From contig NZ_CP088252.1 of NCBI RefSeq assembly GCF_021117385.1, forward strand, positions 2,728,001-2,792,000: a stretch of DNA of 64,000 nt, given 5' to 3'. Position 1 is the stretch's first letter, and every line of letters starts with the position of its first letter. Under the pieces are notes generated by a model that saw only the letters and a list, made by a program, of their open reading frames with translations, did no database searches and had not been told where the DNA came from. Both the position numbers and the translations under genes were made by a program. Source of the stretch: Frateuria soli. Its GTDB lineage: Bacteria > Pseudomonadota > Gammaproteobacteria > Xanthomonadales > Rhodanobacteraceae. Positions 1 to 64,000 of the stretch are shown here, piece after piece.

Positions 1-159
1 CTGCAGCAGCTGCGGCTGGAAACCGAGCTGGCACTGGGCGACAAGTTCGACCGCAAGGCCTTCAACGACTTCGTGATCGGCCAGGGCCTGCTGCCGCCGG
101 CACAGCTGGCCGAAGCGGTGAAGACCCGGTTCGTGCCGCAGCAGAAGCAGAAGCACTGA
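1..159 (+). CDS. DUF885 family protein, C-terminal fragment
   Basis: Only the last 52 codons lie in the window; the gene begins upstream of base 1. The tail has the pattern typical of the end of DUF885 (COG4805) proteins: a Leu-rich helix, an ALGDKFD stretch, then FNDFVIGQGLLP. This family resembles zinc carboxypeptidases and is usually exported, but neither the catalytic part nor a signal peptide can be checked here. The Lys/Gln-rich end (QQKQKH) is ordinary for the family. A REP-like repeat pair follows the stop. Confidence 0.7.
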   Translation: MQQLRLETELALGDKFDRKAFNDFVIGQGLLPPAQLAEAVKTRFVPQQKQKH

Positions 160-183
160 CGGCCAGCCCCCGCCGGGAGGCGC

Positions 184-311
184 TCACTTGCGGGCGATGG
201 GCGTGGCGGAGAGCATCGCCCACAAGTGGGCTCCTACAAGGGGCGGCGCGGGTGGTTCTGCGGCCGACCGGCGGCGGTGCGTTCCTGTAGGAGCCCACTT
301 GTGGGCGATCG
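184..311. repeat. REP-like inverted repeat pair
   Basis: Two copies of a palindromic intergenic element face each other. CATCGCCCACAAGTGGGCTC runs at about 214-233, and its inverse GAGCCCACTTGTGGGCGAT at about 289-307, both flanked by the CTCCTACA/TGTAGGAG extension. A further degenerate arm (CACTTGCGGGCGATG) lies at 185-199. The same family recurs at 51117-51191 and, diverged, at 6049-6122. Such elements are typical of pseudomonads and xanthomonads, sit between genes, and can act in transcription termination or mRNA stability. Confidence 0.8.
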
Positions 312-356
312 GCGGTGCCGCAAGCCATCCCGACGACGGGTTCAGGACGCACAGGA

Positions 357-1022
357 TCAGTCGGGGATGACGTAAAGCAGCACCGCCAGGTAATGCAGCA
401 CGCTGCCGGCCAGCACGAAGCCGTGCCACACCGCATGATGGAACGGCAGCCGCTTGCACAGATAGAACGGCACCCCCAGCGTGTAGGTCGCCCCGCCCGC
501 GATGAGCAGCGCCAGCCCACCCGGTTCCAGGTGCTTGCGCAGCGGCTCGAACGCCACCAGCGCCACCCAGCCCATCGCCACATAGATCGACACCGCCAGC
601 CAGCGCGTCCGGATACGCCGCAACAGGCCGAGCTCCAGCGCGCTGCCGGCCAGCGCCAGCGCCCAGATCGTACCGAACAGCCCCCAGCCCCACGCCCCCG
701 GCAAGACGATCAGGGTGAACGGCGTATAGGTGCCGGCGATCAGCAGGAAGATCGCGATGTGGTCGAGCGTACGCAGCACCCGCCGCGGCAGCTCGCCGGG
801 AATCGCGTGATACAGGGTCGAGGCGGTATAGAGCAGGATCAGCGTGGAGCCGAACACCGCGCAGCTGACCACCGCCCGGGCATCGCCCCGCAGCGCGGCG
901 AACGCCACCAGCGTCGCCAGTCCGCCGATGCTGAGCAGGATGCCGACGCCGTGGATCAGCGTGCTGGCCAGCTCGTCACCGAAACGGTAGCGCGGCGGAC
1001 TGACGGCGGGAGGCGCGGGCAT
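357..1022 (-). CDS. trhA: Hemolysin III / TrhA (PAQR-like) membrane protein
   Basis: A 221-residue polytopic inner-membrane protein with about seven hydrophobic segments. Conserved hemolysin III/PAQR landmarks are visible: STLYH near residue 70, DHIAIFLLIAGTYTP near 86-100 and HHAVWHG near 195-201. The acidic and His residues of these motifs form the metal site in the superfamily. I chose the start at 1022 (MPAPPAVS) because an AGGAACC Shine-Dalgarno-like sequence precedes it; an in-frame ATG 11 codons upstream has no such site. The role is probably membrane-energetics or fluidity homeostasis; true haemolysis is not implied. It is transcribed alone towards the REP pair. Confidence 0.88.
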   Translation of the reverse strand: MPAPPAVSPPRYRFGDELASTLIHGVGILLSIGGLATLVAFAALRGDARAVVSCAVFGSTLILLYTASTLYHAIPGELPRRVLRTLDHIAIFLLIAGTYTPFTLIVLPGAWGWGLFGTIWALALAGSALELGLLRRIRTRWLAVSIYVAMGWVALVAFEPLRKHLEPGGLALLIAGGATYTLGVPFYLCKRLPFHHAVWHGFVLAGSVLHYLAVLLYVIPD

Positions 1023-1112
1023 GGAGGTTCCTGGACGGAAAGGCCGGGCGGCCACCCTACCATACCCGCGCGTACTGTTTCTGTATTGGACGTCTGGACG
1101 TCCAGGCCGCGC

Positions 1113-1553
1113 TTACTGCTCGATGATGAACGCCCCGAACGCCACGCCCAGGTTCCAGCCCTCGCCCTTGCCGCTGAGCGCAAGGCCGACGTTGCCCTTG
1201 GTCAGCGCCTGCGCGCCGGCCGATTCACCGGCGCCGGCGTGTGCCTCGGCGTTGGCGTAGTGGCCGAGCACTTCGTGGATGTCGTACACGCCGGAGAACT
1301 TGCCGATGCCGTTCTCGATGTGCGTCTTGCCGAAGGTCAGCCCGCCGCCTTTGGCGCGCAGCTTCACCTGCATGGTCTGGCCGTTGCTGCAGCGGACCGT
1401 GCCGGAGCCCTTGGCAGTCTTGTAGAAGACCGACCAGCCCGACAGCGAGAAGGTCATCTTGCAGGAGATCTCGCCCGCATGCGCCGGGACCGGCAACAGC
1501 GCCAGTCCGCCCACCAGCAGCGCCAGCGCGCCCAGTTTTTTCCCTATCGTCAT
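1113..1553 (-). CDS. Secreted protein of unknown function
   Basis: 146 residues starting at MTIGKK, with a clear Sec signal peptide (hydrophobic core GALALLVGGLALLPVPAHA, probable cleavage after AHA). The mature part is Gly-rich with two Cys (ISCKMTF and VRCSNG), compatible with one disulfide in the periplasm, and ends in a GVAFGAFIIEQ strand that could be an integral beta element. I do not recognise the family. Longer N-terminal extensions in this frame are Arg-rich and unlikely. The gene is monocistronic, in the opposite direction to the TonB-like gene. Confidence 0.65.
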   Translation of the reverse strand: MTIGKKLGALALLVGGLALLPVPAHAGEISCKMTFSLSGWSVFYKTAKGSGTVRCSNGQTMQVKLRAKGGGLTFGKTHIENGIGKFSGVYDIHEVLGHYANAEAHAGAGESAGAQALTKGNVGLALSGKGEGWNLGVAFGAFIIEQ

Positions 1554-1726
1554 GATCGCCTCCCCGCGGCCCCCGCGGCCGCACCGGCCGATTGTGCGGC
1601 AAAGAACGCGACGGCGGGAATGCTTGCGCGCGGACAAGGGGCAAGCCTAGGCTGGAGTCGCGCCGGCACGGTTCCCTCTGCCCTCCCCAGGCAGCGCGCC
1701 TGCGCCAAAGCACAGGAGGAACGCCC

Positions 1727-2386
1727 ATGTCGTCCGCAGTCCTGGCTTCATCCCGCACGCACGCCCTTCCCGACCCGGTCCGCATCACTGCGCTGAGCGC
1801 GGCGATGGCCATCAATCTGACCGTATTCATCGCTGCCACCCGGCCGCTGCCGCCGCTGGCCCTGCCGCGCATGGACACCCCGGCGCTGACCACGCGCTTC
1901 ATCCCGCCCAGGCCCAGGCCGGTGGAGGTGCCATCGCTGCCGGCCATCCTGCCGGTGACGCGGCACACGCCGGTGCATGTCGCACCGCCGGTCGCCACCC
2001 CGCTGCACGTCAGCGACGAAGGCACGGTGGCGGTGTCGCCGATTCCCGTGCCTGCGATCGCACCGCCGACGGTCGGCGCGACGCCGGCCACCCTGCCGGG
2101 GGAGCCGGTCCAAGCCAGCCTCGCCTATCGCAGTGCGCCGCTGGTCTTTCCCGCCCGGGCGATCCGCCAGCACATGCACGGCACCGTGCTGCTGCGCGTG
2201 CTGGTGGACGAGCAGGGCAGGCCGGTGGAGGTGATCATCGACCAGAGCAGTGGCTACAGGCAGCTGGACGAGAGTGCGCGTGAGCAGGTGCTGCGAGGCT
2301 GGCGTTTCCAGCCGGCCAGCGTGGATGGCCACGCGGTGCGCGCCTGGGCGCGGGTGCCGGTGAGTTTCGAGCTGCGCAAGCTGTAA
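1727..2386 (+). CDS. TonB-like energy transducer protein
   Basis: 219 residues preceded by a strong AGGAGG (1714-1719). Layout: a short cytoplasmic N-terminus, one hydrophobic segment (about residues 20-38), a Pro-rich linker (about 40-125) with repeated P-x-P, and a TonB C-terminal domain (about 130-219) with AIRQHMHGTVLLRVLVDEQGRP and the GWRFQPA motif that precedes the last strand. TonB family proteins couple the ExbBD proton motive force to outer-membrane receptors. No exbB or exbD is adjacent, so this is probably an accessory TonB. A stem-loop terminator follows at 2428-2457. Confidence 0.85.
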   Translation: MSSAVLASSRTHALPDPVRITALSAAMAINLTVFIAATRPLPPLALPRMDTPALTTRFIPPRPRPVEVPSLPAILPVTRHTPVHVAPPVATPLHVSDEGTVAVSPIPVPAIAPPTVGATPATLPGEPVQASLAYRSAPLVFPARAIRQHMHGTVLLRVLVDEQGRPVEVIIDQSSGYRQLDESAREQVLRGWRFQPASVDGHAVRAWARVPVSFELRKL

Positions 2387-2427
2387 AAAGCCGCCCAGCA
2401 TCGCGCACTCAAGGGTTACGACTGCTT

Positions 2428-2460
2428 AACGGCGCCCGTGCTCCACTGGGCGCCGTTCTT
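2428..2460 (+). terminator. Hairpin terminator after the TonB-like gene
   Basis: A perfect 10-bp stem, AACGGCGCCC (2428-2437) pairing with GGGCGCCGTT (2448-2457), a 10-nt loop, and a short pyrimidine tail (CTTCG). It lies 41 nt after the stop and before the cupin gene, as expected for a rho-independent terminator with a weak U tract. Confidence 0.7.
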
Positions 2461-2474
2461 CGTACGGTCCTGCC

Positions 2475-3044
2475 ATGGCAAACCACAGGCAAAGCTTGAA
2501 GGCGCTGCGCCGTATCGCGCTGGCGCACTGCCGAGGGGAGCACCCCGACCTGGCCGCCCTCGCCCGTGAACTGGGCAGCGCGGTCCGTCTCCATACGGAA
2601 GGTTTCACTGCACTGTCCGCCCGCGTCCGGACGACCGCCGGCGCCCCGCGCATTCGCCCGCTGCGGACCGGTAGCGCGCACCTGCAACTGCTGCTGATCG
2701 CCTGGCCGCCCAACCACGTCTCCGCGCTGCACGATCATGGCGCGCGCTGGGGTCTGGAAATCCCGCTGCACAACGCGCTGGAAATCGAAGCCTGGCGCCG
2801 CCAGAGCGATGGCGGCGAGCCGCTGGCGCATGGGCGCCACTGGCTCGGCCCGGGCGATGCGCTGTGGTTCGACGCCGACCAGTCACGCCTGCATCGCTGC
2901 CGCAACCTTTCCAGGCGCGACGCCGCGCTGAGCCTGCACCTTTTCGGGGGCGCCCCCGCCGGTCTCGCCTACGCCCCGCCCCCGTCCACCCGGCAACGGA
3001 TGCCCCCCTCGCGGCCGGCCATCGCCGGACCGCTGCCGGGCTGA
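2475..3044 (+). CDS. Cysteine dioxygenase-like cupin protein
   Basis: 189 residues. The cupin motif is HDH (His86, His88) in SALHDHGARWG, with a third His at 141 in SRLHRCRN. This is the three-His iron site expected of type I cysteine dioxygenases (thiol dioxygenases), which insert O2 into a thiol to give a sulfinate. The Pro/Arg-rich tail after residue 165 is probably disordered. The stop is 24 nt before the FAD/NAD(P)-binding gene, suggesting co-transcription. The actual thiol substrate (cysteine, 3-mercaptopropionate or other) cannot be told from sequence. Confidence 0.8.
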   Translation: MANHRQSLKALRRIALAHCRGEHPDLAALARELGSAVRLHTEGFTALSARVRTTAGAPRIRPLRTGSAHLQLLLIAWPPNHVSALHDHGARWGLEIPLHNALEIEAWRRQSDGGEPLAHGRHWLGPGDALWFDADQSRLHRCRNLSRRDAALSLHLFGGAPAGLAYAPPPSTRQRMPPSRPAIAGPLPG

Positions 3045-3068
3045 GCCCCCGGCTACCGGAGAGCCGCC

Positions 3069-4472
3069 ATGTTCCGACGGGTCGCCATCGTTGGCGGCGG
3101 TGCCGCCGCCGTCGCCCTCCTCACCGAACTGGTGGATCGCGCCAGCGCGCCGCTGCATCTGGACTGGTACACCGGTGGCGCCGCGCAGCCCGGCCGCGGC
3201 ATCGCCTACGGAACGACCTCGCCGCGCCACCTGCTCAACGTGCGCGCCGCGACCATGGGCATGTTCTCGCGCCGGCCGCGCGGCTTCCTGGACTTCGCGC
3301 AGCGTGCCGATCCGCGGGTCGCCGGCACCGATTTCCTGCCACGGCGGCTGTATGGCGACTACCTGGAAGACGAAGCGGCCAACGCGCTGGCGCAATCGCG
3401 CAGCCGTGGCGTGGACGTGCGGGTGGTGCCGTTCGCGGCCGATGCGCTGGTCCCCGAGATCGACGGCGTCACGGTGATCCAGGGCGAGCGTGCCAGTCGC
3501 GTCGATGCGGCGGTGCTGGCCATCGGCGCCTTGCCGGTGCGGCCGCTCCCGGGTGTCGAGGCGGCGCTGCTGGCGGAAAATCGCTACATCATCGATCCCT
3601 GGACTTTTCTGGCTTCGACCCCGCCGCACACGGCGCCGCGCGAAGTCGCGCTGGTCGGGCTGGGCCTGAGCGCGGTGGACGTCTTGCTGGATCTGGCCGA
3701 TCGCTGGCCCGACGCGCACTTCACCGCAGTCTCCCGCCATGGCCGGCTGCCGGCAGCGCACCTGCCGGTGTCCACCGTGCCGGACGACGACGGTGGCGCA
3801 CTGGTCGAGGCCATGCACGACGCCCCGGAAATCCGCCGCTGGCTGCATCTGGTTCGCGAGGCGATCGCCGCCAGCGGGGACTGGCGCGTGGTGATCGACA
3901 GCCTGCGCCCGTCCACGCCCGAACTGTGGGAGGCACTGCCGCTGGCCGAACGCGCGCGCTTCCTGCGGCATGCGCGCTGGGCGTGGGAGCGCGCCCGCCA
4001 CCGCATGCCGCCACAGGTGGAACGGCAGGTGCTGGAACTCGAGCGCGAGGGGCGGCTCAGCCGGGTGAGCGGTCGCGTCACCGCCGCCCGGTCGCGGGAC
4101 GGACGCATCGAGCTGGAGACATGGCACGCCGGTGCCAGTACGCCTGTGCAGGCCGACTTGGCGATCCAGACCATCGGCCTGGACACCGACGTGCGCAACA
4201 CGCTCCACCCATTGATGAGCCAGATGGTGACCAACGGCCACGTCACGCCCGACCCGCTGGGCCTGGGCTGCCAGGCCACGATGGAAGGCCGCCTGTGCCA
4301 TGACGGTACGCCGTGGCCGCGGTTGTTCGGCATCGGCAGTCTCGTGCGCGGCGCGCGCTGGGAATCCACGGCGATGCCGGAGATAAGGCTGCAGGCACGG
4401 GTGCTGGCGTCGCAGATGCTTGAGCCGGACATCGTTCCGGCACGGCGGCGACTGGCTTCGCAGGCCGTCTGA
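3069..4472 (+). CDS. FAD/NAD(P)-binding protein (NAD_binding_9 type)
   Basis: 467 residues; a GGAGAG Shine-Dalgarno precedes the ATG. An N-terminal Rossmann dinucleotide-binding motif, VAIVGGGAAAVAL, is at residues 4-16. It is followed by an RGIAYGTTSPRHLLNVRA segment typical of the FAD-NAD(P)-binding family PF13454, and a second nucleotide-binding stretch EVALVGLGLSAVDV near residue 195. The C-terminal part GLGCQATMEGRLC...LFGIGSLVRGARWESTAMPEI is characteristic. Members are often found next to thiol dioxygenases or siderophore genes and may act as monooxygenases or oxidoreductases; the substrate is unknown. It is probably in an operon with the cupin. Confidence 0.85.
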   Translation: MFRRVAIVGGGAAAVALLTELVDRASAPLHLDWYTGGAAQPGRGIAYGTTSPRHLLNVRAATMGMFSRRPRGFLDFAQRADPRVAGTDFLPRRLYGDYLEDEAANALAQSRSRGVDVRVVPFAADALVPEIDGVTVIQGERASRVDAAVLAIGALPVRPLPGVEAALLAENRYIIDPWTFLASTPPHTAPREVALVGLGLSAVDVLLDLADRWPDAHFTAVSRHGRLPAAHLPVSTVPDDDGGALVEAMHDAPEIRRWLHLVREAIAASGDWRVVIDSLRPSTPELWEALPLAERARFLRHARWAWERARHRMPPQVERQVLELEREGRLSRVSGRVTAARSRDGRIELETWHAGASTPVQADLAIQTIGLDTDVRNTLHPLMSQMVTNGHVTPDPLGLGCQATMEGRLCHDGTPWPRLFGIGSLVRGARWESTAMPEIRLQARVLASQMLEPDIVPARRRLASQAV

Positions 4473-4539
4473 CGCGGCGAGGGCCTGGCTTCAGCCCGGC
4501 ACGCAGCTCACCGCGAGGTTTGCCGGACCGGACCCCCGG

Positions 4540-4908
4540 TCACCTGCGCCGCGCGGCCCATTCGCTGGCCATCCACGCCAGCGCGATGCCGATCGCCACG
4601 CCGGCCAGTTCGCACAGCACGCGCGTGCCCAGCCCGTCCGGATCGTGCACATCGGCCAGCTTTGCGCGCAGCAATTGCACCGATTGCAGGCGCGCGTAGT
4701 TGAAATAGAACAGATCAGCCAGGTCACCACTGCCGGCGAGGACGACACCCAGCACATAGGCCCACGCCATCTGCGCGCCATGGCTCCAGGCCTGGCGCGT
4801 GCGCCAGCGGAACAGCAGGAAGAGCAGCCCGCCGATCACCGCCGCGATCAGGCCCGCCTGCAGGCCGCCGACCCAGCCGTAGCCCATCCAGGATTGGTCG
4901 TAATGCAT
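4540..4908 (-). CDS. Small membrane protein, unknown function
   Basis: 122 residues from MHYDQSWMGYGW. There are three hydrophobic segments: GLQAGLIAAVIGGLLFLLF (about 15-33), AYVLGVVLAGSGDLADLFYF and ELAGVAIGIALAWMA near the C-terminus, followed by a positively charged AARRR end. This suggests an inner-membrane protein. Longer starts upstream overlap the divergent nicotinamidase promoter region and look artificial. I recognise no family. Confidence 0.65.
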   Translation of the reverse strand: MHYDQSWMGYGWVGGLQAGLIAAVIGGLLFLLFRWRTRQAWSHGAQMAWAYVLGVVLAGSGDLADLFYFNYARLQSVQLLRAKLADVHDPDGLGTRVLCELAGVAIGIALAWMASEWAARRR

Positions 4909-5030
4909 CGCTGTCCGCCGTTGGTGAACCGGCATTATGCCGGGTGGTCCACCGAAGGTGGTTCGCCGGAACCCCTTGCCCGCGTGGATGCCTGGCACGT
5001 GTCGACGCAGGGACGCACTACACTGCCGCG

Positions 5031-5666
5031 ATGACCCGCCCGCACCCGCCCGACACCGCCCTGATCCTCGTCGACGTGCAGCCGGACTTCATGCCCGGGG
5101 GGCCGCTGGCCTGCCACGAGGGCGACGCCATCGTGCCGGGTGTCGATGCGCTGCTGCGCGCGCGACGCTATCGCCACGTGGTCGCCACGCAGGACTGGCA
5201 TCCGCGCGGGCACGTCTCCTTCGCCGCCAACCATCCGGACCAGTCGCCGTTCGGGCAGATCACCCTGCATGGCCATCCGCAGACGCTGTGGCCCGTGCAC
5301 TGCGTGGCCGGCACGCCCGGCGCCGCCCTGCACCCGTCGATCGACTGGACGCCGCTGGATCTGGTCGTGCGCAAGGGCATCGATCCGGTGGTCGATTCCT
5401 ACAGCGCCTTCCGCGAGAACCACGGCCCGGGCGGCTCTCGGCCGCCGACCGGTCTGGCCGGCTGGTTGCGCGAGCGCGGCGTGACCGAAGTGCACGTGTG
5501 CGGGCTGGCACGCGACGTATGCGTGCTGTGGACGGTGCAGGACGCGCTGGCGCTGGGCTTCCGCGCGCACATGTTGTGGGAGCTGACGCGGCCGGTGACG
5601 CCCGCGACCGACGACGCGACCCGCGCCACGCTGGCCGCGCAGGGTGGCCACCTCGGCCCTCCATAG
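5031..5666 (+). CDS. pncA: Nicotinamidase (pyrazinamidase)
   Basis: 211 residues of the isochorismatase-like hydrolase family. The catalytic triad is visible: Asp15 in LVDVQPDF, a Lys in VVRKGIDP near 110, and the nucleophile Cys in CGLARDVCV near 160. The metal-binding region is TQDWHPRGHVSF. The enzyme converts nicotinamide to nicotinate for NAD salvage. The ATG at 5031 starts exactly at the conserved N-terminus. The gene stands alone between a divergent membrane-protein gene and the CPXCG gene on the other strand. Confidence 0.93.
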   Translation: MTRPHPPDTALILVDVQPDFMPGGPLACHEGDAIVPGVDALLRARRYRHVVATQDWHPRGHVSFAANHPDQSPFGQITLHGHPQTLWPVHCVAGTPGAALHPSIDWTPLDLVVRKGIDPVVDSYSAFRENHGPGGSRPPTGLAGWLRERGVTEVHVCGLARDVCVLWTVQDALALGFRAHMLWELTRPVTPATDDATRATLAAQGGHLGPP

Positions 5667-5821
5667 CGGGTCGCGGTGAGGGTTCGCGGCTGCCGCGAAC
5701 TGCCCTCCGGGAGCTTTCCCGGAAGAGTTACGGATCCGCCTGGTGCCTCGCGCGCGCTACCGGTCCCTCGCCCTGCCCTCTCGCCCGAAGAAGGTTCCGG
5801 TGCGCGCTTCACGACCTTCGC

Positions 5822-6010
5822 TCAGGCCTCGTTCTCGCCCGAGACCGTCGCACTCGGCTCGCCGTCCGCGTCCACGCTGACATGCACGCCGATGGGCCGG
5901 CAGCACACCGGGCAATCCTCGATGTAGGCCTGTTCGCCCGCCGAGCCGTCGAGCAGCAGCTCGATCCGCTCGCCGCAGTAGGGGCAGGACACGTCAGCGG
6001 GGGTCAGCAT
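5822..6010 (-). CDS. CPXCG-motif cysteine-rich protein
   Basis: 62 residues with CPYCGE near residues 9-14 and CPVCCRPI near 33-40: a two-knuckle zinc ribbon of the CPXCG small-protein family (PF14255). The last third is acidic. The function of the family is unknown, and it is widespread in gammaproteobacteria as a short single-domain protein. The length is normal for the family. Confidence 0.85.
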   Translation of the reverse strand: MLTPADVSCPYCGERIELLLDGSAGEQAYIEDCPVCCRPIGVHVSVDADGEPSATVSGENEA

Positions 6011-6048
6011 GGGTCACCTCGCCAGGGCCGGTTTGCACACACTCTCTC

Positions 6049-6122
6049 CAGGAGGCCGCTCGTGGGCGATGCCTTCGATGCGCCAGCCCCGGGAACATCG
6101 CCCCAGGCGGAGTTCCTACGAG
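6049..6122. repeat. Diverged REP-like element
   Basis: CAGGAGGCCGCTCGTGGGCGATGCC followed by an imperfect inverse, ACATCGCCCCAGGCGGAGTTCCTACG. It matches the REP family at 184-311 and 51117-51191 with several substitutions and sits between the CPXCG and PIN genes. Confidence 0.6.
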
Positions 6123-6577
6123 GAAACGCGGGACGCTGGATGAGCGTGATGCAGCGACCATTGTTCCGGCGTGAGGATCGCGAAACCGGCGTCGCGCAGC
6201 GTGCGGCGACCAAGCCTGAGCAACGCGCTGTCGCGGCTGAGCAACCAGCGCGCGCCGGCAGCGGCGGCCAGGGTCAGGAACTTCTGGTCGTCGCGGTCGG
6301 CGCAGCGCGGCAGCCCGCGGCCTGCCGCGACGGTCGGCAGCACGCGCAGCCGCTCGTCGAACGACAGCACCGCGCGCTCGCGCACGGTCCCGTCCAGCGC
6401 GAGCCGTGGATAGTCCAGCACGGCCAGCCATTCATCGCGGCAGTCCACCGCGGTGATCGCCTCGACCGCGCCGCTGGCGAGCGCCGCGGCCAGATTCGCG
6501 CAGCGCGGATCGTCGAAGACGAACAGGTCCAGGCAGACGTTGGTATCCAGCACCACGCGCGGCGGCACGGCGGCCAT
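6116..6577 (-). CDS. PIN-domain ribonuclease-like protein
   Basis: 153 residues starting at MAAVPPRVVLDTN, one base after the stop of the upstream HAD gene, so translational coupling is likely. PIN acidic residues are visible: Asp11 in VVLDTN, an acidic pair in CRDEW, Asp residues in CADRDDQKFL, and LLSRDSALL near the end. This is the subfamily annotated as putative toxin component, PIN family (COG1569). No antitoxin gene is adjacent: the partner is a HAD hydrolase. It could therefore be a stand-alone RNase rather than a classical toxin. Confidence 0.8.
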   Translation of the reverse strand: MAAVPPRVVLDTNVCLDLFVFDDPRCANLAAALASGAVEAITAVDCRDEWLAVLDYPRLALDGTVRERAVLSFDERLRVLPTVAAGRGLPRCADRDDQKFLTLAAAAGARWLLSRDSALLRLGRRTLRDAGFAILTPEQWSLHHAHPASRVSS

Positions 6578-6578
6578 C

Positions 6579-7310
6579 TCAGCGAGCGGCCAGCGATGCC
6601 GACGCGCGTTCGCCAAGATGCGCCACCGCGGCCGGGATGCCCGCGGGCGCGTCCACGCTGACCATGCGTTCCTCCCCGCCGGTGAGGCCCGTCTCCAGCT
6701 CGTGTGCCCAGGTCACGTGGTAGGGCATGTGCACGCCCCAGCCGCCGAGCGCCAGCACCGGTTCGATGTCCGAGCGCAGCGAGTTGCCGACCATCGCGAA
6801 CTGCGCCGGCGAAAGATCGAACTCTCCCAGCACGCGGCGGTAGGTGCCCTCGTTTTTTTCCGACACGATCTCGATGCGCCCGAACAGGTCCGACAGGCCG
6901 GACTCGGCGACCTTCTTCTCCTGATGGAACAGGTCGCCCTTGGTGATCAGCACGATCGCGTGCCGCGCGGCCACCGCCTCGACCGCCGCGCGGATGCCGG
7001 GCAGCAGTTCCACGGGATGCTCGAGCACGGTCTTGCCCAGTTCGACGATGCGATGGATGTCGCGCGCCTCGATGCGTGCTTCGGTCATGGCGATGGCGGT
7101 TTCGACCATCGACAGCGTCATGCCCTTGGCGCCGTAGCCGAACAGCCTGAGGTTGCGTCGCTCGGTCGCCAGCATGCTGGTCTGCACCTGGCGGTCGGCG
7201 ACGTCGACGTAGCGGGCGAGGATGGCCTGGAACTCGGCGCCGGCGGCCTGGTAGAAGCCCTCGCTGTGCCAGAGGGTGTCGTCTCCGTCGAATCCGATCA
7301 GTTTCAGCAT
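6579..7310 (-). CDS. HAD family hydrolase
   Basis: 243 residues from MLKLIGFDGDDTLW. HAD motif I is FDGDDT with nucleophile Asp8 and acid/base Asp10. Motif II is VLITKGD, motif III a Lys in the EKNEGTY region, and motif IV VGNSLRSDIEP. The helical cap lies between motifs I and II, so it is a C1-type phosphatase. The longer upstream start (MRAARG...) lacks a conserved counterpart. It forms a tight pair with the PIN gene. The phosphorylated substrate is not predictable. Confidence 0.85.
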   Translation of the reverse strand: MLKLIGFDGDDTLWHSEGFYQAAGAEFQAILARYVDVADRQVQTSMLATERRNLRLFGYGAKGMTLSMVETAIAMTEARIEARDIHRIVELGKTVLEHPVELLPGIRAAVEAVAARHAIVLITKGDLFHQEKKVAESGLSDLFGRIEIVSEKNEGTYRRVLGEFDLSPAQFAMVGNSLRSDIEPVLALGGWGVHMPYHVTWAHELETGLTGGEERMVSVDAPAGIPAAVAHLGERASASLAAR

Positions 7311-7395
7311 GGGTGTGTGCCGTGGGTGGGAGCTGCCCATTCTCCCACGCGCGGCACGCACAGGCCGCCCCGGGGGGGGCGGCCACCTCAGGGCA

Positions 7396-7551
7396 TCAGT
7401 GGAAGACGCCCAGCAGCCAGAGCACGATCACGATCACGATGATCAGGCCCAGGCCTCCGCTGGGGCCGTAGCCCCATGAGCGCGAGTAGCCCCAGGTCGG
7501 CAGGCCGAGCAGCGCGAGGATCACCAGGATGACCAGGATGGTAACCAGCAT
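7396..7551 (-). CDS. DUF3309 small membrane protein
   Basis: 51 residues: MLVTILVILVILALLGLPTW, then YSRSWGYGPSGGLGL and a second hydrophobic stretch ending in LWLLGVFH. This is the DUF3309 pattern, two short hydrophobic helices around a W-G-Y-G-P-S-G-G-L-G turn. Proteins of this kind are common stress-associated membrane peptides in proteobacteria, and their role is unknown. A run of Val/Ile/Leu codons gives the DNA a repetitive GATCAC look. Confidence 0.8.
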   Translation of the reverse strand: MLVTILVILVILALLGLPTWGYSRSWGYGPSGGLGLIIVIVIVLWLLGVFH

Positions 7552-7825
7552 TTAATTACTCCTTGCCGTTGAGAGTGCTTGCCATCGTGCGCGCCCCACC
7601 CGTTCAGGGCGTGTGAGCCGGCGGAGCGGGAAACGTGCAGACGCTGAACAGGCGACCGCGCCCTCGCGGCGAAGGTTGGGAAAGGGTGAAACAGGCGCCA
7701 ATGCCGGATGATCCGCCGCCGGTGGAGCGTCCGAATTCCTGAGACGGCACCCGCCTATCGTTGCCCGGTCGCGCGGTCCTCCGCCGCGGGCATCCGATCT
7801 GCTTGGCAGTGGCTCGGTTTTTCAT

Positions 7826-7859
7826 GGCCGCGTCCCTGTGCAGGACGCGGCCTTTTTTT
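7826..7859 (+). terminator. Strong intrinsic terminator on the plus strand
   Basis: A perfect 10-bp stem, GGCCGCGTCC (7826-7835) with GGACGCGGCC (7843-7852), a 7-nt loop, and seven T residues (7853-7859). It is oriented for the plus strand, yet both flanking genes are on the minus strand and no convincing plus-strand protein gene precedes it. It may end a small RNA transcribed from about 7.56-7.82 kb. Read on the minus strand it has no U tract. Confidence 0.75.
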
Positions 7860-7871
7860 CAGGTCACCGTT

Positions 7872-8246
7872 TCAGGCGCCCACGCGTCGGCGCACCGCGT
7901 CCATGTCGCGCACCGGACGCACCTCGATCGCGCCGATGCGTGCCCACGGGAAGGCCCGCGCGATGCGCATGGCGTGGTCCAGGTCGTCGGCCTCGATCAG
8001 GTTGAAGCCGGCCAGGTATTCCTTGGTCTCGGCGAACGGCCCGTCGAACACGGTGGTGCGCTGCTGGCGCACGCGGAACGAGCGCGCGGTGGAGGGCGGT
8101 TCCAGTTGCTGCGAGTCAAGCACGCAGCCGTCCGCGCGCAGTTCGTCGGCATGTGTCAGGCAGCCGCGCATGAGCGTGTCGAACTCCTCCTCCGGCATGG
8201 CCTGCAGCAGGGCATCGTCGACGTACACCATCATCAGGAATTTCAT
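7872..8246 (-). CDS. YciI family protein
   Basis: 124 residues with the YCII-related fold: MKFLMMVYVDDALL at the N-terminus, a central DGPFAETKEYLAGFNLIEADDLDHA, and PWARIGAIEVRPVRDM at the end. This DGPFAETKE-type subgroup is the one often encoded with ECF sigma factors, where it may be a small oxygenase-like or sensory protein. No sigma factor is adjacent here. Cytoplasmic. Confidence 0.87.
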   Translation of the reverse strand: MKFLMMVYVDDALLQAMPEEEFDTLMRGCLTHADELRADGCVLDSQQLEPPSTARSFRVRQQRTTVFDGPFAETKEYLAGFNLIEADDLDHAMRIARAFPWARIGAIEVRPVRDMDAVRRRVGA

Positions 8247-8306
8247 GGCAAGGCTTCCGGCGAGGGGGGCGGCCGATTATGGCCGTCCCCGGCAACCGAT
8301 GCAGCT

Positions 8307-8858
8307 TCAGTGCAGGCGCTCGACCACCTGCTTGCCCAGCGCCAGCACGGCGGGACGCAGCGTGGCCGGATCGCGATCCTCCACGCGCAGGTTGATCTGG
8401 CCCTGGTAGGGACCCACGCGCAGCTTGAGGCCGGCCGCGCCTTCGGTCTCCGCAAGGAAGGCCTCGTCGCCCAGCCCCGGCACCGGCGTGACGCCGATGC
8501 CGCGCCCGGTGAAGTCCTCGCGGTGCGCGGCGAGCGCCTGGCCGGCCTGGTCGGCCGAGGCCATGCGGGTGAAGTCGATCAGCAACTTGGTGCGGTAATC
8601 GCCCGGCTGCGGCTGGTGCAGGTAGGAGCACATGCCGCCGGCGCCCGACTTCTGCTCGGTGACGGTGTCGGCGCCATTGGCCTGCAGGATGGCGGCCACG
8701 TCGGCCACCGGCATCAACCGGCACAGGTCCAGCGGCTGGTCGGCGACGGCAGGCGCGGAGGGCGCGGGTGTGCTGGCGCCCGTGTCGGCCGCCTGGTCAT
8801 GCGACGAACAGCCGGCCAGCAGCAGGCCGCCCAGCAGTGCCACGTGCAAACGCTTCAT
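8307..8858 (-). CDS. Lipoprotein of unknown function (DUF3558-like)
   Basis: 183 residues with a lipoprotein signal, HVALLGGLLLAGCSS, lipidated Cys at 17. A short Ala/Pro/Ser linker follows, then a domain with LDLCRLMPVADVAAIL, GMCSYLHQP and GLGDEAFLAE. The C-L-x-P...GDEA pattern recalls DUF3558-type solute-binding-like lipoproteins. No +2 Asp is present, so outer-membrane sorting is likely. It is in the same direction as the YciI gene, 60 nt upstream of it. Confidence 0.65.
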   Translation of the reverse strand: MKRLHVALLGGLLLAGCSSHDQAADTGASTPAPSAPAVADQPLDLCRLMPVADVAAILQANGADTVTEQKSGAGGMCSYLHQPQPGDYRTKLLIDFTRMASADQAGQALAAHREDFTGRGIGVTPVPGLGDEAFLAETEGAAGLKLRVGPYQGQINLRVEDRDPATLRPAVLALGKQVVERLH

Positions 8859-8922
8859 CGGAGCTTCTCCCTAGGGCCGCACGTCGCGGCCGGGCGATGA
8901 TAGACGGGCGGGCTCCGGACAG

Positions 8923-8952
8923 GCGAAGGGCGGCCCGGTGGCCGCCCTTCGC
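8923..8952 (-). terminator. Hairpin downstream of the KGG gene
   Basis: A perfect 13-bp stem, GCGAAGGGCGGCC (8923-8935) with GGCCGCCCTTCGC (8940-8952), and a 4-nt loop. It lies 22 nt past the stop of the minus-strand KGG gene. There is no U tract, but the stem is very stable. Confidence 0.6.
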
Positions 8953-8974
8953 ACTGGCAATGGACTGACGGGGA

Positions 8975-9166
8975 TCAGTCGTTCTTGTGGCTCTGCTGGC
9001 CCGCCTTGACATGCTGCTCGTGCGTGCCACCGCTGCTCTGCTGGCCGGCCCGCACATGCTCTTCGTGCGTGGCGTGGTCGCCGCCTCCGGCCTTGCCGCC
9101 CTTGCTGGCGATCTCACGCTGCTTGTCTTTGTCCATCGAAGCGAAACCGCGCTTGTCGTCACTCAT
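8975..9166 (-). CDS. KGG-repeat stress protein
   Basis: 63 residues from MSDDKRGFASMDKDK, with an AGGAG site upstream. It contains the KGG motif IASKGGKAGGGDHATHEEHV typical of stress-induced YciG/KGG proteins (PF10685), followed by two His/Gln-rich repeats ending HVRAGQQS and HVKAGQQS. It is very hydrophilic and probably disordered and cytoplasmic. The family is induced in general stress and stationary phase, and its molecular action is unknown. Confidence 0.85.
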   Translation of the reverse strand: MSDDKRGFASMDKDKQREIASKGGKAGGGDHATHEEHVRAGQQSSGGTHEQHVKAGQQSHKND

Positions 9167-9220
9167 GGCGTTCTCCTGTCTGTGGAAGGAAAGTCCGCCT
9201 TGCTGGCGAACGCTTTCCAC

Positions 9221-9691
9221 CCTACCGAGGGGGTCATAAAGAAGCCCTTAGCTGAGGATCAACGGGCTCCTCTACAGCGTTCCGTTCACGTTGGCGGTGC
9301 GCAGTGGCCGCGCGGGCGATCGCGCCGCGCAACCTGTGGGGCGAGACTAATTCGCGGACGTCGGATTCGAATGGCATCGCCCGTGAACGGGCTCGCACAG
9401 GTGGTGCGCACGTGCATGGGCCGCGGAACAAGCGACGTCCGATGAAGCACGCAGGCGTGTCGGGCGGTGCCGGCCGCGCAGGCACGCAACAGTGGTTGCC
9501 GAATTGCCACGCTGCTGACCGTGATCGCCGACGCGACGCTGGAACACATGCACCGGGCGGAGCGCGCCCGGCCGCGAGCGAGAGCGTGTCGCCATGTGCG
9601 ACTTCGCCCACCACACAAACGCGTGGGGCGGACCGAAGCCCGCCCCACGGAACACTCCGGACCGGCCCTTCAAGAGCCGGATCGGGCCTGG
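9221..9691. other. Intergenic stretch with palindromes, no gene seen
   Basis: About 470 bases with no convincing protein gene: the open frames here lack signals and mirror one another. It contains a REP-like half-element (GGCATCGCCCGTGAACGGGC near 9371-9390) and a separate perfect 9-bp stem, GTGGGGCGG (9623-9631) with CCGCCCCAC (9640-9648). The second may act as a terminator-like or REP structure just past the OmpA-like gene. Confidence 0.6.
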
Positions 9692-10306
9692 TCAGCCCGT
9701 CGTGCCGGAGGACATCGTCTGCTCACCGGCCGACTGCCCGGCAAAATCCACCACCAGCGTCACGCGGCGGTTGGAGGCACCGGCCTCGCGCGTCTTGCCA
9801 CGCTCGACCTGGCGGTCGCTTGACTCGCCGTAGCTGACCGCACGCAGGTGATCGGCGGACAGCCCGCTCTGCACCAGGTAGTCGCGCACCGCCTTGGCAC
9901 GGCGCTCGCCGAGGTGGCGGTTATAGCTGGCCGAGCCGGCCGGGTCGGCGAAGCCCTCCACCGTGATCACGGCATCGGGATAGTGCTGGCCGACGACCTT
10001 GGCGAAGTCATCCAGCAGCGGCTTGTCTTCGTCGCGAAGGGTCGAGTCGTTGAAGGCGAAGTGCGCCGCGGTGTCGAGCCGCACGCGGCCGGCCATCTGC
10101 GAGATCTGCGCGTCGTACTTGGCGAAGCGCTGCTGCATCTCCTGGGTCAGCGAATCGAGCTGCTGTTGCTGCTTCTGGTCGTTGGCGCGCAGCTCGGCAA
10201 TCGCGGCGTCGTAATCGGCTTTCTTCACGTAATTGGTGCAACCGCCAAGCGCGATCGCCGTGACCATCAGCGACCCCGCGGCCCACCGGAATGTCGAGTT
10301 GACCAT
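9692..10306 (-). CDS. OmpA-family peptidoglycan-binding lipoprotein
   Basis: 204 residues from MVNSTFRW, preceded by AAGGAGAAGG. The lipobox is VTAIALGGC, then a coiled coil of about 55 residues rich in Gln and Ala (DYDAAIAEL to RFAKYDAQI), and an OmpA C-terminal domain (about residues 80-185) with VEGFADPAGSASYNRHLGERRAKAVRDYL and SNRRV. The domain binds diaminopimelate in peptidoglycan, so the protein tethers the outer membrane to the wall. The coiled coil resembles Lpp-like trimers. It is monocistronic. Confidence 0.88.
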   Translation of the reverse strand: MVNSTFRWAAGSLMVTAIALGGCTNYVKKADYDAAIAELRANDQKQQQQLDSLTQEMQQRFAKYDAQISQMAGRVRLDTAAHFAFNDSTLRDEDKPLLDDFAKVVGQHYPDAVITVEGFADPAGSASYNRHLGERRAKAVRDYLVQSGLSADHLRAVSYGESSDRQVERGKTREAGASNRRVTLVVDFAGQSAGEQTMSSGTTG

Positions 10307-10587
10307 GTGCGCCTTCTCCTTCATGAGCGAGCCCTTGGCGGGTGCCTGCCCGGAGGACAACCACCAACCGTCGGCCCAGAGCCTCGGACCCTAGCACCCC
10401 CTGCCGCCCGCTACCTTGACGTTTCCTGACTCGGACGGCCAAACGTGCGCGAGGGCACGCAGGGGGATATCCAGCGGTTTAGGAATGTGGAGATTGTGAT
10501 AAGGCGCGGGCGGTGTGCGCGCGAGCGCCAGCCGCCTCCGCGGCCCGGGGCGGCGCGGCCTCTCCGGGGAGAACGAAGGGTCGGGTG

Positions 10588-11130
10588 TCAGACCTGCTGA
10601 TCGCGCTGCGCGTCGTTGCCGCTCTGGCCGCCCTGGATCACACCCTCGTCCGGCTCCTGACCGGGCACGTGCGCCGGCGCCATGCGCGCGGGACCGCCCG
10701 GCGAGCCGGCGGTGCCGCCCCGGTTGGGCGAATCCGCGCCAGTGGTGCGGTCAGCCGGATCGCGCGGCACGCCGTGCACGCGGGGGTCCTGCTGTGCGCC
10801 CAGATCGGCTGCGGCGCCGGGCGCGCGCGACGCCGGCACGCCGGTACTGCCGCCGGAAACGTAGTCGCCGTCGTCGCCGCTGAAACCCTGCTCGGCGCTG
10901 CCCTTGCGCGCCGGACCGCCCTCGTCCGGCGACAGGCCCGGCGGATCGACCCGCGGCAGCCCGCCAGGCAGACCGGCGGCGGCGTCCGACTCCTCGCGAG
11001 CGGCCTGGGCCACCTTGCGGCTGATCCCGCCCTGGCTCTGCGTGTTGGAGCCGGCGGTCTTGCCCTCGGCGTCCGGGGCCATCGGGCCTCCGACAGGCTC
11101 GCGGCCGCGCTCGTTGCGTTGGTTGCCCAT
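10588..11130 (-). CDS. Disordered Gly/Pro/Asp-rich protein
   Basis: 180 residues from MGNQRNERGREPVGG. It is low-complexity and highly polar, with repeated GG, PGG, DEGGP and SGDDGDY, and has no hydrophobic segment. It includes a small helical patch, SRKVAQAAREES. I recognise no family; composition suggests a cytoplasmic stress or desiccation-type disordered protein, but this is inference. The opposite strand is also open and Ala/Arg-rich, as expected of antisense GC-rich sequence. Confidence 0.5.
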   Translation of the reverse strand: MGNQRNERGREPVGGPMAPDAEGKTAGSNTQSQGGISRKVAQAAREESDAAAGLPGGLPRVDPPGLSPDEGGPARKGSAEQGFSGDDGDYVSGGSTGVPASRAPGAAADLGAQQDPRVHGVPRDPADRTTGADSPNRGGTAGSPGGPARMAPAHVPGQEPDEGVIQGGQSGNDAQRDQQV

Positions 11131-11327
11131 GGCGATTTTCCGTTGCTGTGCGTAGCGAACAGTCTGGCGCGATGCCTGTCAGGGGCGTGTCGAAAGGGCT
11201 GGCGGCCTCATCGCCACGGCCATAGCGTCCGCATTACAGGCATCTAACAAGGTTCGGTGCACATTCAGCATCCGAGGCAGCGATTCCGTCCGCCGCCATG
11301 CTCAGCTCGACGGTTTGAGGATGCCCT

Positions 11328-11534
11328 ATGAACCCCCACGCACAGCTTCCCCACCTCTCTCCGTGGTCCACTCCCCGGTGGCGTCAGCTCGTGCTGCGCC
11401 TCGGCCGCCAGCTGGGCCTGATCGCCGAGCAGGCACCCGCCCTTCCGCCGAGCCGTCGCCAGCAGCTGCTCGCGGCACAGGACCGGCGCCGCGCCGAGCT
11501 GCGGCGCGCGGCCGAACTGGCGCGCGGCCGCTGA
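11328..11534 (+). CDS. Small basic protein, unknown
   Basis: 68 residues: MNPHAQLPHLSPWSTPRWRQ, then an Arg/Ala/Leu-rich amphipathic helix (RRQQLLAAQDRRRAELRRAAELARGR). A GAGGA sequence lies 7 nt before the ATG. It has no recognised family and is probably a short helical cytoplasmic protein. Existence is supported by the ribosome site and by helix periodicity only. Confidence 0.45.
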   Translation: MNPHAQLPHLSPWSTPRWRQLVLRLGRQLGLIAEQAPALPPSRRQQLLAAQDRRRAELRRAAELARGR

Positions 11535-11553
11535 ACCTGAAGCTCGCGCCCCT

Positions 11554-11775
11554 TCAGGGGCGGCAGACCCAATAGTAGAAATCCTCCGCGATGACCTTCT
11601 CGCCGGCTTCCGGCGCATAGCCGTAACGCGCGTGCTCACCCCGCGCAACGATCTGGCGGGCGAACGCATCGGCCAGCCGCCGCGTGGGATCGCGGCCGAG
11701 CAGGAACGCCCGGAAACCGTCGTACCTGATCCGCTCGATCCTGGCATCGGATTGAATGATGTGATCGGCATCCAC
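11554..11775 (-). CDS. Small protein, unknown
   Basis: 73 residues beginning MDADHIIQSDARIERIRYDGF and ending EKVIAEDFYYWVCRP. Mixed charged and aromatic composition gives a plausible small globular fold. The composition is unlike an antisense shadow. No family is recognised. It converges on the small basic-protein gene. Confidence 0.5.
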   Translation of the reverse strand: MDADHIIQSDARIERIRYDGFRAFLLGRDPTRRLADAFARQIVARGEHARYGYAPEAGEKVIAEDFYYWVCRP

Positions 11776-11956
11776 CGGCTTGGCTCCTGCCGGAAGGGAC
11801 GCGCCGGCACGCGTGCCAAGCGTCGCCTGGCGTGACCAACCTACGTCGGTCCGGGTGAAGCTGCCGCGCGCGGTGAGTCGTTGCCGCCTGCATCGACCTG
11901 ATGAGCGCCGTCACCACGCCGCATCTTCAGTTCCGGACCGACACGCACCCCGCCGC

Positions 11957-12163
11957 TCACTGGTCGCTCGAACGCACCAACGCGAGTCCGGCCGGCGTCA
12001 GCTCGAGCACTGGCGCGCCCTCGCACACGCGACCGGGCCGGCGCACCAGCCCCGCCAGCATCAACCGGGCCACCGCCGGCTCGGGAACGGTGGCGCCCTG
12101 GCCTTCGGCCACGCGGGCGAGGTGGGCCAGATCGTCGAGGTCGAGGTCGAGCTTGTCGTTCAT
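11957..12163 (-). CDS. Winged-helix-like small protein
   Basis: 68 residues: MNDKLDLDLDDLAHLARVAEG, then AVARLMLAGLVRRPGRVCE...LELTPAGLALVRSS. The order, a short helix, a recognition-like helix ending in GLV, then a beta wing with LTPAGL, matches minimal winged-helix (MarR/PadR-like) DNA-binding or adaptor domains. Its start overlaps the stop of the upstream gene as ATGA (12160-12163), indicating translational coupling. Confidence 0.55.
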   Translation of the reverse strand: MNDKLDLDLDDLAHLARVAEGQGATVPEPAVARLMLAGLVRRPGRVCEGAPVLELTPAGLALVRSSDQ

Positions 12164-12585
12164 CGTTCGTGTCCCTCGATGGTGTCCCGTGCCCACGCAA
12201 ACGGCCACCAACCCGCTCCGTCGCGCGCATAGCGATCGGCGGCCCGCTCGAAGGGATTGTGCACGCTGACGCCTCCGCACAGCAGGTACAGCGGCAGGAA
12301 CAGCGGACCCAGCGCCATGTACTGGTACACGTGCGCGCGCTCGTGATCGGCCAGCGACACGCACGGCTCGACCGCACGCCCGGCCCGATGCGCGTAGGTC
12401 GTGCAGGCCACGTCCAGGTGCTCGCCGGTGTGCAGGATCACGTTGCCCAGAGTCAGCGCGCCGGAGGCGACCGGTGGCATCCGCGCGAACACCAGCGCCA
12501 GCTCGGCCGGCCGCCACTGCGCGCGCGCGCCCATGACCAGGCCGAGGCCACCGGCGAGCAGGCCCAGCAAGGTGTTGGGCGCCAT
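12160..12585 (-). CDS. Membrane protein with HERAH motif
   Basis: 141 residues from MAPNTLLGLL. Hydrophobic segments are LLGLLAGGLGLVMGA and LGPLFLPLYLLCGGVS. Between them is LADHERAHVYQYMALGP, a conserved D-H-E-x-x-H-V-x-Q-Y block reminiscent of zinc-metallopeptidase HExxH motifs, and then HNPFERAADRYA near the end, which could supply a third ligand. I recall similar short hypothetical membrane proteins in many bacteria, with no assigned function. The reading frame stays open upstream (GLALGALW) without a usual start codon, so the true N-terminus is uncertain. It is coupled to the winged-helix-like gene. Confidence 0.6.
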   Translation of the reverse strand: MAPNTLLGLLAGGLGLVMGARAQWRPAELALVFARMPPVASGALTLGNVILHTGEHLDVACTTYAHRAGRAVEPCVSLADHERAHVYQYMALGPLFLPLYLLCGGVSVHNPFERAADRYARDGAGWWPFAWARDTIEGHER

Positions 12586-12650
12586 CCACAGTGCGCCCAG
12601 TGCCAGCCCCGCTCGCGCGGCCAGGCGAGAGCAACCCGGCGCGCACGCCC

Positions 12651-12860
12651 TCAGCAGGAACCCACCAGTTCGTGCGCGAACGAACTGGCCGCCGCCATCG
12701 CCTGGTCCTCGTCGCGGAAATGCTCGCCGGGCACCACCCGCAGGGTGCCGTCCGGAAGACGCACGGTGACGCTCAGCAGTCCGTCGGACTGTTCGTTGAT
12801 GATCGCCACGAAATGCTTGCCGCTGTCCTCGAAGGTGCGCTCATGGTGGGTGTGCTGCAT
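12651..12860 (-). CDS. Small protein, unknown
   Basis: 69 residues: MQHTHHERTFEDSGKHFVAIINEQSDGLLSVTVRLPDGTLRVVPGEHF, then a C-terminal helix. It looks like a small alpha-beta domain with a predicted beta hairpin (LSVTVRL...LRVVPG). A GAGGAG-like site precedes the start. It is on the same strand as, and upstream of, the HERAH-motif gene. Confidence 0.55.
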   Translation of the reverse strand: MQHTHHERTFEDSGKHFVAIINEQSDGLLSVTVRLPDGTLRVVPGEHFRDEDQAMAAASSFAHELVGSC

Positions 12861-12908
12861 GGAAAGCTCCTCGTCGGTGGATGTGTTCCATCTTGCGGGC
12901 GGGCAGCG

Positions 12909-13055
12909 TTAACGCAAGCGGACGCGGCTGAACCGGCCACGGATCGGCGGGAACAGGATCGTGATCAAGGCGCCGTCGCCCTGCTTGCGCCCGGCCACCG
13001 CAATGCGCGCCTGGCGGCCGGCGTCGGCGGCCGCGAACAGATCGTCCACGGCCAT
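12909..13055 (-). CDS. Possible small protein
   Basis: 48 residues, MAVDDLFAAADAGRQARIAVAG then KQGDGALITILFPP and a basic end. The pattern resembles a short regulatory peptide, but there is no family match I can name and the ribosome site is weak. A longer in-frame start exists at 13100. Confidence 0.3.
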   Translation of the reverse strand: MAVDDLFAAADAGRQARIAVAGRKQGDGALITILFPPIRGRFSRVRLR

Positions 13056-13149
13056 CGGGCTTGGGGACGCGCATCGCCGGCACGCCATGCTCACACCCAC
13101 TTTCGCGTCAGTGCCGACAATACCCGCAGGTCAACCATCGAGAAGGCGC

Positions 13150-13338
13150 ATGATCACTTCACCTCCCGGCAAGAACGACCGACCGCACCGCGATCCGCAC
13201 GCGGGCGGCGACCGGGACGAGGACATGCCCGGGCGCCCGGCGGACACGACCGCCAGCGGCGATGCCACGAACGATACCGGCGAGGACAACCAGCGCCAGA
13301 AAGGCGAGCGTCCGGCCGACGATTACATCCGGCCCTGA
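13150..13338 (+). CDS. Small disordered acidic/basic protein
   Basis: 62 residues: MITSPPGKNDRPHRDPHAGGDRDEDMPG, ending GERPADDYIRP. It is very hydrophilic, without hydrophobic core residues. GAGAAGG lies just upstream of the ATG. It is probably another of the disordered stress-type proteins in this stretch. Function unknown. Confidence 0.45.
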   Translation: MITSPPGKNDRPHRDPHAGGDRDEDMPGRPADTTASGDATNDTGEDNQRQKGERPADDYIRP

Positions 13339-13362
13339 ACGCCTGTGCGCGCCACGCTGCTG

Positions 13363-13842
13363 TCAGAGGCCTGAATTGCCCCGCGTCTGCGGGCTGGACA
13401 ACTCGCTCAGCGCGAGCTTCTGTCGCTGGTAGTCGATCAGCAGCTGGTTGGCCTTCAGGTACTTCTTTTCCTTCAGCGCGTCCTGCATCAACCGGGCGAT
13501 CTCCTGGTCGCTCTTTCCACGCAGCGACGTGTGGTGCGAGCGCGCCGCCAGGTCGGGATCGTACGCATCGGCGACCCGTTTGGCCCCTGCCGGTGACATG
13601 CCCATCTGTGTCCAGGCGTCGGCGAGCTTGCCACGCAGCGTCTCCAGGTCGGCCAGGGAATCCAGATAGCCCTGCTGCTGGGCCCGGGTCATCGACTTGA
13701 CCCTGCTCTGGCTCTCCCGCGCACGCAGGTCCTGGAAGCTCTGCACGGGCTTGGAATGCTGCGTCGGCTGCTGCGAATTCTGCTGCGCAATTGCCGCCGG
13801 GGCTGCCAGTACGAATGCGAGGGCGAACACCAGAGATTTCAC
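13363..13842 (-). CDS. Secreted helical protein, unknown function
   Basis: 159 residues with a GTG start at 13842, chosen because a perfect AGGAGG stands upstream and the signal peptide (KSLVFALAFVLAAPAAIAQ) begins there. The mature part is Gln-rich and then helical: SFQDLRARESQSRVKSMTRAQQQGYLDSLADLETLRGKL and a C-terminal EIARLMQDALKEKKYLKANQLLIDYQRQKL. It is probably periplasmic. No family is recognised. Confidence 0.65.
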   Translation of the reverse strand: MKSLVFALAFVLAAPAAIAQQNSQQPTQHSKPVQSFQDLRARESQSRVKSMTRAQQQGYLDSLADLETLRGKLADAWTQMGMSPAGAKRVADAYDPDLAARSHHTSLRGKSDQEIARLMQDALKEKKYLKANQLLIDYQRQKLALSELSSPQTRGNSGL

Positions 13843-14041
13843 GACCTGCCTCCTGAGGTTGGGCCGACCGCGCGGGCCAGCGTGCGGAAGTCCCTTGCTG
13901 CACTGCGCATCGTATACCCGCAACGGCGACACGCGCATGCGTGCGCGGAACCGGCGGCGCCCGACAAATGCCCGCGCCCGGGCCGCGAACACGCACAGCG
14001 TTCCCGCAGGATCCTGGCCCTTGATTCCCGCGAGCCACTTC

Positions 14042-14917
14042 ATGAAACGCCGAGACTTCATCAAAGGCAGCCTGCTGGGCGCCCTGCTCCCTGCCGCACT
14101 TGCCCAGGCCACACCGGACGGCGGCGTTGCTCCCGGCCCGGCCGACAGGCTTGCCGCGCTGGAACGCCGCCACGGCGGCCGGCTGGGCGTGGCGATTCTG
14201 GATACCGGCGACGGCCGTCGCGCGGCACATCGCGGCGACGAGCGGTTCCTGATGTGCAGCACCTTCAAGGTGCTGACCGTGGCCGCGGTGCTGGCGCGGG
14301 TGGACCGCGGCCACGAGCGGCTCGAACGGCGCATCGTGTTCGGCCCCGAGGTGCTGCTCCACTACGCGCCGGTCACCCGGCTGCACACCGGCACCCCCGG
14401 CATGTCGGTCGAGGAGCTCTGCGCCGCGACGCTGACGCTCAGCGACAACACCGCCGCCAACCTACTGCTCGCCGCGCTCGGGGGTCCCCACGCGGTGACC
14501 GCCTTCGTGCGGGAGCTGGGCGATACCGTGACCCGGCTGGACCGCACCGAGCCTGCGCTCAACGTGACCCGGCCGGGTGACCTGCGCGACACCACCTCGC
14601 CACGGGCCATGCTGGAAACCCTGCGGCACCTGCTGCTCGGTGAGGCGCTGGCGCAACCGTCGCGGGCGCGGCTGCTGGCCTGGATGCGCGGCTGCCTGAC
14701 CGGCGCCGACAAGCTGCGCGCCGGCCTGCCGGCAGGGTGGAGCGCGGGTGACAAGACCGGCAGCGGCGCGCAGGGCGAGAGCAACGACATCGCCATCCTG
14801 TTCCCGCCCGGCCGGCCGCCACTGCTGGTCACCGCCTACTACGCCGCGCCAGCCATCGACGCGCGTCGACGCAGCGCCGTGCTCGCCGAGGTCGGAGGGA
14901 TCGCAGCGATGCTCTAG
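14042..14917 (+). CDS. Class A beta-lactamase (L2-like)
   Basis: 291 residues. The N-terminus MKRRDFIKGSLLGALLP is a twin-arginine (Tat) signal. Catalytic motifs are complete: S73-T-F-K76 (Ambler S70/K73) preceded by Cys72, S134-D-N136 (Ambler 130-132), E170 and N174 in EPALN (Ambler 166/170), and K238-T-G (Ambler 234-236). It should hydrolyse beta-lactams by acylation of the Ser in the periplasm. It resembles chromosomal L2/PenA-type enzymes of Xanthomonadales. No ampR regulator lies upstream, so induction cannot be inferred. It is single and chromosomal-looking in base composition. Confidence 0.92.
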   Translation: MKRRDFIKGSLLGALLPAALAQATPDGGVAPGPADRLAALERRHGGRLGVAILDTGDGRRAAHRGDERFLMCSTFKVLTVAAVLARVDRGHERLERRIVFGPEVLLHYAPVTRLHTGTPGMSVEELCAATLTLSDNTAANLLLAALGGPHAVTAFVRELGDTVTRLDRTEPALNVTRPGDLRDTTSPRAMLETLRHLLLGEALAQPSRARLLAWMRGCLTGADKLRAGLPAGWSAGDKTGSGAQGESNDIAILFPPGRPPLLVTAYYAAPAIDARRRSAVLAEVGGIAAML

Positions 14918-15017
14918 CGGGCGCCGGGGCGCTTCCGCGGCAAACGCACTTGGTCGCTTTGCGCCCGCGCTCGGAGCGGGTGGTGCGCGCGGCGCCCGCT
15001 ACGCCGGGGAGGCCTGC

Positions 15018-15935
15018 CTACGCGCCAAGCGCGAACTCGATCGCCGCGCGGACTGCCGCCACCTGGGCCTCGTTGCACTGTTCCGCGGTCGCCTTCGGGC
15101 TGTCCGGATAGACCTCGGTGGTGGTCTTGTAGCGCGCCCTGGTGATGCCGGCGCACAGGCCCAGCTGCTCCAGCGGGTAGTGGATGACGCCCGGCGCCAT
15201 CACGGGCGAACCGATGATCTCGCCCCTGGCGTCGGCGGGGGCGATGTGGGTGACCCGGGCCACCGCCGCGATCACCGCCTGCTGGAAGTCCGGTTGCGGG
15301 CTGGCGCTGTCGTCGACCAGATAGAAGCCGTCGGGGATCTCGCCGGGCTCGAACGCCACGCCATCGCGCGCGGCCAGCGCCGGGCGGAACTCCGACTCGT
15401 CCGTATCGGTGGTCTCGTGCAGGTCCACGTGCACCAGCACGCGATCGCGGATGGGGGCGACCAGGCGCATGAGCGCGGCCGATTCCTGCGCCGGGCTGTC
15501 CTCGCGGAAGGAACGGTTCGGGTCGATCGCGTGCGCGTTCCAGCGGTGGATGCGCTCGTAGGCCCATGGACTGACGCACGGCGCGATGAGGAGATTGATC
15601 CGCCCCTCGTAGCCGGGCGCGTGTTGCGCGGCGAACTTGAGCGCACCGTGCACGCCGCTGGTTTCATAGCCGTGCACGCCACCGGTCACCAGCGCGCAGG
15701 GGAGATCGTCGCGCCAGTTGCGGCTCCTGATCGCGAACAGCGGGTAGCTGTCGGGCGGGTAATCGAGCTGGCCGTATTGCACGACGTCCAGATGCGGCCG
15801 CAGGCGGTCGATCGTCGCCAGCACGTCCGCCTGGTAGCTGCGCTGGCGTGTCTGCCGCGCCAGCCACGCCGCCACTTCCGCAGGTCCCCAGGCGACGCCG
15901 GGCGTACCGATCGGATAGGAGGCATGGTTCGTCAT
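15018..15935 (-). CDS. M14-family metallopeptidase / succinylglutamate desuccinylase-like
   Basis: 305 residues from MTNHASYPIG. Metal-site motifs of the M14 family are visible: TGGVHGYETSGVHG (His and Glu ligands) near residue 95, NAHAIDPNRSF as the Arg/Asn substrate motif, and VHVDLHETTDTDESEF with the second His. The conserved catalytic Glu is likely TTEVYPDS near the C-terminus. It lacks a signal peptide, so it is cytoplasmic. The substrate (a peptide or N-acyl amino acid) is unknown. Confidence 0.82.
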   Translation of the reverse strand: MTNHASYPIGTPGVAWGPAEVAAWLARQTRQRSYQADVLATIDRLRPHLDVVQYGQLDYPPDSYPLFAIRSRNWRDDLPCALVTGGVHGYETSGVHGALKFAAQHAPGYEGRINLLIAPCVSPWAYERIHRWNAHAIDPNRSFREDSPAQESAALMRLVAPIRDRVLVHVDLHETTDTDESEFRPALAARDGVAFEPGEIPDGFYLVDDSASPQPDFQQAVIAAVARVTHIAPADARGEIIGSPVMAPGVIHYPLEQLGLCAGITRARYKTTTEVYPDSPKATAEQCNEAQVAAVRAAIEFALGA

Positions 15936-16098
15936 CGCGTCGCTCGCTTTGCCATCGAAGCGACGCACTGTATCACCGCGTGCGGATTGCTCCGCCCCCG
16001 TCCAGCGCTTGCCTTTACGTGACGGTCGTCGGCTCGCGACCTCCCGTTAACCGCGCAACCGCTAGCGTCGGGGCCCAGCCAACCTGAGGAGCCGTGCC

Positions 16099-16257
16099 AT
16101 GCCCAAGGGCGACAAGTCCTCCTACACCGACAAGCAGAAGCGCGAGGCGCACCACATCGAGCAGAGCGAGAAGAAGGAAGGCAAGTCGCAGGAGACGGCC
16201 GAGCGCATCGCCTGGGCGACGGTGAACAAGCAGGACGGCGGCGGCAAGAAATCCTGA
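16099..16257 (+). CDS. Small hydrophilic protein, 'plasmid stabilization' type
   Basis: 52 residues: MPKGDKSSYTDKQKREAHHIEQ...AERIAWATVNKQDGGGKKS. The pattern Y-T-x-K-Q-K-R-x-A-x-H-I-E ... A-W-A-T-V-N-K is a recurrent short protein often labelled plasmid stabilization protein, though chromosomal. A GAGGAG site precedes the ATG. Function is not established. It is followed by a palindromic terminator shared with the convergent Skp-like gene. Confidence 0.75.
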   Translation: MPKGDKSSYTDKQKREAHHIEQSEKKEGKSQETAERIAWATVNKQDGGGKKS

Positions 16258-16279
16258 CCGCCGCGCACTGCTTCGGGCA

Positions 16280-16304
16280 GGGCCCGTCCGGACCGGACGG
16301 GCCC
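16280..16304. terminator. Shared palindromic terminator
   Basis: GGGCCCGTCCGG (16280-16291) pairs perfectly with CCGGACGGGCCC (16293-16304) between two convergent genes. There is no T run on either side, so it is a stable hairpin rather than a classical U-tract terminator. Confidence 0.55.
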
Positions 16305-16323
16305 CGCTCCCGGCACATGGTGC

Positions 16324-16914
16324 TTACTTGCCCGTATTGCTGGGCAGCGGTTCCAGGTTGAAGCTGATCGTGGTCATCTTGCCGTCCAGGCCCTGCACCA
16401 CGCCCGGGGTCAGGTCGTTGGTCATGTTGCCGCCCAGCACCGAATCGCGGTCCAGCAGCAGACCGCAGTTGTGGCTCTTGTAGACGCTGGCGACGATCGG
16501 CTCGGCTTCCTGGCCGATGCGCTGCATCGCCTTGCCGCGAGTGAGCTGGATGCGCTGGTCGAGTTCGCCCGCCTGGCCGCGGAACGTCTGCAGGCGCTGC
16601 TGCAGCGCCTCGCCCTGCTTCTTGCGCTCGGCCTCGCTCAGTGAAGGCGCCTTCTGCTGGAAGGCCTTCAGGTCGGCGTCGAGCGGCTTGCGCTGGTTCT
16701 CCAGCTGGGTGCGCGCCTGCTCTGCCAGTTGCCCCAGCCGCTGACTCGCCGCCTGGCCCACCTTGGACTGCGCGAACACCGCCTCGCGCGACAGCATGCA
16801 CACCCCCGCCACGGCGTTGCCGCCCAGGTCGGCGGCGCGTGCGGGGACGGGAACGATGGAAAGGCCGGCCGCGGCGACCAGCGCGGCGGCAAGGAACGAA
16901 CGCGAAGGATTCAT
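16324..16914 (-). CDS. OmpH/Skp-like periplasmic chaperone
   Basis: 196 residues with a Sec signal (FLAAALVAAAGLSIVPVPARA). The Skp/OmpH fold is suggested by the opening strand VCMLSREAVFAQSKVGQAA and two long coiled-coil helices (about residues 55-140) rich in Gln, Glu and Lys. It differs from true Skp in having a C-terminal extension of about 45 residues (NCGLLLDRDSVLGG...PLPSNTGK) and two cysteines that could form a disulfide. It is likely a holdase-type paralogue, not the bamA-linked skp gene, which would lie next to bamA/lpxD. Confidence 0.72.
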   Translation of the reverse strand: MNPSRSFLAAALVAAAGLSIVPVPARAADLGGNAVAGVCMLSREAVFAQSKVGQAASQRLGQLAEQARTQLENQRKPLDADLKAFQQKAPSLSEAERKKQGEALQQRLQTFRGQAGELDQRIQLTRGKAMQRIGQEAEPIVASVYKSHNCGLLLDRDSVLGGNMTNDLTPGVVQGLDGKMTTISFNLEPLPSNTGK

Positions 16915-17560
16915 GACGGGCAGTCCGGTATGGGTGATGATCCGTGGACCCGATCGGGACACGGCAGTTCCCCAGCATACCGGAGCGGCGCTCACCCCTG
17001 GCACCCGACAAGGGACACCCGCCCGCAGGCGTTCCTGTCTTTGCACCTGCCGATCGAGTTGCCCTGCCTGCCTCTGCATGGGCGGGGCCAGGAGCCGGTT
17101 CTGGCTTGCGAACATCGATCCTCGGGCATGTCCCTACCCGGCGAGCCGGCTGCCGCCGGCGACGGATTCCGTCCACCCCGTTCGCGGACATGCGAAACGC
17201 AAACGTCGCGCTGAAGTGGGCGTGCGCGGAACGACCAGACCGCGTCCCTGCGTGTAGCCGGGACGCCCCAGGCAAGCATGCGAGTCCCCCGCTTCCCGTC
17301 CGCTGTCCGCGTCGGCACGCGGCCTCGTGCTTCGATATTGCCTTCGCAAACGCCGTGGCAACCTTGCGACCGGGCAATCCCCGACGGCGGGACGGCTTCG
17401 AAGACGACGGCACCGGGCCACGCCCGCGGCGTGCGAGCCCCATCGCGCCATCCACCCGCCCATGGCGGCACGACTGCCGGTGCCGCCGCTTCCATGCGTC
17501 ACGCCCGATGCCACCGACATGCCTGCCAGAAGGCGGAGCGAACACTTGAGCGAGGTTTCG
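16915..17560. other. Long intergenic stretch, no supported gene
   Basis: About 645 bases between the Skp-like and SEC-C genes. Four or five overlapping open frames exist on both strands, but none shows a motif, ribosome site or sensible composition: they are Arg/Pro/Ala-rich mirrors of one another. No hairpin or repeat stood out by eye. It may hold regulatory DNA or a decayed gene. Confidence 0.5.
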
Positions 17561-18181
17561 ATGTTCACGACCACGACCCCTGCCCGGATCGACCCGCCCA
17601 TGCGACGGCTGATCGACACCGTGACACCCGGCGGCCAGGCCCGTTACCTGCCCGTGCGGCCGACGCCCGACGCCACCGTCAACGGCTGCTTTTCCAATGT
17701 CCGCGCCAAGGTCGCGCGCGACGGCGGGCGCCGGCTCTGCGGCTGGCAACTGTGGGAGTGGCCGGGCGTGCTGGTCGAGGCCGAGTTCCATGCCGTCTGG
17801 CTGTCGCCCGGGGATGAGATGGTCGAGATCACGCCCAAGCCGCATGGCGAAGACAGGATCCTGTTCGTGCCCGACGAGCGGCGCGATTACCAGGGCGAGG
17901 TGGTCGACAACGTACGCATCGCCCTGCACGACGACCAGCTGGTGCAGCACTTCATCCGCGTGTCCAGGGCGATCGTGCAGGTCCAGGCGCGCAACGGGCA
18001 GCCCGCCGGCCCCGGACAGGTGCGGGTCCCGGCAGAACAGATCGCGCCGCTGCGCCAGGCTCAGCATTTCCTCGGCTACGCCATCGACGCGCGGCTGCGC
18101 GAACACGATCCATGCCCTTGCGGCAGCGGCGTGCGCTACCGGCAATGCCACGGACACGAGCTGGAGCTGGCGCTGGCCTGA
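17561..18181 (+). CDS. SEC-C motif protein
   Basis: 206 residues from MFTTTTPARIDPPM. A beta-rich N-terminal region (GRRLCGWQLWEWPGVLVEAEFHAVW) is followed by a C-terminal SEC-C zinc motif HDPCPCGSGVRYRQCHG (about residues 182-198), like the SecA tail. The family is of unknown role; SEC-C motifs bind zinc and can dock to SecB or nucleic acid. A GCGAGG lies 9 nt before the ATG. Longer in-frame N-termini are Arg-rich and rejected. Confidence 0.82.
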   Translation: MFTTTTPARIDPPMRRLIDTVTPGGQARYLPVRPTPDATVNGCFSNVRAKVARDGGRRLCGWQLWEWPGVLVEAEFHAVWLSPGDEMVEITPKPHGEDRILFVPDERRDYQGEVVDNVRIALHDDQLVQHFIRVSRAIVQVQARNGQPAGPGQVRVPAEQIAPLRQAQHFLGYAIDARLREHDPCPCGSGVRYRQCHGHELELALA

Positions 18182-18281
18182 TGCGGCCATGGGCGCGAGC
18201 CGGCGGCCGGTTCTTCTTACCGGGCCGCCCGCCCACTATGCTCGCGCGGACGGCGCGGGGGCGCCGACCAGGGGAATCACC

Positions 18282-19178
18282 ATGACGACTCGTTCCAATG
18301 GGCCGGCGGCCGGCTTCGGCTGGCTGACGCGTGGCATCGACGTGGCGCGACGCCACCCGGGGCCGTTGCTGGGAGGCGCGGCCCTGCTGCTGGTGGCCTG
18401 CCTGCTGCCTTCGCTGGCCACGCTGCCGTTCCAGATGCGCGCCATGCAGCCTGGCGCGCAGCCAGGCCCGGCCTTGTTCGGCGGGATGATGCTGCTCTCG
18501 ATGCTGATCGCCTTGCTGCTCGTACCGCTCTATGCGGGTTACCTGCAGGTCATCGATGCCGCCGAGCGCGGGCAACGGGCCCGCGCGCGCGACATCTTCA
18601 AGCCGTACGTGCGGGGCCAGGCACTGCGCCTGATCGGCTACGCGCTGCTGATGATGGTGGTCTGCGTCGCGCTGGTGGCCGTGGTGCTGGTGGTGACCGG
18701 AGGCGGACTGGCGAGCTGGTACATGCAGGCGATGGCGGCTCAGGCAAACCACCTGCCGCCTCCGGGCCTGCCGGCCGGCTTCATGACCGCCTTCGCGCTG
18801 TTCAGCGTGCTCTGGCTCTTCATGATGGGCTTCTACGCGATCAGCCTGGGCCAGGTGTCGCTGGGCAACCGCGGCGTGTTCGCCTCGATCGGCGACGGCG
18901 TGGTGGGTGCGCTCAAGAACGCGCTGCCGCTGCTGGTGTTCGCCCTGAGCATGCTGCTGGTCTGGGTCGTGGCGACCATCGCCATCGTGCTGCTGGTGCT
19001 GGTGGTGACCCTGCTCGCCAAGCTCGTCGGCATGTGGCTGGTGTTCGTGCTGGCGGTACCGCTCTACATCGCGATGATTCTGGTGCTGTACGCGATGATG
19101 TTCGGCGTGATGTACCACCTGTGGCGCGACGTGTGCGGCGACGCCGAGCCGCCGACCATGGCAACGGCAGCGGCCTGA
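18282..19178 (+). CDS. BPSS1780-like multi-TM membrane protein
   Basis: 298 residues with about six hydrophobic segments, including GPLLGGAALLLVACLLPSLA, MMLLSMLIALLLVPLYAGYL, LLMMVVCVALVAVVLVV, FALFSVLWLFMMGFYAI, LLVFALSMLLVWVVATIAIVLLVLVV and IAMILVLYAMMFGVMYHLW. The central DIFKPYV motif between TM2 and TM3 fits the BPSS1780 / DUF2189-like membrane family. Function unknown. An efficient terminator follows at 19201-19231. Confidence 0.7.
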   Translation: MTTRSNGPAAGFGWLTRGIDVARRHPGPLLGGAALLLVACLLPSLATLPFQMRAMQPGAQPGPALFGGMMLLSMLIALLLVPLYAGYLQVIDAAERGQRARARDIFKPYVRGQALRLIGYALLMMVVCVALVAVVLVVTGGGLASWYMQAMAAQANHLPPPGLPAGFMTAFALFSVLWLFMMGFYAISLGQVSLGNRGVFASIGDGVVGALKNALPLLVFALSMLLVWVVATIAIVLLVLVVTLLAKLVGMWLVFVLAVPLYIAMILVLYAMMFGVMYHLWRDVCGDAEPPTMATAAA

Positions 19179-19200
19179 CGGGCAGCCGTTTCCCGCCGGG

Positions 19201-19231
19201 GAAGGCGGCCGCGGGCCGCCTTCTTCTTTTT
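19201..19231 (+). terminator. Intrinsic terminator
   Basis: GAAGGCGGCC (19201-19210), a 3-nt loop and GGCCGCCTTC (19214-19223), followed by a T-rich run to 19231. It ends the membrane-protein transcript just before the convergent DUF3465 gene. Confidence 0.85.
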
Positions 19232-19256
19232 CGCATCCCGCTGGCGCCGGGTCGGG

Positions 19257-19673
19257 CTACTGGAACGTCTGGCCGTCGTGCCTGAGCCATCCCGCGGCGT
19301 GGCGTCCGGCCGGATCGCGATGCGTCCAATGCACGACGCCACCCTTCGGATTGGACTGGTACTCGCCGCGGTACTCGACCCTGTCGCCGACCTCCAGATC
19401 GCTCACGCGCGGCGCCAGGTCGATGTTGTGCGCAATGAGCAGGGTCTGGCCGGAAGGCAGCCGCAGGATGAAGCGCTGGTGCCGGCTGCCCTGCTCATCG
19501 TCGGGCAGGATGCGCGTGACGATGCCGCTCCCGTGTACCTGCGTGTCGTCGGCCGCGGCGTCCAGACGCAGCCCGGACGGCGGCAGCTCCGGAGCGGAGA
19601 CCCGGGTGTCGAGACGCTGGTAGCCCGCGAAGGCGACCACCACCATCAGCAGCACGCCCAGCAGTTTCTTCAT
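19257..19673 (-). CDS. DUF3465 family secreted protein
   Basis: 138 residues from MKKLLGVLLMVVVAFAGYQRL, a signal peptide or N-terminal anchor. The body carries the OB-like DUF3465 pattern: GSGIVTRILPDDEQGSRHQRFIL, LLIAHNIDLAPRVSDLEVGDRVEYRGEY and the C-terminal GVVHWTHRDPAGRHAAGWLRHDGQTFQ. The family is periplasmic, small and of unknown function; the fold resembles staphylococcal-nuclease or OB folds. Confidence 0.88.
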   Translation of the reverse strand: MKKLLGVLLMVVVAFAGYQRLDTRVSAPELPPSGLRLDAAADDTQVHGSGIVTRILPDDEQGSRHQRFILRLPSGQTLLIAHNIDLAPRVSDLEVGDRVEYRGEYQSNPKGGVVHWTHRDPAGRHAAGWLRHDGQTFQ

Positions 19674-19780
19674 CGGGACCGCTCCTCCGGCATCAACGCG
19701 CCACGCCGCCTTTCGCACAGGCCGCCGCGTGCATGAAGCAGCTCATCGTCGCGCCGGCGCATCGCGCGGTGCGCTGCGGA

Positions 19781-20395
19781 TCAGTCGCTGGGAATGTCCT
19801 GCGCGGACGCCTGCCGGTACACCAGCTCCAGCGACTCGCCCCGGAGCGCGTGACAGGCCTTCGCCGGCTGGACCAGGTTCTTCCAGGGATCGCAGACCAC
19901 GGCCTCGTCGTTCCAGCTTCCCGGATCGGCCGCATCCGTCGACCCGTCCCGCCCGACGACGACGAAGCCGTGGTCGCCGTCCTTGACCTGGATCCAGTCC
20001 AGCGGGAACACCTTCCAGTGGTCGCGCAACCGGACGAAGGCGACGGCACTTTGCACGCCGCAATTGCCGCAGTGGAACCTGAGTCCGTCCCGCGACCAGA
20101 TTTCCATCATCGCCTTGGTCAACCGCCGGCTCCCCCTCAGGTAGGGGCGCCCTGCCGCCTGGGCCGCGTTGCCCTCCGCCCTGGAGTCGCTCATGATCGT
20201 CCACTGCTGTGCCAGATGCGCGCCCAGGCCCATGGTGATGACGGTCGGTCCCAAGGGGCCGAACAACGCCATGCTGCCGCTGTAGAACCGCCAGTCGTTC
20301 GAAGCGCCGAGGAACAAGTTGGCTTTGACATACGCCTTTGCCTCGAGGGCAGCAGCAAGGTAACGCTCCCGTTCCAGAACAGCCGCCATGCCCAT
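19781..20395 (-). CDS. Unknown protein with cysteine-protease-like triad
   Basis: 204 residues. The C-terminal half reads FHCGNCGVQSAVAFVRL (Cys109/Cys112), DGDHGFVVVGRD (His142) and VVCDPWKN (Asp169). A Cys at a helix start, His before a beta strand and Asp before W in this order is the arrangement of papain-like/transglutaminase-like folds, as in C58 proteases and several secreted effectors. The N-terminal 100 residues (YVKANLFLGASNDWRFYSGS, PTVITMGLGAH) are unlike anything I know. No signal peptide and no secretion or immunity gene is nearby. This is inference from the motif only. Confidence 0.55.
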   Translation of the reverse strand: MGMAAVLERERYLAAALEAKAYVKANLFLGASNDWRFYSGSMALFGPLGPTVITMGLGAHLAQQWTIMSDSRAEGNAAQAAGRPYLRGSRRLTKAMMEIWSRDGLRFHCGNCGVQSAVAFVRLRDHWKVFPLDWIQVKDGDHGFVVVGRDGSTDAADPGSWNDEAVVCDPWKNLVQPAKACHALRGESLELVYRQASAQDIPSD

Positions 20396-20576
20396 CTCCC
20401 TATGTCGTTTCCGTTGACCTGGAGGCGCTGGAGGTCAGCAGGCAACCCGGCGCCGCGGCGCCCATCTTCCTATGATTTGCATACCGGCGTCGCGGGACCA
20501 CGGCCTCCGCCACGGCCGGCCCCCGGCCGCTGCGCGCGGAGGTGCCACCGACCGCGGACGGTTCCGCGGCCAGTCA

Positions 20577-21848
20577 TCAAGAGCGCCCCTCCGGCATCCC
20601 GCCGGCCGCGACCGGCACCGGGCCTTCCGCCCCTTCCCCGCCGGAGTGCAGGTCCAGCGCGCTGGCACCCGTGTTCACCATCGGCACGAAGGCGTCGTCC
20701 GGGGTCACTTCGCGCTTGCGGTGGACGAAGCGATGAAACGCGTAGGCGGCCAGCGTGCCGTCGAGGAGCGCGAACCAGACGAACAGCAGCTTTGGCCCGA
20801 GCAGGCTCATGAGCGTGCCGGCCAGCAGCGGACCGAGCGCCGAGCCGATTCCGTTGACCAGCAACACCGTGCTGGACGCCGTCAGCAGCTCGTCGCGGTG
20901 GATGTAGTCGACCAGGTGCGCCACGGCGATCGGATACAGGGTCAGGCTCATGCCGCCGAAAAGGAAGATCACGGCCAGCGCCGCCATGCCACCGGGGCTG
21001 GGCAGCAACAGGTTGGTCAGCGCGGCCAGCGCCGCCACCGCGCTGATCAGCGACAGCGCCAGGCGCCGGTCGATGCGATCGGAAAACCGGCCCAGCGGCC
21101 ATTGCAGCACCACGCCGCCGGCAATGCCCACGCTCACGTAGGTGCCGACGCCTGCCGGTTCCAGGCCGCGCGCCGCGGCGTACACCGGCAACAGGCCCCA
21201 GAACGCGCCCAGCGCCAGGCCGGAGAGGAGCGCACTGACCAGCGCGGTCGGCGCCAGCCGGAACAGGTGCCCGATCCGCACCCGCGGCACCGAGCGGATG
21301 TGCGGTTGCGGCTGGCGGCTCGTCACCACCGGCAGGCTGGCAGCGCAGAACAGGATCGCCACCACGCAGAACAGCACGAACCCCTCGCCCTGGATGCGCA
21401 GCAGCTGCTGCGCCACGGCGCTCGCGCCCAGGTTCACCATCATGTAGACGGCGAAGACCGAGCTTCGGTGTGCCGGGTCCGCCGAAGCGTTCAACCAGCT
21501 CTCGATGATCGCGTACAGGCCCACCAGCAGCAGCCCCTGCAGCACTCGAAGCGCCAGCCACACGCCGTACGCCGGATCGAGCGCCTGCACCAGCACCACC
21601 AGGGTCACCAGCGCCGTGCAGAACGCGAACGTGCGGATGTGGCCGATGCGGTGGGTGAGCCGCGGGACCGTGTAGGTGCCGACCAGGAACCCGGCGTAAT
21701 AGGCCGACGTCAGCACGCCGATCATCGCCACCGAAAAGCCCAGCGTCCGTCCCTCCAGCGCGATGTGCGAGTGGAGCAGGCCGACGCCCATGAGCAGGAA
21801 CACGGTACTCAACAACAGCGGCGTCGAGGTGCGAAGGTTGGTCAGCAT
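20577..21848 (-). CDS. MFS transporter (YcaD-like)
   Basis: 423 residues from MLTNLRTSTPLLLSTVFLLMG, with 12 hydrophobic segments. The A-loop motif reads GTYTVPRLTHRIGHIRTF between TM2 and TM3, and ESWLNASADPAHRSSVFAVYM between TM4 and TM5 is characteristic of the YcaD/UMF-like branch of the major facilitator superfamily. A second-half loop motif, LGRFSDRIDRRLAL, is seen too. It is an inner-membrane proton-coupled exporter or importer of unknown substrate. The C-terminal 45 residues are polar and cytoplasmic. Confidence 0.88.
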   Translation of the reverse strand: MLTNLRTSTPLLLSTVFLLMGVGLLHSHIALEGRTLGFSVAMIGVLTSAYYAGFLVGTYTVPRLTHRIGHIRTFAFCTALVTLVVLVQALDPAYGVWLALRVLQGLLLVGLYAIIESWLNASADPAHRSSVFAVYMMVNLGASAVAQQLLRIQGEGFVLFCVVAILFCAASLPVVTSRQPQPHIRSVPRVRIGHLFRLAPTALVSALLSGLALGAFWGLLPVYAAARGLEPAGVGTYVSVGIAGGVVLQWPLGRFSDRIDRRLALSLISAVAALAALTNLLLPSPGGMAALAVIFLFGGMSLTLYPIAVAHLVDYIHRDELLTASSTVLLVNGIGSALGPLLAGTLMSLLGPKLLFVWFALLDGTLAAYAFHRFVHRKREVTPDDAFVPMVNTGASALDLHSGGEGAEGPVPVAAGGMPEGRS

Positions 21849-22118
21849 GAATGGGCGGCAAGGGAGTCGAACAGGCATCCTACCGCCCCGGGCCTGACGG
21901 GCTCCGTGACGGGCTCGATGCGCAATGGACGGCGGACGCTCAACGGCATCGGCTGCCGTCGCGAAAGCTCCGCGACCGCGTCGCGTGCCGGAACGCACCG
22001 GAAGGCACGGCAGGGTGGCCGCGTCCCGTGCAGCCTGCCCCGGTTGATCACAGGCCGATCCCTGGCGCACCCTCGAGTCCGTCTTTGCGCGCTTGAACCA
22101 CGACGACGGGACATTCCC

Positions 22119-23480
22119 ATGACGAGCAACGGACCCTCCCCGGCCGCACCCCGGCTCGATGCAACGCAACGGAAGCGGATCATCGTCATCCTCGTGGCGA
22201 CGCTGCTGACATGCATCGCCGTCGTCGCCGACCTGGCAACCGGCGGCCGCCCCGACCCCGAGCCGCTGCGCGCCGCCTCCATCCTGCTCGACGGCCAGTG
22301 GCGCTTCCATACCGGCGACGACCCGCGCGGGGCTGCCGCCGGCACGGACGACAGCGGCTGGGAAACGGTCGACCTGGCCGCCCCGCCGGGCAGCCATGAT
22401 GGCGACGTGGGCCTGCCGGACTACGTGGGCGGGTGGATGGCGCACGGCCATCCCGGTTACCACGGCTATGCCTGGTATCGGCGCGGAGTAAGCGTGCCGG
22501 CCGGCGCGGCCGCCTGGGACATCCTCGGGCCGACCCTGGTCGAGGACGGTTACGAGCTGTACTGGAACGGCCGACGGCTGGGCGGTTCGGGCCGGCTCGG
22601 ACCGGACCCGCGCGTGGTCGGCACGCGACCGCTGCGCTTCGCCCTTCCCGCCGACGCGGCAGGTAGCCGGGGCATGCTCGCCATCCGCACCTACATGCGT
22701 CCCGGCGCCGGAACCAGCGCGGACGGCGGCGGCATGCATACCCCGCCGATCCTGGCGCCGCGGCCGGTGGCCGATGCACTGCATCGCGCGCAATGGCGGC
22801 GAACCATCGCCGGCTACATCGTCGATGCGGTCGAGCCGGCGGCCATGCTGGCGGTGGTCGGCCTGGCGCTTGCGTACGGGCGCCGCAGTTGCCGCAGGGG
22901 CTTCCTCGCCCTTGCCTGCCTTGCGCTGGCGCTCACGGCGGCCAGGCGACTCAACAACGCCATCGTCTCGTGGACCGACCTGCAGGACCTGGACACCTAT
23001 GCATGGCTGGCCTCGGTGATGTGGGTGCCGACGATGGCCACCTGGCTGCTGGCCTGGAACCGCTGGTGCGTGCCGGCATGGCGCAGCATCGATGGCGCGG
23101 CGGTCATGCTGGCGATTGCCGGAGGCCTCGGCGCGCTGACCCCATCGGCGGACTGGACGAGCATCTGCCGGCTCGGCTCGCTCGCGCTGTTCGTCGTGAT
23201 CGGCGTGCGCATCGTCCGCCACGGTCCGATGCGCGTGCTCGCCCTTCTCACGCTGGCTGCGATCGTGGCCGCGCAGTTCGGCGCGCAGCTGCTCGATCCC
23301 CTCGGCGTGCCGGGCATCTGGTTCCCGTTCGGCATCGGCGTGTCACGGACGCAGTACATCTATGCGATCGCCATGCCCCTGCTGGCCATCCTGATCGCGC
23401 GCACCGTGCCCCCGCATGAGGCGCGACGCGAGGCCACGCGACAGGAAGCGCAAACGGTCACGCCCGGGGTCGCGTCGTGA
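22119..23480 (+). CDS. Membrane protein with jelly-roll sensor and seven TMs
   Basis: 453 residues. TM1 is IIVILVATLLTCIAVVADLA (about 21-40). It is followed by an extracytoplasmic beta-sandwich (about 55-215) like galactose-binding or 7TMR-DISM extracellular domains: LLDGQWRFHTGDDP, GWETVDLA, WYRRGVSVP and LYWNGRRLGGSG. Then come about seven TMs (residues 235-435). 7TMR-DISM receptors have this shape, but normally carry a kinase or cyclase after the last TM. Here only a 20-residue tail follows, so a separate output partner would be needed. Confidence 0.65.
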   Translation: MTSNGPSPAAPRLDATQRKRIIVILVATLLTCIAVVADLATGGRPDPEPLRAASILLDGQWRFHTGDDPRGAAAGTDDSGWETVDLAAPPGSHDGDVGLPDYVGGWMAHGHPGYHGYAWYRRGVSVPAGAAAWDILGPTLVEDGYELYWNGRRLGGSGRLGPDPRVVGTRPLRFALPADAAGSRGMLAIRTYMRPGAGTSADGGGMHTPPILAPRPVADALHRAQWRRTIAGYIVDAVEPAAMLAVVGLALAYGRRSCRRGFLALACLALALTAARRLNNAIVSWTDLQDLDTYAWLASVMWVPTMATWLLAWNRWCVPAWRSIDGAAVMLAIAGGLGALTPSADWTSICRLGSLALFVVIGVRIVRHGPMRVLALLTLAAIVAAQFGAQLLDPLGVPGIWFPFGIGVSRTQYIYAIAMPLLAILIARTVPPHEARREATRQEAQTVTPGVAS

Positions 23481-23736
23481 TCGGCGCGTCCCGGCCACTT
23501 TCCCGCGGACCGGGACGGCTCCAGGCGCATTCACCACTGCACGGGAAGCCGGACCCGGCGGCCGGTGCCCATCGAGCCGGGCGACGCGCTGCCTTGCGCC
23601 GCGGGTTTGGCAGTTTTCGGGCGCCGATCCCAGGCTCGCCCGCCGGGACAATGACCGTGGCACCGGGGGCAGCCAGCGCGTCGCCTGGCCCATTGCCCTG
23701 CCGGCCGTTCAGCGCCCGATCGACGGAGTAAGGCTC

Positions 23737-24039
23737 ATGGCTCCTGAAACCCGCAGCTTCCTCATGCGCAACAGCGTGTTCGCCTGGATTGCATTCGCAA
23801 CCGGCGCCGTGTTGCTGGTTCCGTTGATCTGGATGCAGGTCAGCGCTTCGGTCGACTGGGATGCCCGCGACTTCCTCGTGATGGGCGTCCTGCTCTTCGG
23901 CACGGGCAGCACCTTCGTCCTGGTGGCGCGAAAAGTGCCACGCAAGTATCGGGCTGCCGTCGCGGCCACCTGCGCGGTGGCCCTGCTGTACGTGTGGGCC
24001 GAACTCGCGGTCGGCGTTTTCACGGACCTGGGGAGCTGA
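23737..24039 (+). CDS. Small membrane protein, unknown
   Basis: 100 residues from MAPETRSFLMRNSVFAWIAF, with three predicted TMs: VFAWIAFATGAVLLVPLIWMQ, FLVMGVLLFGTGSTFVLVAR and VAATCAVALLYVWAELAVGVF. The basic loop KVPRKYR suggests it is cytoplasmic. The topology resembles YgaP- or DUF-type three-TM envelope proteins. It is not linked to recognised partners. Confidence 0.65.
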   Translation: MAPETRSFLMRNSVFAWIAFATGAVLLVPLIWMQVSASVDWDARDFLVMGVLLFGTGSTFVLVARKVPRKYRAAVAATCAVALLYVWAELAVGVFTDLGS

Positions 24040-24162
24040 GCCCGGCGCCGTCCACCGACCGGCTCCCATCAGCCCGGCTTGCGAGGAAGCGGGTCGGCCA
24101 TCCACTTCCCGCAAGCCTTGCGTACAGCTGGCGTCGGCGGAGAGGGCGCCAGCGTGCACCGG

Positions 24163-24813
24163 TCAGGCCGGCGACGCCGACTCGCCCGCACCGGTGGTTT
24201 CGCCGGGGTTCTCGGCCAGCACGACGTGGTTGGCGCGGTTGAGCCAGCCATAGCGCCGCGGGAAGCGCACGAAGCGCGGTGTCCCGAAGCCGGCGGCGAC
24301 GAACGCCCCGGCCACGGTGCGCCTGCCGTAGCGATGGGCATGCCACAGCCAGTCGATCAGCAGCCGGGTCTCCCATGAGCGGCGGGTGATCATCACCACG
24401 GTGCGCGCGCCGGGTGCCATGCGCGCCCGCAACGACGCGCAAAGCACCAGGTCGTGGTCCTGCCAGCCCGCCGGCAGCCCGGCCTCGTCGAGCACGTCGG
24501 CGCGGTGCAGCGTCACCCGCGCCATGCCGTGGGCGTCGATCGCCTGCTGGAAGCGCGCCAGCATGGCGGGCGTCAGGTCGAAGGCGTCGATGCGCTCGTA
24601 GTCCAGGCCGCGCTCGCGCAGCAGGTCGCACAGCGCGAAACTCGCCTGCCGAAGCCGCAGCCGGCGTCGAGCACGCGCAGGCCCGGCCGTGCGGCGCCGA
24701 CACGCGCCAGCACCGCGCGCAACCCGCTCCGGCTGCGGAAGAACCCGACGAACGCGCGGTAGCTGTCGGCGCGCCTGCTATAGCTGCTCGACGGCGGAAG
24801 GTTCCAGCGTCAT
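24163..24813 (-). pseudogene. SAM-dependent methyltransferase, frameshifted
   Basis: Three reading-frame pieces together make one methyltransferase. It starts MTLEPSAVEQL (from 24813) and hits TAG at once. The next frame continues YSRRADSYRAFVGFFRS...GLRVLDAGCGFG (motif I). Then the frame shifts again at about 24655 to ASFALCDLLRERGLDYERIDAFDLTPAMLARF and on to the stop at 24163. Each junction is repaired by adding one base (near 24783 and near 24650). Either the gene is decayed or the sequence has two single-base deletions. The closest role would be a class I methyltransferase of UbiE/trans-aconitate type. Confidence 0.7.
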
Positions 24814-24866
24814 GGCGAACTCGTTGTTCCGGCCTGCCCGGGAAAACAGTCGCGCGCGGCGGCGCC

Positions 24867-25989
24867 CTACCGGGTCAGCGGCAGCACCTCGCGCTGCAGC
24901 GTCACCAGCGTCTTGCCCGGTTCTTCCTCGAACACCATGTGCGCGGAGTCCTCGAACCAGATCAGCTTCTTGACCGGCGCCCGAAGCTGGCGCAACCAGC
25001 GCTCGGCAAGCGCGGCGTTGACGTTGAGGTCGTGGCGCCCCTCGAACAGGATCACCGGGCAGTCGATGCGGCGGATGGTGGAGAGATCCACCCGGGCGAT
25101 CTCCGGCCACAGCGCGCCCAGGCTGTAGTCGAGCCCCTTGCCGCGGTCGGCCCAGTCGGCGGCGGTGTAGTCGGGGCTGAGCAGGCCGGCGCGGTCCAGC
25201 GCCGCCTCGCTGGTGCGCCAGACCGCGCCGCCGTACCGGGCCAGCCACTTGCGCTCGGTGCCCAGGTGGGCGAGGTCGGCCATCGGGTCGCGCGGGTCGG
25301 GGAACGGCGCGATCGCCTGCAGCTCCCTGATCGCCTCGCTGTCGTGCGCGGCCGTCGCCGCGGCCAGCGTGGCCTGGTAGCCCAGCGCCTCGCTCGCGTG
25401 CGCGTCGGTCGCCTGGCCGAAGCCCACGTAGGCGTAGAACCAGTCCGGATGGCGCTGGGCCAGCATCAGGCCGAGGATCGAGCCCCACGAGTGCCCGGCG
25501 AGCACGATCTTCTTGCGGCCGTAGGTCCGGCGCACGTAGGCGGCCACTTCCTCGGCGTCCTCGAGCATGCGCGCGATGCCGAGCGAGGACGCCGGCAGGT
25601 CCGGATTGCGGCCGAAGGTCTTGCCCGCGCCGCGCTGGTCCCACTGCACCACGGTGAAGTATTCCTGCCACCCGGCGGTGTAGAGGTAGCTGTTCGGGAT
25701 CGTGGTGAACCCCGGACCGCCGTGCAGGAACAGCAGGATCGGCGCATCGCGGTGACGCCCGCGCACGCTGATCCACTGCTCGATGCCGCCGATGCGCACG
25801 AAACGGTCGTCGTGCACCGCATCCTTGTTCCCGGAACTGGCGTGCCTCGCGCAGCACCGCACGCGCATCGACGGCCTCGTCGGCATGCGCGCGCGGCGCG
25901 AGCAGCGGCGAGGCGGCCAGCAGCACGGCCAGGGCCGTCGCCGCGCGCCCGGCCCGGCGATGATGCGTGCGCGAAAGAGCGTTGCTCAT
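24867..25989 (-). pseudogene. Alpha/beta hydrolase (proline iminopeptidase-like), frameshifted near N-terminus
   Basis: The main frame (24867-25886) contains a complete S33-type alpha/beta hydrolase: oxyanion LFLHGGPGF, WDQRGAGKTF, nucleophile elbow LAGHSWGS, acid VILFEGRHDLNV and catalytic His in EDSAHMVFEEEPGKTL. A perfect signal peptide, MSNALSRTHHRRAGRAATAL...APRAHA, begins at 25989 in a different frame and runs into this one around 25830 (REQ/DAVHDDRF). One extra base, or two missing ones, separates them. The enzyme would be an exported aminopeptidase if the frame is restored. Confidence 0.75.
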
Positions 25990-26266
25990 GTCGACCTTCC
26001 TCTGTGGCGTGCCATCGTTGCGGGCATCGCATGCGGTCAGTGCCGGTGCATCCGCAAGGCCCGCCACACCGCCGATCGGGGGAGTAGCCCGGATCTTGCG
26101 GGCGCGCGCGAGCAGCGTCGATAGGCTGTTGGTCACGCGGCCTGCTCCGGAACGATCGGCCCGGGCGCGCCGGTCTGGGTGTCCACCCTGCGCTTCGCAC
26201 CGTGTTGACGGCCTCCGGGCGCAGCCTTGCGGTGCTGCCGAAGCAGCGCCGACAAGCAGGCACATC

Positions 26267-26512
26267 ATGCTTCAACTCAATCCGCCGCTCCCGCTGTGCA
26301 CACCCAAGGGCGAGGGATTCGCCCATGTACTGATCGACTACGGCCCCGAGTCGGACCTGTACTGGACCGTATTCATCACGGCCACCGGTGAGATCTGGAC
26401 GTTCTCCAATCGGGAGGTGCGCGCCAGCAAGAACATCACCCTCGGCCGGACCCACCCCCAGACACCGCAGGGCGAGACGCGCGCGCCGGTGCCCGTGCGT
26501 TCGGCGCTCTAG
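26267..26512 (+). CDS. Conserved hypothetical small protein
   Basis: 81 residues: MLQLNPPLPLCTPKGEGFAHVLIDYGPESDLYWTVFITATGEIWTFSNREVRASKNITLGR. The N-terminal LNPPLPL-TPKG, IDYGPE-DLYW and WTF-N--VRA-KNIT segments form a highly conserved short protein family in proteobacteria with no assigned function. The tail after residue 65 is variable and Pro-rich. Confidence 0.8.
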   Translation: MLQLNPPLPLCTPKGEGFAHVLIDYGPESDLYWTVFITATGEIWTFSNREVRASKNITLGRTHPQTPQGETRAPVPVRSAL

Positions 26513-26654
26513 CGTCCTGGCCTGCGGCGGCCCACACCGGACCGGCCGCTCCTGGCGGTTCCACGGCCTGCGTGAAGGCCGCTGCCCGCGCCGCTGACCA
26601 CCTGTCCACGGGACACCAGGCACGCTGGGCGTTCACCTTGTCCCAGGAGTCGCC

Positions 26655-27260
26655 ATGCTCTCCGCCTTCGGCCTCAACTGCACGCTCAAGCAGGGCGACC
26701 AGCCGTCATCCACGCAGAAGCTGCTCGACCAGCTCCTGCGCGCGCTCGACGGCTACGGCGTCAGCACGTCGTACGAGCGCGCCGTCGATCACGACATCAA
26801 GCCCGGCGTGAAGACCGACGAAGGGCCCGGCGATGCCTGGCCCGCCCTGCGCAAGCGCATCGACGAGGCCGGCATCTTCGTGCTGGCCACGCCGATCTGG
26901 ATGGGCCAGCCCAGCTCGGTAGCCAAGCGCGTGCTCGAACGCCTGGATGCGGTGTTCGGCGAGATCGACGAACACGGCCTCTACCCCACCTTCGGCAAGG
27001 TCGCCCTCGTCAGCGTGGTCGGCAACGAAGACGGCGCGCACCACGTCACGGCCGAGCTCTACCAGGCGCTGGCGGACGTCGGCTTCACCATCCCCGGCGG
27101 CAGCTCCAGCTACTGGGTCGGCGAAGCGATGAACAAGAAAAACTACATCGACCTGGACCAGACGCCCGAGGCGCTTGCCGGCGCCATCCAGACGCAGGCA
27201 TGCAACGCCGCCCACCTGGCCCGGCTGCTGCGGGAGCAGCCGTATCCGGCCACGCGCTAG
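26655..27260 (+). CDS. NAD(P)H-dependent FMN reductase / flavodoxin-like protein
   Basis: 201 residues; AGGAG lies 7 nt upstream of the ATG at 26655. Flavodoxin-like fold: an opening strand FGLNCTLKQGD (phosphate-loop region), VLATPIWMGQPSSVAKRVLERLDA (the T-P-I-W-x-G flavin loop) and VGNEDGAHHVTAELYQAL. It matches the WrbA/NADPH-FMN reductase superfamily. It likely reduces quinones or supplies reduced flavin. It stands alone between the small conserved gene and the convergent DUF1294 gene. Confidence 0.82.
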   Translation: MLSAFGLNCTLKQGDQPSSTQKLLDQLLRALDGYGVSTSYERAVDHDIKPGVKTDEGPGDAWPALRKRIDEAGIFVLATPIWMGQPSSVAKRVLERLDAVFGEIDEHGLYPTFGKVALVSVVGNEDGAHHVTAELYQALADVGFTIPGGSSSYWVGEAMNKKNYIDLDQTPEALAGAIQTQACNAAHLARLLREQPYPATR

Positions 27261-27376
27261 CGGGGTGCGGGGGACGGCCTCGAGAAAGGGATCGGATTCG
27301 TTTTCGATTTCCGGGAAAACGACGCCCCCTATTTCGCGCTCATCCGGTGTCCGCCACGAGTGATGCCACCCCTCGA

Positions 27377-27997
27377 CTAGCCCGGAAGCAGCACATGCAG
27401 GAATGTGCGGCCGCGCGAAGACGCCAGCCACAGCACCAGCGCGATATTGGCGATCACGGTGAACCAGAACGGACCGCGGAACGACGCCTTGCGCGACTTG
27501 TGCCGCAGCAGCCCCTGCGCGGCCCAGGCCCCGGGCCATCCGCCGGCGAGCGCGAGCAGGTGCAGCGACTGCTCGCGGATGCGCCACCGCCCCTGCCGTG
27601 CGGCGGACTTGTCCAGCGCGTAGACCAGGAAGGTCAGCGCACTCATCCCGGCACACGCCGCCGGCACCACCATCGGCAGTCGCCCGAACGCGGTCGCGCC
27701 TGCTTGCGCGGCCAGGAAGCCCACGGGCAGCCACCAGCCGCCGAAACCGGATGCCAGCGGTCGCGACGTCGCCGCCCCCGCCGGCCGCATGTCCACGCGC
27801 CGTACCTCGGCCGCGCACGGACGTCCGCGTCCATCGCGCGCGTGGCCGTAGGTGACGATCTCGCCGCCCGCAGGCTGCCCGTGCCAGCGGCGCAGCGCCC
27901 GGGCGTGCACGAACAGCTCCTCGCCGCCGCCATTGGGCGTGATGTAGCCGAAGCCGCGGCCATGGTGCCAACGGACAATGCGACCCTGATAACGCAT
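27377..27997 (-). CDS. Cold-shock domain fused to DUF1294 membrane domain
   Basis: 206 residues. The N-terminal cold-shock-like OB domain (about 1-66) is RIVRWHHGRGFGYITPNGGGEELFVHARAL, with RNP1-like GFGYI and RNP2-like LFVHA. The C-terminal DUF1294 (about 115-200) has LTFLVYALDKSAARQGRWRIREQSLHLLALAGGWPGAWAAQ and RHKSRKASFRGPFW. There are three to four TMs. The fusion couples a nucleic-acid-binding domain to the inner membrane; its function is not established, but the architecture is recurrent. Confidence 0.88.
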   Translation of the reverse strand: MRYQGRIVRWHHGRGFGYITPNGGGEELFVHARALRRWHGQPAGGEIVTYGHARDGRGRPCAAEVRRVDMRPAGAATSRPLASGFGGWWLPVGFLAAQAGATAFGRLPMVVPAACAGMSALTFLVYALDKSAARQGRWRIREQSLHLLALAGGWPGAWAAQGLLRHKSRKASFRGPFWFTVIANIALVLWLASSRGRTFLHVLLPG

Positions 27998-28141
27998 CCT
28001 GCTCCCCCCTCTCCCCGCCAACTTGCCACTCGAAGGCATCCGCCTCGGACGAGGCTTGCGACGCCCACGGGCCACGACCTGGCTATCGCGTCCAAAAGGC
28101 GCACTCAGACCGGTATGGCTCCGGCCTCGTTGTAGCATGCA

Positions 28142-28570
28142 TCACGCCTCCATGGCCTCGCCCGACCCGCCCAGCTCTGCAGGGAAGTCGCGCAGCTTTG
28201 GCAGCCCATCGTCCATCGGCATCACGGTCTCGGCGTAGTTGACGTGCACGCCGGGCACGAAGCGCAAGTCAGGCAGCATCGCCGCGAACACATCGACCAG
28301 GCCCCATTGCGGGTGCGCCGTCATCAGGTGTCCGCCGCATACAGTGCAGAACTGGCGATCGCTGTTGGGCGACTTCTGGATGTGTCCGATGGACGGCGCA
28401 CCCTTGAGGACACGGACATGCTCCGGCTTCCAGAGGCTGAACGCATTGACCGGGGACGCCGACCAGGCTCGGCACGATCCGCAGTGGCAGTAGCCCATCG
28501 CCTCGGGCTCGCCGCTGACCTCCAGCTCCACCGTGCCGCAGAAACAGGTGCCCCGATGCGTCTCGGCCAT
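28142..28570 (-). CDS. GFA family zinc protein
   Basis: 142 residues. Zinc-binding Cys pairs of the glutathione-dependent formaldehyde-activating fold are visible: GTCFCGTVELE (Cys9, Cys11), YCHCGSCRAWS and FCTVCGGHL. The length is normal. True S-hydroxymethylglutathione synthase activity is doubtful in most members; the fold binds zinc and perhaps glutathione. Cytoplasmic. Confidence 0.88.
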   Translation of the reverse strand: MAETHRGTCFCGTVELEVSGEPEAMGYCHCGSCRAWSASPVNAFSLWKPEHVRVLKGAPSIGHIQKSPNSDRQFCTVCGGHLMTAHPQWGLVDVFAAMLPDLRFVPGVHVNYAETVMPMDDGLPKLRDFPAELGGSGEAMEA

Positions 28571-28767
28571 GGCTCATCCTCCCGACGTCGCGGGAGCCTG
28601 CGCCCGAACCGGTAAAGCGCCTGTCGCGGGAGCGTTCGGGACACGTTCGCGGCGGCGACCCGCTTCTTGCGCCTCGGACGTGCACGCGGGAAGTGCAGCC
28701 TGCCCATGTACCCGGGTGCGATGATCGGTTTCCCGCCGCGGCCCGGTGAACGCAACAGGGCAAGACC

Positions 28768-29358
28768 ATGACCGATCGCATCCTCGTGTTCTACGGTTCC
28801 TACCGCTCCGACCGCGCAGGCATCCGCCTGGCCGAGTACGCGACGCGGCGGCTGATCGCGCGCGGCACGGACGCCGAACTCGTCGACGCCCAGCGCATCG
28901 GCCTGCCCATGCTCGACCGGATGTACAAGGAATACCCGCCGGGCGAGGCGCCGGCGGCGATGGAGGCCCTCGCCCGGCAGATCCGCGCGGCGGACGGCTT
29001 CGTGTTCGTCGCCGGCGAGTACAACTGGGGCGTGCAGCCGGGCCTGAAGAACCTCACCGATCATTTCCTGGAGGAATGGTTCTGGCGCCCGGCCGGCATC
29101 GTCAGCTATTCGGCCGGACGGATCGGCGGCGCCCGCTCCAACCTCCTCTGGCACGGCACGCTCTCGGAGATGGGCATGGCGGTCATCTCCAGCACGGTGA
29201 CCGTGGGGCCCATCACCCAGACACTGGATCCTGGCGGCGAACCCATCGGCGACGCGGGCAAGTTCCTGGACCGGTCATTCTCCCGCTTCGCCGACGACCT
29301 CGCCTGGTGGGTCGAGGCGGCCAAGGCGCAACGCCAGCGCAAGGCACCGCCTTACTGA
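28768..29358 (+). CDS. NADPH-dependent FMN reductase
   Basis: 196 residues. Landmarks of the NADPH-FMN reductase/azoreductase family are ILVFYGSYRSDRAGIRLAEY (flavin phosphate loop), GFVFVAGEYNWGVQPGLKNLTDHF (P-E-Y-N-x-x-x-P-x-x-L-K-N motif with G in place of P) and AGRIGGARSNLLWH. It forms flavin-bound dimers that reduce quinones or azo dyes. It is the second FMN-reductase-type gene in 2 kb; the two are not close paralogues. Confidence 0.85.
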   Translation: MTDRILVFYGSYRSDRAGIRLAEYATRRLIARGTDAELVDAQRIGLPMLDRMYKEYPPGEAPAAMEALARQIRAADGFVFVAGEYNWGVQPGLKNLTDHFLEEWFWRPAGIVSYSAGRIGGARSNLLWHGTLSEMGMAVISSTVTVGPITQTLDPGGEPIGDAGKFLDRSFSRFADDLAWWVEAAKAQRQRKAPPY

Positions 29359-29508
29359 GGCCCGGGCAGCTGGGGAAAGGTGCTCGCGGGACCGGAATCA
29401 CCTGATATCTGGCTGCCTCTGATGGCGCTCGACCCAGTGCGCGCTCCCGAGCCGGAACGGGGTAGCCGACCTTGCCGGGAGTGCAATCGGCGCCGGCCTC
29501 ATTCGTTC

Positions 29509-30399
29509 TCAGCCTTCCAGCAAGCGCTCCACGTCAGCATCCTTCTGCGCCCACAGGGCGTTGATCCACGCCTGGAAGCGCTCGCGAAAGGCCGCGTCGT
29601 TCTCGTAGTCGCCGCGCAGGGGCGGTTCGATGGGATGCTGGCGCACCCGCACGCGGATATCGCGGACGCGGCCGGCGATAAGGTCCATTACCGAGCCGGC
29701 GCCGCCGGCATAGACGAGGGTGACGTCCAGGATGGCGTGCAGACCCTCGCCCATCGCGTCAAGCACAAAGGCCACGCCCCCGGCGCGCGGACGCAGCAGA
29801 TGGCGGTAGGGCGAGCCTTGCGCCGCGTGCTTGGCTCGGGTGAAGCGCGTGCCCTCGACGAAATTCATCACCGACACCGGCATGTGGCGGAACTTCTCGC
29901 AGGCGCGGCGAGTGGTCTGGCGATCCTTGCCGGCAAGTTCGGGGTGCTTCGCCAGTTGCGCGCGCGAGTGGCGTTTCATGAACGGGAAATCCAGCGCCCA
30001 CCACGCCGGCCCCAGCAGCGGTACCCAGATCAACTGGCTTTTGAGGAAGAAGCGCAGGAACGGGATGCGGTGGTTGAAGATCTTCTGCAGCACGGGAATG
30101 TCGACCCAGCTCTGGTGATTGCACAGCACCAGGTAGTTGCCGTCCGGTCGCAGCCCCTCCAGTCCCTCGATCCGCCAGCGGGTGCGCGTGAACAGATCGA
30201 ACAACACGCCGTTGACCCCGATCCAGCTCTCCGCGATCACCACCAGCGCGAGCGACAGCGCCGCGCGCGCGCCACGCCACGGCAGCACGAGCTTGACCAG
30301 GGTAAGAGCGAACAGCGCAAGCACATGCCCCAGCGTGTTGGCGGCAAGCAGCAGGATGGCAAGCGGGACGCGCAGCGGCGCGGGTAGCGAGGCGAACAT
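29509..30399 (-). CDS. Lysophospholipid acyltransferase (PlsC/YihG-like)
   Basis: 296 residues from MFASLPAPLRVPLAI. Two N-terminal hydrophobic segments are followed by the acyltransferase motif NHQSWVD (HX4D: His95, Asp100), a substrate motif NFVEGTRFT near residue 170, and VTLVYAG. The Val in place of Pro in F-P-E-G-T-R, together with the length, fits the YihG/LCLAT family that acylates lysophosphatidic or lysophosphatidylglycerol substrates at the inner membrane. The upstream start with an extra 60 codons is unlikely. Confidence 0.88.
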   Translation of the reverse strand: MFASLPAPLRVPLAILLLAANTLGHVLALFALTLVKLVLPWRGARAALSLALVVIAESWIGVNGVLFDLFTRTRWRIEGLEGLRPDGNYLVLCNHQSWVDIPVLQKIFNHRIPFLRFFLKSQLIWVPLLGPAWWALDFPFMKRHSRAQLAKHPELAGKDRQTTRRACEKFRHMPVSVMNFVEGTRFTRAKHAAQGSPYRHLLRPRAGGVAFVLDAMGEGLHAILDVTLVYAGGAGSVMDLIAGRVRDIRVRVRQHPIEPPLRGDYENDAAFRERFQAWINALWAQKDADVERLLEG

Positions 30400-30942
30400 G
30401 TGCTTTGACCGTCGGGGAAGCGCTGTAGCGTAGCGCGCCTGCCGTGGTCGTTTGCCCAGATCGAATCGTCGCAGGAGCGGCTCCGCGGCCGAAACGGAGG
30501 TCAAAGTCGACCATGGAAGAGCACTCCGACCCCTGTTTCGCGCGGCCGTTGATTCCCCGGCTCGCCCGGGCTCGGGTTCGCGCAACTGGACGCGCCGAAC
30601 CGCAAACTACGCAGCTCGTGTCCGGTGATCGGCGCGGATGTGTGCGTGTTCGGTCCCGAGAAGGATGCCGACGGACAACTCGCCCGACGCCTCGTCGGCG
30701 CGCGGGCCGCCGGCTTCGGAACCAAGGGGGAACGAAGCGGACGGGTGAACCGGGCCGATTCCCGCCTCCGATTGCTCGACCCCTGCTCCCGTCGCGAGAA
30801 AGGGCACTCCGACCCGGGTCTTTCCCGGGCCTTTACCTGCCCATGAGGGCGGGCTTCACGCCCCCGTAAGACCCGGTGCACGCCCGCTCGGCACCGGGGT
30901 GGCGATGCTTCCGGCTGGATGCCCGCCGCCCAGGAACCCGCC
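30400..30942. other. Intergenic region with repeat copies upstream of catalase
   Basis: About 540 bases between the divergent acyltransferase and catalase genes. It carries a copy of the GTCGAC/GCACTCTGACCCCTG repeat family (30501-30540) and a second degenerate piece (GAAAGGGCACTCCGACCCGGG near 30802-30822). A CCCGGTGC/GCACCGGG hairpin lies at 30872-30898, just before the catalase start. The open frames here are repeat-derived and not supported as genes. Confidence 0.6.
30501..30540. repeat. R1 repeat copy (GTCGAC...GCACTC-GACCCCTG)
   Basis: TCAAAGTCGACC followed by GCACTCCGACCCCTGTTTCG. It is the degenerate first member of the family seen at 36140-36182, 37460-37516, 39250-39299 and 39301-39345. 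Confidence 0.65.
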
Positions 30943-32505
30943 ATGGCCGACCAGCCCGAACGCCCCGAATCCGGTTCGCCCGAGGACACCCTCACCACCC
31001 GCCAGGGGCACCCGGTGCACAACAACCAGGCGATGCGCACGGTCGGCCAGCGCGGCCCGGCCACGCTGGAGAACTACCAGTTCATCGAGAAGATCACCCA
31101 CTTCGACCGCGAGCGCATACCCGAGCGCGTGGTGCACGCTCGCGGCGCCGCGGCGCATGGCTGGTTCGAGGCGTATGGCCGCATCGGCGAGGAGCCGGCC
31201 AGCACCTACACCCGCGCCAAGGTACTGACCCGGGCGGGAATCAAGACCCCCGTGTTCGTGCGCTTCTCCACCGTCATCGGCGGCAAGGACTCGCCCGAGA
31301 CCGCGCGCGACCCGCGCGGCTTCGCCATCAAGTTCTACACCGAGGACGGCAACTGGGACCTGGTGGGCAACAACCTCAAGCTGTTCTTCATCCGCGACGC
31401 GATCAAGTTCCCGGACATGGTCCATGCCTTCAAGCCCGACCCGGTCACCAACCGGCAGGAGGCGTGGCGCTTCTACGACTTCGTCGCGGCCAACCCCGAA
31501 GCGCTGAACATGGTCACCTGGGTCAAGAGCCCCTGGGGCATCCCGGCCGATTACCGGCACATGACCGGATCGAGCGTGAACACCTACCGGCTGGTCGACG
31601 GCGAGGGCAAGGCGGTGCTGTGCAAGTTCTCCTTCACGCCGAAAGCAGGCGTGCGAAACCTCACCAGCGCGCAGGCCGCGGCGATCCAGGCGCAGGACGT
31701 CGGCCACGCCACCCGCGACCTGTACGAATCGATCGAGCGCGGCGACCACCCCGAGTGGGAGATGAGCGTGCAGATCATGGAGGACGGCCCGCACGAGGAG
31801 CTCGACTTCGATCCGCTCGACGCCACCCGCCGCTGGCCCGAAGACCGCTTCCCGTTGCGGCCGATCGGACGGATGGTGCTCGACCGCAACCCGGACAACG
31901 TCTTCGCCGAATCGGAGCAGGCCGCCTTCGGCACCGGCGTGCTGGTCGACGGCATCGACTTCTCCGACGACAAGCTGCTGCAGGGCCGCACCCTGTCCTA
32001 CTCGGACACGCAGCGCCATCGGGTCGGCGCCAACTACCTGCAGTTGCCGATCAACCGGCCCCGCTGCGGCACGCGTACCAACCAGCGTGACGGCCAGATG
32101 GCGTACGCGGTGGATCGCTCCGGCGCCAACCCGCACGTCAACTACGAGCCCAGCGTGGTCGCCGGCCTGCACGAGGCGGCGGCGTCCGGGCCCGAGTTCC
32201 GCCCGCACGCCGAGGGCGCGGTGGGTCGCTACCCGTTCCCGCGCGAGCAGGACGACTACAGGCAGGTCGGCGAGCATTACCGCCTGTTCGAGGACTGGGA
32301 GCGCGAGGAGCTGATCGCCAACCTGGTGGCCGACATGAAGGCCTGCCCGGAGCCGATCGCCCTGCGCATGGTCTGGCACTTCTGGCATGCCGACCGCGAC
32401 TACGGCAGGCGCGTCGCCTACGGTGCGGGCATCGATCTGGAAGCCGCCCTCAAGCTCCCGCCGCTGCCCGGCCGCCCGGCTCCCAGGGAGCCGCAACCGG
32501 CCTGA
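30943..32505 (+). CDS. Monofunctional heme catalase
   Basis: 520 residues from [15 protein letters not shown] lies 6 nt before this ATG, and another in-frame ATG at 30919 is weaker. Catalase signatures: active-site His65 in [15 protein letters not shown], distal Asn in [22 protein letters not shown], and the proximal heme Tyr in [17 protein letters not shown] near 350. It dismutates H2O2 in the cytoplasm (no signal peptide). Length fits small-subunit clade 3 enzymes. It is transcribed alone; no oxyR or ahp gene is next to it. Confidence 0.93.
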
Positions 32506-32570
32506 GTGCCCCGCAAGCGCCGCCACGCACATGCGTCGCGGCGAGGCGCGCCACGCCGCGCCCGGCCGGC

Positions 32571-34976
32571 TCAGTCGGCCGCGTCCCTCCCTCGTCGGCA
32601 GCGCGGCAGCGAGAACACGAAGCGCGCCCCCTGCCCCGGTTCGCTTTCGACCCAGATGCGCCCGCCGTGGGCTTCCACGATGCCCTTGCTGATGTGCAGC
32701 CCGAGCCCGGTTCCCTTGGCGTTTACCTCGCGGGCTGACCAGTACGGCTCGAAGACCAGCTGCTGGTGCTCATGCGCGATGCCCGGCCCGTTGTCGGCGA
32801 CCGACACCAGCACCGCGTCGTCGCCCAGCTCGGCACCGAGCGTCACGGCGCCTCCGGGCGGGCAGAACTTGATCGCGTTGCCGAGCAGGTTGCCCAGCAC
32901 CTGCTGGATGCGCTCGGCATCGCAGACCACCAGGGTGCCGTCGGCCGCGTTCACCACGTGCAGGGCCAGGCCCTGCTCGAGCGCCAGCGGCTGGTGCACG
33001 GCGCAGGCTTCCTCGAGCAGGGCCGCCACCGCAACGGAGCCGGTCTGCAGCGAGAAGCGCCCGCTCTGCAGGGTGGCCAGGTCCAGCAGGTCGCGGATCA
33101 GGAATTCCATCCGCGCGGCCGCGCGACGCATCAGCTCGAGCATGCGCAAGGCCTGGCCCTCGCCCCTGGCGCCGGGCAGGTGCCGACCGAGCATGTCGAA
33201 GCTCATCTGCAGCGACGCCAGCGGCGAACGCAGGTCGTGGGACACCACGGCCAGCAGCTCGTCGCGCATCCGCGTGGCCGCCTGGGCGTCGAGCTGGGCA
33301 CGCTTGAGGTCGGTGACGTCGACCACCACGGCGGCGATGCCGATCCGTTCACCGGCGGGAGTACGCACCGGCGCGTAGTTGGCCAGGAAGTGCCGGACGC
33401 GGTCCGCGTGGGCGGGGTCGGCGAACTCCAGTTCCTGCCCGAGCAACGGCCGGTCCTGTTCGAGCACGCCCCGCAGCAGCCCTTCCAGGAGCTCGCCCAG
33501 CGCGGGAACGACCTCCTCCACGCGCCGGCCCAGGTGGGCGTCGACCGACCTGCCGTTGAGCTTCGCCAATGCCTCGTTGACGTGCAGGTAGCGCAGGTCG
33601 GCATCCAGCACGCCGATGCCGACCGGCGCGGCCTGGATGATCGCGTCCAGGCGCGCCCGCGCCCGCTGCTCGGCCAGCCGGCTGCGCTCGCGCTCGGCCT
33701 CGGCGCACTTGCGCCCGCCGATGTCCTCGATCACCGCGATGAAATACTCCGGCTCGCCGTGCAGATTGCGCATGAGCGATGCGGTCAGGTTGGCCCACAG
33801 CACGCTCCCGTCCCCGCGGATGTAGCGCTTCTCCATGGTGTAGGTCGGGATCCGCTCCGCGAGCAGCTGCTGCATCAGCTCGAGGTCGGCTGCCAGGTCG
33901 TCCGGGTGGGTGATGTCCTGGAATGTCCGGCCATGCAAGCCGGCCTCGCCGTAGCCCATCATCTGGCACAGGCGGGGGTTGAAACGCAGCCAGCGTCCGT
34001 CGAGCGCCACGTGGGCGATGCCCACCGCCGCCTGGTCGAACGTCGCGCGGAAGCGCTGCTCGCTCTCGTGAAGTTCCCGGCGCAACAGATGCTGGGCGAT
34101 GGCGGCGCTGGCGCGGTCGCACAGGGCGCGGAAGAAATACTTGTCCTGCTGGGAGAAATCGTGGGCGGTGAGCGAGCCCATGTGGGCCACCCCCACCACC
34201 TCGCCCTCCCCGGACAGCAAAGGCACGCCGTAGACGGCGCGCACGCCGGCTTCCCGGGCGACGGGGCTTTTCATGATCGGGCTGCTGGCGGCATCCCGCA
34301 GCATCTGCGGCGCGCGCGTGCGGGCGATCAGCCCGGCGAAGCCCTCCTCGAGGCCCAGCGCGTAGCGCGGCGGCAGCCGTCCGTCCAGCCCCGCCGACGC
34401 CCGCGTCACCAGGTGATCGCCTTCGCGCAGCAGGACGACCATCGTATCGGCCGCGTCCACGCTCTCCAGGAAGACATCCAGCAGCCGCTGCAGCAGCGCA
34501 TCGAGCGCGGAGTTTTCCAGCGCCGCCCTCGATATGCGGTCCAGGCCCATCAGCGTGCGCTGCTGCACCGCCGCGTACGCCTTGACCGCGGTGGCGATCG
34601 CATGGTCGATGATGCCGGTCACCTGCCGCCACTCCGCCGGCGGGATGTACACGCGCTTGCGGTCGATCAGGTCGAGGATGCACAGGCGCAGTTGCGAGTA
34701 TTCCTCGACCACCTCGTACAGATCCACGCTCTGGTCCAGCCGTTGCAGGGCGTGGGCCGTCGCGGCGGGCGGCGACCCCTGTGTACCGCCGGCGGGCCGG
34801 TCGGTCAGCTCGATGATCTGCTCGAGCAGTCCCCCCACGTCATTGCGCAGTGCGTCGCCGGAGAGCGTGCCGTCCGAAAGCAGCGGGCGCACCGCCTTCT
34901 CCCAGTCTTCCAGAATGGCCTGGTATTCCCGACGCAGGAACTGGCCGACGGTGAGGCGTTCGAGTGAGGTAGGCAT
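32571..34976 (-). CDS. GAF/PAS hybrid sensor histidine kinase
   Basis: 801 residues. Order: an N-terminal helical sensor (about 1-160, FLRREYQAILEDWEKAV, RsbRD-like); GAF domain (about 165-310, GLEEGFAGLIARTRAPQML); PAS (about 320-435, FDQAAVGIAHVALDGRWLRFNPRLCQMMGY); second PAS (about 450-555); HisKA with phospho-acceptor His580 in VVSHDLRSPLASLQ; and HATPase with NAIKFCPP, ADNGPGIA and GTGLGLHISKGIVEAHGG. No TM segment, so it is a soluble sensor, perhaps of redox or light state. No response regulator is adjacent, making it an orphan kinase. Confidence 0.9.
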   Translation of the reverse strand: MPTSLERLTVGQFLRREYQAILEDWEKAVRPLLSDGTLSGDALRNDVGGLLEQIIELTDRPAGGTQGSPPAATAHALQRLDQSVDLYEVVEEYSQLRLCILDLIDRKRVYIPPAEWRQVTGIIDHAIATAVKAYAAVQQRTLMGLDRISRAALENSALDALLQRLLDVFLESVDAADTMVVLLREGDHLVTRASAGLDGRLPPRYALGLEEGFAGLIARTRAPQMLRDAASSPIMKSPVAREAGVRAVYGVPLLSGEGEVVGVAHMGSLTAHDFSQQDKYFFRALCDRASAAIAQHLLRRELHESEQRFRATFDQAAVGIAHVALDGRWLRFNPRLCQMMGYGEAGLHGRTFQDITHPDDLAADLELMQQLLAERIPTYTMEKRYIRGDGSVLWANLTASLMRNLHGEPEYFIAVIEDIGGRKCAEAERERSRLAEQRARARLDAIIQAAPVGIGVLDADLRYLHVNEALAKLNGRSVDAHLGRRVEEVVPALGELLEGLLRGVLEQDRPLLGQELEFADPAHADRVRHFLANYAPVRTPAGERIGIAAVVVDVTDLKRAQLDAQAATRMRDELLAVVSHDLRSPLASLQMSFDMLGRHLPGARGEGQALRMLELMRRAAARMEFLIRDLLDLATLQSGRFSLQTGSVAVAALLEEACAVHQPLALEQGLALHVVNAADGTLVVCDAERIQQVLGNLLGNAIKFCPPGGAVTLGAELGDDAVLVSVADNGPGIAHEHQQLVFEPYWSAREVNAKGTGLGLHISKGIVEAHGGRIWVESEPGQGARFVFSLPRCRRGRDAAD

Positions 34977-35352
34977 GGGCTCCGCGCATGGCTGTGACCC
35001 TGATCGAGGGCTCCCGGTCTAGCACAGCGCCCGCGACGGGACCTGCAAGAAGGCACGAAGCGGGCGCCAGCGTTCACCTCAGTGAGCGGGCCGCGAATTT
35101 CCCGGCATGGCCTGCGACCGGGACGTTCACATCCACACGGGGGCAGCGTCCACGCACGAGGGACGGTGCACGCTTACCCGCTTCCCCTGCCCGACAGGAA
35201 GCTCCCGGCTTAAAGAAACGCGGGTCGGTGTCGACCTATACGGTCAAGCGCGCGCCCTCCGCGTCAGCGCACAGGACAGTGCCCTCCTACAGGGTTTCAG
35301 AGCATGCCTTCGGACGCAGTCGTCCCGATGCGCCTGCGGAGAAGACAGTTCC
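34977..35352. other. Intergenic between divergent kinase and EAL genes
   Basis: About 375 bases that should hold both promoters. GAAACGCGGGTCGGTGTCGACC at about 35216-35237 resembles the left half of the R1 repeat family. No small gene is supported. Confidence 0.5.
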
Positions 35353-36120
35353 ATGGAACCAGCAACAGGCTGCCAAGCATGCCGCGACGGCGAGGCGTTG
35401 GGCTTCGACTTCAGCATGGCGTTCCAGCCCATCGTCGAGCCCCGCCGGCGCCGGGTGTTCGCCTATGAAGCACTCGTCCGCGGCCTCGACGGCAGCGGGG
35501 CGGCGGGCGTGTTGGGCAAGCTCGATGCGACCAACCTCTACCGCTTTGACCAGGCCTGCCGCCTCAAGGCAGTGACGCTGGCCGCCCGGCTGGGCATGGA
35601 TTGCCGGCTGAGCATCAACTTCATGCCCAATGCGGTCTACCAGGCGACCACCTGCCTGCGCGCCACGCTCGCCACCGCCCGGCGCGTGGGCTTCCCCACC
35701 GAGCTGTTGATGTTCGAGTTTGTCGAGCACGAGCAGGCGCACGACCGCGCGCACCTGGCCAGCATCGTTGCCGAATATCGCCGGCACGGCTTTCTTACGG
35801 CGCTGGACGACTTCGGCGCGGGCTACTCCGGACTGGCCCTGCTGGCGGACATCCAGCCAGACCGGATCAAGCTCGACATGGCCCTGGTGCGTGGGATCGA
35901 CCGGGATCCGGTGCGCCAGAGCATCGTGCGCCACACCCTGGCCATGTGCGAGGAACTGGGCGTCGCAGTCATCGCCGAAGGGATCGAGACGGCAGGCGAA
36001 TGGCGGGCATTGGAGGCCCTGGGTGTAACCCTGTTCCAGGGCTACCTCTTCGCGCGCCCCGGCTTCGAGTGCCTGCCGGAGGTGCATTGGCCTGAGGGCG
36101 ATGCGTCGGGAGAAAGATGA
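35353..36120 (+). CDS. EAL-domain c-di-GMP phosphodiesterase
   Basis: 255 residues from MEPATGCQACRDGEALGFDF; an almost bare EAL domain. Catalytic residues are all present: YEALVRG (EAL), the Asn in SINFMP, FEFVEHE, DDFGAGYSGLALL, IKLDMALVRGI, AEGIETAGEW and QGYLFARP. It should hydrolyse c-di-GMP to pGpG. Two N-terminal Cys (CQAC) are unexplained. It is divergent from the PAS/GAF kinase, which may regulate it. Longer in-frame starts exist but lack conserved sequence. Confidence 0.9.
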   Translation: MEPATGCQACRDGEALGFDFSMAFQPIVEPRRRRVFAYEALVRGLDGSGAAGVLGKLDATNLYRFDQACRLKAVTLAARLGMDCRLSINFMPNAVYQATTCLRATLATARRVGFPTELLMFEFVEHEQAHDRAHLASIVAEYRRHGFLTALDDFGAGYSGLALLADIQPDRIKLDMALVRGIDRDPVRQSIVRHTLAMCEELGVAVIAEGIETAGEWRALEALGVTLFQGYLFARPGFECLPEVHWPEGDASGER

Positions 36121-36602
36121 TTCCCTCTCGCGCAGCCCCAAAACGCGGGTCAGGGCCGACTTGAGAGAAAAGTGCACTCTGGTCCGTGATTCCCGAAAGG
36201 CGAATCCGCCACCCTTTTGCCTTCACGCCTTTTCGACGAATCCAAACCTAGCGTGTCTGCTGTTGACTGGCCCGGTGCGTCCGAGCCCTCAACCAACGCC
36301 TTTGCAGAAAGCCTTTCCTCAGCGCGATCCCACCCGAACGCCTGAGCTGACGGCGAAAGCCTGTTGTTCCGGGTCGAATGTCCCTCCGACCCATCTTGTG
36401 TGTAGCAGCACGCCCGAGGCACGCAGGGCGGTCCATTGACGACCGCGGCCGTGCCGCCTCATCGATGAACAATGCAAGGCGTCAAGGCGTTCCATCGCCA
36501 TGGCTTCACAGAGCGGCAGTGATCCGAGGTTTCGTAATGCACATTCCATGACGCCGGCGACTCGGCTGCATCCAGGGTGTTGGCGGAACAAGGAGATTTC
36601 CC
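36121..36602. other. Intergenic, left end of accessory island
   Basis: About 480 bases beginning with an R1 repeat copy (36140-36182). The remainder has visibly lower GC than the flanks and several short open frames without signals. It probably marks the junction between core chromosome and the island that carries the FkbM and IS110 genes. Confidence 0.5.
36140..36182. repeat. R1 repeat copy
   Basis: AAAACGCGGGTCAGGGCCGAC, a short spacer, then AAAAGTGCACTCTGG. It has the same layout as the copy at 37460-37516, which lies at the other side of the FkbM gene. Confidence 0.75.
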
Positions 36603-37496
36603 ATGTCCAACAGGCTTCTTGGAAATCTGGCCCGGAGCTTGGGCTTTCGCAGAAAGATCAACTGGTACCTGCGACGGATCAATTACACCCGTACGCTGCG
36701 CATACACGGCGTCCGCATCAAGGCTCCGTCCATCTACGGGATCGCCTGCAGGGAATCGGAGTCGTGGATGGTCGATCTGCTCGCAACCCTGCTCGACCAG
36801 CGGTCAGGCGCATTCCTCGACGTGGGCGTCAATGTCGGGCAGACCCTGGTCAAGGTGAAGGCCATCGACCCCGGCAGAGAATACATCGGCCTGGAGCCGA
36901 ACCCGGTATGCGTCTTCTACACGCAGAACCTCATCAAGCGGAATGCATTCGAGCGGTGCACCCTGCTCCCGGTCGGGCTGTTCACGCATGACAGCGTGCT
37001 GGCGCTGGACCTTTTTTCGGAGGACGCGACCGACTCCTCCGCCTCGGTGATCAGCCACTTCCGGAAGGATTCGCCCGTGCAATCGAGCGTCTTCGTCCCT
37101 GTGTTCCACTTCGATAGCTTGGCGAAGATCCTGGGCGACACGGTGGTGGGGGTCGTGAAGATTGATGTGGAGGGGGCCGAGCTCGAAGTGATCAAGAGCC
37201 TGCTTCAACTGATCAGGCGCGACCGCCCGGCCATCCTGATCGAGGTGCTGCCGGTCTATTCGCACGACAACACCTTCCGAAGGGAGCGACAGGACGAGCT
37301 GGAGACCATATTCGCCGACGCGGGCTACGCGCTGCTCAGGGTCGGGAAGACCGGCTCCGGCGCCTATGCCGGGCTGGAGCTGATCGAGGCCATCGGTATC
37401 CATTCGGACCTGACCCGATGCGACTACTGGCCCTCCCGCGCGAACAGATGGCCAACCGAAAAACGCGGGTCGAACGCGGATCAGAGTCGACCTTGA
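36603..37496 (+). CDS. FkbM family methyltransferase
   Basis: 297 residues; AAGGAG lies upstream of the ATG. SAM-binding motif I is FLDVGVNVGQT (about residue 75), then YIGLEPNP, and the FkbM-typical VVKIDVEGAELEVIKSL near 190, with AILIEVLPVY afterwards. FkbM enzymes O-methylate sugars or polyketides, often on surface polysaccharides. The last 12 residues (EKRGSNADQSRP) and the stop codon are encoded by an R1 repeat copy, so the natural C-terminus was probably replaced. No glycan cluster is adjacent; this is likely an island cargo gene. Confidence 0.88.
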   Translation: MSNRLLGNLARSLGFRRKINWYLRRINYTRTLRIHGVRIKAPSIYGIACRESESWMVDLLATLLDQRSGAFLDVGVNVGQTLVKVKAIDPGREYIGLEPNPVCVFYTQNLIKRNAFERCTLLPVGLFTHDSVLALDLFSEDATDSSASVISHFRKDSPVQSSVFVPVFHFDSLAKILGDTVVGVVKIDVEGAELEVIKSLLQLIRRDRPAILIEVLPVYSHDNTFRRERQDELETIFADAGYALLRVGKTGSGAYAGLELIEAIGIHSDLTRCDYWPSRANRWPTEKRGSNADQSRP

Positions 37497-37516
37497 AGAA
37501 AAGTGCACTCTGAAAA
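37460..37516. repeat. R1 repeat copy overlapping the FkbM stop
   Basis: AAAACGCGGGTC, a spacer, then CAGAGTCGACC and AAAAGTGCACTCTGAAAA. It supplies the end of the FkbM reading frame and lies about 80 bp upstream of the IS110 transposase. Confidence 0.8.
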
Positions 37517-37598
37517 CTCATGTCGCCGCCTCCGTCGTCTGGCGGTACGTTCGGATCTCCACAGAAACGAGCGTCGCCAAACGAGAGGAGGCAGCGAG

Positions 37599-38615
37599 AT
37601 GTCACTCTACGCAGCTATCGATCTGCATTCCACCAACAGCGTGCTGGCGGTGATGGACCAGGCAGGCAAGCCCCTGCTGCAGTGCCGGCGGCCCAATGAA
37701 CTCAGCGTGCTGCTGAGCGATCTGGCGCCCTTCCATGACGAGCTGGCGGGCATCGCCGTCGAGTCGACCTACAACTGGTATTGGCTAGTTGATGGCCTGA
37801 TGGACAGGGGCTACGACGTGCGGCTGGTCAACACCGCAGCCATTCCGCAGTACGCCGGGCTCAAGCACGGCAACGACCACACCGACGCTCTGCATCTGGC
37901 GCAGTTAATGCGTCTTGGCCTGTTGCCAGAGGGCTACATCTACCCGCGCGAGCAACGCGCCACACGCGACCTGTGGCGCCGGCGCTTTGCGCTGGTTCGG
38001 CAGGCGGTGCGACTGATGCTCTCGATCCAATCCAGCGTCAGTCGCGCCACCGGCCGCGTGCTTTCGGGCAACGGCCTCAAGCAGATCACTGGCCCGCAAC
38101 TGGAGGCGCTCCTCCCCGACGCCACCACCCGCTACGGCGTGCTCGTGCAGTTCAAGCTGTGGCTCGCGCTGCAGGAACAGATTGCCGCATTGGAGCACTG
38201 GATACAGCACGACTTGGCGCGACCGGACTTGCTTGCGCACCTACAGAGCGTGCCAGGTATCGGCCCGATCCTGGGCACAACGATTCTGTTGGAGACCGGT
38301 GACGTCGAGCGCTTCGCCTCGGTCGGCGACTACGCGTCCTACTGCCGCATGGTCGAAAGCGTGCGGCTGTCCAACGGCAAGGTCAAAGGCCATGGCAATC
38401 GCAAGTGTGGCAACCGCTACCTGTGCTGGGCGTACATGGAAGCGGCCAACTTCGCGATCCGTCACCACGCCGCGATTCATCGGTGGTATGAGCGCAAGCG
38501 CGCCAAAAAACATCGCGTCGTCGCCCTCAAGGCCGTGGCACACAAGCTCGCTCGGGCGTGCTTCCACATGCTTCACGAGGGCACTGCCTTCGACGTGAGG
38601 CGGGCCTTTGGTTGA
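37599..38615 (+). mobile_element. IS110 family transposase
   Basis: 338 residues from MSLYAAIDLHSTNS, with GAGAGGAGG upstream. The N-terminal DEDD nuclease has Asp8 (AIDLHS), Glu55 (GIAVEST), Asp93 and Asp96 (NDHTDALHLAQL). The C-terminal Transposase_20 domain has LLAHLQSVPGIGPILGTTILLETGD and YASYCRMVESV. It looks intact. IS110 elements lack inverted terminal repeats, so I cannot set element ends; the non-coding flank continues to about 38.94 kb. In this family the flanking non-coding DNA can encode a guide (bridge) RNA. Confidence 0.92.
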
Positions 38616-38994
38616 CCTATGTCGGCGGGCGCAGGCCGAAACCACGGGATGGCTTCGAACCAGTACTCTGAAAGGCCGCGTCCCGCCGACGCCTGCGTTG
38701 CAAGCAGGACCGCACGCGGACCGAGCCATCAACGGGTGGGCCTTCGAGCCCGCGATTCTGTGCCGCGCATGCGCGCACCTGGACGGCAAACCGCGGAAAC
38801 CGACGAGTGTTTGGGCAACAGCAGGGCCGCTTCCGCGGCCCTAACCAGAACGGTGACTGGCGCGCTCCTGGCGCCGAGTCGAACGCAGCGGACAGCGGCT
38901 CTCAGGCAACGTGGAATAACCTCACCCTGCGCTAGCGGGGGGGAGGAGCCTTGTGCCTATTGACCCCGGCGGCGAAATGGTGACCCGTGTTTCT
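38616..38994. other. IS110 3' flank and repeat junction
   Basis: About 380 bases with no gene. The first part probably belongs to the IS110 element (non-coding end). Near its end is the motif TTGACCCCGGCGGCGAAATGGTGACCC (about 38961-38985), which recurs as TTGACTTGGCGGCGGAATGGTGAACCC at about 39817-39843. A perfect 16-bp tandem repeat starts at 38983. Confidence 0.5.
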
Positions 38995-39014
38995 TCAGAC
39001 CCGTGTTTCTTCAG
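38983..39014. repeat. Perfect 16-bp tandem repeat
   Basis: ACCCGTGTTTCTTCAG occurs at 38983-38998 and again at 38999-39014 without change. It encodes the last residues and the stop of the small lipoprotein-like frame on the minus strand. Confidence 0.9.
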
Positions 39015-39219
39015 TTTTCCCGACCCCGTTAGCTCTTCTGATGGAGCCGCCAACGATTGATTGTTCGTCCCTTGTGACCAAGAACGAATAGTCCTCGCCA
39101 TCGGCAGATACGCTTAGCGAACTCACCGACGGACGATCACCAACGATCCGACCAGACGAGCCGGAAGATGCGCATTGTGCGAGGCTAGAAAACAGTCCTG
39201 CGGCGAGGATCCATCTCAT
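38995..39219 (-). CDS. Lipoprotein-like fragment
   Basis: 74 residues: MRWILAAGLFSSLAQCASSGSS (possible lipobox Cys at 16), then SVSSLSVSADGEDYSFLVTRDEQS. The last residues (VGKTEETRV) and the stop come from the 16-bp tandem repeat, so the original 3' part is missing. It is probably a truncated gene of unknown function left in the island. Confidence 0.45.
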   Translation of the reverse strand: MRWILAAGLFSSLAQCASSGSSGRIVGDRPSVSSLSVSADGEDYSFLVTRDEQSIVGGSIRRANGVGKTEETRV

Positions 39220-39249
39220 GATTAACGTCCTGATCGGAGATGAAAAATC

Positions 39250-39299
39250 AAAACAGGAGTCAGAGTCGACTTTAAAAGCACACTCTGACCCCTGTTTTT
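39250..39299. repeat. R1 repeat, full palindrome
   Basis: Left arm AAAACAGGAGTCAGAGT (39250-39266), core CGACTTTAAAAGCAC, right arm ACTCTGACCCCTGTTTT (39282-39298): a 17-nt inverted repeat with one mismatch. It is the best-formed copy of the R1 family. Confidence 0.88.
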
Positions 39300-39300
39300 C

Positions 39301-39345
39301 GGGGATCAGAATCGACTTTAAAAGTGCACTCTGACCCCTGTTTTT
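39301..39345. repeat. R1 repeat, half copy in tandem
   Basis: GGGGATCAGAATCGACTTTA then AAAGTGCACTCTGACCCCTG and TTTTT. It directly follows the full palindrome and abuts the IS3 transposase remnant, whose coding similarity starts right after it. Confidence 0.85.
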
Positions 39346-39665
39346 GCAAGCCGGCCAAGGGCGCCATCCACCACAGCGACCAAGGCTCGCAATACACCAG
39401 CAGGGCCTACCAGCAACAACTGCAGCAAGCGGGACTCACCGCGAGCATGAGCCGCAAAGGCATGCCCTATGACAACGCGGCCATGGAAAGCTTCTTCAGC
39501 TCCTTGAAGCAGGAGCTCACCCACCACCAGCCCTTTGCCACGCGCGAGGAGGCGCGCACCGAGATCTTCCGCTACATCGAGGGCTTCTATAACCGCCAAA
39601 GGCTGCACAGCAGCCTTGGCTATCGCTCACCCGAGGCCTTCGAGAGACTGGCTAAAGGTGCTTAA
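39346..39665 (+). pseudogene. IS3 family transposase (OrfB) C-terminal remnant
   Basis: About 105 residues of an rve-type integrase core: AIHHSDQGSQYTS (second catalytic Asp), GMPYDNAAMESFFSSLKQEL (catalytic Glu) and YIEGFYNRQRLHSSLGYRSPEAFE. The first two thirds of OrfB and all of OrfA are absent. Similarity begins exactly after the R1 repeat, so the repeat marks the deletion or insertion junction. Not functional. Confidence 0.88.
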
Positions 39666-39712
39666 TTAGACCGTCCGAGAAAGCGGGGGTGGCTCATGGT
39701 GACCCCTGTTTT

Positions 39713-39755
39713 TGATTAGCCACGTCCCCTTTAGTTTCCCGTCCCCTTTAATTTC
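39713..39755. repeat. R2 repeat copy (TTAGCCACGTCCCCTTTA)
   Basis: GATTAGCCACGTCCCCTTTAG followed by a second short unit, CCCGTCCCCTTTAATTTCC. It is the same family as 40826-40850 and the palindrome at 41660-41720. Confidence 0.75.
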
Positions 39756-39862
39756 CGGTTAGCTCTAGCTGCGATCCCTCACCACTACAACGCGAGACAG
39801 AGAGCTGCGCGCCTGTTGACTTGGCGGCGGAATGGTGAACCCTTGAGTTCACGCCGCCCCTT

Positions 39863-40687
39863 TTATTGGCTTCCACCCATCGCCTGCCATGCCTGATATA
39901 CCTCACGCAGCTGGGTCTGCTGCTCTCGGGGTAGTGTGAAGTCGTCGTAGTACTGGTCGCCATTGAATCGAACTACCACACGCTTGGCGCTCATCCATTG
40001 ATTGAGCATTTCATAGTTTTTGACCGGCATATCGATCCACTCCCAGACGTAACCGGACGAGTTATCGCGCTCGAAATCCATACGACCGAGTTCGTATACT
40101 TTGTCGTCAGCTTTCACAATGACTGATCGGACGAATAGCCAATCATCACCGTAGTACTGGAGCTTGAGCCTGAGCGGGTAGTTCGCGGCGCCGTTCCCAT
40201 CCGTTCCAAAATAGAGAGAAACATACTTCCCAAGAATTGGCGCATTGCGATGACTTACCCAAGTGACACCTTTAATCTCATCGAAATTCTTCTTCATATT
40301 TTTGGCCGCCCGCTCAACGAGGAGCCGCTCTTCCTTCGCCTTTTGCTCTTCTTTTCGCTTGCGCTCTAATTCTTTAGCAGCGATGCGTGAGTCAACCAGT
40401 GCAAGCAACGCAGTCGCCTCGGTGCTCTCGGGCGAGGCTGGGTGCCGCTTCAACAGATCGACAAGAAGCTTCTTCGCTTCGCCGTCGTTTTCCACCTGGT
40501 ATGCGGACTTGGCTTGCGCGAGCAGCCGGCTAGCGCCGAACTTGACCTCCTGCAGCTCTGCTTGAAGGGCCGAAACTTTTGCTTCGAGTTCTGCTGTGCG
40601 CTTGTTCGCCCTGTCATAGTCCTCTTGCGAGGGTCCGCAGCCAGCAAGAAGCGGAACGAATACGGCCAGCAAAAAAATTCCCTTCAT
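39863..40687 (-). CDS. Coiled-coil lipoprotein, unknown function
   Basis: 274 residues from MKGIFLLAVFVPLLAGCGPS (lipobox, Cys17). Next comes a coiled coil (YDRANKRTAELEAKVSALQAELQEV), a TPR-like helical stretch with an EATALLALVDSR region, a highly charged helix (ELERKRKEEQKAKEERLLVE), and a C-terminal beta domain (VSHRNAPILGKYVSLYFGTD...LKLQYYGDDWLFVRSVIVKADDKVYEL). The composition and lower GC differ from core genes. The stop TAA lies in an AATAAAAGGGG sequence resembling the R2 repeat. It is likely an outer-membrane lipoprotein carried by the island. Confidence 0.65.
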   Translation of the reverse strand: MKGIFLLAVFVPLLAGCGPSQEDYDRANKRTAELEAKVSALQAELQEVKFGASRLLAQAKSAYQVENDGEAKKLLVDLLKRHPASPESTEATALLALVDSRIAAKELERKRKEEQKAKEERLLVERAAKNMKKNFDEIKGVTWVSHRNAPILGKYVSLYFGTDGNGAANYPLRLKLQYYGDDWLFVRSVIVKADDKVYELGRMDFERDNSSGYVWEWIDMPVKNYEMLNQWMSAKRVVVRFNGDQYYDDFTLPREQQTQLREVYQAWQAMGGSQ

Positions 40688-40825
40688 TGAAACGCCCCCT
40701 AGAGAAGATTCATTCGCAATCTGAAGCAAGAGTGATTACGCTCTGGCGCCTACGTTGCTCCGTCCACCGGGTTAGCTCGCGGTGGGCGAGCCCGACCTGG
40801 CCATTGCCCCCGACTGAGGCCCGCA

Positions 40826-40850
40826 TTTAATTAGCCGCGTCCCCTTTATT
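40826..40850. repeat. R2 repeat copy overlapping a stop codon
   Basis: TTTAATTAGCCGCGTCCCCTTTATT. On the minus strand it encodes the last residues NKGDAAN and the TAA of the neighbouring gene. Confidence 0.85.
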
Positions 40851-41375
40851 CGCGGACATCATGCTGTCCAAGTACCAACCGTGGTGGAACTTGTTGAAGT
40901 CGTCCATCTGATGGCCGAGGACGCCAAGCAAACCGCCTGTCCAGGTTCCGAATGCATGGGTGCCATCGGGAAGCATCAGCTTTGCCGGGAAGGTCCGCAT
41001 GATATACATCGGGTTCTGCCCGTCCAGGGCGGTGCCCAACTCCAGAAAGTCGGACCAATTCAGTTCGTACCGCTCGTCGCCATGCCACTCGAACTTCACC
41101 ATCCGGAACTGCTTCGATTGCAAACTGTGGGACAGTTGAATCATGACGCGAAACACATCAGCCATGCTGTTGTTCGGCCCAATACTCCTCATATCGAGAA
41201 CGAGAACGCGCGGGTTTAGGTAGTAATCGAAGTGCGCATTGACGTCGACGCCGCTGTTGCGCGGGTCGTCGTGAATGACAGTGGCCAGTTTTGAGCCAAC
41301 AGACGCATAGTTGACGACAAATATCAAGAGACCGGCGACCACAAGGATCGCCAGCAGCGCTATGAGCTTTTTCAT
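40827..41375 (-). CDS. Membrane-anchored protein, unknown function
   Basis: 182 residues: MKKLIALLAILVVAGLLIFVVNYASVG (one N-terminal anchor), then a periplasmic or exported domain with DVNAHFDYYLNPRVLVLDMRSIGPNNSMADVFRVMIQL, FEWHGDERYELNWSDF and MYIMRTFPAKLMLPDGTHAFGTWTGGLLGVLGHQ. No family is recognised. The last seven residues and the stop are R2 repeat sequence, so the native end may be lost. It is on the same strand as the lipoprotein downstream. Confidence 0.65.
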   Translation of the reverse strand: MKKLIALLAILVVAGLLIFVVNYASVGSKLATVIHDDPRNSGVDVNAHFDYYLNPRVLVLDMRSIGPNNSMADVFRVMIQLSHSLQSKQFRMVKFEWHGDERYELNWSDFLELGTALDGQNPMYIMRTFPAKLMLPDGTHAFGTWTGGLLGVLGHQMDDFNKFHHGWYLDSMMSANKGDAAN

Positions 41376-41853
41376 AATCCCCCCCCGCCTTATATTGAAG
41401 CGGCATCAAAAACGACACCACCACACCACAAAAAAGGCCTAGCCCTATTAATGCTTGGCCGCGTTCTCGAGAATGCGAATGATAAGGTCGGATTGGCTCG
41501 CTATGTCCGCAACCAACCCTTGGGCGCAGGGTACTAGTTGCTTCGCTCCGCAGACGCCGACCTCGTAGTTAAATATAATGGGAGGCTTTTGCCATCACCC
41601 TTGTTTCACAAGATCACCAATGAATATATCGTCGATGACCCGTTTCCGTTCAAACAACAAAAGGGGACGTGGCAAATTAATTCCGGCGACCAACGCCAAT
41701 TAATTAGCCACGTCCCCTTTATTGCAGCGTCAGGCCGATCCCAGCCGTATAGACGGCCATGAAGGCAGCGGTCAAAAATGGCAACCAATCCTTGAGCATT
41801 GTCAGCATCCCAACCCAAGTAGCGATCTTGCGAGAACGCTACGCTCATGGTCG
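41376..41853. other. AT-richer intergenic with an R2 palindrome, no gene
   Basis: About 480 bases of clearly lower GC. The only structured part is the palindrome at 41660-41720. Short frames here are made of repeat sequence and lack starts or ribosome sites. Confidence 0.6.
41660..41720. repeat. R2 repeat, full palindrome (MITE-like)
   Basis: Left arm 41660-41682 (begins AAAGGGGACGTGGC) and right arm 41698-41720 (ends GCCACGTCCCCTTT) are 23 nt each and pair with one mismatch, around a 15-nt loop. The transcript would form a long hairpin. Confidence 0.9.
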
Positions 41854-42873
41854 TTATTTAGCCGCGCCGCTGACGGCTGACTTGGTTAGCAGCTCAAGTA
41901 CGGACCGGCTTCCAGGAGAAGAGTCGCCTCCTTCCTTTGAAAAACCTGTGTCTTGAGAACCGAAAATGCAAGCCGCAGCCTGCGCGAGAACAATATCCTG
42001 GGAGCCGGCCGACGAAGCGGAATCGACTAGCACGCGATAAGTTTGCAGCGCTGTTTGCCGGTGTCTATTTAGAATAGAGTTGTGCTTATGCGCCAGGAAA
42101 TTCTTGGCACAGAGCGCTAGTAGCGTACCGAGCGTCAGGAACAACAGCACTTTGCCTGTGAGCAGCTCTGCAGCATCCAAGGCATTCTGAGGTCGTAGCC
42201 AGTCGATTTTGAAAGCAACGGCAGAGAAAATTGCGAACGCAGCAATCACAGCGGCCAGCGCGCCCGTAGCCTTAGCCCAGTTGTTCGCCTCAGCCTCATG
42301 CTCATCTGCGCGCGTTTTGAAGAAGAGGGCCTGTTGCGATACCCCCTGTTCTGCGGCGACTTTCTGAATATGATCTAGAATTTGTTGCGCGGCCTTGTTC
42401 CTCTCTTCCAAAGAAGAAGTAAGCTCGCTTGCTCTGTCTTCTACATTTTGAAGGGTGGCTCGCGCGCGGGCTTCGATAACAGATGTATCGGTGGCGCTAG
42501 CTACCGCAAAGGCAACAAATTGCCAGAGAGAAGCAAATGCTAAATCATAGGCCTTGTTAGCCTGCTCTAATAAGGACGATCGCACACCGGCAGCATTGTT
42601 TTGCTCGTTTGAAAAATCGAGCATTTGCTTGAATAAATTATAGCCTGAATCGGCCTGGCTTTTGATAACCTGAAGCTGTGAGTCAATAAGGTCCGGCAAT
42701 ATGGAAACCGGTATCCTCTTATAGAGCCCTACCACTCTTTCTGCCGGCGCTACGGCTGCGTCAAAGTTCATTTGACGCCCTAGGTCGGCAGCGCGATCCA
42801 GGGACTTTGGGTCGAACGCCTGCATTCTCGACAGAGATTGCTCGGCTTCATCTAAAACGTTTTTTGATGGCAT
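41854..42873 (-). CDS. Two-TM coiled-coil membrane protein, unknown
   Basis: 339 residues. A long helical N-terminal part (about 1-200) includes SRMQAFDPKSLDRAADLGRQMNFDAA and EDRASELTSSLEERNKAAQQI. Two hydrophobic helices follow (ATGALAAVIAAFAIFSAVAF and LLFLTLGTLLALCA). The C-terminal cytoplasmic domain has KNFLAHKHNSILNRHRQTALQTYRVLVDSAS...IVLAQAAACIFGSQDTGF. That last block (N-F-x-A-x-K-H...N-x-H-R-Q-x-A-L) recurs in many unannotated bacterial membrane proteins. Codon use is less GC-rich than in nrdJ next door, suggesting transfer. Function unknown. Confidence 0.65.
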   Translation of the reverse strand: MPSKNVLDEAEQSLSRMQAFDPKSLDRAADLGRQMNFDAAVAPAERVVGLYKRIPVSILPDLIDSQLQVIKSQADSGYNLFKQMLDFSNEQNNAAGVRSSLLEQANKAYDLAFASLWQFVAFAVASATDTSVIEARARATLQNVEDRASELTSSLEERNKAAQQILDHIQKVAAEQGVSQQALFFKTRADEHEAEANNWAKATGALAAVIAAFAIFSAVAFKIDWLRPQNALDAAELLTGKVLLFLTLGTLLALCAKNFLAHKHNSILNRHRQTALQTYRVLVDSASSAGSQDIVLAQAAACIFGSQDTGFSKEGGDSSPGSRSVLELLTKSAVSGAAK

Positions 42874-42923
42874 GCCAGCCCCCTTTGGCTGCTCATAAAG
42901 TATTGGTGCCCGTCAGCCCCGAA

Positions 42924-43661
42924 CTACCCGCACTTCGAATACCCACAATTCAAACAAGTCTGGCACCCATCCATCAGCACCAGCGCCTGCGTATTGCACT
43001 TCGCACACAAGGTCGCCCCCGGCGGAAACCCGCTGGCATTGCTCTCGCTGCTGGACGCCGCCACCTCAGCCGCCTTCTTCCCCGCCGCAGCCGCCTCATA
43101 CGCCGCCCGCTTCTCGGCCACCAGCTTCTTCTGCGCCTCATCCATCTCCGGATCATGGATCAGCCCGATGTTCTTCATATGCTGCTCGATCACCGCCCCG
43201 ATCTCGGCCACGATGCTCGGCATGTAGACGCCACCGGCCTTGAAGTACCCACCGCGCGGGTCGAATACGGCCTTGAGCTCCTCCACGATGAACGTCACAT
43301 CCCCGCCCTTGCGGAACACGGCGGAGAGAATGCGGGTGAGCGCGACGATCCACTGGAAGTGGTCCATGTTCTTCGAGTTGATGAAGATCTCGAAGGGGCG
43401 GCGCTGTTCGTGCGGCGTGCCCTGGTTGAGCACGATGTCGTTGATGGTGACGTACAGCGCGTGCTCGAACAGCGGCGACTTGATCTTGAAGGTGGAGCCG
43501 ACCAGCGCCTCGGGGCGCTCGACGCTCTCGTGCATCTGGATGATTTCGGCCTGGCGCGGCTCGGCAGCCGTCTTCTCGGCCGGGGCGGCGGCCGGGGCGG
43601 CCTTGTCTTCGGGCTTGACGACCTGGTAGCCCTTGATCTTCTTTTCGATCTTGATCGTCAT
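42924..43661 (-). CDS. nrdJb: NrdJb: TSCPD / C-terminal redox subunit of B12-dependent ribonucleotide reductase
   Basis: 245 residues. An Ala/Pro-rich linker (about 18-36) is followed by the TSCPD-type domain (about 50-170: NDIVLNQGTPHEQRRPFEIFINSKN, LTRILSAVFRKGGD). The C-terminal zinc-ribbon/redox tail is CAKCNTQALVLMDGCQTCLNCGYSKCG. In single-chain NrdJ this tail re-reduces the active site. The separate form is known from Pseudomonas (NrdJa/NrdJb), where both chains are needed. It is downstream of nrdJ, separated by the histone-like gene. Confidence 0.87.
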   Translation of the reverse strand: MTIKIEKKIKGYQVVKPEDKAAPAAAPAEKTAAEPRQAEIIQMHESVERPEALVGSTFKIKSPLFEHALYVTINDIVLNQGTPHEQRRPFEIFINSKNMDHFQWIVALTRILSAVFRKGGDVTFIVEELKAVFDPRGGYFKAGGVYMPSIVAEIGAVIEQHMKNIGLIHDPEMDEAQKKLVAEKRAAYEAAAAGKKAAEVAASSSESNASGFPPGATLCAKCNTQALVLMDGCQTCLNCGYSKCG

Positions 43662-43916
43662 GGGTTCGGTTCTCTTGTCTGGCGGGGCGTCGACGGGCGA
43701 CGGCCGGTGGTTGGGCGAGGCTCTTGGGGCTCGCAGAAGGGGGAATCCATCTGGGGCGGCCTGGAAGGCCTGGCGGGCAAATGGATTTCCGCTTGTGCGC
43801 GATGGCGGCGGTGCCGGCTTCCGGTTCGCGGTCCCTGGCGGGAGGGCGGTGCGCGCGGCGTTCCGGTGTTGCGGAAGACTCCGGTCCGGGCGAACCCGGA
43901 CCGGAGACGGTACGGC

Positions 43917-44501
43917 TTACTTGCGGCGGGCAGCCTTCTTCGGCGCCGCCTTCTTGCTGGCAGTGGACCGCTTGACCGTCGACTTGGCGACGGCCTTCTT
44001 GCTGGCGGACTTCTTCCCTGCCGCCTTCCTGGGAGCGGCCTTCTTCATGGCCGTCTTCTTGCTGCTGACCTTCTTGGCCGGGGCCTTCTTGGCGACGGAC
44101 TTCTTCGCAGCGCCCTTCTTGGCAGCAGCCTTCTTCGGCGCGGCCTTCTTGGCGACAGCTTTCTTCGGAGCGGCCTTCTTGGCCGCGGCCTTCTTCGGAG
44201 CGGCCTTCTTGGCCGCGGCCTTCTTCGGCGCAGCCTTCTTGGCGGCGGCCTTCTTCGGCGCAGCCTTCTTGGCGGCAGCCTTCTTCGGCGCAGCCTTCTT
44301 GGCGGCGGCCTTCTTCGGAGCCGCCTTCTTGGCGGCAGCCTTCTTCGGGGCGGCCTTCTTTGCAGCAGCCTTCTTCGGAGCCGCCTTCCTGGCCGGCGCC
44401 GGGGTCTGCGGAGCAGGCGCGCCCATCGGCGCAGCGGCCGGTGCGTCACCCGTGGACGGCATGGAACTGTTCGGCGCCTGGTTTTCGGTATCGATGGACA
44501 T
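43917..44501 (-). CDS. Histone H1-like Lys/Ala-rich DNA-binding protein
   Basis: 194 residues. The N-terminus is short and acidic to neutral ([19 protein letters not shown]...APARKAA), then about 150 residues are almost entirely K, A and P in the repeat [18 protein letters not shown], like eukaryotic H1 tails, AlgP/AlgR3 and HctB. It should bind and condense DNA without sequence preference. The DNA is a tandem array of near-identical units of 15 and 30 bp (about 44100-44390), so length variation by slippage is expected. It sits between the two nrdJ parts. Confidence 0.9.
44090..44395. repeat. Intragenic 30-bp tandem repeats
   Basis: Units of the form GCCTTCTTCGGCGCA + GCCTTCTTGGCGGCG repeat about ten times with small changes within the H1-like gene. 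The repeats are in frame, so copy number changes alter protein length by 10 residues. Confidence 0.85.
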
Positions 44502-44548
44502 AAAGGTCTTCCCCTCCGACTCTGGTTTTGTGTGGGACCCGCTGTTGG

Positions 44549-46699
44549 CTAGAACTTGCCGTAATAGCCTTCCTTCAGGGCATCGAACAGGTTGGCGGCG
44601 GTGTGCATTTCGCCGTCGTATTCCACCTGCTCGTTGCCCTTCAGTTCGATAACGCTACCGTCTTCCAATTCGAAGCGGTAGAGGGTGCTTTCCAGGTCGG
44701 CTTCCTTCACCAGCACGCCCTGGAAGGCGGCGGGGTTGAAGCGGAAGGTGGTGCATCCCTTCAGGCCCTGCTTGTAGGCATAGAAGTAGATGTCCTTGAA
44801 GTCTTCGTACGGGTAGTCGGTGGGCACGTTGGCGGTCTTGGAAATGGACGAGTCGATCCACTTCTGCGAGGCGGCCTGGATGTCCACGTGCTCCTTCGGG
44901 CTGATGTCGTCGGCGGCCACGAAGTAGTCCGGCAGCTTGTTGGCCGGCTCGTCGGTAGAGACCTTGGCCTCGGCGTTGATGAGGGCGCGGTAGGCGAGCA
45001 GCTCGTAGCTGAGCACCTCGACCTTTTCCTTGGACTTCTTGCCCTCGCGGATCACGTTGCGCGAGTAGCTGTGCGCGAAGCTCGGCTCGATGCCGTTGCT
45101 GGCGTTGTTGGCCAGCGACAGCGAGATCGTGCCGGTGGGCGCGATCGAGCTGTGGTGGGTGAAGCGCGCGCCGGTTTCGGCGAGCTGCTCGACCAGGTTG
45201 GGGGCGACGCTGGCGATGCGCTGCATGTAGCGGCTGTACTTCGCGTGCAGCACGCTGCCGCGGATGGTGTCGCCGACCTGCCAGCCGTCCTTGGCCATCT
45301 CCGGGCGCTTGCGCAGCATGTCGCCGGTGACGGTGTAGTCCTTCGCCAGCACCGGGGCCGGGCCCTTTTCCTTGGCCAGGTCGAGCGCCACTTCCCAGCC
45401 GGCCACGGCCATCTCGCGCGAGACGTCCTCGGTGAAGCCGACCGCGTCGGCCGAGCCGTAGCGCATCTTGAGCATGGTCAGCGTGCTGCCCAGCCCCAGG
45501 AAGCCCATGCCGTGGCGGCGCTTGGACATGATCTCGTTGCGCTGCTGCTCCAGCGGCAGGCCGTTGATCTCCACCACGTTGTCGAGCATGCGGGTGAACA
45601 CCTTGACCACTTCGCGGTATTCGTCCCAGTCGAAGCGGGCCTTCGGGCCGAACGGGTCGCGCACGAAGGTGGTCAGGTTGATCGAACCGAGCAGGCAGGA
45701 GCCGTACGGCGGCAGCGGCTGCTCGCCGCAGGGGTTGGTGGCGCGGATGTGCTCGCACCACCAATTGTTGTTCATCTCGTTGACCTTGTCGATCAGGATG
45801 AACCCGGGCTCGGCGTAGTCGTACGTCGAGACCATGATCATGTCCCACAGGTGCCGCGCGCGGATGTGGCCGTAGATCTTGCAGGCGACCAGGCCGTCCG
45901 GGCGGTCGACGTAGTTCTCGTGGGTGGGCCACTCGCGCCAGACCACCTTGGTCGGGTCGGTGAGGTCCAGCTCGTCCTGCTCCTTGACGTGCACCGGGAA
46001 CACCAGCGGCCAGTCCTGGTCGTGCTCGACCGCCTGCATGAAGGCGTCGGTGATCAGCAGGCTCAGGTTGAACTGGCGCAGCCGGCCGTCCTCGCGCTTG
46101 GCGCGGATGAATTCCTTGGCGTCCGGATGGGAAATATCAAATGTTCCCATCTGCGCGCCGCGGCGGCCGCCGGCGCTGGAGACGGTGAAACACATCTTGT
46201 CGTAGATGTCCATGAAGGACAGCGGGCCGGAGGTGTAGGCGCCGGCGCCGGACACGTACGCGCCGCGCGGGCGCAGCGTGGAGAACTCGTAGCCGATGCC
46301 GCAGCCGGCCTTGAGGGTCAGGCCCGCCTCGTGGACCTTCTCCAGGATGTCGTCCATCGAGTCGCGGATGGTGCCCGAGACGGTGCAGTTGATCGTGCTG
46401 GTCGCCGGCTTGTGCTCGAGGGCGCCGGCGTTGGAGGTGATGCGGCCGGCCGGGATCGCGCCGCGGCGCAGCGCCCACAGGAAGCGCTCGTACCAGTGCG
46501 CGCGCAGCTCCTCGGTCGCCTCCACGGCGGCCAGGGCGCGCGCGACGCGCTGCCAGGTCTCGTCGATGGTGCCGTCCACCGGCTCGCCCGCCTTGGTGCG
46601 CAGGCGGTACTTCTTGTCCCAGATGTCGTAGGAGGCCGGCTGCAGCGGGATGGCGGCCGCATCACGGTTGGCGGCGAGTGGTGCACGCATCGTGCTCAT
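44549..46699 (-). CDS. nrdJ: Adenosylcobalamin-dependent ribonucleotide reductase, catalytic chain
   Basis: 716 residues from [15 protein letters not shown]. Class II (NrdJ) barrel: [39 protein letters not shown], the catalytic [21 protein letters not shown] near residue 320 (Asn, Cys, Glu), APTGTISL near 545 and [11 protein letters not shown] near the end. It makes deoxynucleotides from NDPs/NTPs by a B12-generated thiyl radical, with or without oxygen. The C-terminal zinc-ribbon is missing here and is encoded by nrdJb. The upstream region carries two NrdR-box-like palindromes. Longer in-frame N-termini run through those sites and are rejected. Confidence 0.93.
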
Positions 46700-46854
46700 C
46701 GGATTGTCTGACCTCCGGCCTTGCGACCATCTGTTTGTTTGACCGACGCCACGCAACGCCGCAGGTTCCCGGACGATCCGGGTGTGCGGTGCGCGCGTGC
46801 GTTTTTCCTTGACGTCCCGGCCTTTCGGCGCCCTCCCCCGAGGTTGCCGCAGCG

Positions 46855-46870
46855 ACACAGCACTTGGGTG
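46855..46870. promoter_or_regulatory. NrdR box, distal (weaker) copy
   Basis: ACACAGCACTTGGGTG, a degenerate match to the ACAC-W-A-T-A-T-N-T-W-G-T-G-T type palindrome. It lies exactly 32 bp from the second site, the spacing typical of paired NrdR boxes, about 155 bp upstream of the nrdJ start. Confidence 0.6.
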
Positions 46871-46886
46871 GAAGCCGGAAGGACTC

Positions 46887-46902
46887 ACACAAGATGTTGT
46901 GG
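46887..46902. promoter_or_regulatory. NrdR box, main copy
   Basis: ACACAAGATGTTGTGG: a near-perfect palindrome (CACAA-GATG-TTGTG) that matches the NrdR consensus. NrdR is an ATP/dATP-sensing zinc-finger repressor of ribonucleotide reductase operons. It probably controls nrdJ; divergent degQ control is possible but not expected. Confidence 0.78.
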
Positions 46903-47076
46903 TGCGACCGGGCATGAACGGTATCGCTGGCCCGCGTAGGCGTCAACAGATATTTCAGTCGTCCTTGGACGACACGGATTGGCGCCGTCCGCACACCGCG
47001 TCGCCGTCACCGTGGAACCCGCACGCCCGGTTTACAGTCCCACGCTCGCCCTGTTTCCGGAGTCAAGGAGATCCGC

Positions 47077-48453
<1,377 letters not shown>

Positions 48454-49103
48454 GGCGGCGGCGGCTCCCTCTCCTCGGCGGGGAGAAGGAGCAGGCGCTA
48501 CTGCGCTCATGGATGGAGACAATAGCGTGCCTCCCGCTCTGCTCCCTCTCCCCTGCGGGGAGAGGTCGGGGTGAGGGGGCGCTCTTGCGTAACAGGTTGC
48601 TGATACGCATCGGAGCTCTTTGATCCGGCCCGGCGACAACATCCCGCGAGCCCCGGCCCCTCACCCCGGCCCTCTCCCCGGCGGGGAGAGGGAGCAAAGC
48701 GCTGCTGCGCTGATGGGTGGAAACAATCAATAGCGTGTGCCTCCCGCCTGCTCCCTGTCCCCTGCGGGGAGAGGGTTGGGGTGAGGGGGCGCTCTTGCGC
48801 AACAGGTTGCTGATACGCATCGGAGCTCTTTGATCCGGCCCGGCGACAACCTCCCCGCGAGCCCCGGCCCCTCACCCCAGCCCCCGCCCCCGCAGGGGAG
48901 CGGGGGCAAAGCGCTGCTCCGCCCGATGGATCGTGCCAGTGGCGGGCGTCAGGCCCCTACTCCGCCTTTGCTTAACGCCAACCTGTGACCACGCTTGATG
49001 TTTGGCGACGGGACCGATGAAATACCGGACTCCCATCACTGCGCGCATGCCGCCTTCACGGCACGCTCACGCCATCCATCGAAGCCGTAGGTCGTCCCAA
49101 GTC
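48454..49103. other. Intergenic region occupied by tandem repeats
   Basis: About 650 bases with no gene. Most is the 210-bp tandem block described separately; the rest (48930-49103) is plain and contains the promoter side of the PstS-like/LysM gene. Open frames here are repeat-derived. Confidence 0.7.
48470..48925. repeat. About 210-bp direct tandem repeat, two copies plus partials
   Basis: GCTCCCTCTCCCCTGCGGGG starts copy one at 48541; the equivalent starts copy two at 48750. GTGAGGGGGCGCTCTTGCG is at 48571 and again at 48781, a period of 210. Each unit carries a CTCTCCCC/GGGGAGAG palindrome, a CGATACGCATC-like segment and CGGCCCGGCGACAAC. A partial unit precedes (48471-48540) and another follows (to 48925). 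It is a REP-like cluster, typical of extragenic repeats rather than coding DNA. Confidence 0.88.
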
Positions 49104-50408
49104 ATGCCCGTCTCCGTCGCTCGCCTGTCCGTCGCCGCCCTGCTGGGCGCCTGTCTCACCACGGTCGCCCTTGCCGCCGGCCCCTCCCTGACCCTGCGCG
49201 GCGACGTGGCCACCACGCGCGGCCTGGTGCAGGACCTGGCCGCCGCCTGGACCAGGAGCGGCCACGGCAAGGTCGACGTGCAGCCGTTCAATACCGCCTC
49301 GGGCCTGGATGCGCTGCGCAGCGGCAGCGCCGACATCGCCGGCAGCGCGCGCCCGGGCAACGGCAGCGCGCAGGAATCCGGGCTGGTGTTCACGCCGGTG
49401 GCGTGGGACGGCCTGGTGATGATCACCCACCCGAGCAACCCGGTCAGCAACCTCAGCCTCAAGCAGCTGCACGACATCTACTACGGCAAGATCACCAACT
49501 GGGCCGAGGTCGGCGGCCGCAGCGCGCCGATGCACGTGTACGCGGTGGCCAGCCCCGGCGACGGCATCGAGTTCAGCCTGCGCAAGCTCCTCTTCGGCCG
49601 CGGCAACCAGCCGGTGGCGGCGCCGCGCCTGTACGTCAACACCGCCAAGCTGGAAGAGGCGGTGACGCTCGACCCGAAGGCGATCGGCGTGACCACGCTC
49701 TCGCGCGTGGCCGACAACCACAAGATCAAGATGATCCGCATCGACGGCACCGCGCCCAGCGTGGCCACCGTCGCCAGCGGCAGCTACAAGCTCTATTCCC
49801 CGCTCTACCTGGTGACCAACCCGAACAGCCCCCACGCCGCCGAGGCGCAGGCGTTCGTCGAGTTCGCCAGGGGCGACAAGGCCGCCGCGGTGGTGCGTCG
49901 CGACGACGCGGTGCCCTACGCTGCCGGCAGCGCGCTGGCCGCGGCCGATGCCTCGCGCCGCGCGCAGATCCTCGCCGCGGTGGGCGCACGCGCCGTGCCG
50001 CAGCAGCCGTCGGCGCCGAGCGCCGCGCCGCCGGTCGCCGCGCCGGGCGCCACCTATGCCTCGCGTGCCGCCATCGCGCCGACCTCCGAGCGCACGGCCG
50101 AGGCCAAGCGCGCGCTGGAAGATCGCCGCGCCAAGGCCGCGGAGAAAGCCAGCCTGAAGGGCGTCCGCGGCGAAGCCACCACGATCGCCGCCGCCGCCTC
50201 GCGCGGCCCGGCGTTCGCCAAGGTCACCGCCAGCGTCACGGTCAAGGCCACCGCCGCCAAGCCGCGCACCTACAAGGTCGCCAAGGGCGACACGCTGTCC
50301 TCGATCGCCCACGCGCATGCGGTCGACATCGCGGACCTGCGGAGCTGGAACCACCTGAAGGGCAACGAGCTGAAGGCCGGCCAGGTGCTGAGCCTGGGCG
50401 AGCGCTGA
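49104..50408 (+). CDS. PstS-like substrate-binding protein fused to LysM
   Basis: 434 residues from MPVSVARLSVAALLGACLTT (Sec signal). Residues about 28-285 look like a phosphate-type periplasmic binding domain: LRGDVATTRGLVQDLAAAWT, GLDALRSGSADIAGSARPG, VAWDGLVMITHPSNPVSNLSLKQLHDIYYGKITNWAEVGG and KAIGVTTLSRV. A low-complexity Ala/Arg linker (about 285-385) leads to a C-terminal LysM (about 388-434, YKVAKGDTLSSIAHAHAVDIADLRSWN). LysM binds peptidoglycan, so the protein is probably wall-anchored. No pst permease is adjacent; the ligand is unknown. Confidence 0.82.
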   Translation: MPVSVARLSVAALLGACLTTVALAAGPSLTLRGDVATTRGLVQDLAAAWTRSGHGKVDVQPFNTASGLDALRSGSADIAGSARPGNGSAQESGLVFTPVAWDGLVMITHPSNPVSNLSLKQLHDIYYGKITNWAEVGGRSAPMHVYAVASPGDGIEFSLRKLLFGRGNQPVAAPRLYVNTAKLEEAVTLDPKAIGVTTLSRVADNHKIKMIRIDGTAPSVATVASGSYKLYSPLYLVTNPNSPHAAEAQAFVEFARGDKAAAVVRRDDAVPYAAGSALAAADASRRAQILAAVGARAVPQQPSAPSAAPPVAAPGATYASRAAIAPTSERTAEAKRALEDRRAKAAEKASLKGVRGEATTIAAAASRGPAFAKVTASVTVKATAAKPRTYKVAKGDTLSSIAHAHAVDIADLRSWNHLKGNELKAGQVLSLGER

Positions 50409-50422
50409 TTCCGGGTGCGCGC

Positions 50423-51121
50423 ATGCGCATCCACGCGCTGACGCTGGACCTGGACGACACCCTGTGGCCGGTGCTGCCGGCCCTGGAATGCGCCGACCGC
50501 GAACTGGATGCCTACCTGCGTACGCACCATCCGGACGTCGCCACGCGCTGGCCGATCCCGGCGATGCGCCAGTTGCGCGCGCAGGTCGCCGCCGAGCGGC
50601 TGGACCTGGCGCACGACTTCACCACCCAGCGCCACCTGACCATGCAGCGCGCCTTCGAGGCCTGCGGACTGGACGAGGTGCCGATCGAAGCGCTGTGGGA
50701 GGTCTACTACGCCGCGCGCAACCGCGTGGAACTGTTCACCGACGCGCTGCCGGCACTGGAGCGGATCACCGCGCGCTGGCCGGTGGCGAGCCTGACCAAC
50801 GGCAACGCGGACCTGGAGCGGATCGGCATCCACGCGCACTTCCATTGCCAGGTCTGCGCGCGGGACACCGGCGTGGGCAAGCCGGACGTGCGGATTTTCA
50901 AGGTCGCGGCCGACCGCCTGGGCGTGGCGCCGGAGCACATCCTGCACGTGGGCGACGACGCCGACCTGGACATGCGCGGCGCGCGCGAGGCCGGGCTGCG
51001 CACCGCGTGGATCAACCGTGAGCGCCTTCCCTGGCCGGACGGGCTCGGCGCGCCGCCGGACCTGGACCTGCCGGACATGGGCGCGCTGGCCGACTGGCTG
51101 GAGCGCAGCCAGCCCGCGTAG
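50423..51121 (+). CDS. HAD family hydrolase
   Basis: 232 residues from MRIHALTLDLDDTLWPV. Motif I is LDLDDT (Asp9, Asp11), motif II VASLTNGN, motif III GKPDVRIFK and motif IV HVGDDADLDMRGA, with the helical cap between. It resembles 2-haloacid dehalogenase/YigB-type phosphatases (FMN or pyridoxal phosphate). It begins 12 nt after the LysM gene stop, so they may be co-transcribed. Stop at 51121, followed immediately by a REP pair. Confidence 0.87.
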   Translation: MRIHALTLDLDDTLWPVLPALECADRELDAYLRTHHPDVATRWPIPAMRQLRAQVAAERLDLAHDFTTQRHLTMQRAFEACGLDEVPIEALWEVYYAARNRVELFTDALPALERITARWPVASLTNGNADLERIGIHAHFHCQVCARDTGVGKPDVRIFKVAADRLGVAPEHILHVGDDADLDMRGAREAGLRTAWINRERLPWPDGLGAPPDLDLPDMGALADWLERSQPA

Positions 51122-51191
51122 GAGCCCGCTCGCGGGCGATGCCTTTGTCGATCCGTGGCGAAGGGCATCGCCCGCGAGCGGGCTCCTACAG
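51117..51191. repeat. REP pair (inverted)
   Basis: GTAGGAGCCCGCTCGCGGGC (51118-51137) and its inverse GCCCGCGAGCGGGCTCCTAC (51170-51189) around a short spacer. It is the best-conserved member of the family seen at 184-311. It starts at the HAD stop codon and separates it from the aminopeptidase. Confidence 0.88.
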
Positions 51192-51267
51192 GGATGCGGC
51201 CGGTTTGGCATGGCCGGTCGATCGGCGCATCATGATCGACCCGCTGCAAACACGAGGCACGAACGCC

Positions 51268-52662
51268 ATGCCGGAGAGCTCCCCGTCCGCCCTGACCGAA
51301 CGCAAGACCGGCAAGGCGCAGGGCATCGCCATCGAGACCGTCGACAGTGCGCACTACAAGGGTGCGCTCAAGCGGCTGGACGCCACCCAGCGACGCTGGC
51401 TGGAGCAGACCGGCTTCGAACCCAAGCCCGGACGCTTCGCCCTGTTGCCGGACGCCAGCGGCAAGCTCGCGCGCGTGCTGGTGGCGGTCGATCCGGCCGA
51501 GCCGCTGGCCGCGCTGGCCGGGTTGCCGTTTGCGTTGCCGGCGGGCACCTACCATCTGGCCGACGAAGGCGCGCTGACCGATACGGCGCAGGCCGCGCTG
51601 GGCTGGGCGTTGGGCGCCTACCGTTTCGAGCGCTATCGCAAGGGCACGCGCGCGCCGGCCACGCTGGCTGTGCCGGCCGCGGAGCGGGCCGCGCTGGCGC
51701 CGCTCGTCGAAGCGACCGCATGCGTGCGCGACCTGGTCAATACGCCGACCGAGGACATGGGCCCGGAACAGCTGGCCGACGCGGTGAAGCGACTGGCCAG
51801 GACGCACAAGGCCAAGCTGCGCGAGTGGGTCGGCGACGCCCTGCTCGAGGCCAACTTCCCCACCATCCACGCGGTCGGCCGCGCCAGCCACCGTGCGCCG
51901 CGGCTGGTCGAGATGAGCTGGGGCAAGGCCACGGACCCGAAGCTGGTGGTGATCGGCAAGGGCGTGTGCTTCGACACCGGCGGCCTGGACATCAAGCCGT
52001 CCGACGGCATGCGCAACATGAAGAAGGACATGGGTGGCGCCGCGCACGCGATCGCGCTGGCCGGGCTGGTGATGCAGGCGAAGCTGCCGGTGCGCCTCAC
52101 GCTGCTGGTGCCGGCGGTGGAGAACGCCATCGCCGGCAACGCGATGCGTCCGGGCGAGGTGATCACTACCCGCGCCGGCCACACGGTGGAAGTGGACAAC
52201 ACCGACGCCGAGGGCCGGCTGATCCTGTGCGACGCGATTGCCTATGGCGCCGAGCAGCAGCCGGACCTGATGCTGGACTTCGCCACCCTGACCGGGGCGG
52301 CCCGCGTGGCGCTGGGCCCGGACCTGCCGGTGCTGTTCGCCAACCAGGATGCGGCCGCCGAGCAGTTGCTTGACGCCGGCCGCGCCGTGGCCGACCCGTT
52401 GTGGCGACTGCCGCTGTGGCGGCCGTACCGCAGGATGCTCGACTCGTCGGTGGCGGACTTCGCCAACGCGGGGCCCTCGCGGCACGCCGGCGCGATCACC
52501 GCGGCGCTTTACCTGGAGCGCTTCGTGCCTGACGGCCTGCCGTGGCTGCACCTGGACACCTACGCCTGGAACGACGCCGACCGTCCCGGCCGCCCGCGCG
52601 GCGGCGAGGCGATGGGCCTGCGGGCGATGTTCGCGTTCCTGCAACAGCGCTACGCGCGCTGA
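51268..52662 (+). CDS. M17 leucyl aminopeptidase family protein
   Basis: 464 residues from MPESSPSALT, with GAGG upstream. The N-terminal domain is poorly conserved. The catalytic domain carries VVIGKGVCFDTGGLDIKP, MKKDMGGAAHAIALAG and the signature NTDAEGRLILCDA; the zinc ligands and catalytic Lys/Arg of the family fall in these motifs. A cytoplasmic dinuclear zinc exopeptidase of the PepA/PepB type. Slightly shorter N-terminus than PepA, so the 'leucyl aminopeptidase family' label is safer than pepA. Confidence 0.9.
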   Translation: MPESSPSALTERKTGKAQGIAIETVDSAHYKGALKRLDATQRRWLEQTGFEPKPGRFALLPDASGKLARVLVAVDPAEPLAALAGLPFALPAGTYHLADEGALTDTAQAALGWALGAYRFERYRKGTRAPATLAVPAAERAALAPLVEATACVRDLVNTPTEDMGPEQLADAVKRLARTHKAKLREWVGDALLEANFPTIHAVGRASHRAPRLVEMSWGKATDPKLVVIGKGVCFDTGGLDIKPSDGMRNMKKDMGGAAHAIALAGLVMQAKLPVRLTLLVPAVENAIAGNAMRPGEVITTRAGHTVEVDNTDAEGRLILCDAIAYGAEQQPDLMLDFATLTGAARVALGPDLPVLFANQDAAAEQLLDAGRAVADPLWRLPLWRPYRRMLDSSVADFANAGPSRHAGAITAALYLERFVPDGLPWLHLDTYAWNDADRPGRPRGGEAMGLRAMFAFLQQRYAR

Positions 52663-52773
52663 GCTGCCGCCCCACGGTCCAGCGAGGTGGGCCTGGGCCC
52701 GCCTTGCGTCGGGGCGGCCGAGTACCCCGCCGCTGGCGTGCTGGAGACCGCGTTTGTCGGCTACGCTGGGTGC

Positions 52774-54093
52774 ATGAACGCACCGAGGGACGATGCCGCC
52801 GTCGCGACCTGCCGCGAGCAGGCATTGACCGCATTGCAGCGCGGTGACATCGCGCACGCCGAGCAGGCGTTCTCGCGCCTGCTGGAACGGCGGCCCGACG
52901 ACGTCGAGGCACTCCAGTTCCTGGCCTCCTGCCGGCTCGGGCGCGGCGATGCGGCCCGCGCGATCGAGTGGCTGCGCGTCGCGCACCATGCGCAGCCGGG
53001 GGACGCGGGGATCCTGCACCAGCTCGGCGCGGCGCAGGTCACGGCCGGCGACCTGGCCGGCGCCGAGGAAAGCCTGCGCGCGGGCCTGGCGCTGGCGCCG
53101 GGCATGTTCGTGGCGCGCCTGCGCCTGGGCGTGGTGTACGAGCAACAGGGGCGCCGGCACGAGGCCGTCACTGCCTATCTCGGCGCGATCAATGCCGCGC
53201 AGGCGCAGGGTCGCTGGCTCAGCGACGACACCACCGCGCCGGGCGTGCGCGAGGCGGTCAAGCACGCCACGCACTACGTCGCGGCGGGACGGCGCGAGCT
53301 GTTCGACGCGGTGATCGAGCCGTTGCGCCAGCGCTACGGGCGCGCGGAGCTCGCCCGGGTCGACCAGTGCCTGGCCATCTACCTGCACGAGCAGCCCGCG
53401 CCGCTGCCCGATCCGCGGCAGCGGCCGCTGTTCCTGTACTTCCCCGGCGTGCCCAGCCGGACCTACTACCCGCGCGAGCGCTTCCCGGAGCATGCAAGGC
53501 TGGAGGCGGCCTTCGATGCGATCCGCGGGGAACTGCGCGCCGTGCTGTCGCAGGCGGACGACCCGTTCGTGCCCTTCCTGGGCGCGCCCTCGGCCGCGGC
53601 GGTCGCGGCACGACTGCTCGATGCGACCGGCCCGCAGGAGGCGGCCTGGGATGCGTTCTTCTTCTACCGTCATGGCGCCCGCCACGACGCCAACTGCGCG
53701 CGCTGCCCGCGCACCAGCGCAGTGCTGGACGGCATGCCACTGGTGCGGGTGCGCGACCACGCACCGGAGACGCTCTTCTCGGTGCTGCGCCCGGGCACGC
53801 ACATCCTCCCCCACCGCGGCGTCACCAACACGCGCCTGGTCACGCACCTGCCGCTGATCGTGCCGCCGGATTGCGCGTTGCGCGTGGGCGGCGAAACCCA
53901 CGTGTGGGAAGAAGGCCGCTGCGTCACCTTTGACGACACCTTCGAACACGAGGCCTGGAACCGCAGCGGGCAGACCCGCGTGGTGCTGATCGCGGACAGC
54001 TGGAATCCCGACCTGAGCGAAGTGGAGCGCATGGCGGTGGCGGACCTGGTCGCGGCCATCGGCGACTTCAACCGGTCCGTGCCCGAGCCCTGA
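52774..54093 (+). CDS. TPR protein with aspartyl/asparaginyl beta-hydroxylase domain
   Basis: 439 residues. Three or four TPR-like helical pairs come first (about 10-150: GDIAHAEQAFSRLLERRPDDVEALQFLAS, AGDLAGAEESLRAGLALAPGMFVARLRLG). The C-terminal AspH-type oxygenase domain (about 285-430) has LFSVLRPGTHILPHRGVTNTRLVTHLPL (first His ligand and 2-oxoglutarate region) and CVTFDDTFEHEAWNRS (second His). It should hydroxylate Asp/Asn residues or a related substrate. It lies on the same strand just upstream of a TonB receptor and a TPR-sulfotransferase. Confidence 0.83.
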   Translation: MNAPRDDAAVATCREQALTALQRGDIAHAEQAFSRLLERRPDDVEALQFLASCRLGRGDAARAIEWLRVAHHAQPGDAGILHQLGAAQVTAGDLAGAEESLRAGLALAPGMFVARLRLGVVYEQQGRRHEAVTAYLGAINAAQAQGRWLSDDTTAPGVREAVKHATHYVAAGRRELFDAVIEPLRQRYGRAELARVDQCLAIYLHEQPAPLPDPRQRPLFLYFPGVPSRTYYPRERFPEHARLEAAFDAIRGELRAVLSQADDPFVPFLGAPSAAAVAARLLDATGPQEAAWDAFFFYRHGARHDANCARCPRTSAVLDGMPLVRVRDHAPETLFSVLRPGTHILPHRGVTNTRLVTHLPLIVPPDCALRVGGETHVWEEGRCVTFDDTFEHEAWNRSGQTRVVLIADSWNPDLSEVERMAVADLVAAIGDFNRSVPEP

Positions 54094-54108
54094 TCCGGAC
54101 GCGAAGCG

Positions 54109-54126
54109 TGGCCGTCCGGACGGCCA
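54109..54126 (+). terminator. Possible hairpin after the hydroxylase-like gene
   Basis: TGGCCGTCCGGACGGCCA is an 18-nt perfect palindrome 16 nt past the stop. It is followed by AAAA, not T residues, so its role as terminator on the plus strand is weak. Confidence 0.4.
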
Positions 54127-54289
54127 AAATACTGTCCATGGCAGCCGACCGACCGCGGCCTGCCTGCGGGAATGCCCCCACCCATGACTGAGGGCAGGGG
54201 CACTTGCTTGTTAAACAGTTGTTGCTGTCATACTCGGCGCGCTCACCAGAGCGGGGGAAGCAGGGATTCACTTTCACCGGGGAGTGCAC

Positions 54290-57178
54290 ATGAAATACGA
54301 CTTGAACCACTTGTCTTTGGCAGTGCGTCTTGCGTTGAGTGCAGGTGTTTTTTCGGTGGCGGGAGTGGCGCAGGCGCAGGTGACGACACCGGACAATCCG
54401 GCCTCGTCCGAGCAAACGGCGCAGGACCAGGCTCCCCCCTCCAAGAAGGAGGCCAAGACCCTGGAGTCGATCCAGGTGACCGGCTCGCTGATCCGGCGCG
54501 TGGACGCCGAGACGGCCAGCCCGGTGATCACGCTGGACCGCGCGACCATCAGCAACTCGGGCAAGCCCGTGCTGGGCGACGTGCTGCAGCAGATGCCGAG
54601 CATCTCGGGCAACGCGACCAACCCGCAGAACAACAGCAACGGCGGCGGCGTGGCCAGTCCGTTGCTGGAAGCCGGTGACGGCGCCTCGCGCGTCTCGCTG
54701 CGCGGCCTTGGCAACAATCGCACGCTGGTGCTGGTCAACGGCCAGCGCATGGCCAATCCGGACATCAACCTGATCCCGCCGGAGATGATCGAGCGGGTCG
54801 AAGTGCTGGCCGAGGGCGCCTCCACGGTGTACGGCTCCGATGCCATCGGCGGCGTGGTCAACTTCATCCTGCGCAAGGACTTCAAGGGCGTCCAGTTCAG
54901 CCTGAACGACGGCATCTCCAGCCACGGCGACGCCAAGCGCCACGGCTTCAACCTGACCGGCGGCATGACCGGCGAGCGCTACAGCATTGCCGCGGGCATC
55001 GACTACAACAAGTACGACGAGACGCTCGCGTCCCGCCGCAAGTTCTCCAGGCAGCAGTTGTACCTGTCGGGCGGTTCGGTGATTGCGGCCGGTTCCAGTT
55101 CGATCCCGACCGGCCGCATCCAGGTTCCCGCCGCGATCGCCGGCCAGTACGGTTGCGCGGTGGATCCGGAGACGCAGACCGCCCAGGTGACGCTCGCCTC
55201 GGGCGACGGCTCGAGCCTGGGCGACTACCGTTGCCGGCTCTCCTCGGACACCTACAACTACGCCGCGCTCAACTACATCCAGACCGCGCAGAAACGCACC
55301 AACGGCTTCGTGCTGGCGGACTTCAACATCACCGACAACGTAAGCGCATACGTCAACGCGTTCTACAACCACACCGTGTCCAGCGGCCAGGACGCACCTT
55401 CACCGGTCGGTACCGGCGACGGCCTGATCATTTCCGCGGACAACCCGATCAACCCGTTCGGCATCACCTTCAGCCAAGGGGCAATCGCCGGCGATCCGAA
55501 CAGCGGCTACAACTTCCAGACCCGCCTGACCGGCGCCGGCACGCGCGTGCACAGCTACACGACCGACACCGGCCAGATCAACGCCGGCTTGCGCGGCGCG
55601 TTCAGCCAGGACAGCAGCTGGATCTGGGATGCGTCGATCAACTACAGCCACACCAAACGCGACCAGCGCGACACCAACGAAGTGGACATCCCCTCGTTGC
55701 AGGCCGCGGTCGACGCCGGCGCGAACATCTTCGACCAGGCCAACGCCGGCGACGTGCTGAGCTCCGGCGTGAAGACGCCGATCTACGTCTTCACCCAGTC
55801 GACCAAGCAGGCGCAGGTCGATGCCAGCGGCGAGCTGTGGGACCTGCCCGCCGGACCGGTGCAGCTGTCGGTCGGCGCGCTGTACCGCAAGCAGTTCATG
55901 AACTACACCGTGAGCGACTTCGCGGTGCTCAACCCGGTGACCACCACCTGCCAGATTCTGCAGGAGGCCTGCGGCTCGCCCGGGCGGGGCAGCTACAACG
56001 TCAAGGAGCTGTTCGCCGAGTCGCTGATCCCGCTGGTGTCGGACGTGGCGTGGGCCAAGTCGCTGTACCTGGACCTGGGTATCCGCAGCTCCAACTACAG
56101 CACCACCGGCACCACCACCAACGGCAAGGTCGCGATCGAGTGGCGACCGACCGATACCCTGCTGCTGCGCGGCACGGTCTCGCAGGTGTTCCGCGCGCCC
56201 AACCTCAATGAGCTGTACGACGGTCGCACGCTGGTGCAGCCGGTGCTGAACGATCCCTGCGTCGGCCGCACCGCCGAGGACCTGGCGGCGCACCAGGCCG
56301 CCTGCCAGTTCGTCCCGGTCAATTGGGGCGGCAACGACCCGGCGCAGGTCAACACGTTCTACTCCGGTGCGGCGACGGTGGGTGCCACGCTGAAGCCGGA
56401 AAAGGGCAAGTCGATCGATTTCGGCCTGGTCTACGATCCGGACTGGGCGCCGGGCCTGTCGACCAGCCTCGACTTCTGGCACATCTACCTGTCCGACACG
56501 CTGACGGCGATCCAGGCCGACACCGTCGTCAGCATCTGCTACAACAACAACTCGAGTCCGTACTGCTCGTTCATCACGCGCCAGGACAACACCACCCGCC
56601 AGCCGGGCCAGGTGTTCCTGATCAACACGCCGGTGGTCAACCTGGGCACGCTCAGCACCTCCGGCATCGACTACACGCTGCGCTACAAGATCCCGCACTT
56701 CGACATCGGCGGCATGGACCCGGGCAACTTCCGGGCGGGCCTCAACACCAGCTACACGTCGTCCTACAACGTCAACGCGACGCCAGGCGAGCCGGGCGCG
56801 GAGTCGGTCAACTACGCCGGCACCTACACGCCCCAGTTCGGCAACATCTCGCGCTGGCGCGGCACGGTCACGCTCAACTGGGACAAGGGCAACTGGAACG
56901 CGCAGTGGCAGTCCCGCTACATCAACCACCTCACCGCGCTCAATGCCGACTACGCCATCACCGGCGTCGACATCCCGGTCGCCTCGGTGCTCTACCACTC
57001 GATCCAGCTGGGCTACAACGTGCCGTCGATCCACACCAAGTTCGACATCGGCGTGGACAACATCACCGACAAGCAGCCGCCGCGGCTCTACCAGAACGGC
57101 TCCAACTACAACGTAGACACCGCCACCTACGATGTACTCGGACGCTATTACTGGGTCCGTGCGACGGTGAAGTTCTGA
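54290..57178 (+). CDS. TonB-dependent outer-membrane receptor
   Basis: 962 residues from MKYDLNHLSLAVRLALS (signal peptide ending VAQAQ), preceded by GGGGAG. The plug domain (about 55-215) has ESIQVTGSLIRRVDAETASPVITLDR (TonB-box-like region), VSLRGLGNNRTLVLVNGQRM and VYGSDAIGGVVNFI. A 22-strand beta barrel follows, with many Asn/Gly/Tyr loops, ending YYWVRATVKF (terminal Phe for BAM). It imports a large or scarce ligand of unknown nature; length suggests oligosaccharide, peptide or siderophore. A GC-rich terminator follows. Confidence 0.93.
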   Translation: MKYDLNHLSLAVRLALSAGVFSVAGVAQAQVTTPDNPASSEQTAQDQAPPSKKEAKTLESIQVTGSLIRRVDAETASPVITLDRATISNSGKPVLGDVLQQMPSISGNATNPQNNSNGGGVASPLLEAGDGASRVSLRGLGNNRTLVLVNGQRMANPDINLIPPEMIERVEVLAEGASTVYGSDAIGGVVNFILRKDFKGVQFSLNDGISSHGDAKRHGFNLTGGMTGERYSIAAGIDYNKYDETLASRRKFSRQQLYLSGGSVIAAGSSSIPTGRIQVPAAIAGQYGCAVDPETQTAQVTLASGDGSSLGDYRCRLSSDTYNYAALNYIQTAQKRTNGFVLADFNITDNVSAYVNAFYNHTVSSGQDAPSPVGTGDGLIISADNPINPFGITFSQGAIAGDPNSGYNFQTRLTGAGTRVHSYTTDTGQINAGLRGAFSQDSSWIWDASINYSHTKRDQRDTNEVDIPSLQAAVDAGANIFDQANAGDVLSSGVKTPIYVFTQSTKQAQVDASGELWDLPAGPVQLSVGALYRKQFMNYTVSDFAVLNPVTTTCQILQEACGSPGRGSYNVKELFAESLIPLVSDVAWAKSLYLDLGIRSSNYSTTGTTTNGKVAIEWRPTDTLLLRGTVSQVFRAPNLNELYDGRTLVQPVLNDPCVGRTAEDLAAHQAACQFVPVNWGGNDPAQVNTFYSGAATVGATLKPEKGKSIDFGLVYDPDWAPGLSTSLDFWHIYLSDTLTAIQADTVVSICYNNNSSPYCSFITRQDNTTRQPGQVFLINTPVVNLGTLSTSGIDYTLRYKIPHFDIGGMDPGNFRAGLNTSYTSSYNVNATPGEPGAESVNYAGTYTPQFGNISRWRGTVTLNWDKGNWNAQWQSRYINHLTALNADYAITGVDIPVASVLYHSIQLGYNVPSIHTKFDIGVDNITDKQPPRLYQNGSNYNVDTATYDVLGRYYWVRATVKF

Positions 57179-57213
57179 CGTTCCCGGTCGGCGCATCCCG
57201 CTGACCGCCACCG

Positions 57214-57246
57214 GAGGGGCCGCGGAACGATCCGCGGCCCCTCTTG
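57214..57246 (+). terminator. Intrinsic terminator after the receptor
   Basis: GAGGGGCCGCGGA (57214-57226) and TCCGCGGCCCCTC (57231-57243) form a perfect 13-bp stem with a 4-nt loop, followed by TTG. It probably limits read-through into the sulfotransferase gene, giving unequal expression. Confidence 0.75.
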
Positions 57247-57281
57247 CATAATGAGGCCCGGCCGACCGCGACCGAGGACGC

Positions 57282-59132
57282 ATGCCCGACCCCGCCACCG
57301 ACCTCGCCCACGCCATGGCCGGCGCCTACAACGCCGGCGACATGGAGCGCGTCATCGCGCTTGCCAGCCAGGCGGGCGACACGGCGGACGAAGGCATCCA
57401 GCTCCTGCTCGGCCTGGCGCAGCAGGCGACCGCACGCTACGGGATGGCGGCGAGGACGTTCCGCCAACTGGCGCAGCGACGGCCGGATGTTTCCGCCTAC
57501 TGGAACAACCTGGGCGTGGCCTGCCGGATGAGCGGCGACCTGGCCGCCGCCGAGCAGGCGCTGTCGACCGCGATGTCGCTGGCGCCGGGCGACGCCGACG
57601 TGCTCTACAACCTCGGCCTGCTCCACATCCAGCAGCGGCGCTGGCCGGTGGCGCGGGAGATCCTGCTCGAAGCGGTGGACCGGGCACCGGACGTCATCGA
57701 GGCACGGCTGCAGGCCGCGTTCGCCTGTTACGTCTGCGGCGACAGCACCGGCCAGGAGGCCATGCTGGCCGGCGCCGGCGACTGGCCGGGGCAGCCGGGC
57801 GAACAGGCCCTGGTCCTGTCCACCATGCTGATGGCGCAGGGCGACCCGGACGCGGCGCTGCGCGCGCTTGCGCGTGCGCAGTTGCCCGGCGGACCCGCGG
57901 GTGAGTCCCTGCGGTTGCGGATCACCGCTCAGCGGGTCCTGCTGCACGAGCGCAACAACCAGCTCGATCAGGCCCGGCGGGAACGGGAGCAGTTGCCGCT
58001 GGATGCGCTCGAGGCTTTGCCACCGGAGGCCGGCCAGGCGCGCGCGGATGCATGGCGCGCGCATGCCGCGATGGCCATGCGTGCCGGTGCCCATGCCGAG
58101 GCGGCGGCGCTGTACCGACGCGCGCTTGCGCTGGCCGACGACGACCAGACCCGCGCCAGCGTCGCGTTCGCGCTGGCTTCGGCGTGCGACCGCCAGGGGC
58201 AGTATGGAGAGGCGTGGCAGGCGCTTGAGGCCGCGCACGCGGCGCAACTGGAGATTGCAGGCGGCGTGCTGCCCGAGCTGCTGGCACCCGACAGCCAGCC
58301 GCTGCAGATGGCCGAAGTCGACCGCGCCGCCTTTGCCCGCTGGGAGCCGCTGCCGTCACCGGACAGCCGGCAGAGCCCGGTTTTCGTGGTCGGCTTCCCG
58401 CGCTCGGGCACCACGTTGCTCGAACAGATGCTCGATGCCCATCCGGACTTCCGGTCGATGGACGAGCGTGCCTTCATCCACGCGCTGACCGAACGCATGG
58501 AACAGGTCGGGCAGCGCTACCCCGCCGACCTGGCGACCCTCACCGGCACGGAAACCGACCAGCTGCGCGCCGCCTACTTCCGCATGGTCGGACGCGTACT
58601 GCCGGCCCTCGGGCGGCACCGGCTGGTCGACAAGAATCCGCTCAACATGCTTTGCCTGCCGATGATCATGCGGCTGTTCCCGCAGGCACGGATCATCCTG
58701 TGCCTGCGCCACCCGTGCGATGTGCTGCTCAGTTGCAGCATGCAGCCGTTCCGCTCGCCGGCATTCATGGTGCTGTGTTCGTCGCTGCAGCGCCTGGCGC
58801 GCGGTTACGTGCAGGCCTTCGAGCACTGGTACCGGCAGGTGGAGGCCTTCCGGCCGCATGTGCTGGAGTGGCGCTACGAATCGGTCGTCGGCGACCTCGA
58901 GGGTCACCTCGCGCGCCTGGGAGCGTTTCTCGACATCGCCGATCCGACGCCGATGACGCGCTTTGCCGAGCATGCGCGGAACAAGCGCTTCATCAGCACG
59001 CCCAGCTATGCGCAGGTCACCCGGGGCATCCATCCCGGGGCCGTCAACCGCTGGCATCACTACCGCGAACACTTCGAGCCCGTACTGCCGCTGCTGCGGC
59101 CGCTGGTCGATCGTCTCGGCTACACGCTCTGA
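57282..59132 (+). CDS. TPR repeat-containing sulfotransferase
   Basis: 616 residues. TPR-like repeats fill about 1-310 (WNNLGVACRMSGDLAAAEQALSTAMSLAPGDADVLYNLGLLHIQQRRW). The sulfotransferase domain (about 365-600) has the PAPS 5'-phosphosulfate loop VVGFPRSGTTLLEQML and the 3'-phosphate motif RIILCLRHPCDVLLSC near 470. No signal peptide, so cytoplasmic. It would transfer sulfate from PAPS to a substrate presented by the TPR domain, perhaps tyrosine in a protein or an oligosaccharide. It lies downstream of the TonB receptor and AspH-like genes. Confidence 0.9.
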   Translation: MPDPATDLAHAMAGAYNAGDMERVIALASQAGDTADEGIQLLLGLAQQATARYGMAARTFRQLAQRRPDVSAYWNNLGVACRMSGDLAAAEQALSTAMSLAPGDADVLYNLGLLHIQQRRWPVAREILLEAVDRAPDVIEARLQAAFACYVCGDSTGQEAMLAGAGDWPGQPGEQALVLSTMLMAQGDPDAALRALARAQLPGGPAGESLRLRITAQRVLLHERNNQLDQARREREQLPLDALEALPPEAGQARADAWRAHAAMAMRAGAHAEAAALYRRALALADDDQTRASVAFALASACDRQGQYGEAWQALEAAHAAQLEIAGGVLPELLAPDSQPLQMAEVDRAAFARWEPLPSPDSRQSPVFVVGFPRSGTTLLEQMLDAHPDFRSMDERAFIHALTERMEQVGQRYPADLATLTGTETDQLRAAYFRMVGRVLPALGRHRLVDKNPLNMLCLPMIMRLFPQARIILCLRHPCDVLLSCSMQPFRSPAFMVLCSSLQRLARGYVQAFEHWYRQVEAFRPHVLEWRYESVVGDLEGHLARLGAFLDIADPTPMTRFAEHARNKRFISTPSYAQVTRGIHPGAVNRWHHYREHFEPVLPLLRPLVDRLGYTL

Positions 59133-59227
59133 GCGGCCGCAGTCCGCGGCGCGGCGTGACTTCTGGCCTACTCGCGGCAGCCGCGCACGCGGCATGCTCG
59201 TCGATGGAACCCCCCAAGGAGCCGCCC

Positions 59228-60973
59228 ATGCATCCCCGCCTGTCCCTGCTGGCGCTTGGCATCACGCTCGGCCTCGCCGCCGGCGCACACGCGTCCACCA
59301 CCGAACAGCCCAAGCTCACCGCGCAAACCAGGAACTCCGGCGGCGCAATGCCGGCCGAGCAGGCGCGCCTGCACTTCGACCACGCGGAACTGCACTTCGC
59401 CATCGATCCGGCCAGGCGCCATCTCGATGGCGAGGCGACGCTGCGCTTCACCGCCCGCGAGCCGACCGATGTGCTGCTGCTGGACCTGGACAGGAACCTG
59501 CCGATCCGCAGCGTGGCCGTCGACGGCAAGCCGCTGGCCAGGGACGCCTGGAGCAACCCGGACGGTCGCTTGCGCATCCGCCTGGCGCAGCCGCTGGGCA
59601 AGGACGACAGCGTCAGCACCACCATCGTCTACGGCGGCAAGCCGCACGTCGCCAAGCGCGCGCCGTGGGACGGCGGCTTCGTATGGAGCCATACCAAGGA
59701 CGGCCAACCGTGGGTCGCCAGTGCCGTCGAGGGCGAGGGCTGCGACCTGTTCTGGCCGTGCATCGACCAGCCCACGGGCGAGCCGGACCTGGTCGACACC
59801 TACGTGACCGTGCCCAAGGCGCTCGCCGCGCCGGGCAACGGGGTGCTGGTCGAGATCAGGGACAACGGCGCCACGCGCACCTGGCACTGGCGCATCAAGC
59901 AGCCGGACACCTACGCGATCACCCTCAACGTGGGGCCGTTCGAGGAACTCAGGGGCGACTACAAGAGCCGCTACGGCAACACCATCCCGATGGAGCTCTG
60001 GTATCTGCGCGGGCACGAGGCGGACGCCAGGGCGTTGTTCGCCGAGTTCCCGCGCATGCTCGACTTCTTCGAACAGCAGATCGGCCCCTACCCGTTCGGC
60101 GACGAGAAGATGGGCGTGGTCGAGACGCCGCACCTGGGGATGGAACACCAGACCCTCAACGCCTACGGCAACGGCTACCCCAAGAGCGCGTACGGTTTCG
60201 ACTGGCTGCTGCAGCACGAGTTCGCGCACGAGTGGTTCGGCAACCAGGTGACCAACCGCAACTGGGACGACATGTGGCTGCACGAGGGCTTCGGCACCTA
60301 CATGCAGCCGCTGTACGGGCAGTATCTGCATGGCGACATGCCGTATTTCTCGATGCTCCACGAGGAACGGATGAAGCTCTCCAACACCTCGCCGATCGTT
60401 TCCGGCCAGCCCAGGACCGAGGAAGAGGTGTACGACGGGAAGACCGGGCCGGGCCTGGACATCTACTACAAGGGTTCGCTGGTGCTGCACACGTTGCGCG
60501 AGCTGATCGGCGACGACGCCTTCTTCGAGAGCGTGCGGCGACTGGTCTACGGACGGCCGGACCCGGAACCGGGCAACTTCAGGCCGCGCTATGCGACCAC
60601 GAAGGAATACATCGGCATCGTCGACCAGGTGACCGGCAAGGATCTGAAGTGGTTCTTCGACGTGTACCTGTATGACGCGAAGCTGCCGAGGCTGGAGACG
60701 AACCGGCGCGGGGACATGTTGCAGTTCCGCTGGGTGACCGCTCATGGCGAGCCATTCCCGATGCCGCTGGACGTGCAGGTGGGCGACACCGTGCACACGC
60801 TGGCGATGGCCGGCGGCACCGGCGAACTCAAGGTCCCGGAGGGAAGCCTGATGATCGTCGACCCCCGCTCGAAGGTGCTGCGCGAGATGCCGCACGTGGA
60901 GGCGTTCCAGGCGTGGGAGAAGGCGCAGAAGGCGGACAAGAAGGCGAAGGAAAAGGCCGCGCAGAAAAACTGA
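59228..60973 (+). CDS. M1 family metallopeptidase (aminopeptidase N-like)
   Basis: 581 residues from MHPRLSLLALGITLGLAAGAHA (signal peptide), with AAGGAG upstream. Zinc site: His330, Glu331 and His334 (HEFAHEWFG) with Glu353 (HEGFGTY). The substrate-recognition motif G-A-M-E-N is replaced by GMEHQTLNAYG. It has an N-terminal beta domain and a catalytic domain, and is shorter than full aminopeptidase N because it lacks the C-terminal helical domain. The Lys-rich tail (AQKADKKAKEKAAQKN) is unusual. It is likely a secreted or periplasmic peptidase. Confidence 0.9.
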   Translation: MHPRLSLLALGITLGLAAGAHASTTEQPKLTAQTRNSGGAMPAEQARLHFDHAELHFAIDPARRHLDGEATLRFTAREPTDVLLLDLDRNLPIRSVAVDGKPLARDAWSNPDGRLRIRLAQPLGKDDSVSTTIVYGGKPHVAKRAPWDGGFVWSHTKDGQPWVASAVEGEGCDLFWPCIDQPTGEPDLVDTYVTVPKALAAPGNGVLVEIRDNGATRTWHWRIKQPDTYAITLNVGPFEELRGDYKSRYGNTIPMELWYLRGHEADARALFAEFPRMLDFFEQQIGPYPFGDEKMGVVETPHLGMEHQTLNAYGNGYPKSAYGFDWLLQHEFAHEWFGNQVTNRNWDDMWLHEGFGTYMQPLYGQYLHGDMPYFSMLHEERMKLSNTSPIVSGQPRTEEEVYDGKTGPGLDIYYKGSLVLHTLRELIGDDAFFESVRRLVYGRPDPEPGNFRPRYATTKEYIGIVDQVTGKDLKWFFDVYLYDAKLPRLETNRRGDMLQFRWVTAHGEPFPMPLDVQVGDTVHTLAMAGGTGELKVPEGSLMIVDPRSKVLREMPHVEAFQAWEKAQKADKKAKEKAAQKN

Positions 60974-61286
60974 GGTCGTCTGGCGGGTGAGGCGTGGCGG
61001 CGCTTCGACCTCGCTTCGCCAAGCCCGGGGGAACGGCTTTCGTGCTTGCCTCAAAGGCGTATGGGTGGCGGGTCCGGAGGGATATCAGGCTTCGCTCGAG
61101 TTCCCTACCCAACTCCTCTCCCGGACGGAGAGAGGCTCCTGCCCGACGACTTCCGGCACGCCGTTTCCCTCCGGGAGAGGGTTGCCGGGAGGTGGTTGAG
61201 GGTTCGGGCGGAGCGGCCGGTGCCAACCCCGCGGATCGATTCCCGTGAACAAGAAAAAGCCCGGCCAGGCCGGGCTTTTTCGTTAC
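60974..61286. other. Convergent intergenic with terminator
   Basis: About 310 bases between the M1 peptidase and prc. Its first part contains REP-like CTCTCCCGG/CCGGGAGAG pieces (61117-61180), and its end holds a strong bidirectional terminator. No gene is supported. Confidence 0.6.
61254..61280. terminator. Bidirectional intrinsic terminator
   Basis: AAAAAGCCCGGCC (61254-61266) and GGCCGGGCTTTTT (61268-61280) are a perfect inverted repeat with A/T tails on both sides. It serves both convergent genes. Confidence 0.92.
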
Positions 61287-63524
61287 TCAGTGCGGCTGCG
61301 TGGCCGGTTTCTCCGGCGGCAACACCGCTGCGGTGGAGAACTTGCCGCCGTAGGGGAGGACCTCGGCCGCCAGCTTGGGATCGTTCCTGATCATCCCGAT
61401 CGCGTCGAACAGGATGTGCGCCGTTTCCTGCAGCTGCGGATCCTTCGCGTTCTTGGCTTCCTTCTCCTGCTTGAGCTCGGCCTTGAGGCTGCGTTCGTTC
61501 GCGTTGAGGCCGTCGTCCAGCGGAGTTTCCTCATCCGCCAGGCTGCCGTCGGTGCCGTCGATCGCCTTGTGGCGGGCGCGGAAGTCGGCCTGGATCGCAT
61601 CCTGGCGCTTGCGCTCGGCCTGGCGTTCGGCAAGGTTGAGCGACACCGTGGTCTGGTCGCGCATCTTCCTGTACTGCGCCAGCTCGTCGAGCATCAGCTG
61701 CCAGGCGGGCGACTTGGCCACGCGCGCGTAATGCTTGCCTTTCAGCTGCGGCAGGTAGGCGGTCAGGTCGGCGACCTGGCTGTAGGGCGCCTTCTGGATC
61801 TGCGTCCACGGCAGCGCATTGTCATAGGTCGACTCGCCGAAGTCCTTCTCGTCGCCGTTCTTCGGGAACAGGATGTCCGGCGTGACGCCCTTCAACTGGG
61901 TCGAGCCGCCGTTGATGCGGAAGAACTCGGCGATCGTCATCTTGAGCTCGCCGAACTGCGGCTTCTCGCCGGCGCCCTGGGCGAAGCGGTCGAGGTCCAC
62001 CAGGTTCTGCACGGTGCCCTTGCCGAAGGTCGGTTCGCCGATGATCAGCCCGCGGCCGTAATCCTGGATCGCAGCGGAGAAGATTTCCGAGGCGGACGCG
62101 GAGCCACGGTTGACCAGCACCGCCATCGGGCCGCTCCAGGCCAGGCCGGCCTCGTCGTCGCCCTGCACCTCGACCTGGCCGCGCGCGTCACGCACCTGCA
62201 CCACGGGCCCCTGGTCGATGAACAGGCCGGTCAGCTCGTTGGCCTCGGCCAGCGAACCGCCGCCGTTGTTGCGCAGGTCGATCACCACGCCCTGCACGCC
62301 GGCGGCCTTGAGCTCGCCGAGCAGCTTGGCAACGTCGCGGGTGGCGCTCTTGTAATCCTTGTCGCCCTCGCGGCGCGCGCCGAAGTCGGAATAGAACGTG
62401 GGCAGGTCGATCACGCCGATCTTGCGGGTGGCGTTTCCGTCCTTGACCTCGATGATCTTCTTCTTGGCGGCCTGCTCCTCGATGCTGACCTTCTTGCGCA
62501 CCAGCGTGACCAGCTCGTGCTTGCCGTCCAGGCCGGCGTCGGCCGGCAGGATCTCCAGCCGCACGGTGGTGTCCTTCTTGCCGCGGATCTTGTCGACCAC
62601 GTCGTCCAGCCGCCAGCCGATCACGTCGACCATCGGGCCCTCGGTGCCCTGCCCGATCGCCACGATGCGGTCGCCCACCTGCACCTTGCCGGACTTGTCG
62701 GCCGGGCCACCGGGGACGACCTCGCGGATCTGCGTGTACTCGTCGCGCGCCTGCAGCACCGCGCCGATGCCCTCCAGCGAGAGCTTCATGGCGATGTCGA
62801 AGTTTTCCGCGGCGCGCGGACCGAGGTAGTCGGTGTGCGGATCAGTGGTTTCGGCGTAGGCGTTCATGAAGGTCTGGAACGCGTCCTCGCCGTCGAGCTG
62901 CTTCACGCGGTCGATGTAGCCGGCGTAGCGCTTGTCCAGCGTCTTGCGGATGTCCGCGTCGCTCTTGCCGGCGAGCTTCAGGCGCAGCCAGTCGTTCTTG
63001 GTGCGCTTGCGCCACAGGTCGTCCAGCGCGTGCTGGTCGATCGGCCAGGCGGCGTGCTCGCGGTCGTAGGTGTAGCTTTCTTCCCTGGTCAGGTCGAAGC
63101 CCTGCTTGAGCAGGCCGCGCGCATAGTTCATGCGGTCGATGGCGCGGCGCACGTACAGGTTGAACACGCTGAACGGGCCGGACAGGTCCTTGTTCCAGAT
63201 GGCGTCGTCGAGCTTGGTCTTCAGCGGCTCGAAGCGGGCCATGTCGGCCTGGGTGAAGAACACCTTCTCGCCGTCGAGCATGTCGAAGTAGGCCTTGTAG
63301 ATCTTGGCCGACATGACGTCGTCGAGCGGCTTGGCGTCGTAATGGAAGCGCGTCAGGAAGCGCGCGGACAGCTGCGCGGCGTCGGCCTGGGTGGGCGTGG
63401 CCTTCAGCGGCAGCGTGGAAGCCTTGTGGGCCTCCTCGCCCTGCGCGGCGGGCGCCTGCGCTTGGGCATGGGCGGCCGGCAGGACCAGGGCGAGCAGCAG
63501 GACGAGCGTGGGGCGCAGGGTCAT
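61287..63524 (-). CDS. prc: Tail-specific carboxy-terminal protease Prc/Tsp
   Basis: 745 residues from MTLRPTLVLLLALVLPAAHA (signal peptide). An N-terminal helical Tsp domain (about 40-235), a PDZ domain (about 245-335, LEGIGAVLQARDEYTQIREVVPGGPADKSG) and the S41 Ser/Lys protease core are present: Ser475 in NRGSASASEIF and Lys502 in PTFGKGTVQ. A C-terminal DUF3340-like helical region follows (QQ..RKR-rich, ending PEKPATQPH). It degrades periplasmic proteins with non-polar C-termini. lipA ends 7 nt upstream, so the two genes probably form an operon. Confidence 0.93.
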   Translation of the reverse strand: MTLRPTLVLLLALVLPAAHAQAQAPAAQGEEAHKASTLPLKATPTQADAAQLSARFLTRFHYDAKPLDDVMSAKIYKAYFDMLDGEKVFFTQADMARFEPLKTKLDDAIWNKDLSGPFSVFNLYVRRAIDRMNYARGLLKQGFDLTREESYTYDREHAAWPIDQHALDDLWRKRTKNDWLRLKLAGKSDADIRKTLDKRYAGYIDRVKQLDGEDAFQTFMNAYAETTDPHTDYLGPRAAENFDIAMKLSLEGIGAVLQARDEYTQIREVVPGGPADKSGKVQVGDRIVAIGQGTEGPMVDVIGWRLDDVVDKIRGKKDTTVRLEILPADAGLDGKHELVTLVRKKVSIEEQAAKKKIIEVKDGNATRKIGVIDLPTFYSDFGARREGDKDYKSATRDVAKLLGELKAAGVQGVVIDLRNNGGGSLAEANELTGLFIDQGPVVQVRDARGQVEVQGDDEAGLAWSGPMAVLVNRGSASASEIFSAAIQDYGRGLIIGEPTFGKGTVQNLVDLDRFAQGAGEKPQFGELKMTIAEFFRINGGSTQLKGVTPDILFPKNGDEKDFGESTYDNALPWTQIQKAPYSQVADLTAYLPQLKGKHYARVAKSPAWQLMLDELAQYRKMRDQTTVSLNLAERQAERKRQDAIQADFRARHKAIDGTDGSLADEETPLDDGLNANERSLKAELKQEKEAKNAKDPQLQETAHILFDAIGMIRNDPKLAAEVLPYGGKFSTAAVLPPEKPATQPH

Positions 63525-63531
63525 GGGGATC

Positions 63532-64000
63532 TCAGGCGACTTCGGTGACGCCGGCTGCATGGGCCTGCAGGTCGGCATGGTAGGAGGAACGCACCAGCGG
63601 GCCGGACGCGACGTGGTGGAAACCCATCGCCTCGCCGGCCTCGCGCAGCGCGTCGAACTCGTCGGGGGTCCAGTAGCGCACGACCGGGTGGTGGTGCGGC
63701 GTGGGCTGCAGATACTGGCCGATGGTGATCATTTCCACGTCATGGGCACGTAGATCGCGCAGCGTCTCGACCACCTGGTCGAACGTCTCGCCCAGGCCCA
63801 GCATGATGCCGGACTTGGTCGGGATCTCGGGGTGCTGCGCCTTGAAGCGCTTGAGCAGGTCCAGCGACCACTGGTAGTCGGCGCCCGGACGCACTTCGCG
63901 GTACAGGTGCGGGACGGTTTCGAGGTTGTGGTTGAAGACGTCCGGCGGGAAGGCCTGGAGCACCTCGAGCGCCCGTTCCATGCGCCCCTTGCCGCGGAAG
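63532..64000 (-). CDS. lipA: Lipoyl synthase, C-terminal part
   Basis: The last 155 codons of the gene; the start lies beyond base 64000. Clear LipA features are [60 protein letters not shown] and the C-terminal [11 protein letters not shown], whose Ser ligates the auxiliary [4Fe-4S] cluster. The radical-SAM CX3CX2C motif is outside the window. The enzyme inserts two sulfurs into octanoyl-proteins to make lipoyl cofactor. Followed after 7 nt by prc. Confidence 0.93.

Follow-up and report, generated by a model that had tools for sequence, protein, structure and literature searches.

In the window, the whole stretch of 64,000 nucleotides analysed here, three genes on the + strand form a block of 6,359 bp (52774-59132) in the order AspH-TBDR-TPRST. 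The first-pass annotation had claimed a TPR-AspH-like oxygenase, a 962-residue TonB receptor and a TPR-sulfotransferase on one strand within 6.4 kb; the ORF check located all three reading frames there, and the Pfam assignments agree. The intergenic gaps of the block are 111, 196 and 103 bp, and none of the three genes encodes an exporter. The features are as follows.

51139..52662, + strand: leucyl aminopeptidase (M17), flank (Pfam); the true start is probably further downstream
52774..54093, + strand: TPR-fused aspartyl/asparaginyl beta-hydroxylase (AspH), 439 aa, TPR and Asp_Arg_Hydrox PF05118 (Pfam)
54290..57178, + strand: TonB-dependent receptor (TBDR), 962 aa from ATG, Plug and barrel domains (Pfam)
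54290..54379, + strand: TBDR signal peptide with conserved LSxAVRxALSxG core (residues 8-19), from pair identity and hydropathy
57214..57243, no strand assigned: perfect 13-bp hairpin, then TTGCATAATG, between the TBDR stop and the TPRST start
57282..59132, + strand: TPR-fused sulfotransferase (TPRST), 616 aa, TPR and Sulfotransfer_3 PF13469 (Pfam)
59228..60973, + strand: M1-family peptidase, flank (Pfam)

The two TPR-fused enzymes

In AspH, TPR repeats lie ahead of the Asp_Arg_Hydrox domain (PF05118, 4.5e-47, residues 245-412), and the solved structures nearest to this oxygenase domain are ASPH entries (1.1e-29). Among the aligned sequences H347 and R402 are each kept in 29/30 and H392 in 30/30. 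These positions, which we take to be both metal-binding His and the 2-oxoglutarate-binding Arg, give AspH the PF05118 domain with its metal His pair and 2-oxoglutarate Arg (29/30 sequences). Human ASPH, the source of the matched structures, likewise combines TPR with a PF05118 oxygenase in which the metal His and 2-oxoglutarate Arg positions are aligned; unlike ASPH, AspH shows no membrane anchor. By domain and TPR architecture AspH is a candidate ASPH-type protein beta-hydroxylase, with predicted hydroxylation of Asp/Asn.

TPRST carries Sulfotransfer_3 (PF13469, 1e-32, residues 366-553). In the predicted structure its fold is nearest to TPST entries, with PAPS-binding and catalytic positions present. 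Its TPR part matches O-GlcNAc transferase (OGT), which also places a TPR superhelix ahead of a protein-acting transferase; where OGT has a glycosyltransferase, TPRST has a sulfotransferase. TPRST is thus of the tyrosylprotein-sulfotransferase type by predicted fold, and protein-tyrosine sulfation is its putative activity. Compared with human TPST1/TPST2 it is bacterial, apparently cytosolic and fused to about 330 residues of TPR. Placement in the eukaryotic tyrosylprotein sulfotransferase family proper was rejected, since TPR stands in place of a Golgi type II membrane anchor. Neither enzyme shows a signal peptide or hydrophobic N-terminus by hydropathy, and both are therefore presumed to be cytosolic. 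AspH and TPRST resemble human protein-hydroxylating and protein-sulfating enzymes, and both adjoin an outer-membrane receptor.

The enzymes could instead act on envelope lipids or glycans, through LpxO/OlsC-like hydroxylation and lipid or polysaccharide sulfation, the receptor being a neighbour needed in the same conditions. This is quite unlikely. AspH does score with the curated NCBIfam models OlsC (104.6 bits) and LpxO (74.5 bits), and TPRST with NoeE (41.4 bits), but these scores are far under the curated cut-offs of 450, 500 and 500 bits, and the assignment of AspH as LpxO or OlsC was rejected. The nearest relatives of known structure modify proteins, although structures may exist for few of the lipid-acting relatives; TPR is fused to both enzymes, and TPRST co-diverges with the receptor (see below).

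The receptor and its surroundings

The receptor has Plug (PF07715, 8.1e-20) and TonB_dep_Rec_b-barrel (PF00593, 3.1e-34) domains. Its plug and 22-strand-type barrel domains are those of a TonB-dependent transporter, with TonB- and energy-dependent ligand uptake as the predicted activity. The fold is canonical; since it lies near that of Cir, of BtuB and of siderophore receptors, it is uninformative on the ligand.

The export signal was recognized by eye and by hydropathy as a hydrophobic segment within residues 8-30, ending in AQAQ. Over 63 receptors the mean pair identity is higher in the signal peptide (0.573) than in the linker (0.137) or the barrel (0.437). The LSxAVRxALSxG pattern occurs in one of the 21 plug proteins of the window's genome. 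It is also present in 4/12 unpaired receptors (L182, L186, L177_16495 and L179), for which neither enzyme was called in the surrounding 9 kb, and has no match in the receptors of family f45; in this motif comparison the starts of rows L063_3, L077, L146, L147 and L189 were misplaced or cut. The signal peptide was accordingly rejected as an enzyme recognition site, the motif being neither exclusive to paired receptors, which also counts against the cassette reading proposed below, nor present in f45, and is kept only as a lead.

A target site was also sought by differential conservation (thresholds of 75% in 53 paired rows and 35% in 10 unpaired rows), and no Tyr column kept in paired and lost in unpaired receptors was found, which speaks against the cassette reading. 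For Asp/Asn, residue 240 alone passes (0.91 paired vs 0.20 unpaired); for Asn alone residue 206 passes as well, and two Pro positions, 549 and 832, also pass. Paired and unpaired receptors alike have the conserved loop cysteines and a DYRC-like motif. ASPH requires an EGF ring, and the loop C750-C759 (10 residues, both Cys invariant) is similar to it in size. This loop was rejected as the AspH target, because Asp/Asn is not conserved at its third position and its cysteines occur in unpaired receptors too.

Between receptor and sulfotransferase lies a terminator-like hairpin, which was counted against reading the genes as one cassette. The 103-nt gap as a whole has a folding energy of -56.1 kcal/mol (z -3.76), and hairpins are present in this gap in the 55 loci examined, two of them incomplete. 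The 15-mer CCCTCTTGCATAATG has a single occurrence in the genome.

A secreted peptide, such as a ribosomal metallophore or a signal, might be what the enzymes tailor, its loaded form returning through the receptor as methanobactin does through MbnT. We regard this as rather unlikely. Beta-hydroxy-Asp is an iron ligand in siderophores, and superfamily receptors without these enzymes adjoin hydrolases, GH127 and gamma-glutamyltranspeptidase among them, a hint that the ligands are peptides or glycopeptides. Some methanobactin operons, as described in passages of PMC3621798, place a sulfotransferase (MbnS) beside a TonB-dependent transporter (MbnT), as in the window; MbnS belongs to PF00685 whereas TPRST belongs to PF13469, and AspH is not named in those passages. 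MbnA precursor, MbnB/MbnC and exporter genes were not seen in the window block, and its gaps of 111, 196 and 103 bp also speak against this reading. Among 136 small ORFs of 31 island spans no conserved small ORF family or precursor peptide gene was found, the sole match being an antisense ORF common to the window and its near relative L036; this result also favours the cassette reading.

Linkage and co-divergence across genomes

Genes were called with a GC frame plot, which gave no expected genes in the low-GC loci L212, L214, L219 and L220, left uncounted, and missed or misread some AspH frames (e.g., L038, L041 and L189). The AspH-clade counts (80 loci) used six-frame ORFs; tree labels and the 49-locus co-divergence set rest on frame-plot calls.

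The 151 genomes sampled from the order have 43 TPRST places, and at no fewer than 23 of these a listed TBDR of this family is found at most 10 kb away, against 0.36 expected by random placement (phylogeny uncorrected), and 21 of these 23 pairs are 87-365 bp apart. The random neighbours that the first-pass annotation had set against its own idea thus did not appear for TBDR and TPRST. Because the TBDR search scored five candidates per genome at E <= 1e-100, it undercounts and 23 is a lower bound; in the stretches read, a receptor adjoins TPRST in four further places (G013, G015, G106 and G110). Against the cassette reading, TPRST occurs without this receptor in at least 8 of the 43 places of the window's order (L149-L151, L157, L159, L160, L163 and L165) and in 6/10 genomes of the order of G294.

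In the window's AspH clade, TBDR and sulfotransferase both lie within 10 kb at 46/52 loci, or 41/43 where both flanks reach at least 8 kb. The remaining 28 of the 80 loci form another clade of this AspH, and just 5/28 have a receptor nearby. Over 49 loci TBDR and TPRST co-diverge with r 0.969 (0.951 controlling for AspH), while the link of AspH to TBDR falls to 0.117 once TPRST is controlled for, which also counts against the cassette reading. Six genomes (G039, G046, G085, G105, G115 and G130) carry a second island in addition to a window-type one, and each receptor type lies beside its own TPRST type. The idea of a shared substrate, raised in the first-pass annotation, is thus partly supported: TBDR and TPRST are associated, but the genes of the trio are unequally linked, AspH adding little and its second clade being mostly receptor-free. 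These comparisons suggest a core of TBDR and TPRST with AspH as a common accessory.

Chance, or common descent holding unrelated genes together, is highly improbable as the whole explanation. Since the blocks of Frateuria and Rhodanobacter share their M17 and M1 peptidase neighbours, simple synteny accounts for part of the conservation. The association is nevertheless kept in altered gene orders and orientations, in other families and in another class, bearing out conservation beyond synteny; in that class TPRST adjoins the TBDR family in all four loci of family f45 examined, and every one of them has one or more further modifying enzymes. A trio with non-orthologous enzymes and the excess over random placement likewise contradict mere synteny. 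This trio is L291, where TBDR of the same receptor family, AspH and sulfotransferase stand in a row.

The flanking peptidases were rejected as a likely part of the system. In the family, 20 genomes gave an M1 match; among these, M17 and M1 lie at most 1.8 kb apart in 12, leaving no room for the block, at 5.2-6.6 kb in five, at 3.0 kb in one and non-adjacent in two (spacings read by hand; gap contents of G516 and G523 left out). As the pair is often close without the block, the two peptidase genes are the older arrangement, and the block lies between or next to them; they are probably a landing site.

AspH and sulfotransferase domains share one ORF in 11 of the 15 fusion or split loci examined, and also in L068 and L071, which was counted in favour of the cassette reading; the fusions of G053 and G015 are each one ORF. 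L291 alone of the 15 has the receptor family, and the fusions were rejected as proof of a receptor link. ThiC lies beside the fusion in two loci (L280 and L283), and large exported-looking beta-helix or Ig-like proteins lie within five (L284-L288).

A possible route of receptor modification

What is observed are the genes with their domains and predicted folds, the conservation of catalytic positions, and the linkage and co-divergence. Since the grouping recurs in distant bacteria, the probable target of AspH and TPRST is the receptor or its ligand. A single AspH between tandem receptors in Lysobacter (L110 and L112) agrees with the receptor as target. A protein substrate is favoured because the TPRST fold is nearest to TPST, its TPR is like that of OGT, and ASPH is the best solved relative of AspH. 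We tentatively propose, at somewhat less than an even chance, a receptor-modification cassette with TBDR and a dedicated cytosolic TPRST as the core, AspH as a common accessory and the receptor precursor as the client. The TPR arms of both enzymes would bind the unfolded exported polypeptide in the cytosol, which would supply PAPS, 2-oxoglutarate and Fe(II). Before Sec export TPRST would add sulfate, most likely on Tyr and possibly on Ser/Thr, and AspH a beta-hydroxyl on Asp/Asn. The most economical client would be the precursor encoded next door, and charged or metal-binding groups on the modified outer loops would determine which ligand is chosen.

A more specific form is less likely than not: dedicated TPR-guided enzymes, counterparts of TPST and ASPH in the animal secretory pathway, would act in the cytosol to sulfate the receptor on Tyr and hydroxylate it on Asp/Asn. 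In its bolder version the AspH hydroxyl itself would be the sulfate acceptor, which would explain the single-protein fusions. Xanthomonas, the host of RaxX-RaxST, belongs to the same order as the window's organism. RaxX-RaxST is a case of bacterial tyrosine sulfation (PMC4216712, PMC6637879). The target of RaxST, unlike that proposed for TPRST, is a small peptide that is secreted and whose gene cluster includes dedicated secretion genes.

The marks might also mask the receptor, loop modification altering phage or bacteriocin binding and not nutrient uptake. Phages and bacteriocins often use TBDRs as receptors, the closest folds include Cir with colicin or microcin domains, and the enzymes per receptor differ in number and kind among relatives; we consider masking very unlikely.

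To our knowledge, no outer-membrane receptor has been described as covalently sulfated or hydroxylated, and no paper on the grouping of receptor, AspH and TPRST was found among the matches listed by a full-text search, with subscription journals and preprints outside its scope. If the proposed receptor modification is true, nutrient uptake and the recognition of phages and bacteriocins would gain a further layer, and TPST- and ASPH-type chemistry could be studied in simple bacterial models. For TPR-sulfotransferases so far without an assigned role, the grouping provides a lead on function.

The receptor-enzyme locus of Frateuria soli

The hydroxylase, TonB-dependent receptor and sulfotransferase placed on one strand by the first-pass annotation were borne out in position and orientation by ORFs and Pfam matches.

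Features of the window
52774-54093, +, TPR-fused aspartyl/asparaginyl beta-hydroxylase (AspH)
54290-57178, +, TonB-dependent receptor (TBDR), 962 aa counted from ATG
57214-57243, strong hairpin between the TBDR stop and the sulfotransferase start (gap z -3.76)
57282-59132, +, TPR-fused sulfotransferase (TPRST)
36603-37496, FkbM-type methyltransferase, in a low-GC stretch
37503-38615, IS110-type transposase, in the same low-GC stretch

The genome is a single contig of 3.49 Mb. It includes one full-length match to the TPR-AspH when searched with the window protein, one TPRST at E <= 1e-40, and 21 plug-domain matches. Frateuria flava is the closest named relative by AspH (90%) among the best 80 of 225 relatives. 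An inverted repeat at 51118-51189, with 29-nt arms (97%), overlaps the start of an M17 aminopeptidase ORF as listed; similarity in most relatives begins only around residue 40-60, and therefore the true start is probably downstream. The low-GC stretch (36000-44000; GC 53-62% against 69% in the surrounding region) also includes two ORFs without a Pfam match, and is adjoined by a TSCPD protein and a ribonucleotide reductase. It is a probable acquired island.

Linkage of the receptor with the two enzymes

Among the best 80 of the 225 AspH relatives, two clades were recognized. In the window's clade, 47 of 52 loci have a TBDR within 10 kb, 50 have a sulfotransferase, and 46 have both; for the 43 loci with both flanks at least 8 kb long, the counts are 41, 43, and 41. 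In the second clade, at ~50% identity (28 loci), they are 5, 3, and 1, the receptor-linked members being Lysobacter L108, L110, L112, and L113, plus L115. Thus, receptor linkage (47/52 versus 5/28) is mainly a property of one AspH clade.

In 151 genomes drawn evenly from the order, AspH was found at 41 places in 37 genomes (E <= 1e-30), TPRST at 43 places in 32 genomes (E <= 1e-40), and TBDRs of the window's family at 67 places in 40 genomes (E <= 1e-100). Both AspH and TPRST are present in 19 genomes, while 18 have AspH alone, 13 TPRST alone, and 101 neither (Fisher 1.5e-6, kinship ignored). Of the 43 TPRST places, 23 lie within 10 kb of a TBDR against 0.36 expected at random placement. At the same distance, 12 of the 41 AspH places have a TBDR and 16 a TPRST. 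The TBDR-TPRST gap is 87-365 bp in 21 of those 23. A receptor adjoins four further TPRST places in the fetched stretches (genomes G013, G015, G106, and G110), and none was seen beside eight others, which brings the places covered to 35 of the 43.

At the phylum level, a TPRST match at 1e-35 was found in 16 of 249 genomes. Among 15 distant stretches, four of them low-GC and not amenable to gene calling, this TBDR family was found only in L224. This locus carries together a TBDR, a TPR-sulfotransferase, a TPR-AspH, a TPR-PF13759 oxygenase, and a penicillin amidase. Its genome, G294, belongs to another class, as its kinship to the window genome is "same phylum". In the family of G294, the receptor family adjoins TPRST in all four fetched loci, accompanied by a PF13640 oxygenase in L241, AspH and a further sulfotransferase in L242, and a further sulfotransferase in L243; in two other families of the same order, it is beside TPRST in 0 of 6 loci (L244-L249). 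A retropepsin-like aspartyl protease lies directly 3' of TPRST in L242 (10258-11289) and L243 (11279-12289).

A hairpin was found in 55 of 55 same-strand receptor-TPRST gaps examined, the shuffle control covering the window gap. The weakest values, L073 (-13.8) and L077 (-20.6), are both cut by misplaced starts. Outside the receptor type of the window, the majority of loci have a T run with the hairpin; in that type, TTGCATAATG stands in its place, and the window genome has a single copy of the 15-mer CCCTCTTGCATAATG. The hairpin implies either low-level read-through into TPRST or a separate promoter for this gene. A low enzyme-to-receptor copy ratio would suit an enzyme-client relation.

Layouts, co-divergence, and the candidate substrate

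About a dozen distinct gene layouts were counted by hand.

Examples of layouts
Window: AspH-TBDR-TPRST
Dyella, Rhodanobacter: TBDR-TPRST, two TPR-sulfotransferases reversed, AspH
Dyella sp. EPa41: TBDR-TPRST-2OG oxygenase-sulfotransferase-AspH
L066, L070: AspH oriented opposite to the remaining genes
L082-L084: AspH facing TPRST-TBDR
L161, L162: TPRST facing oxygenase-TBDR
Lysobacter L110, L112: TBDR-AspH-TBDR

Partner domains in example loci (Pfam) include additional sulfotransferases, some carrying TPR and some not, oxygenases of PF13640 and PF13759, and methyltransferases. In a second TPR-AspH at L148 (12627-14108), the metal His is replaced by Arg and the 2OG Arg by Gly at aligned positions; it is likely a catalytically dead paralogue, with an intact copy alongside.

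In 49 loci having all three genes, distance-matrix correlations were 0.969 for TBDR-TPRST, 0.602 for TBDR-AspH, and 0.598 for TPRST-AspH (each with 0 of 2000 permutations as high). Partial correlations were 0.951 for TBDR-TPRST given AspH and 0.117 for TBDR-AspH given TPRST. Because shared descent inflates the absolute values, computed without a species marker, the contrast between correlations is the result. TBDR and TPRST behave as one unit, and AspH as a looser part. Receptor type stays matched to TPRST type in six genomes carrying the window-type and a second island.

On a quick-method tree of 88 receptors (69 sulfotransferase-paired, 7 AspH-only, and 12 unpaired), the paired label changes 7 times versus a shuffled mean of 17.6 (0 of 500 shuffles as low). 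Closest to the window type is a group (support 91) of 8 receptors that lack these enzymes; taken together, the two groups have a starred value of 99. The nearest such receptors (L174, L175, L180, L181, L185, and L186) may import hydroxyproline-arabinoside material from plants. Confirmed GH127 beta-L-arabinofuranosidase genes adjoin those of L174, L180, L181, and L186, so the superfamily also serves loci resembling plant-polymer or glycopeptide use. In L184 (5748-9123), two side-by-side gamma-glutamyltranspeptidase genes adjoin a receptor of the same superfamily.

The receptor itself is tentatively considered the modified substrate, at somewhat below even chances. It is the gene nearest to the enzymes and co-diverges with TPRST, the enzymes are apparently cytosolic with TPR arms, and tandem receptors flank one AspH. 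However, no Tyr column distinguishes the 53 paired rows from the 10 unpaired ones, Asp/Asn does so at residue 240 only, and the conserved-cysteine loops are common to both. Modification of a peptide ligand instead, for which methanobactin offers a precedent (PMC3621798), is a somewhat less likely alternative. No precursor gene was found among 136 small ORFs in 31 spans, which favors the receptor as substrate.

Fusion enzymes and standing of the cassette

AspH and Sulfotransfer_3 domains are combined in single proteins at L068 and L071, and a fusion-protein query matched 26 of 151 genomes. Among 15 fetched loci, both halves form one ORF in 11 and adjacent genes in three (L290, L291, and L293), and L294 has the sulfotransferase half only. 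AspH and sulfotransferase belong together. In L291, a receptor of the window's family is followed by a terminator-like hairpin (by eye), AspH, and sulfotransferase, the last two genes overlapping by 4 bp; this is the trio assembled from non-orthologous parts. No receptor of this family was seen in the remaining 14 fetched loci. L284-L288 encode large proteins that look exported and carry beta-helix or Ig-like domains, two of them ending in an IPTL-CTERM sorting motif; they are possible clients of the fusion enzyme. These loci, only five in number, fit enzymes serving an exported protein.

Flavin-dependent halogenases adjoin TonB receptors in Xanthomonas; this pairing was not found among the literature matches listed, nor was any description of the TBDR, TPRST, and AspH grouping. 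RaxST is treated in PMC4216712 and PMC6637879. The receptor-plus-modifying-enzyme cassette is real and conserved, and apparently unreported so far; a modification mechanism with a candidate substrate is plausible.
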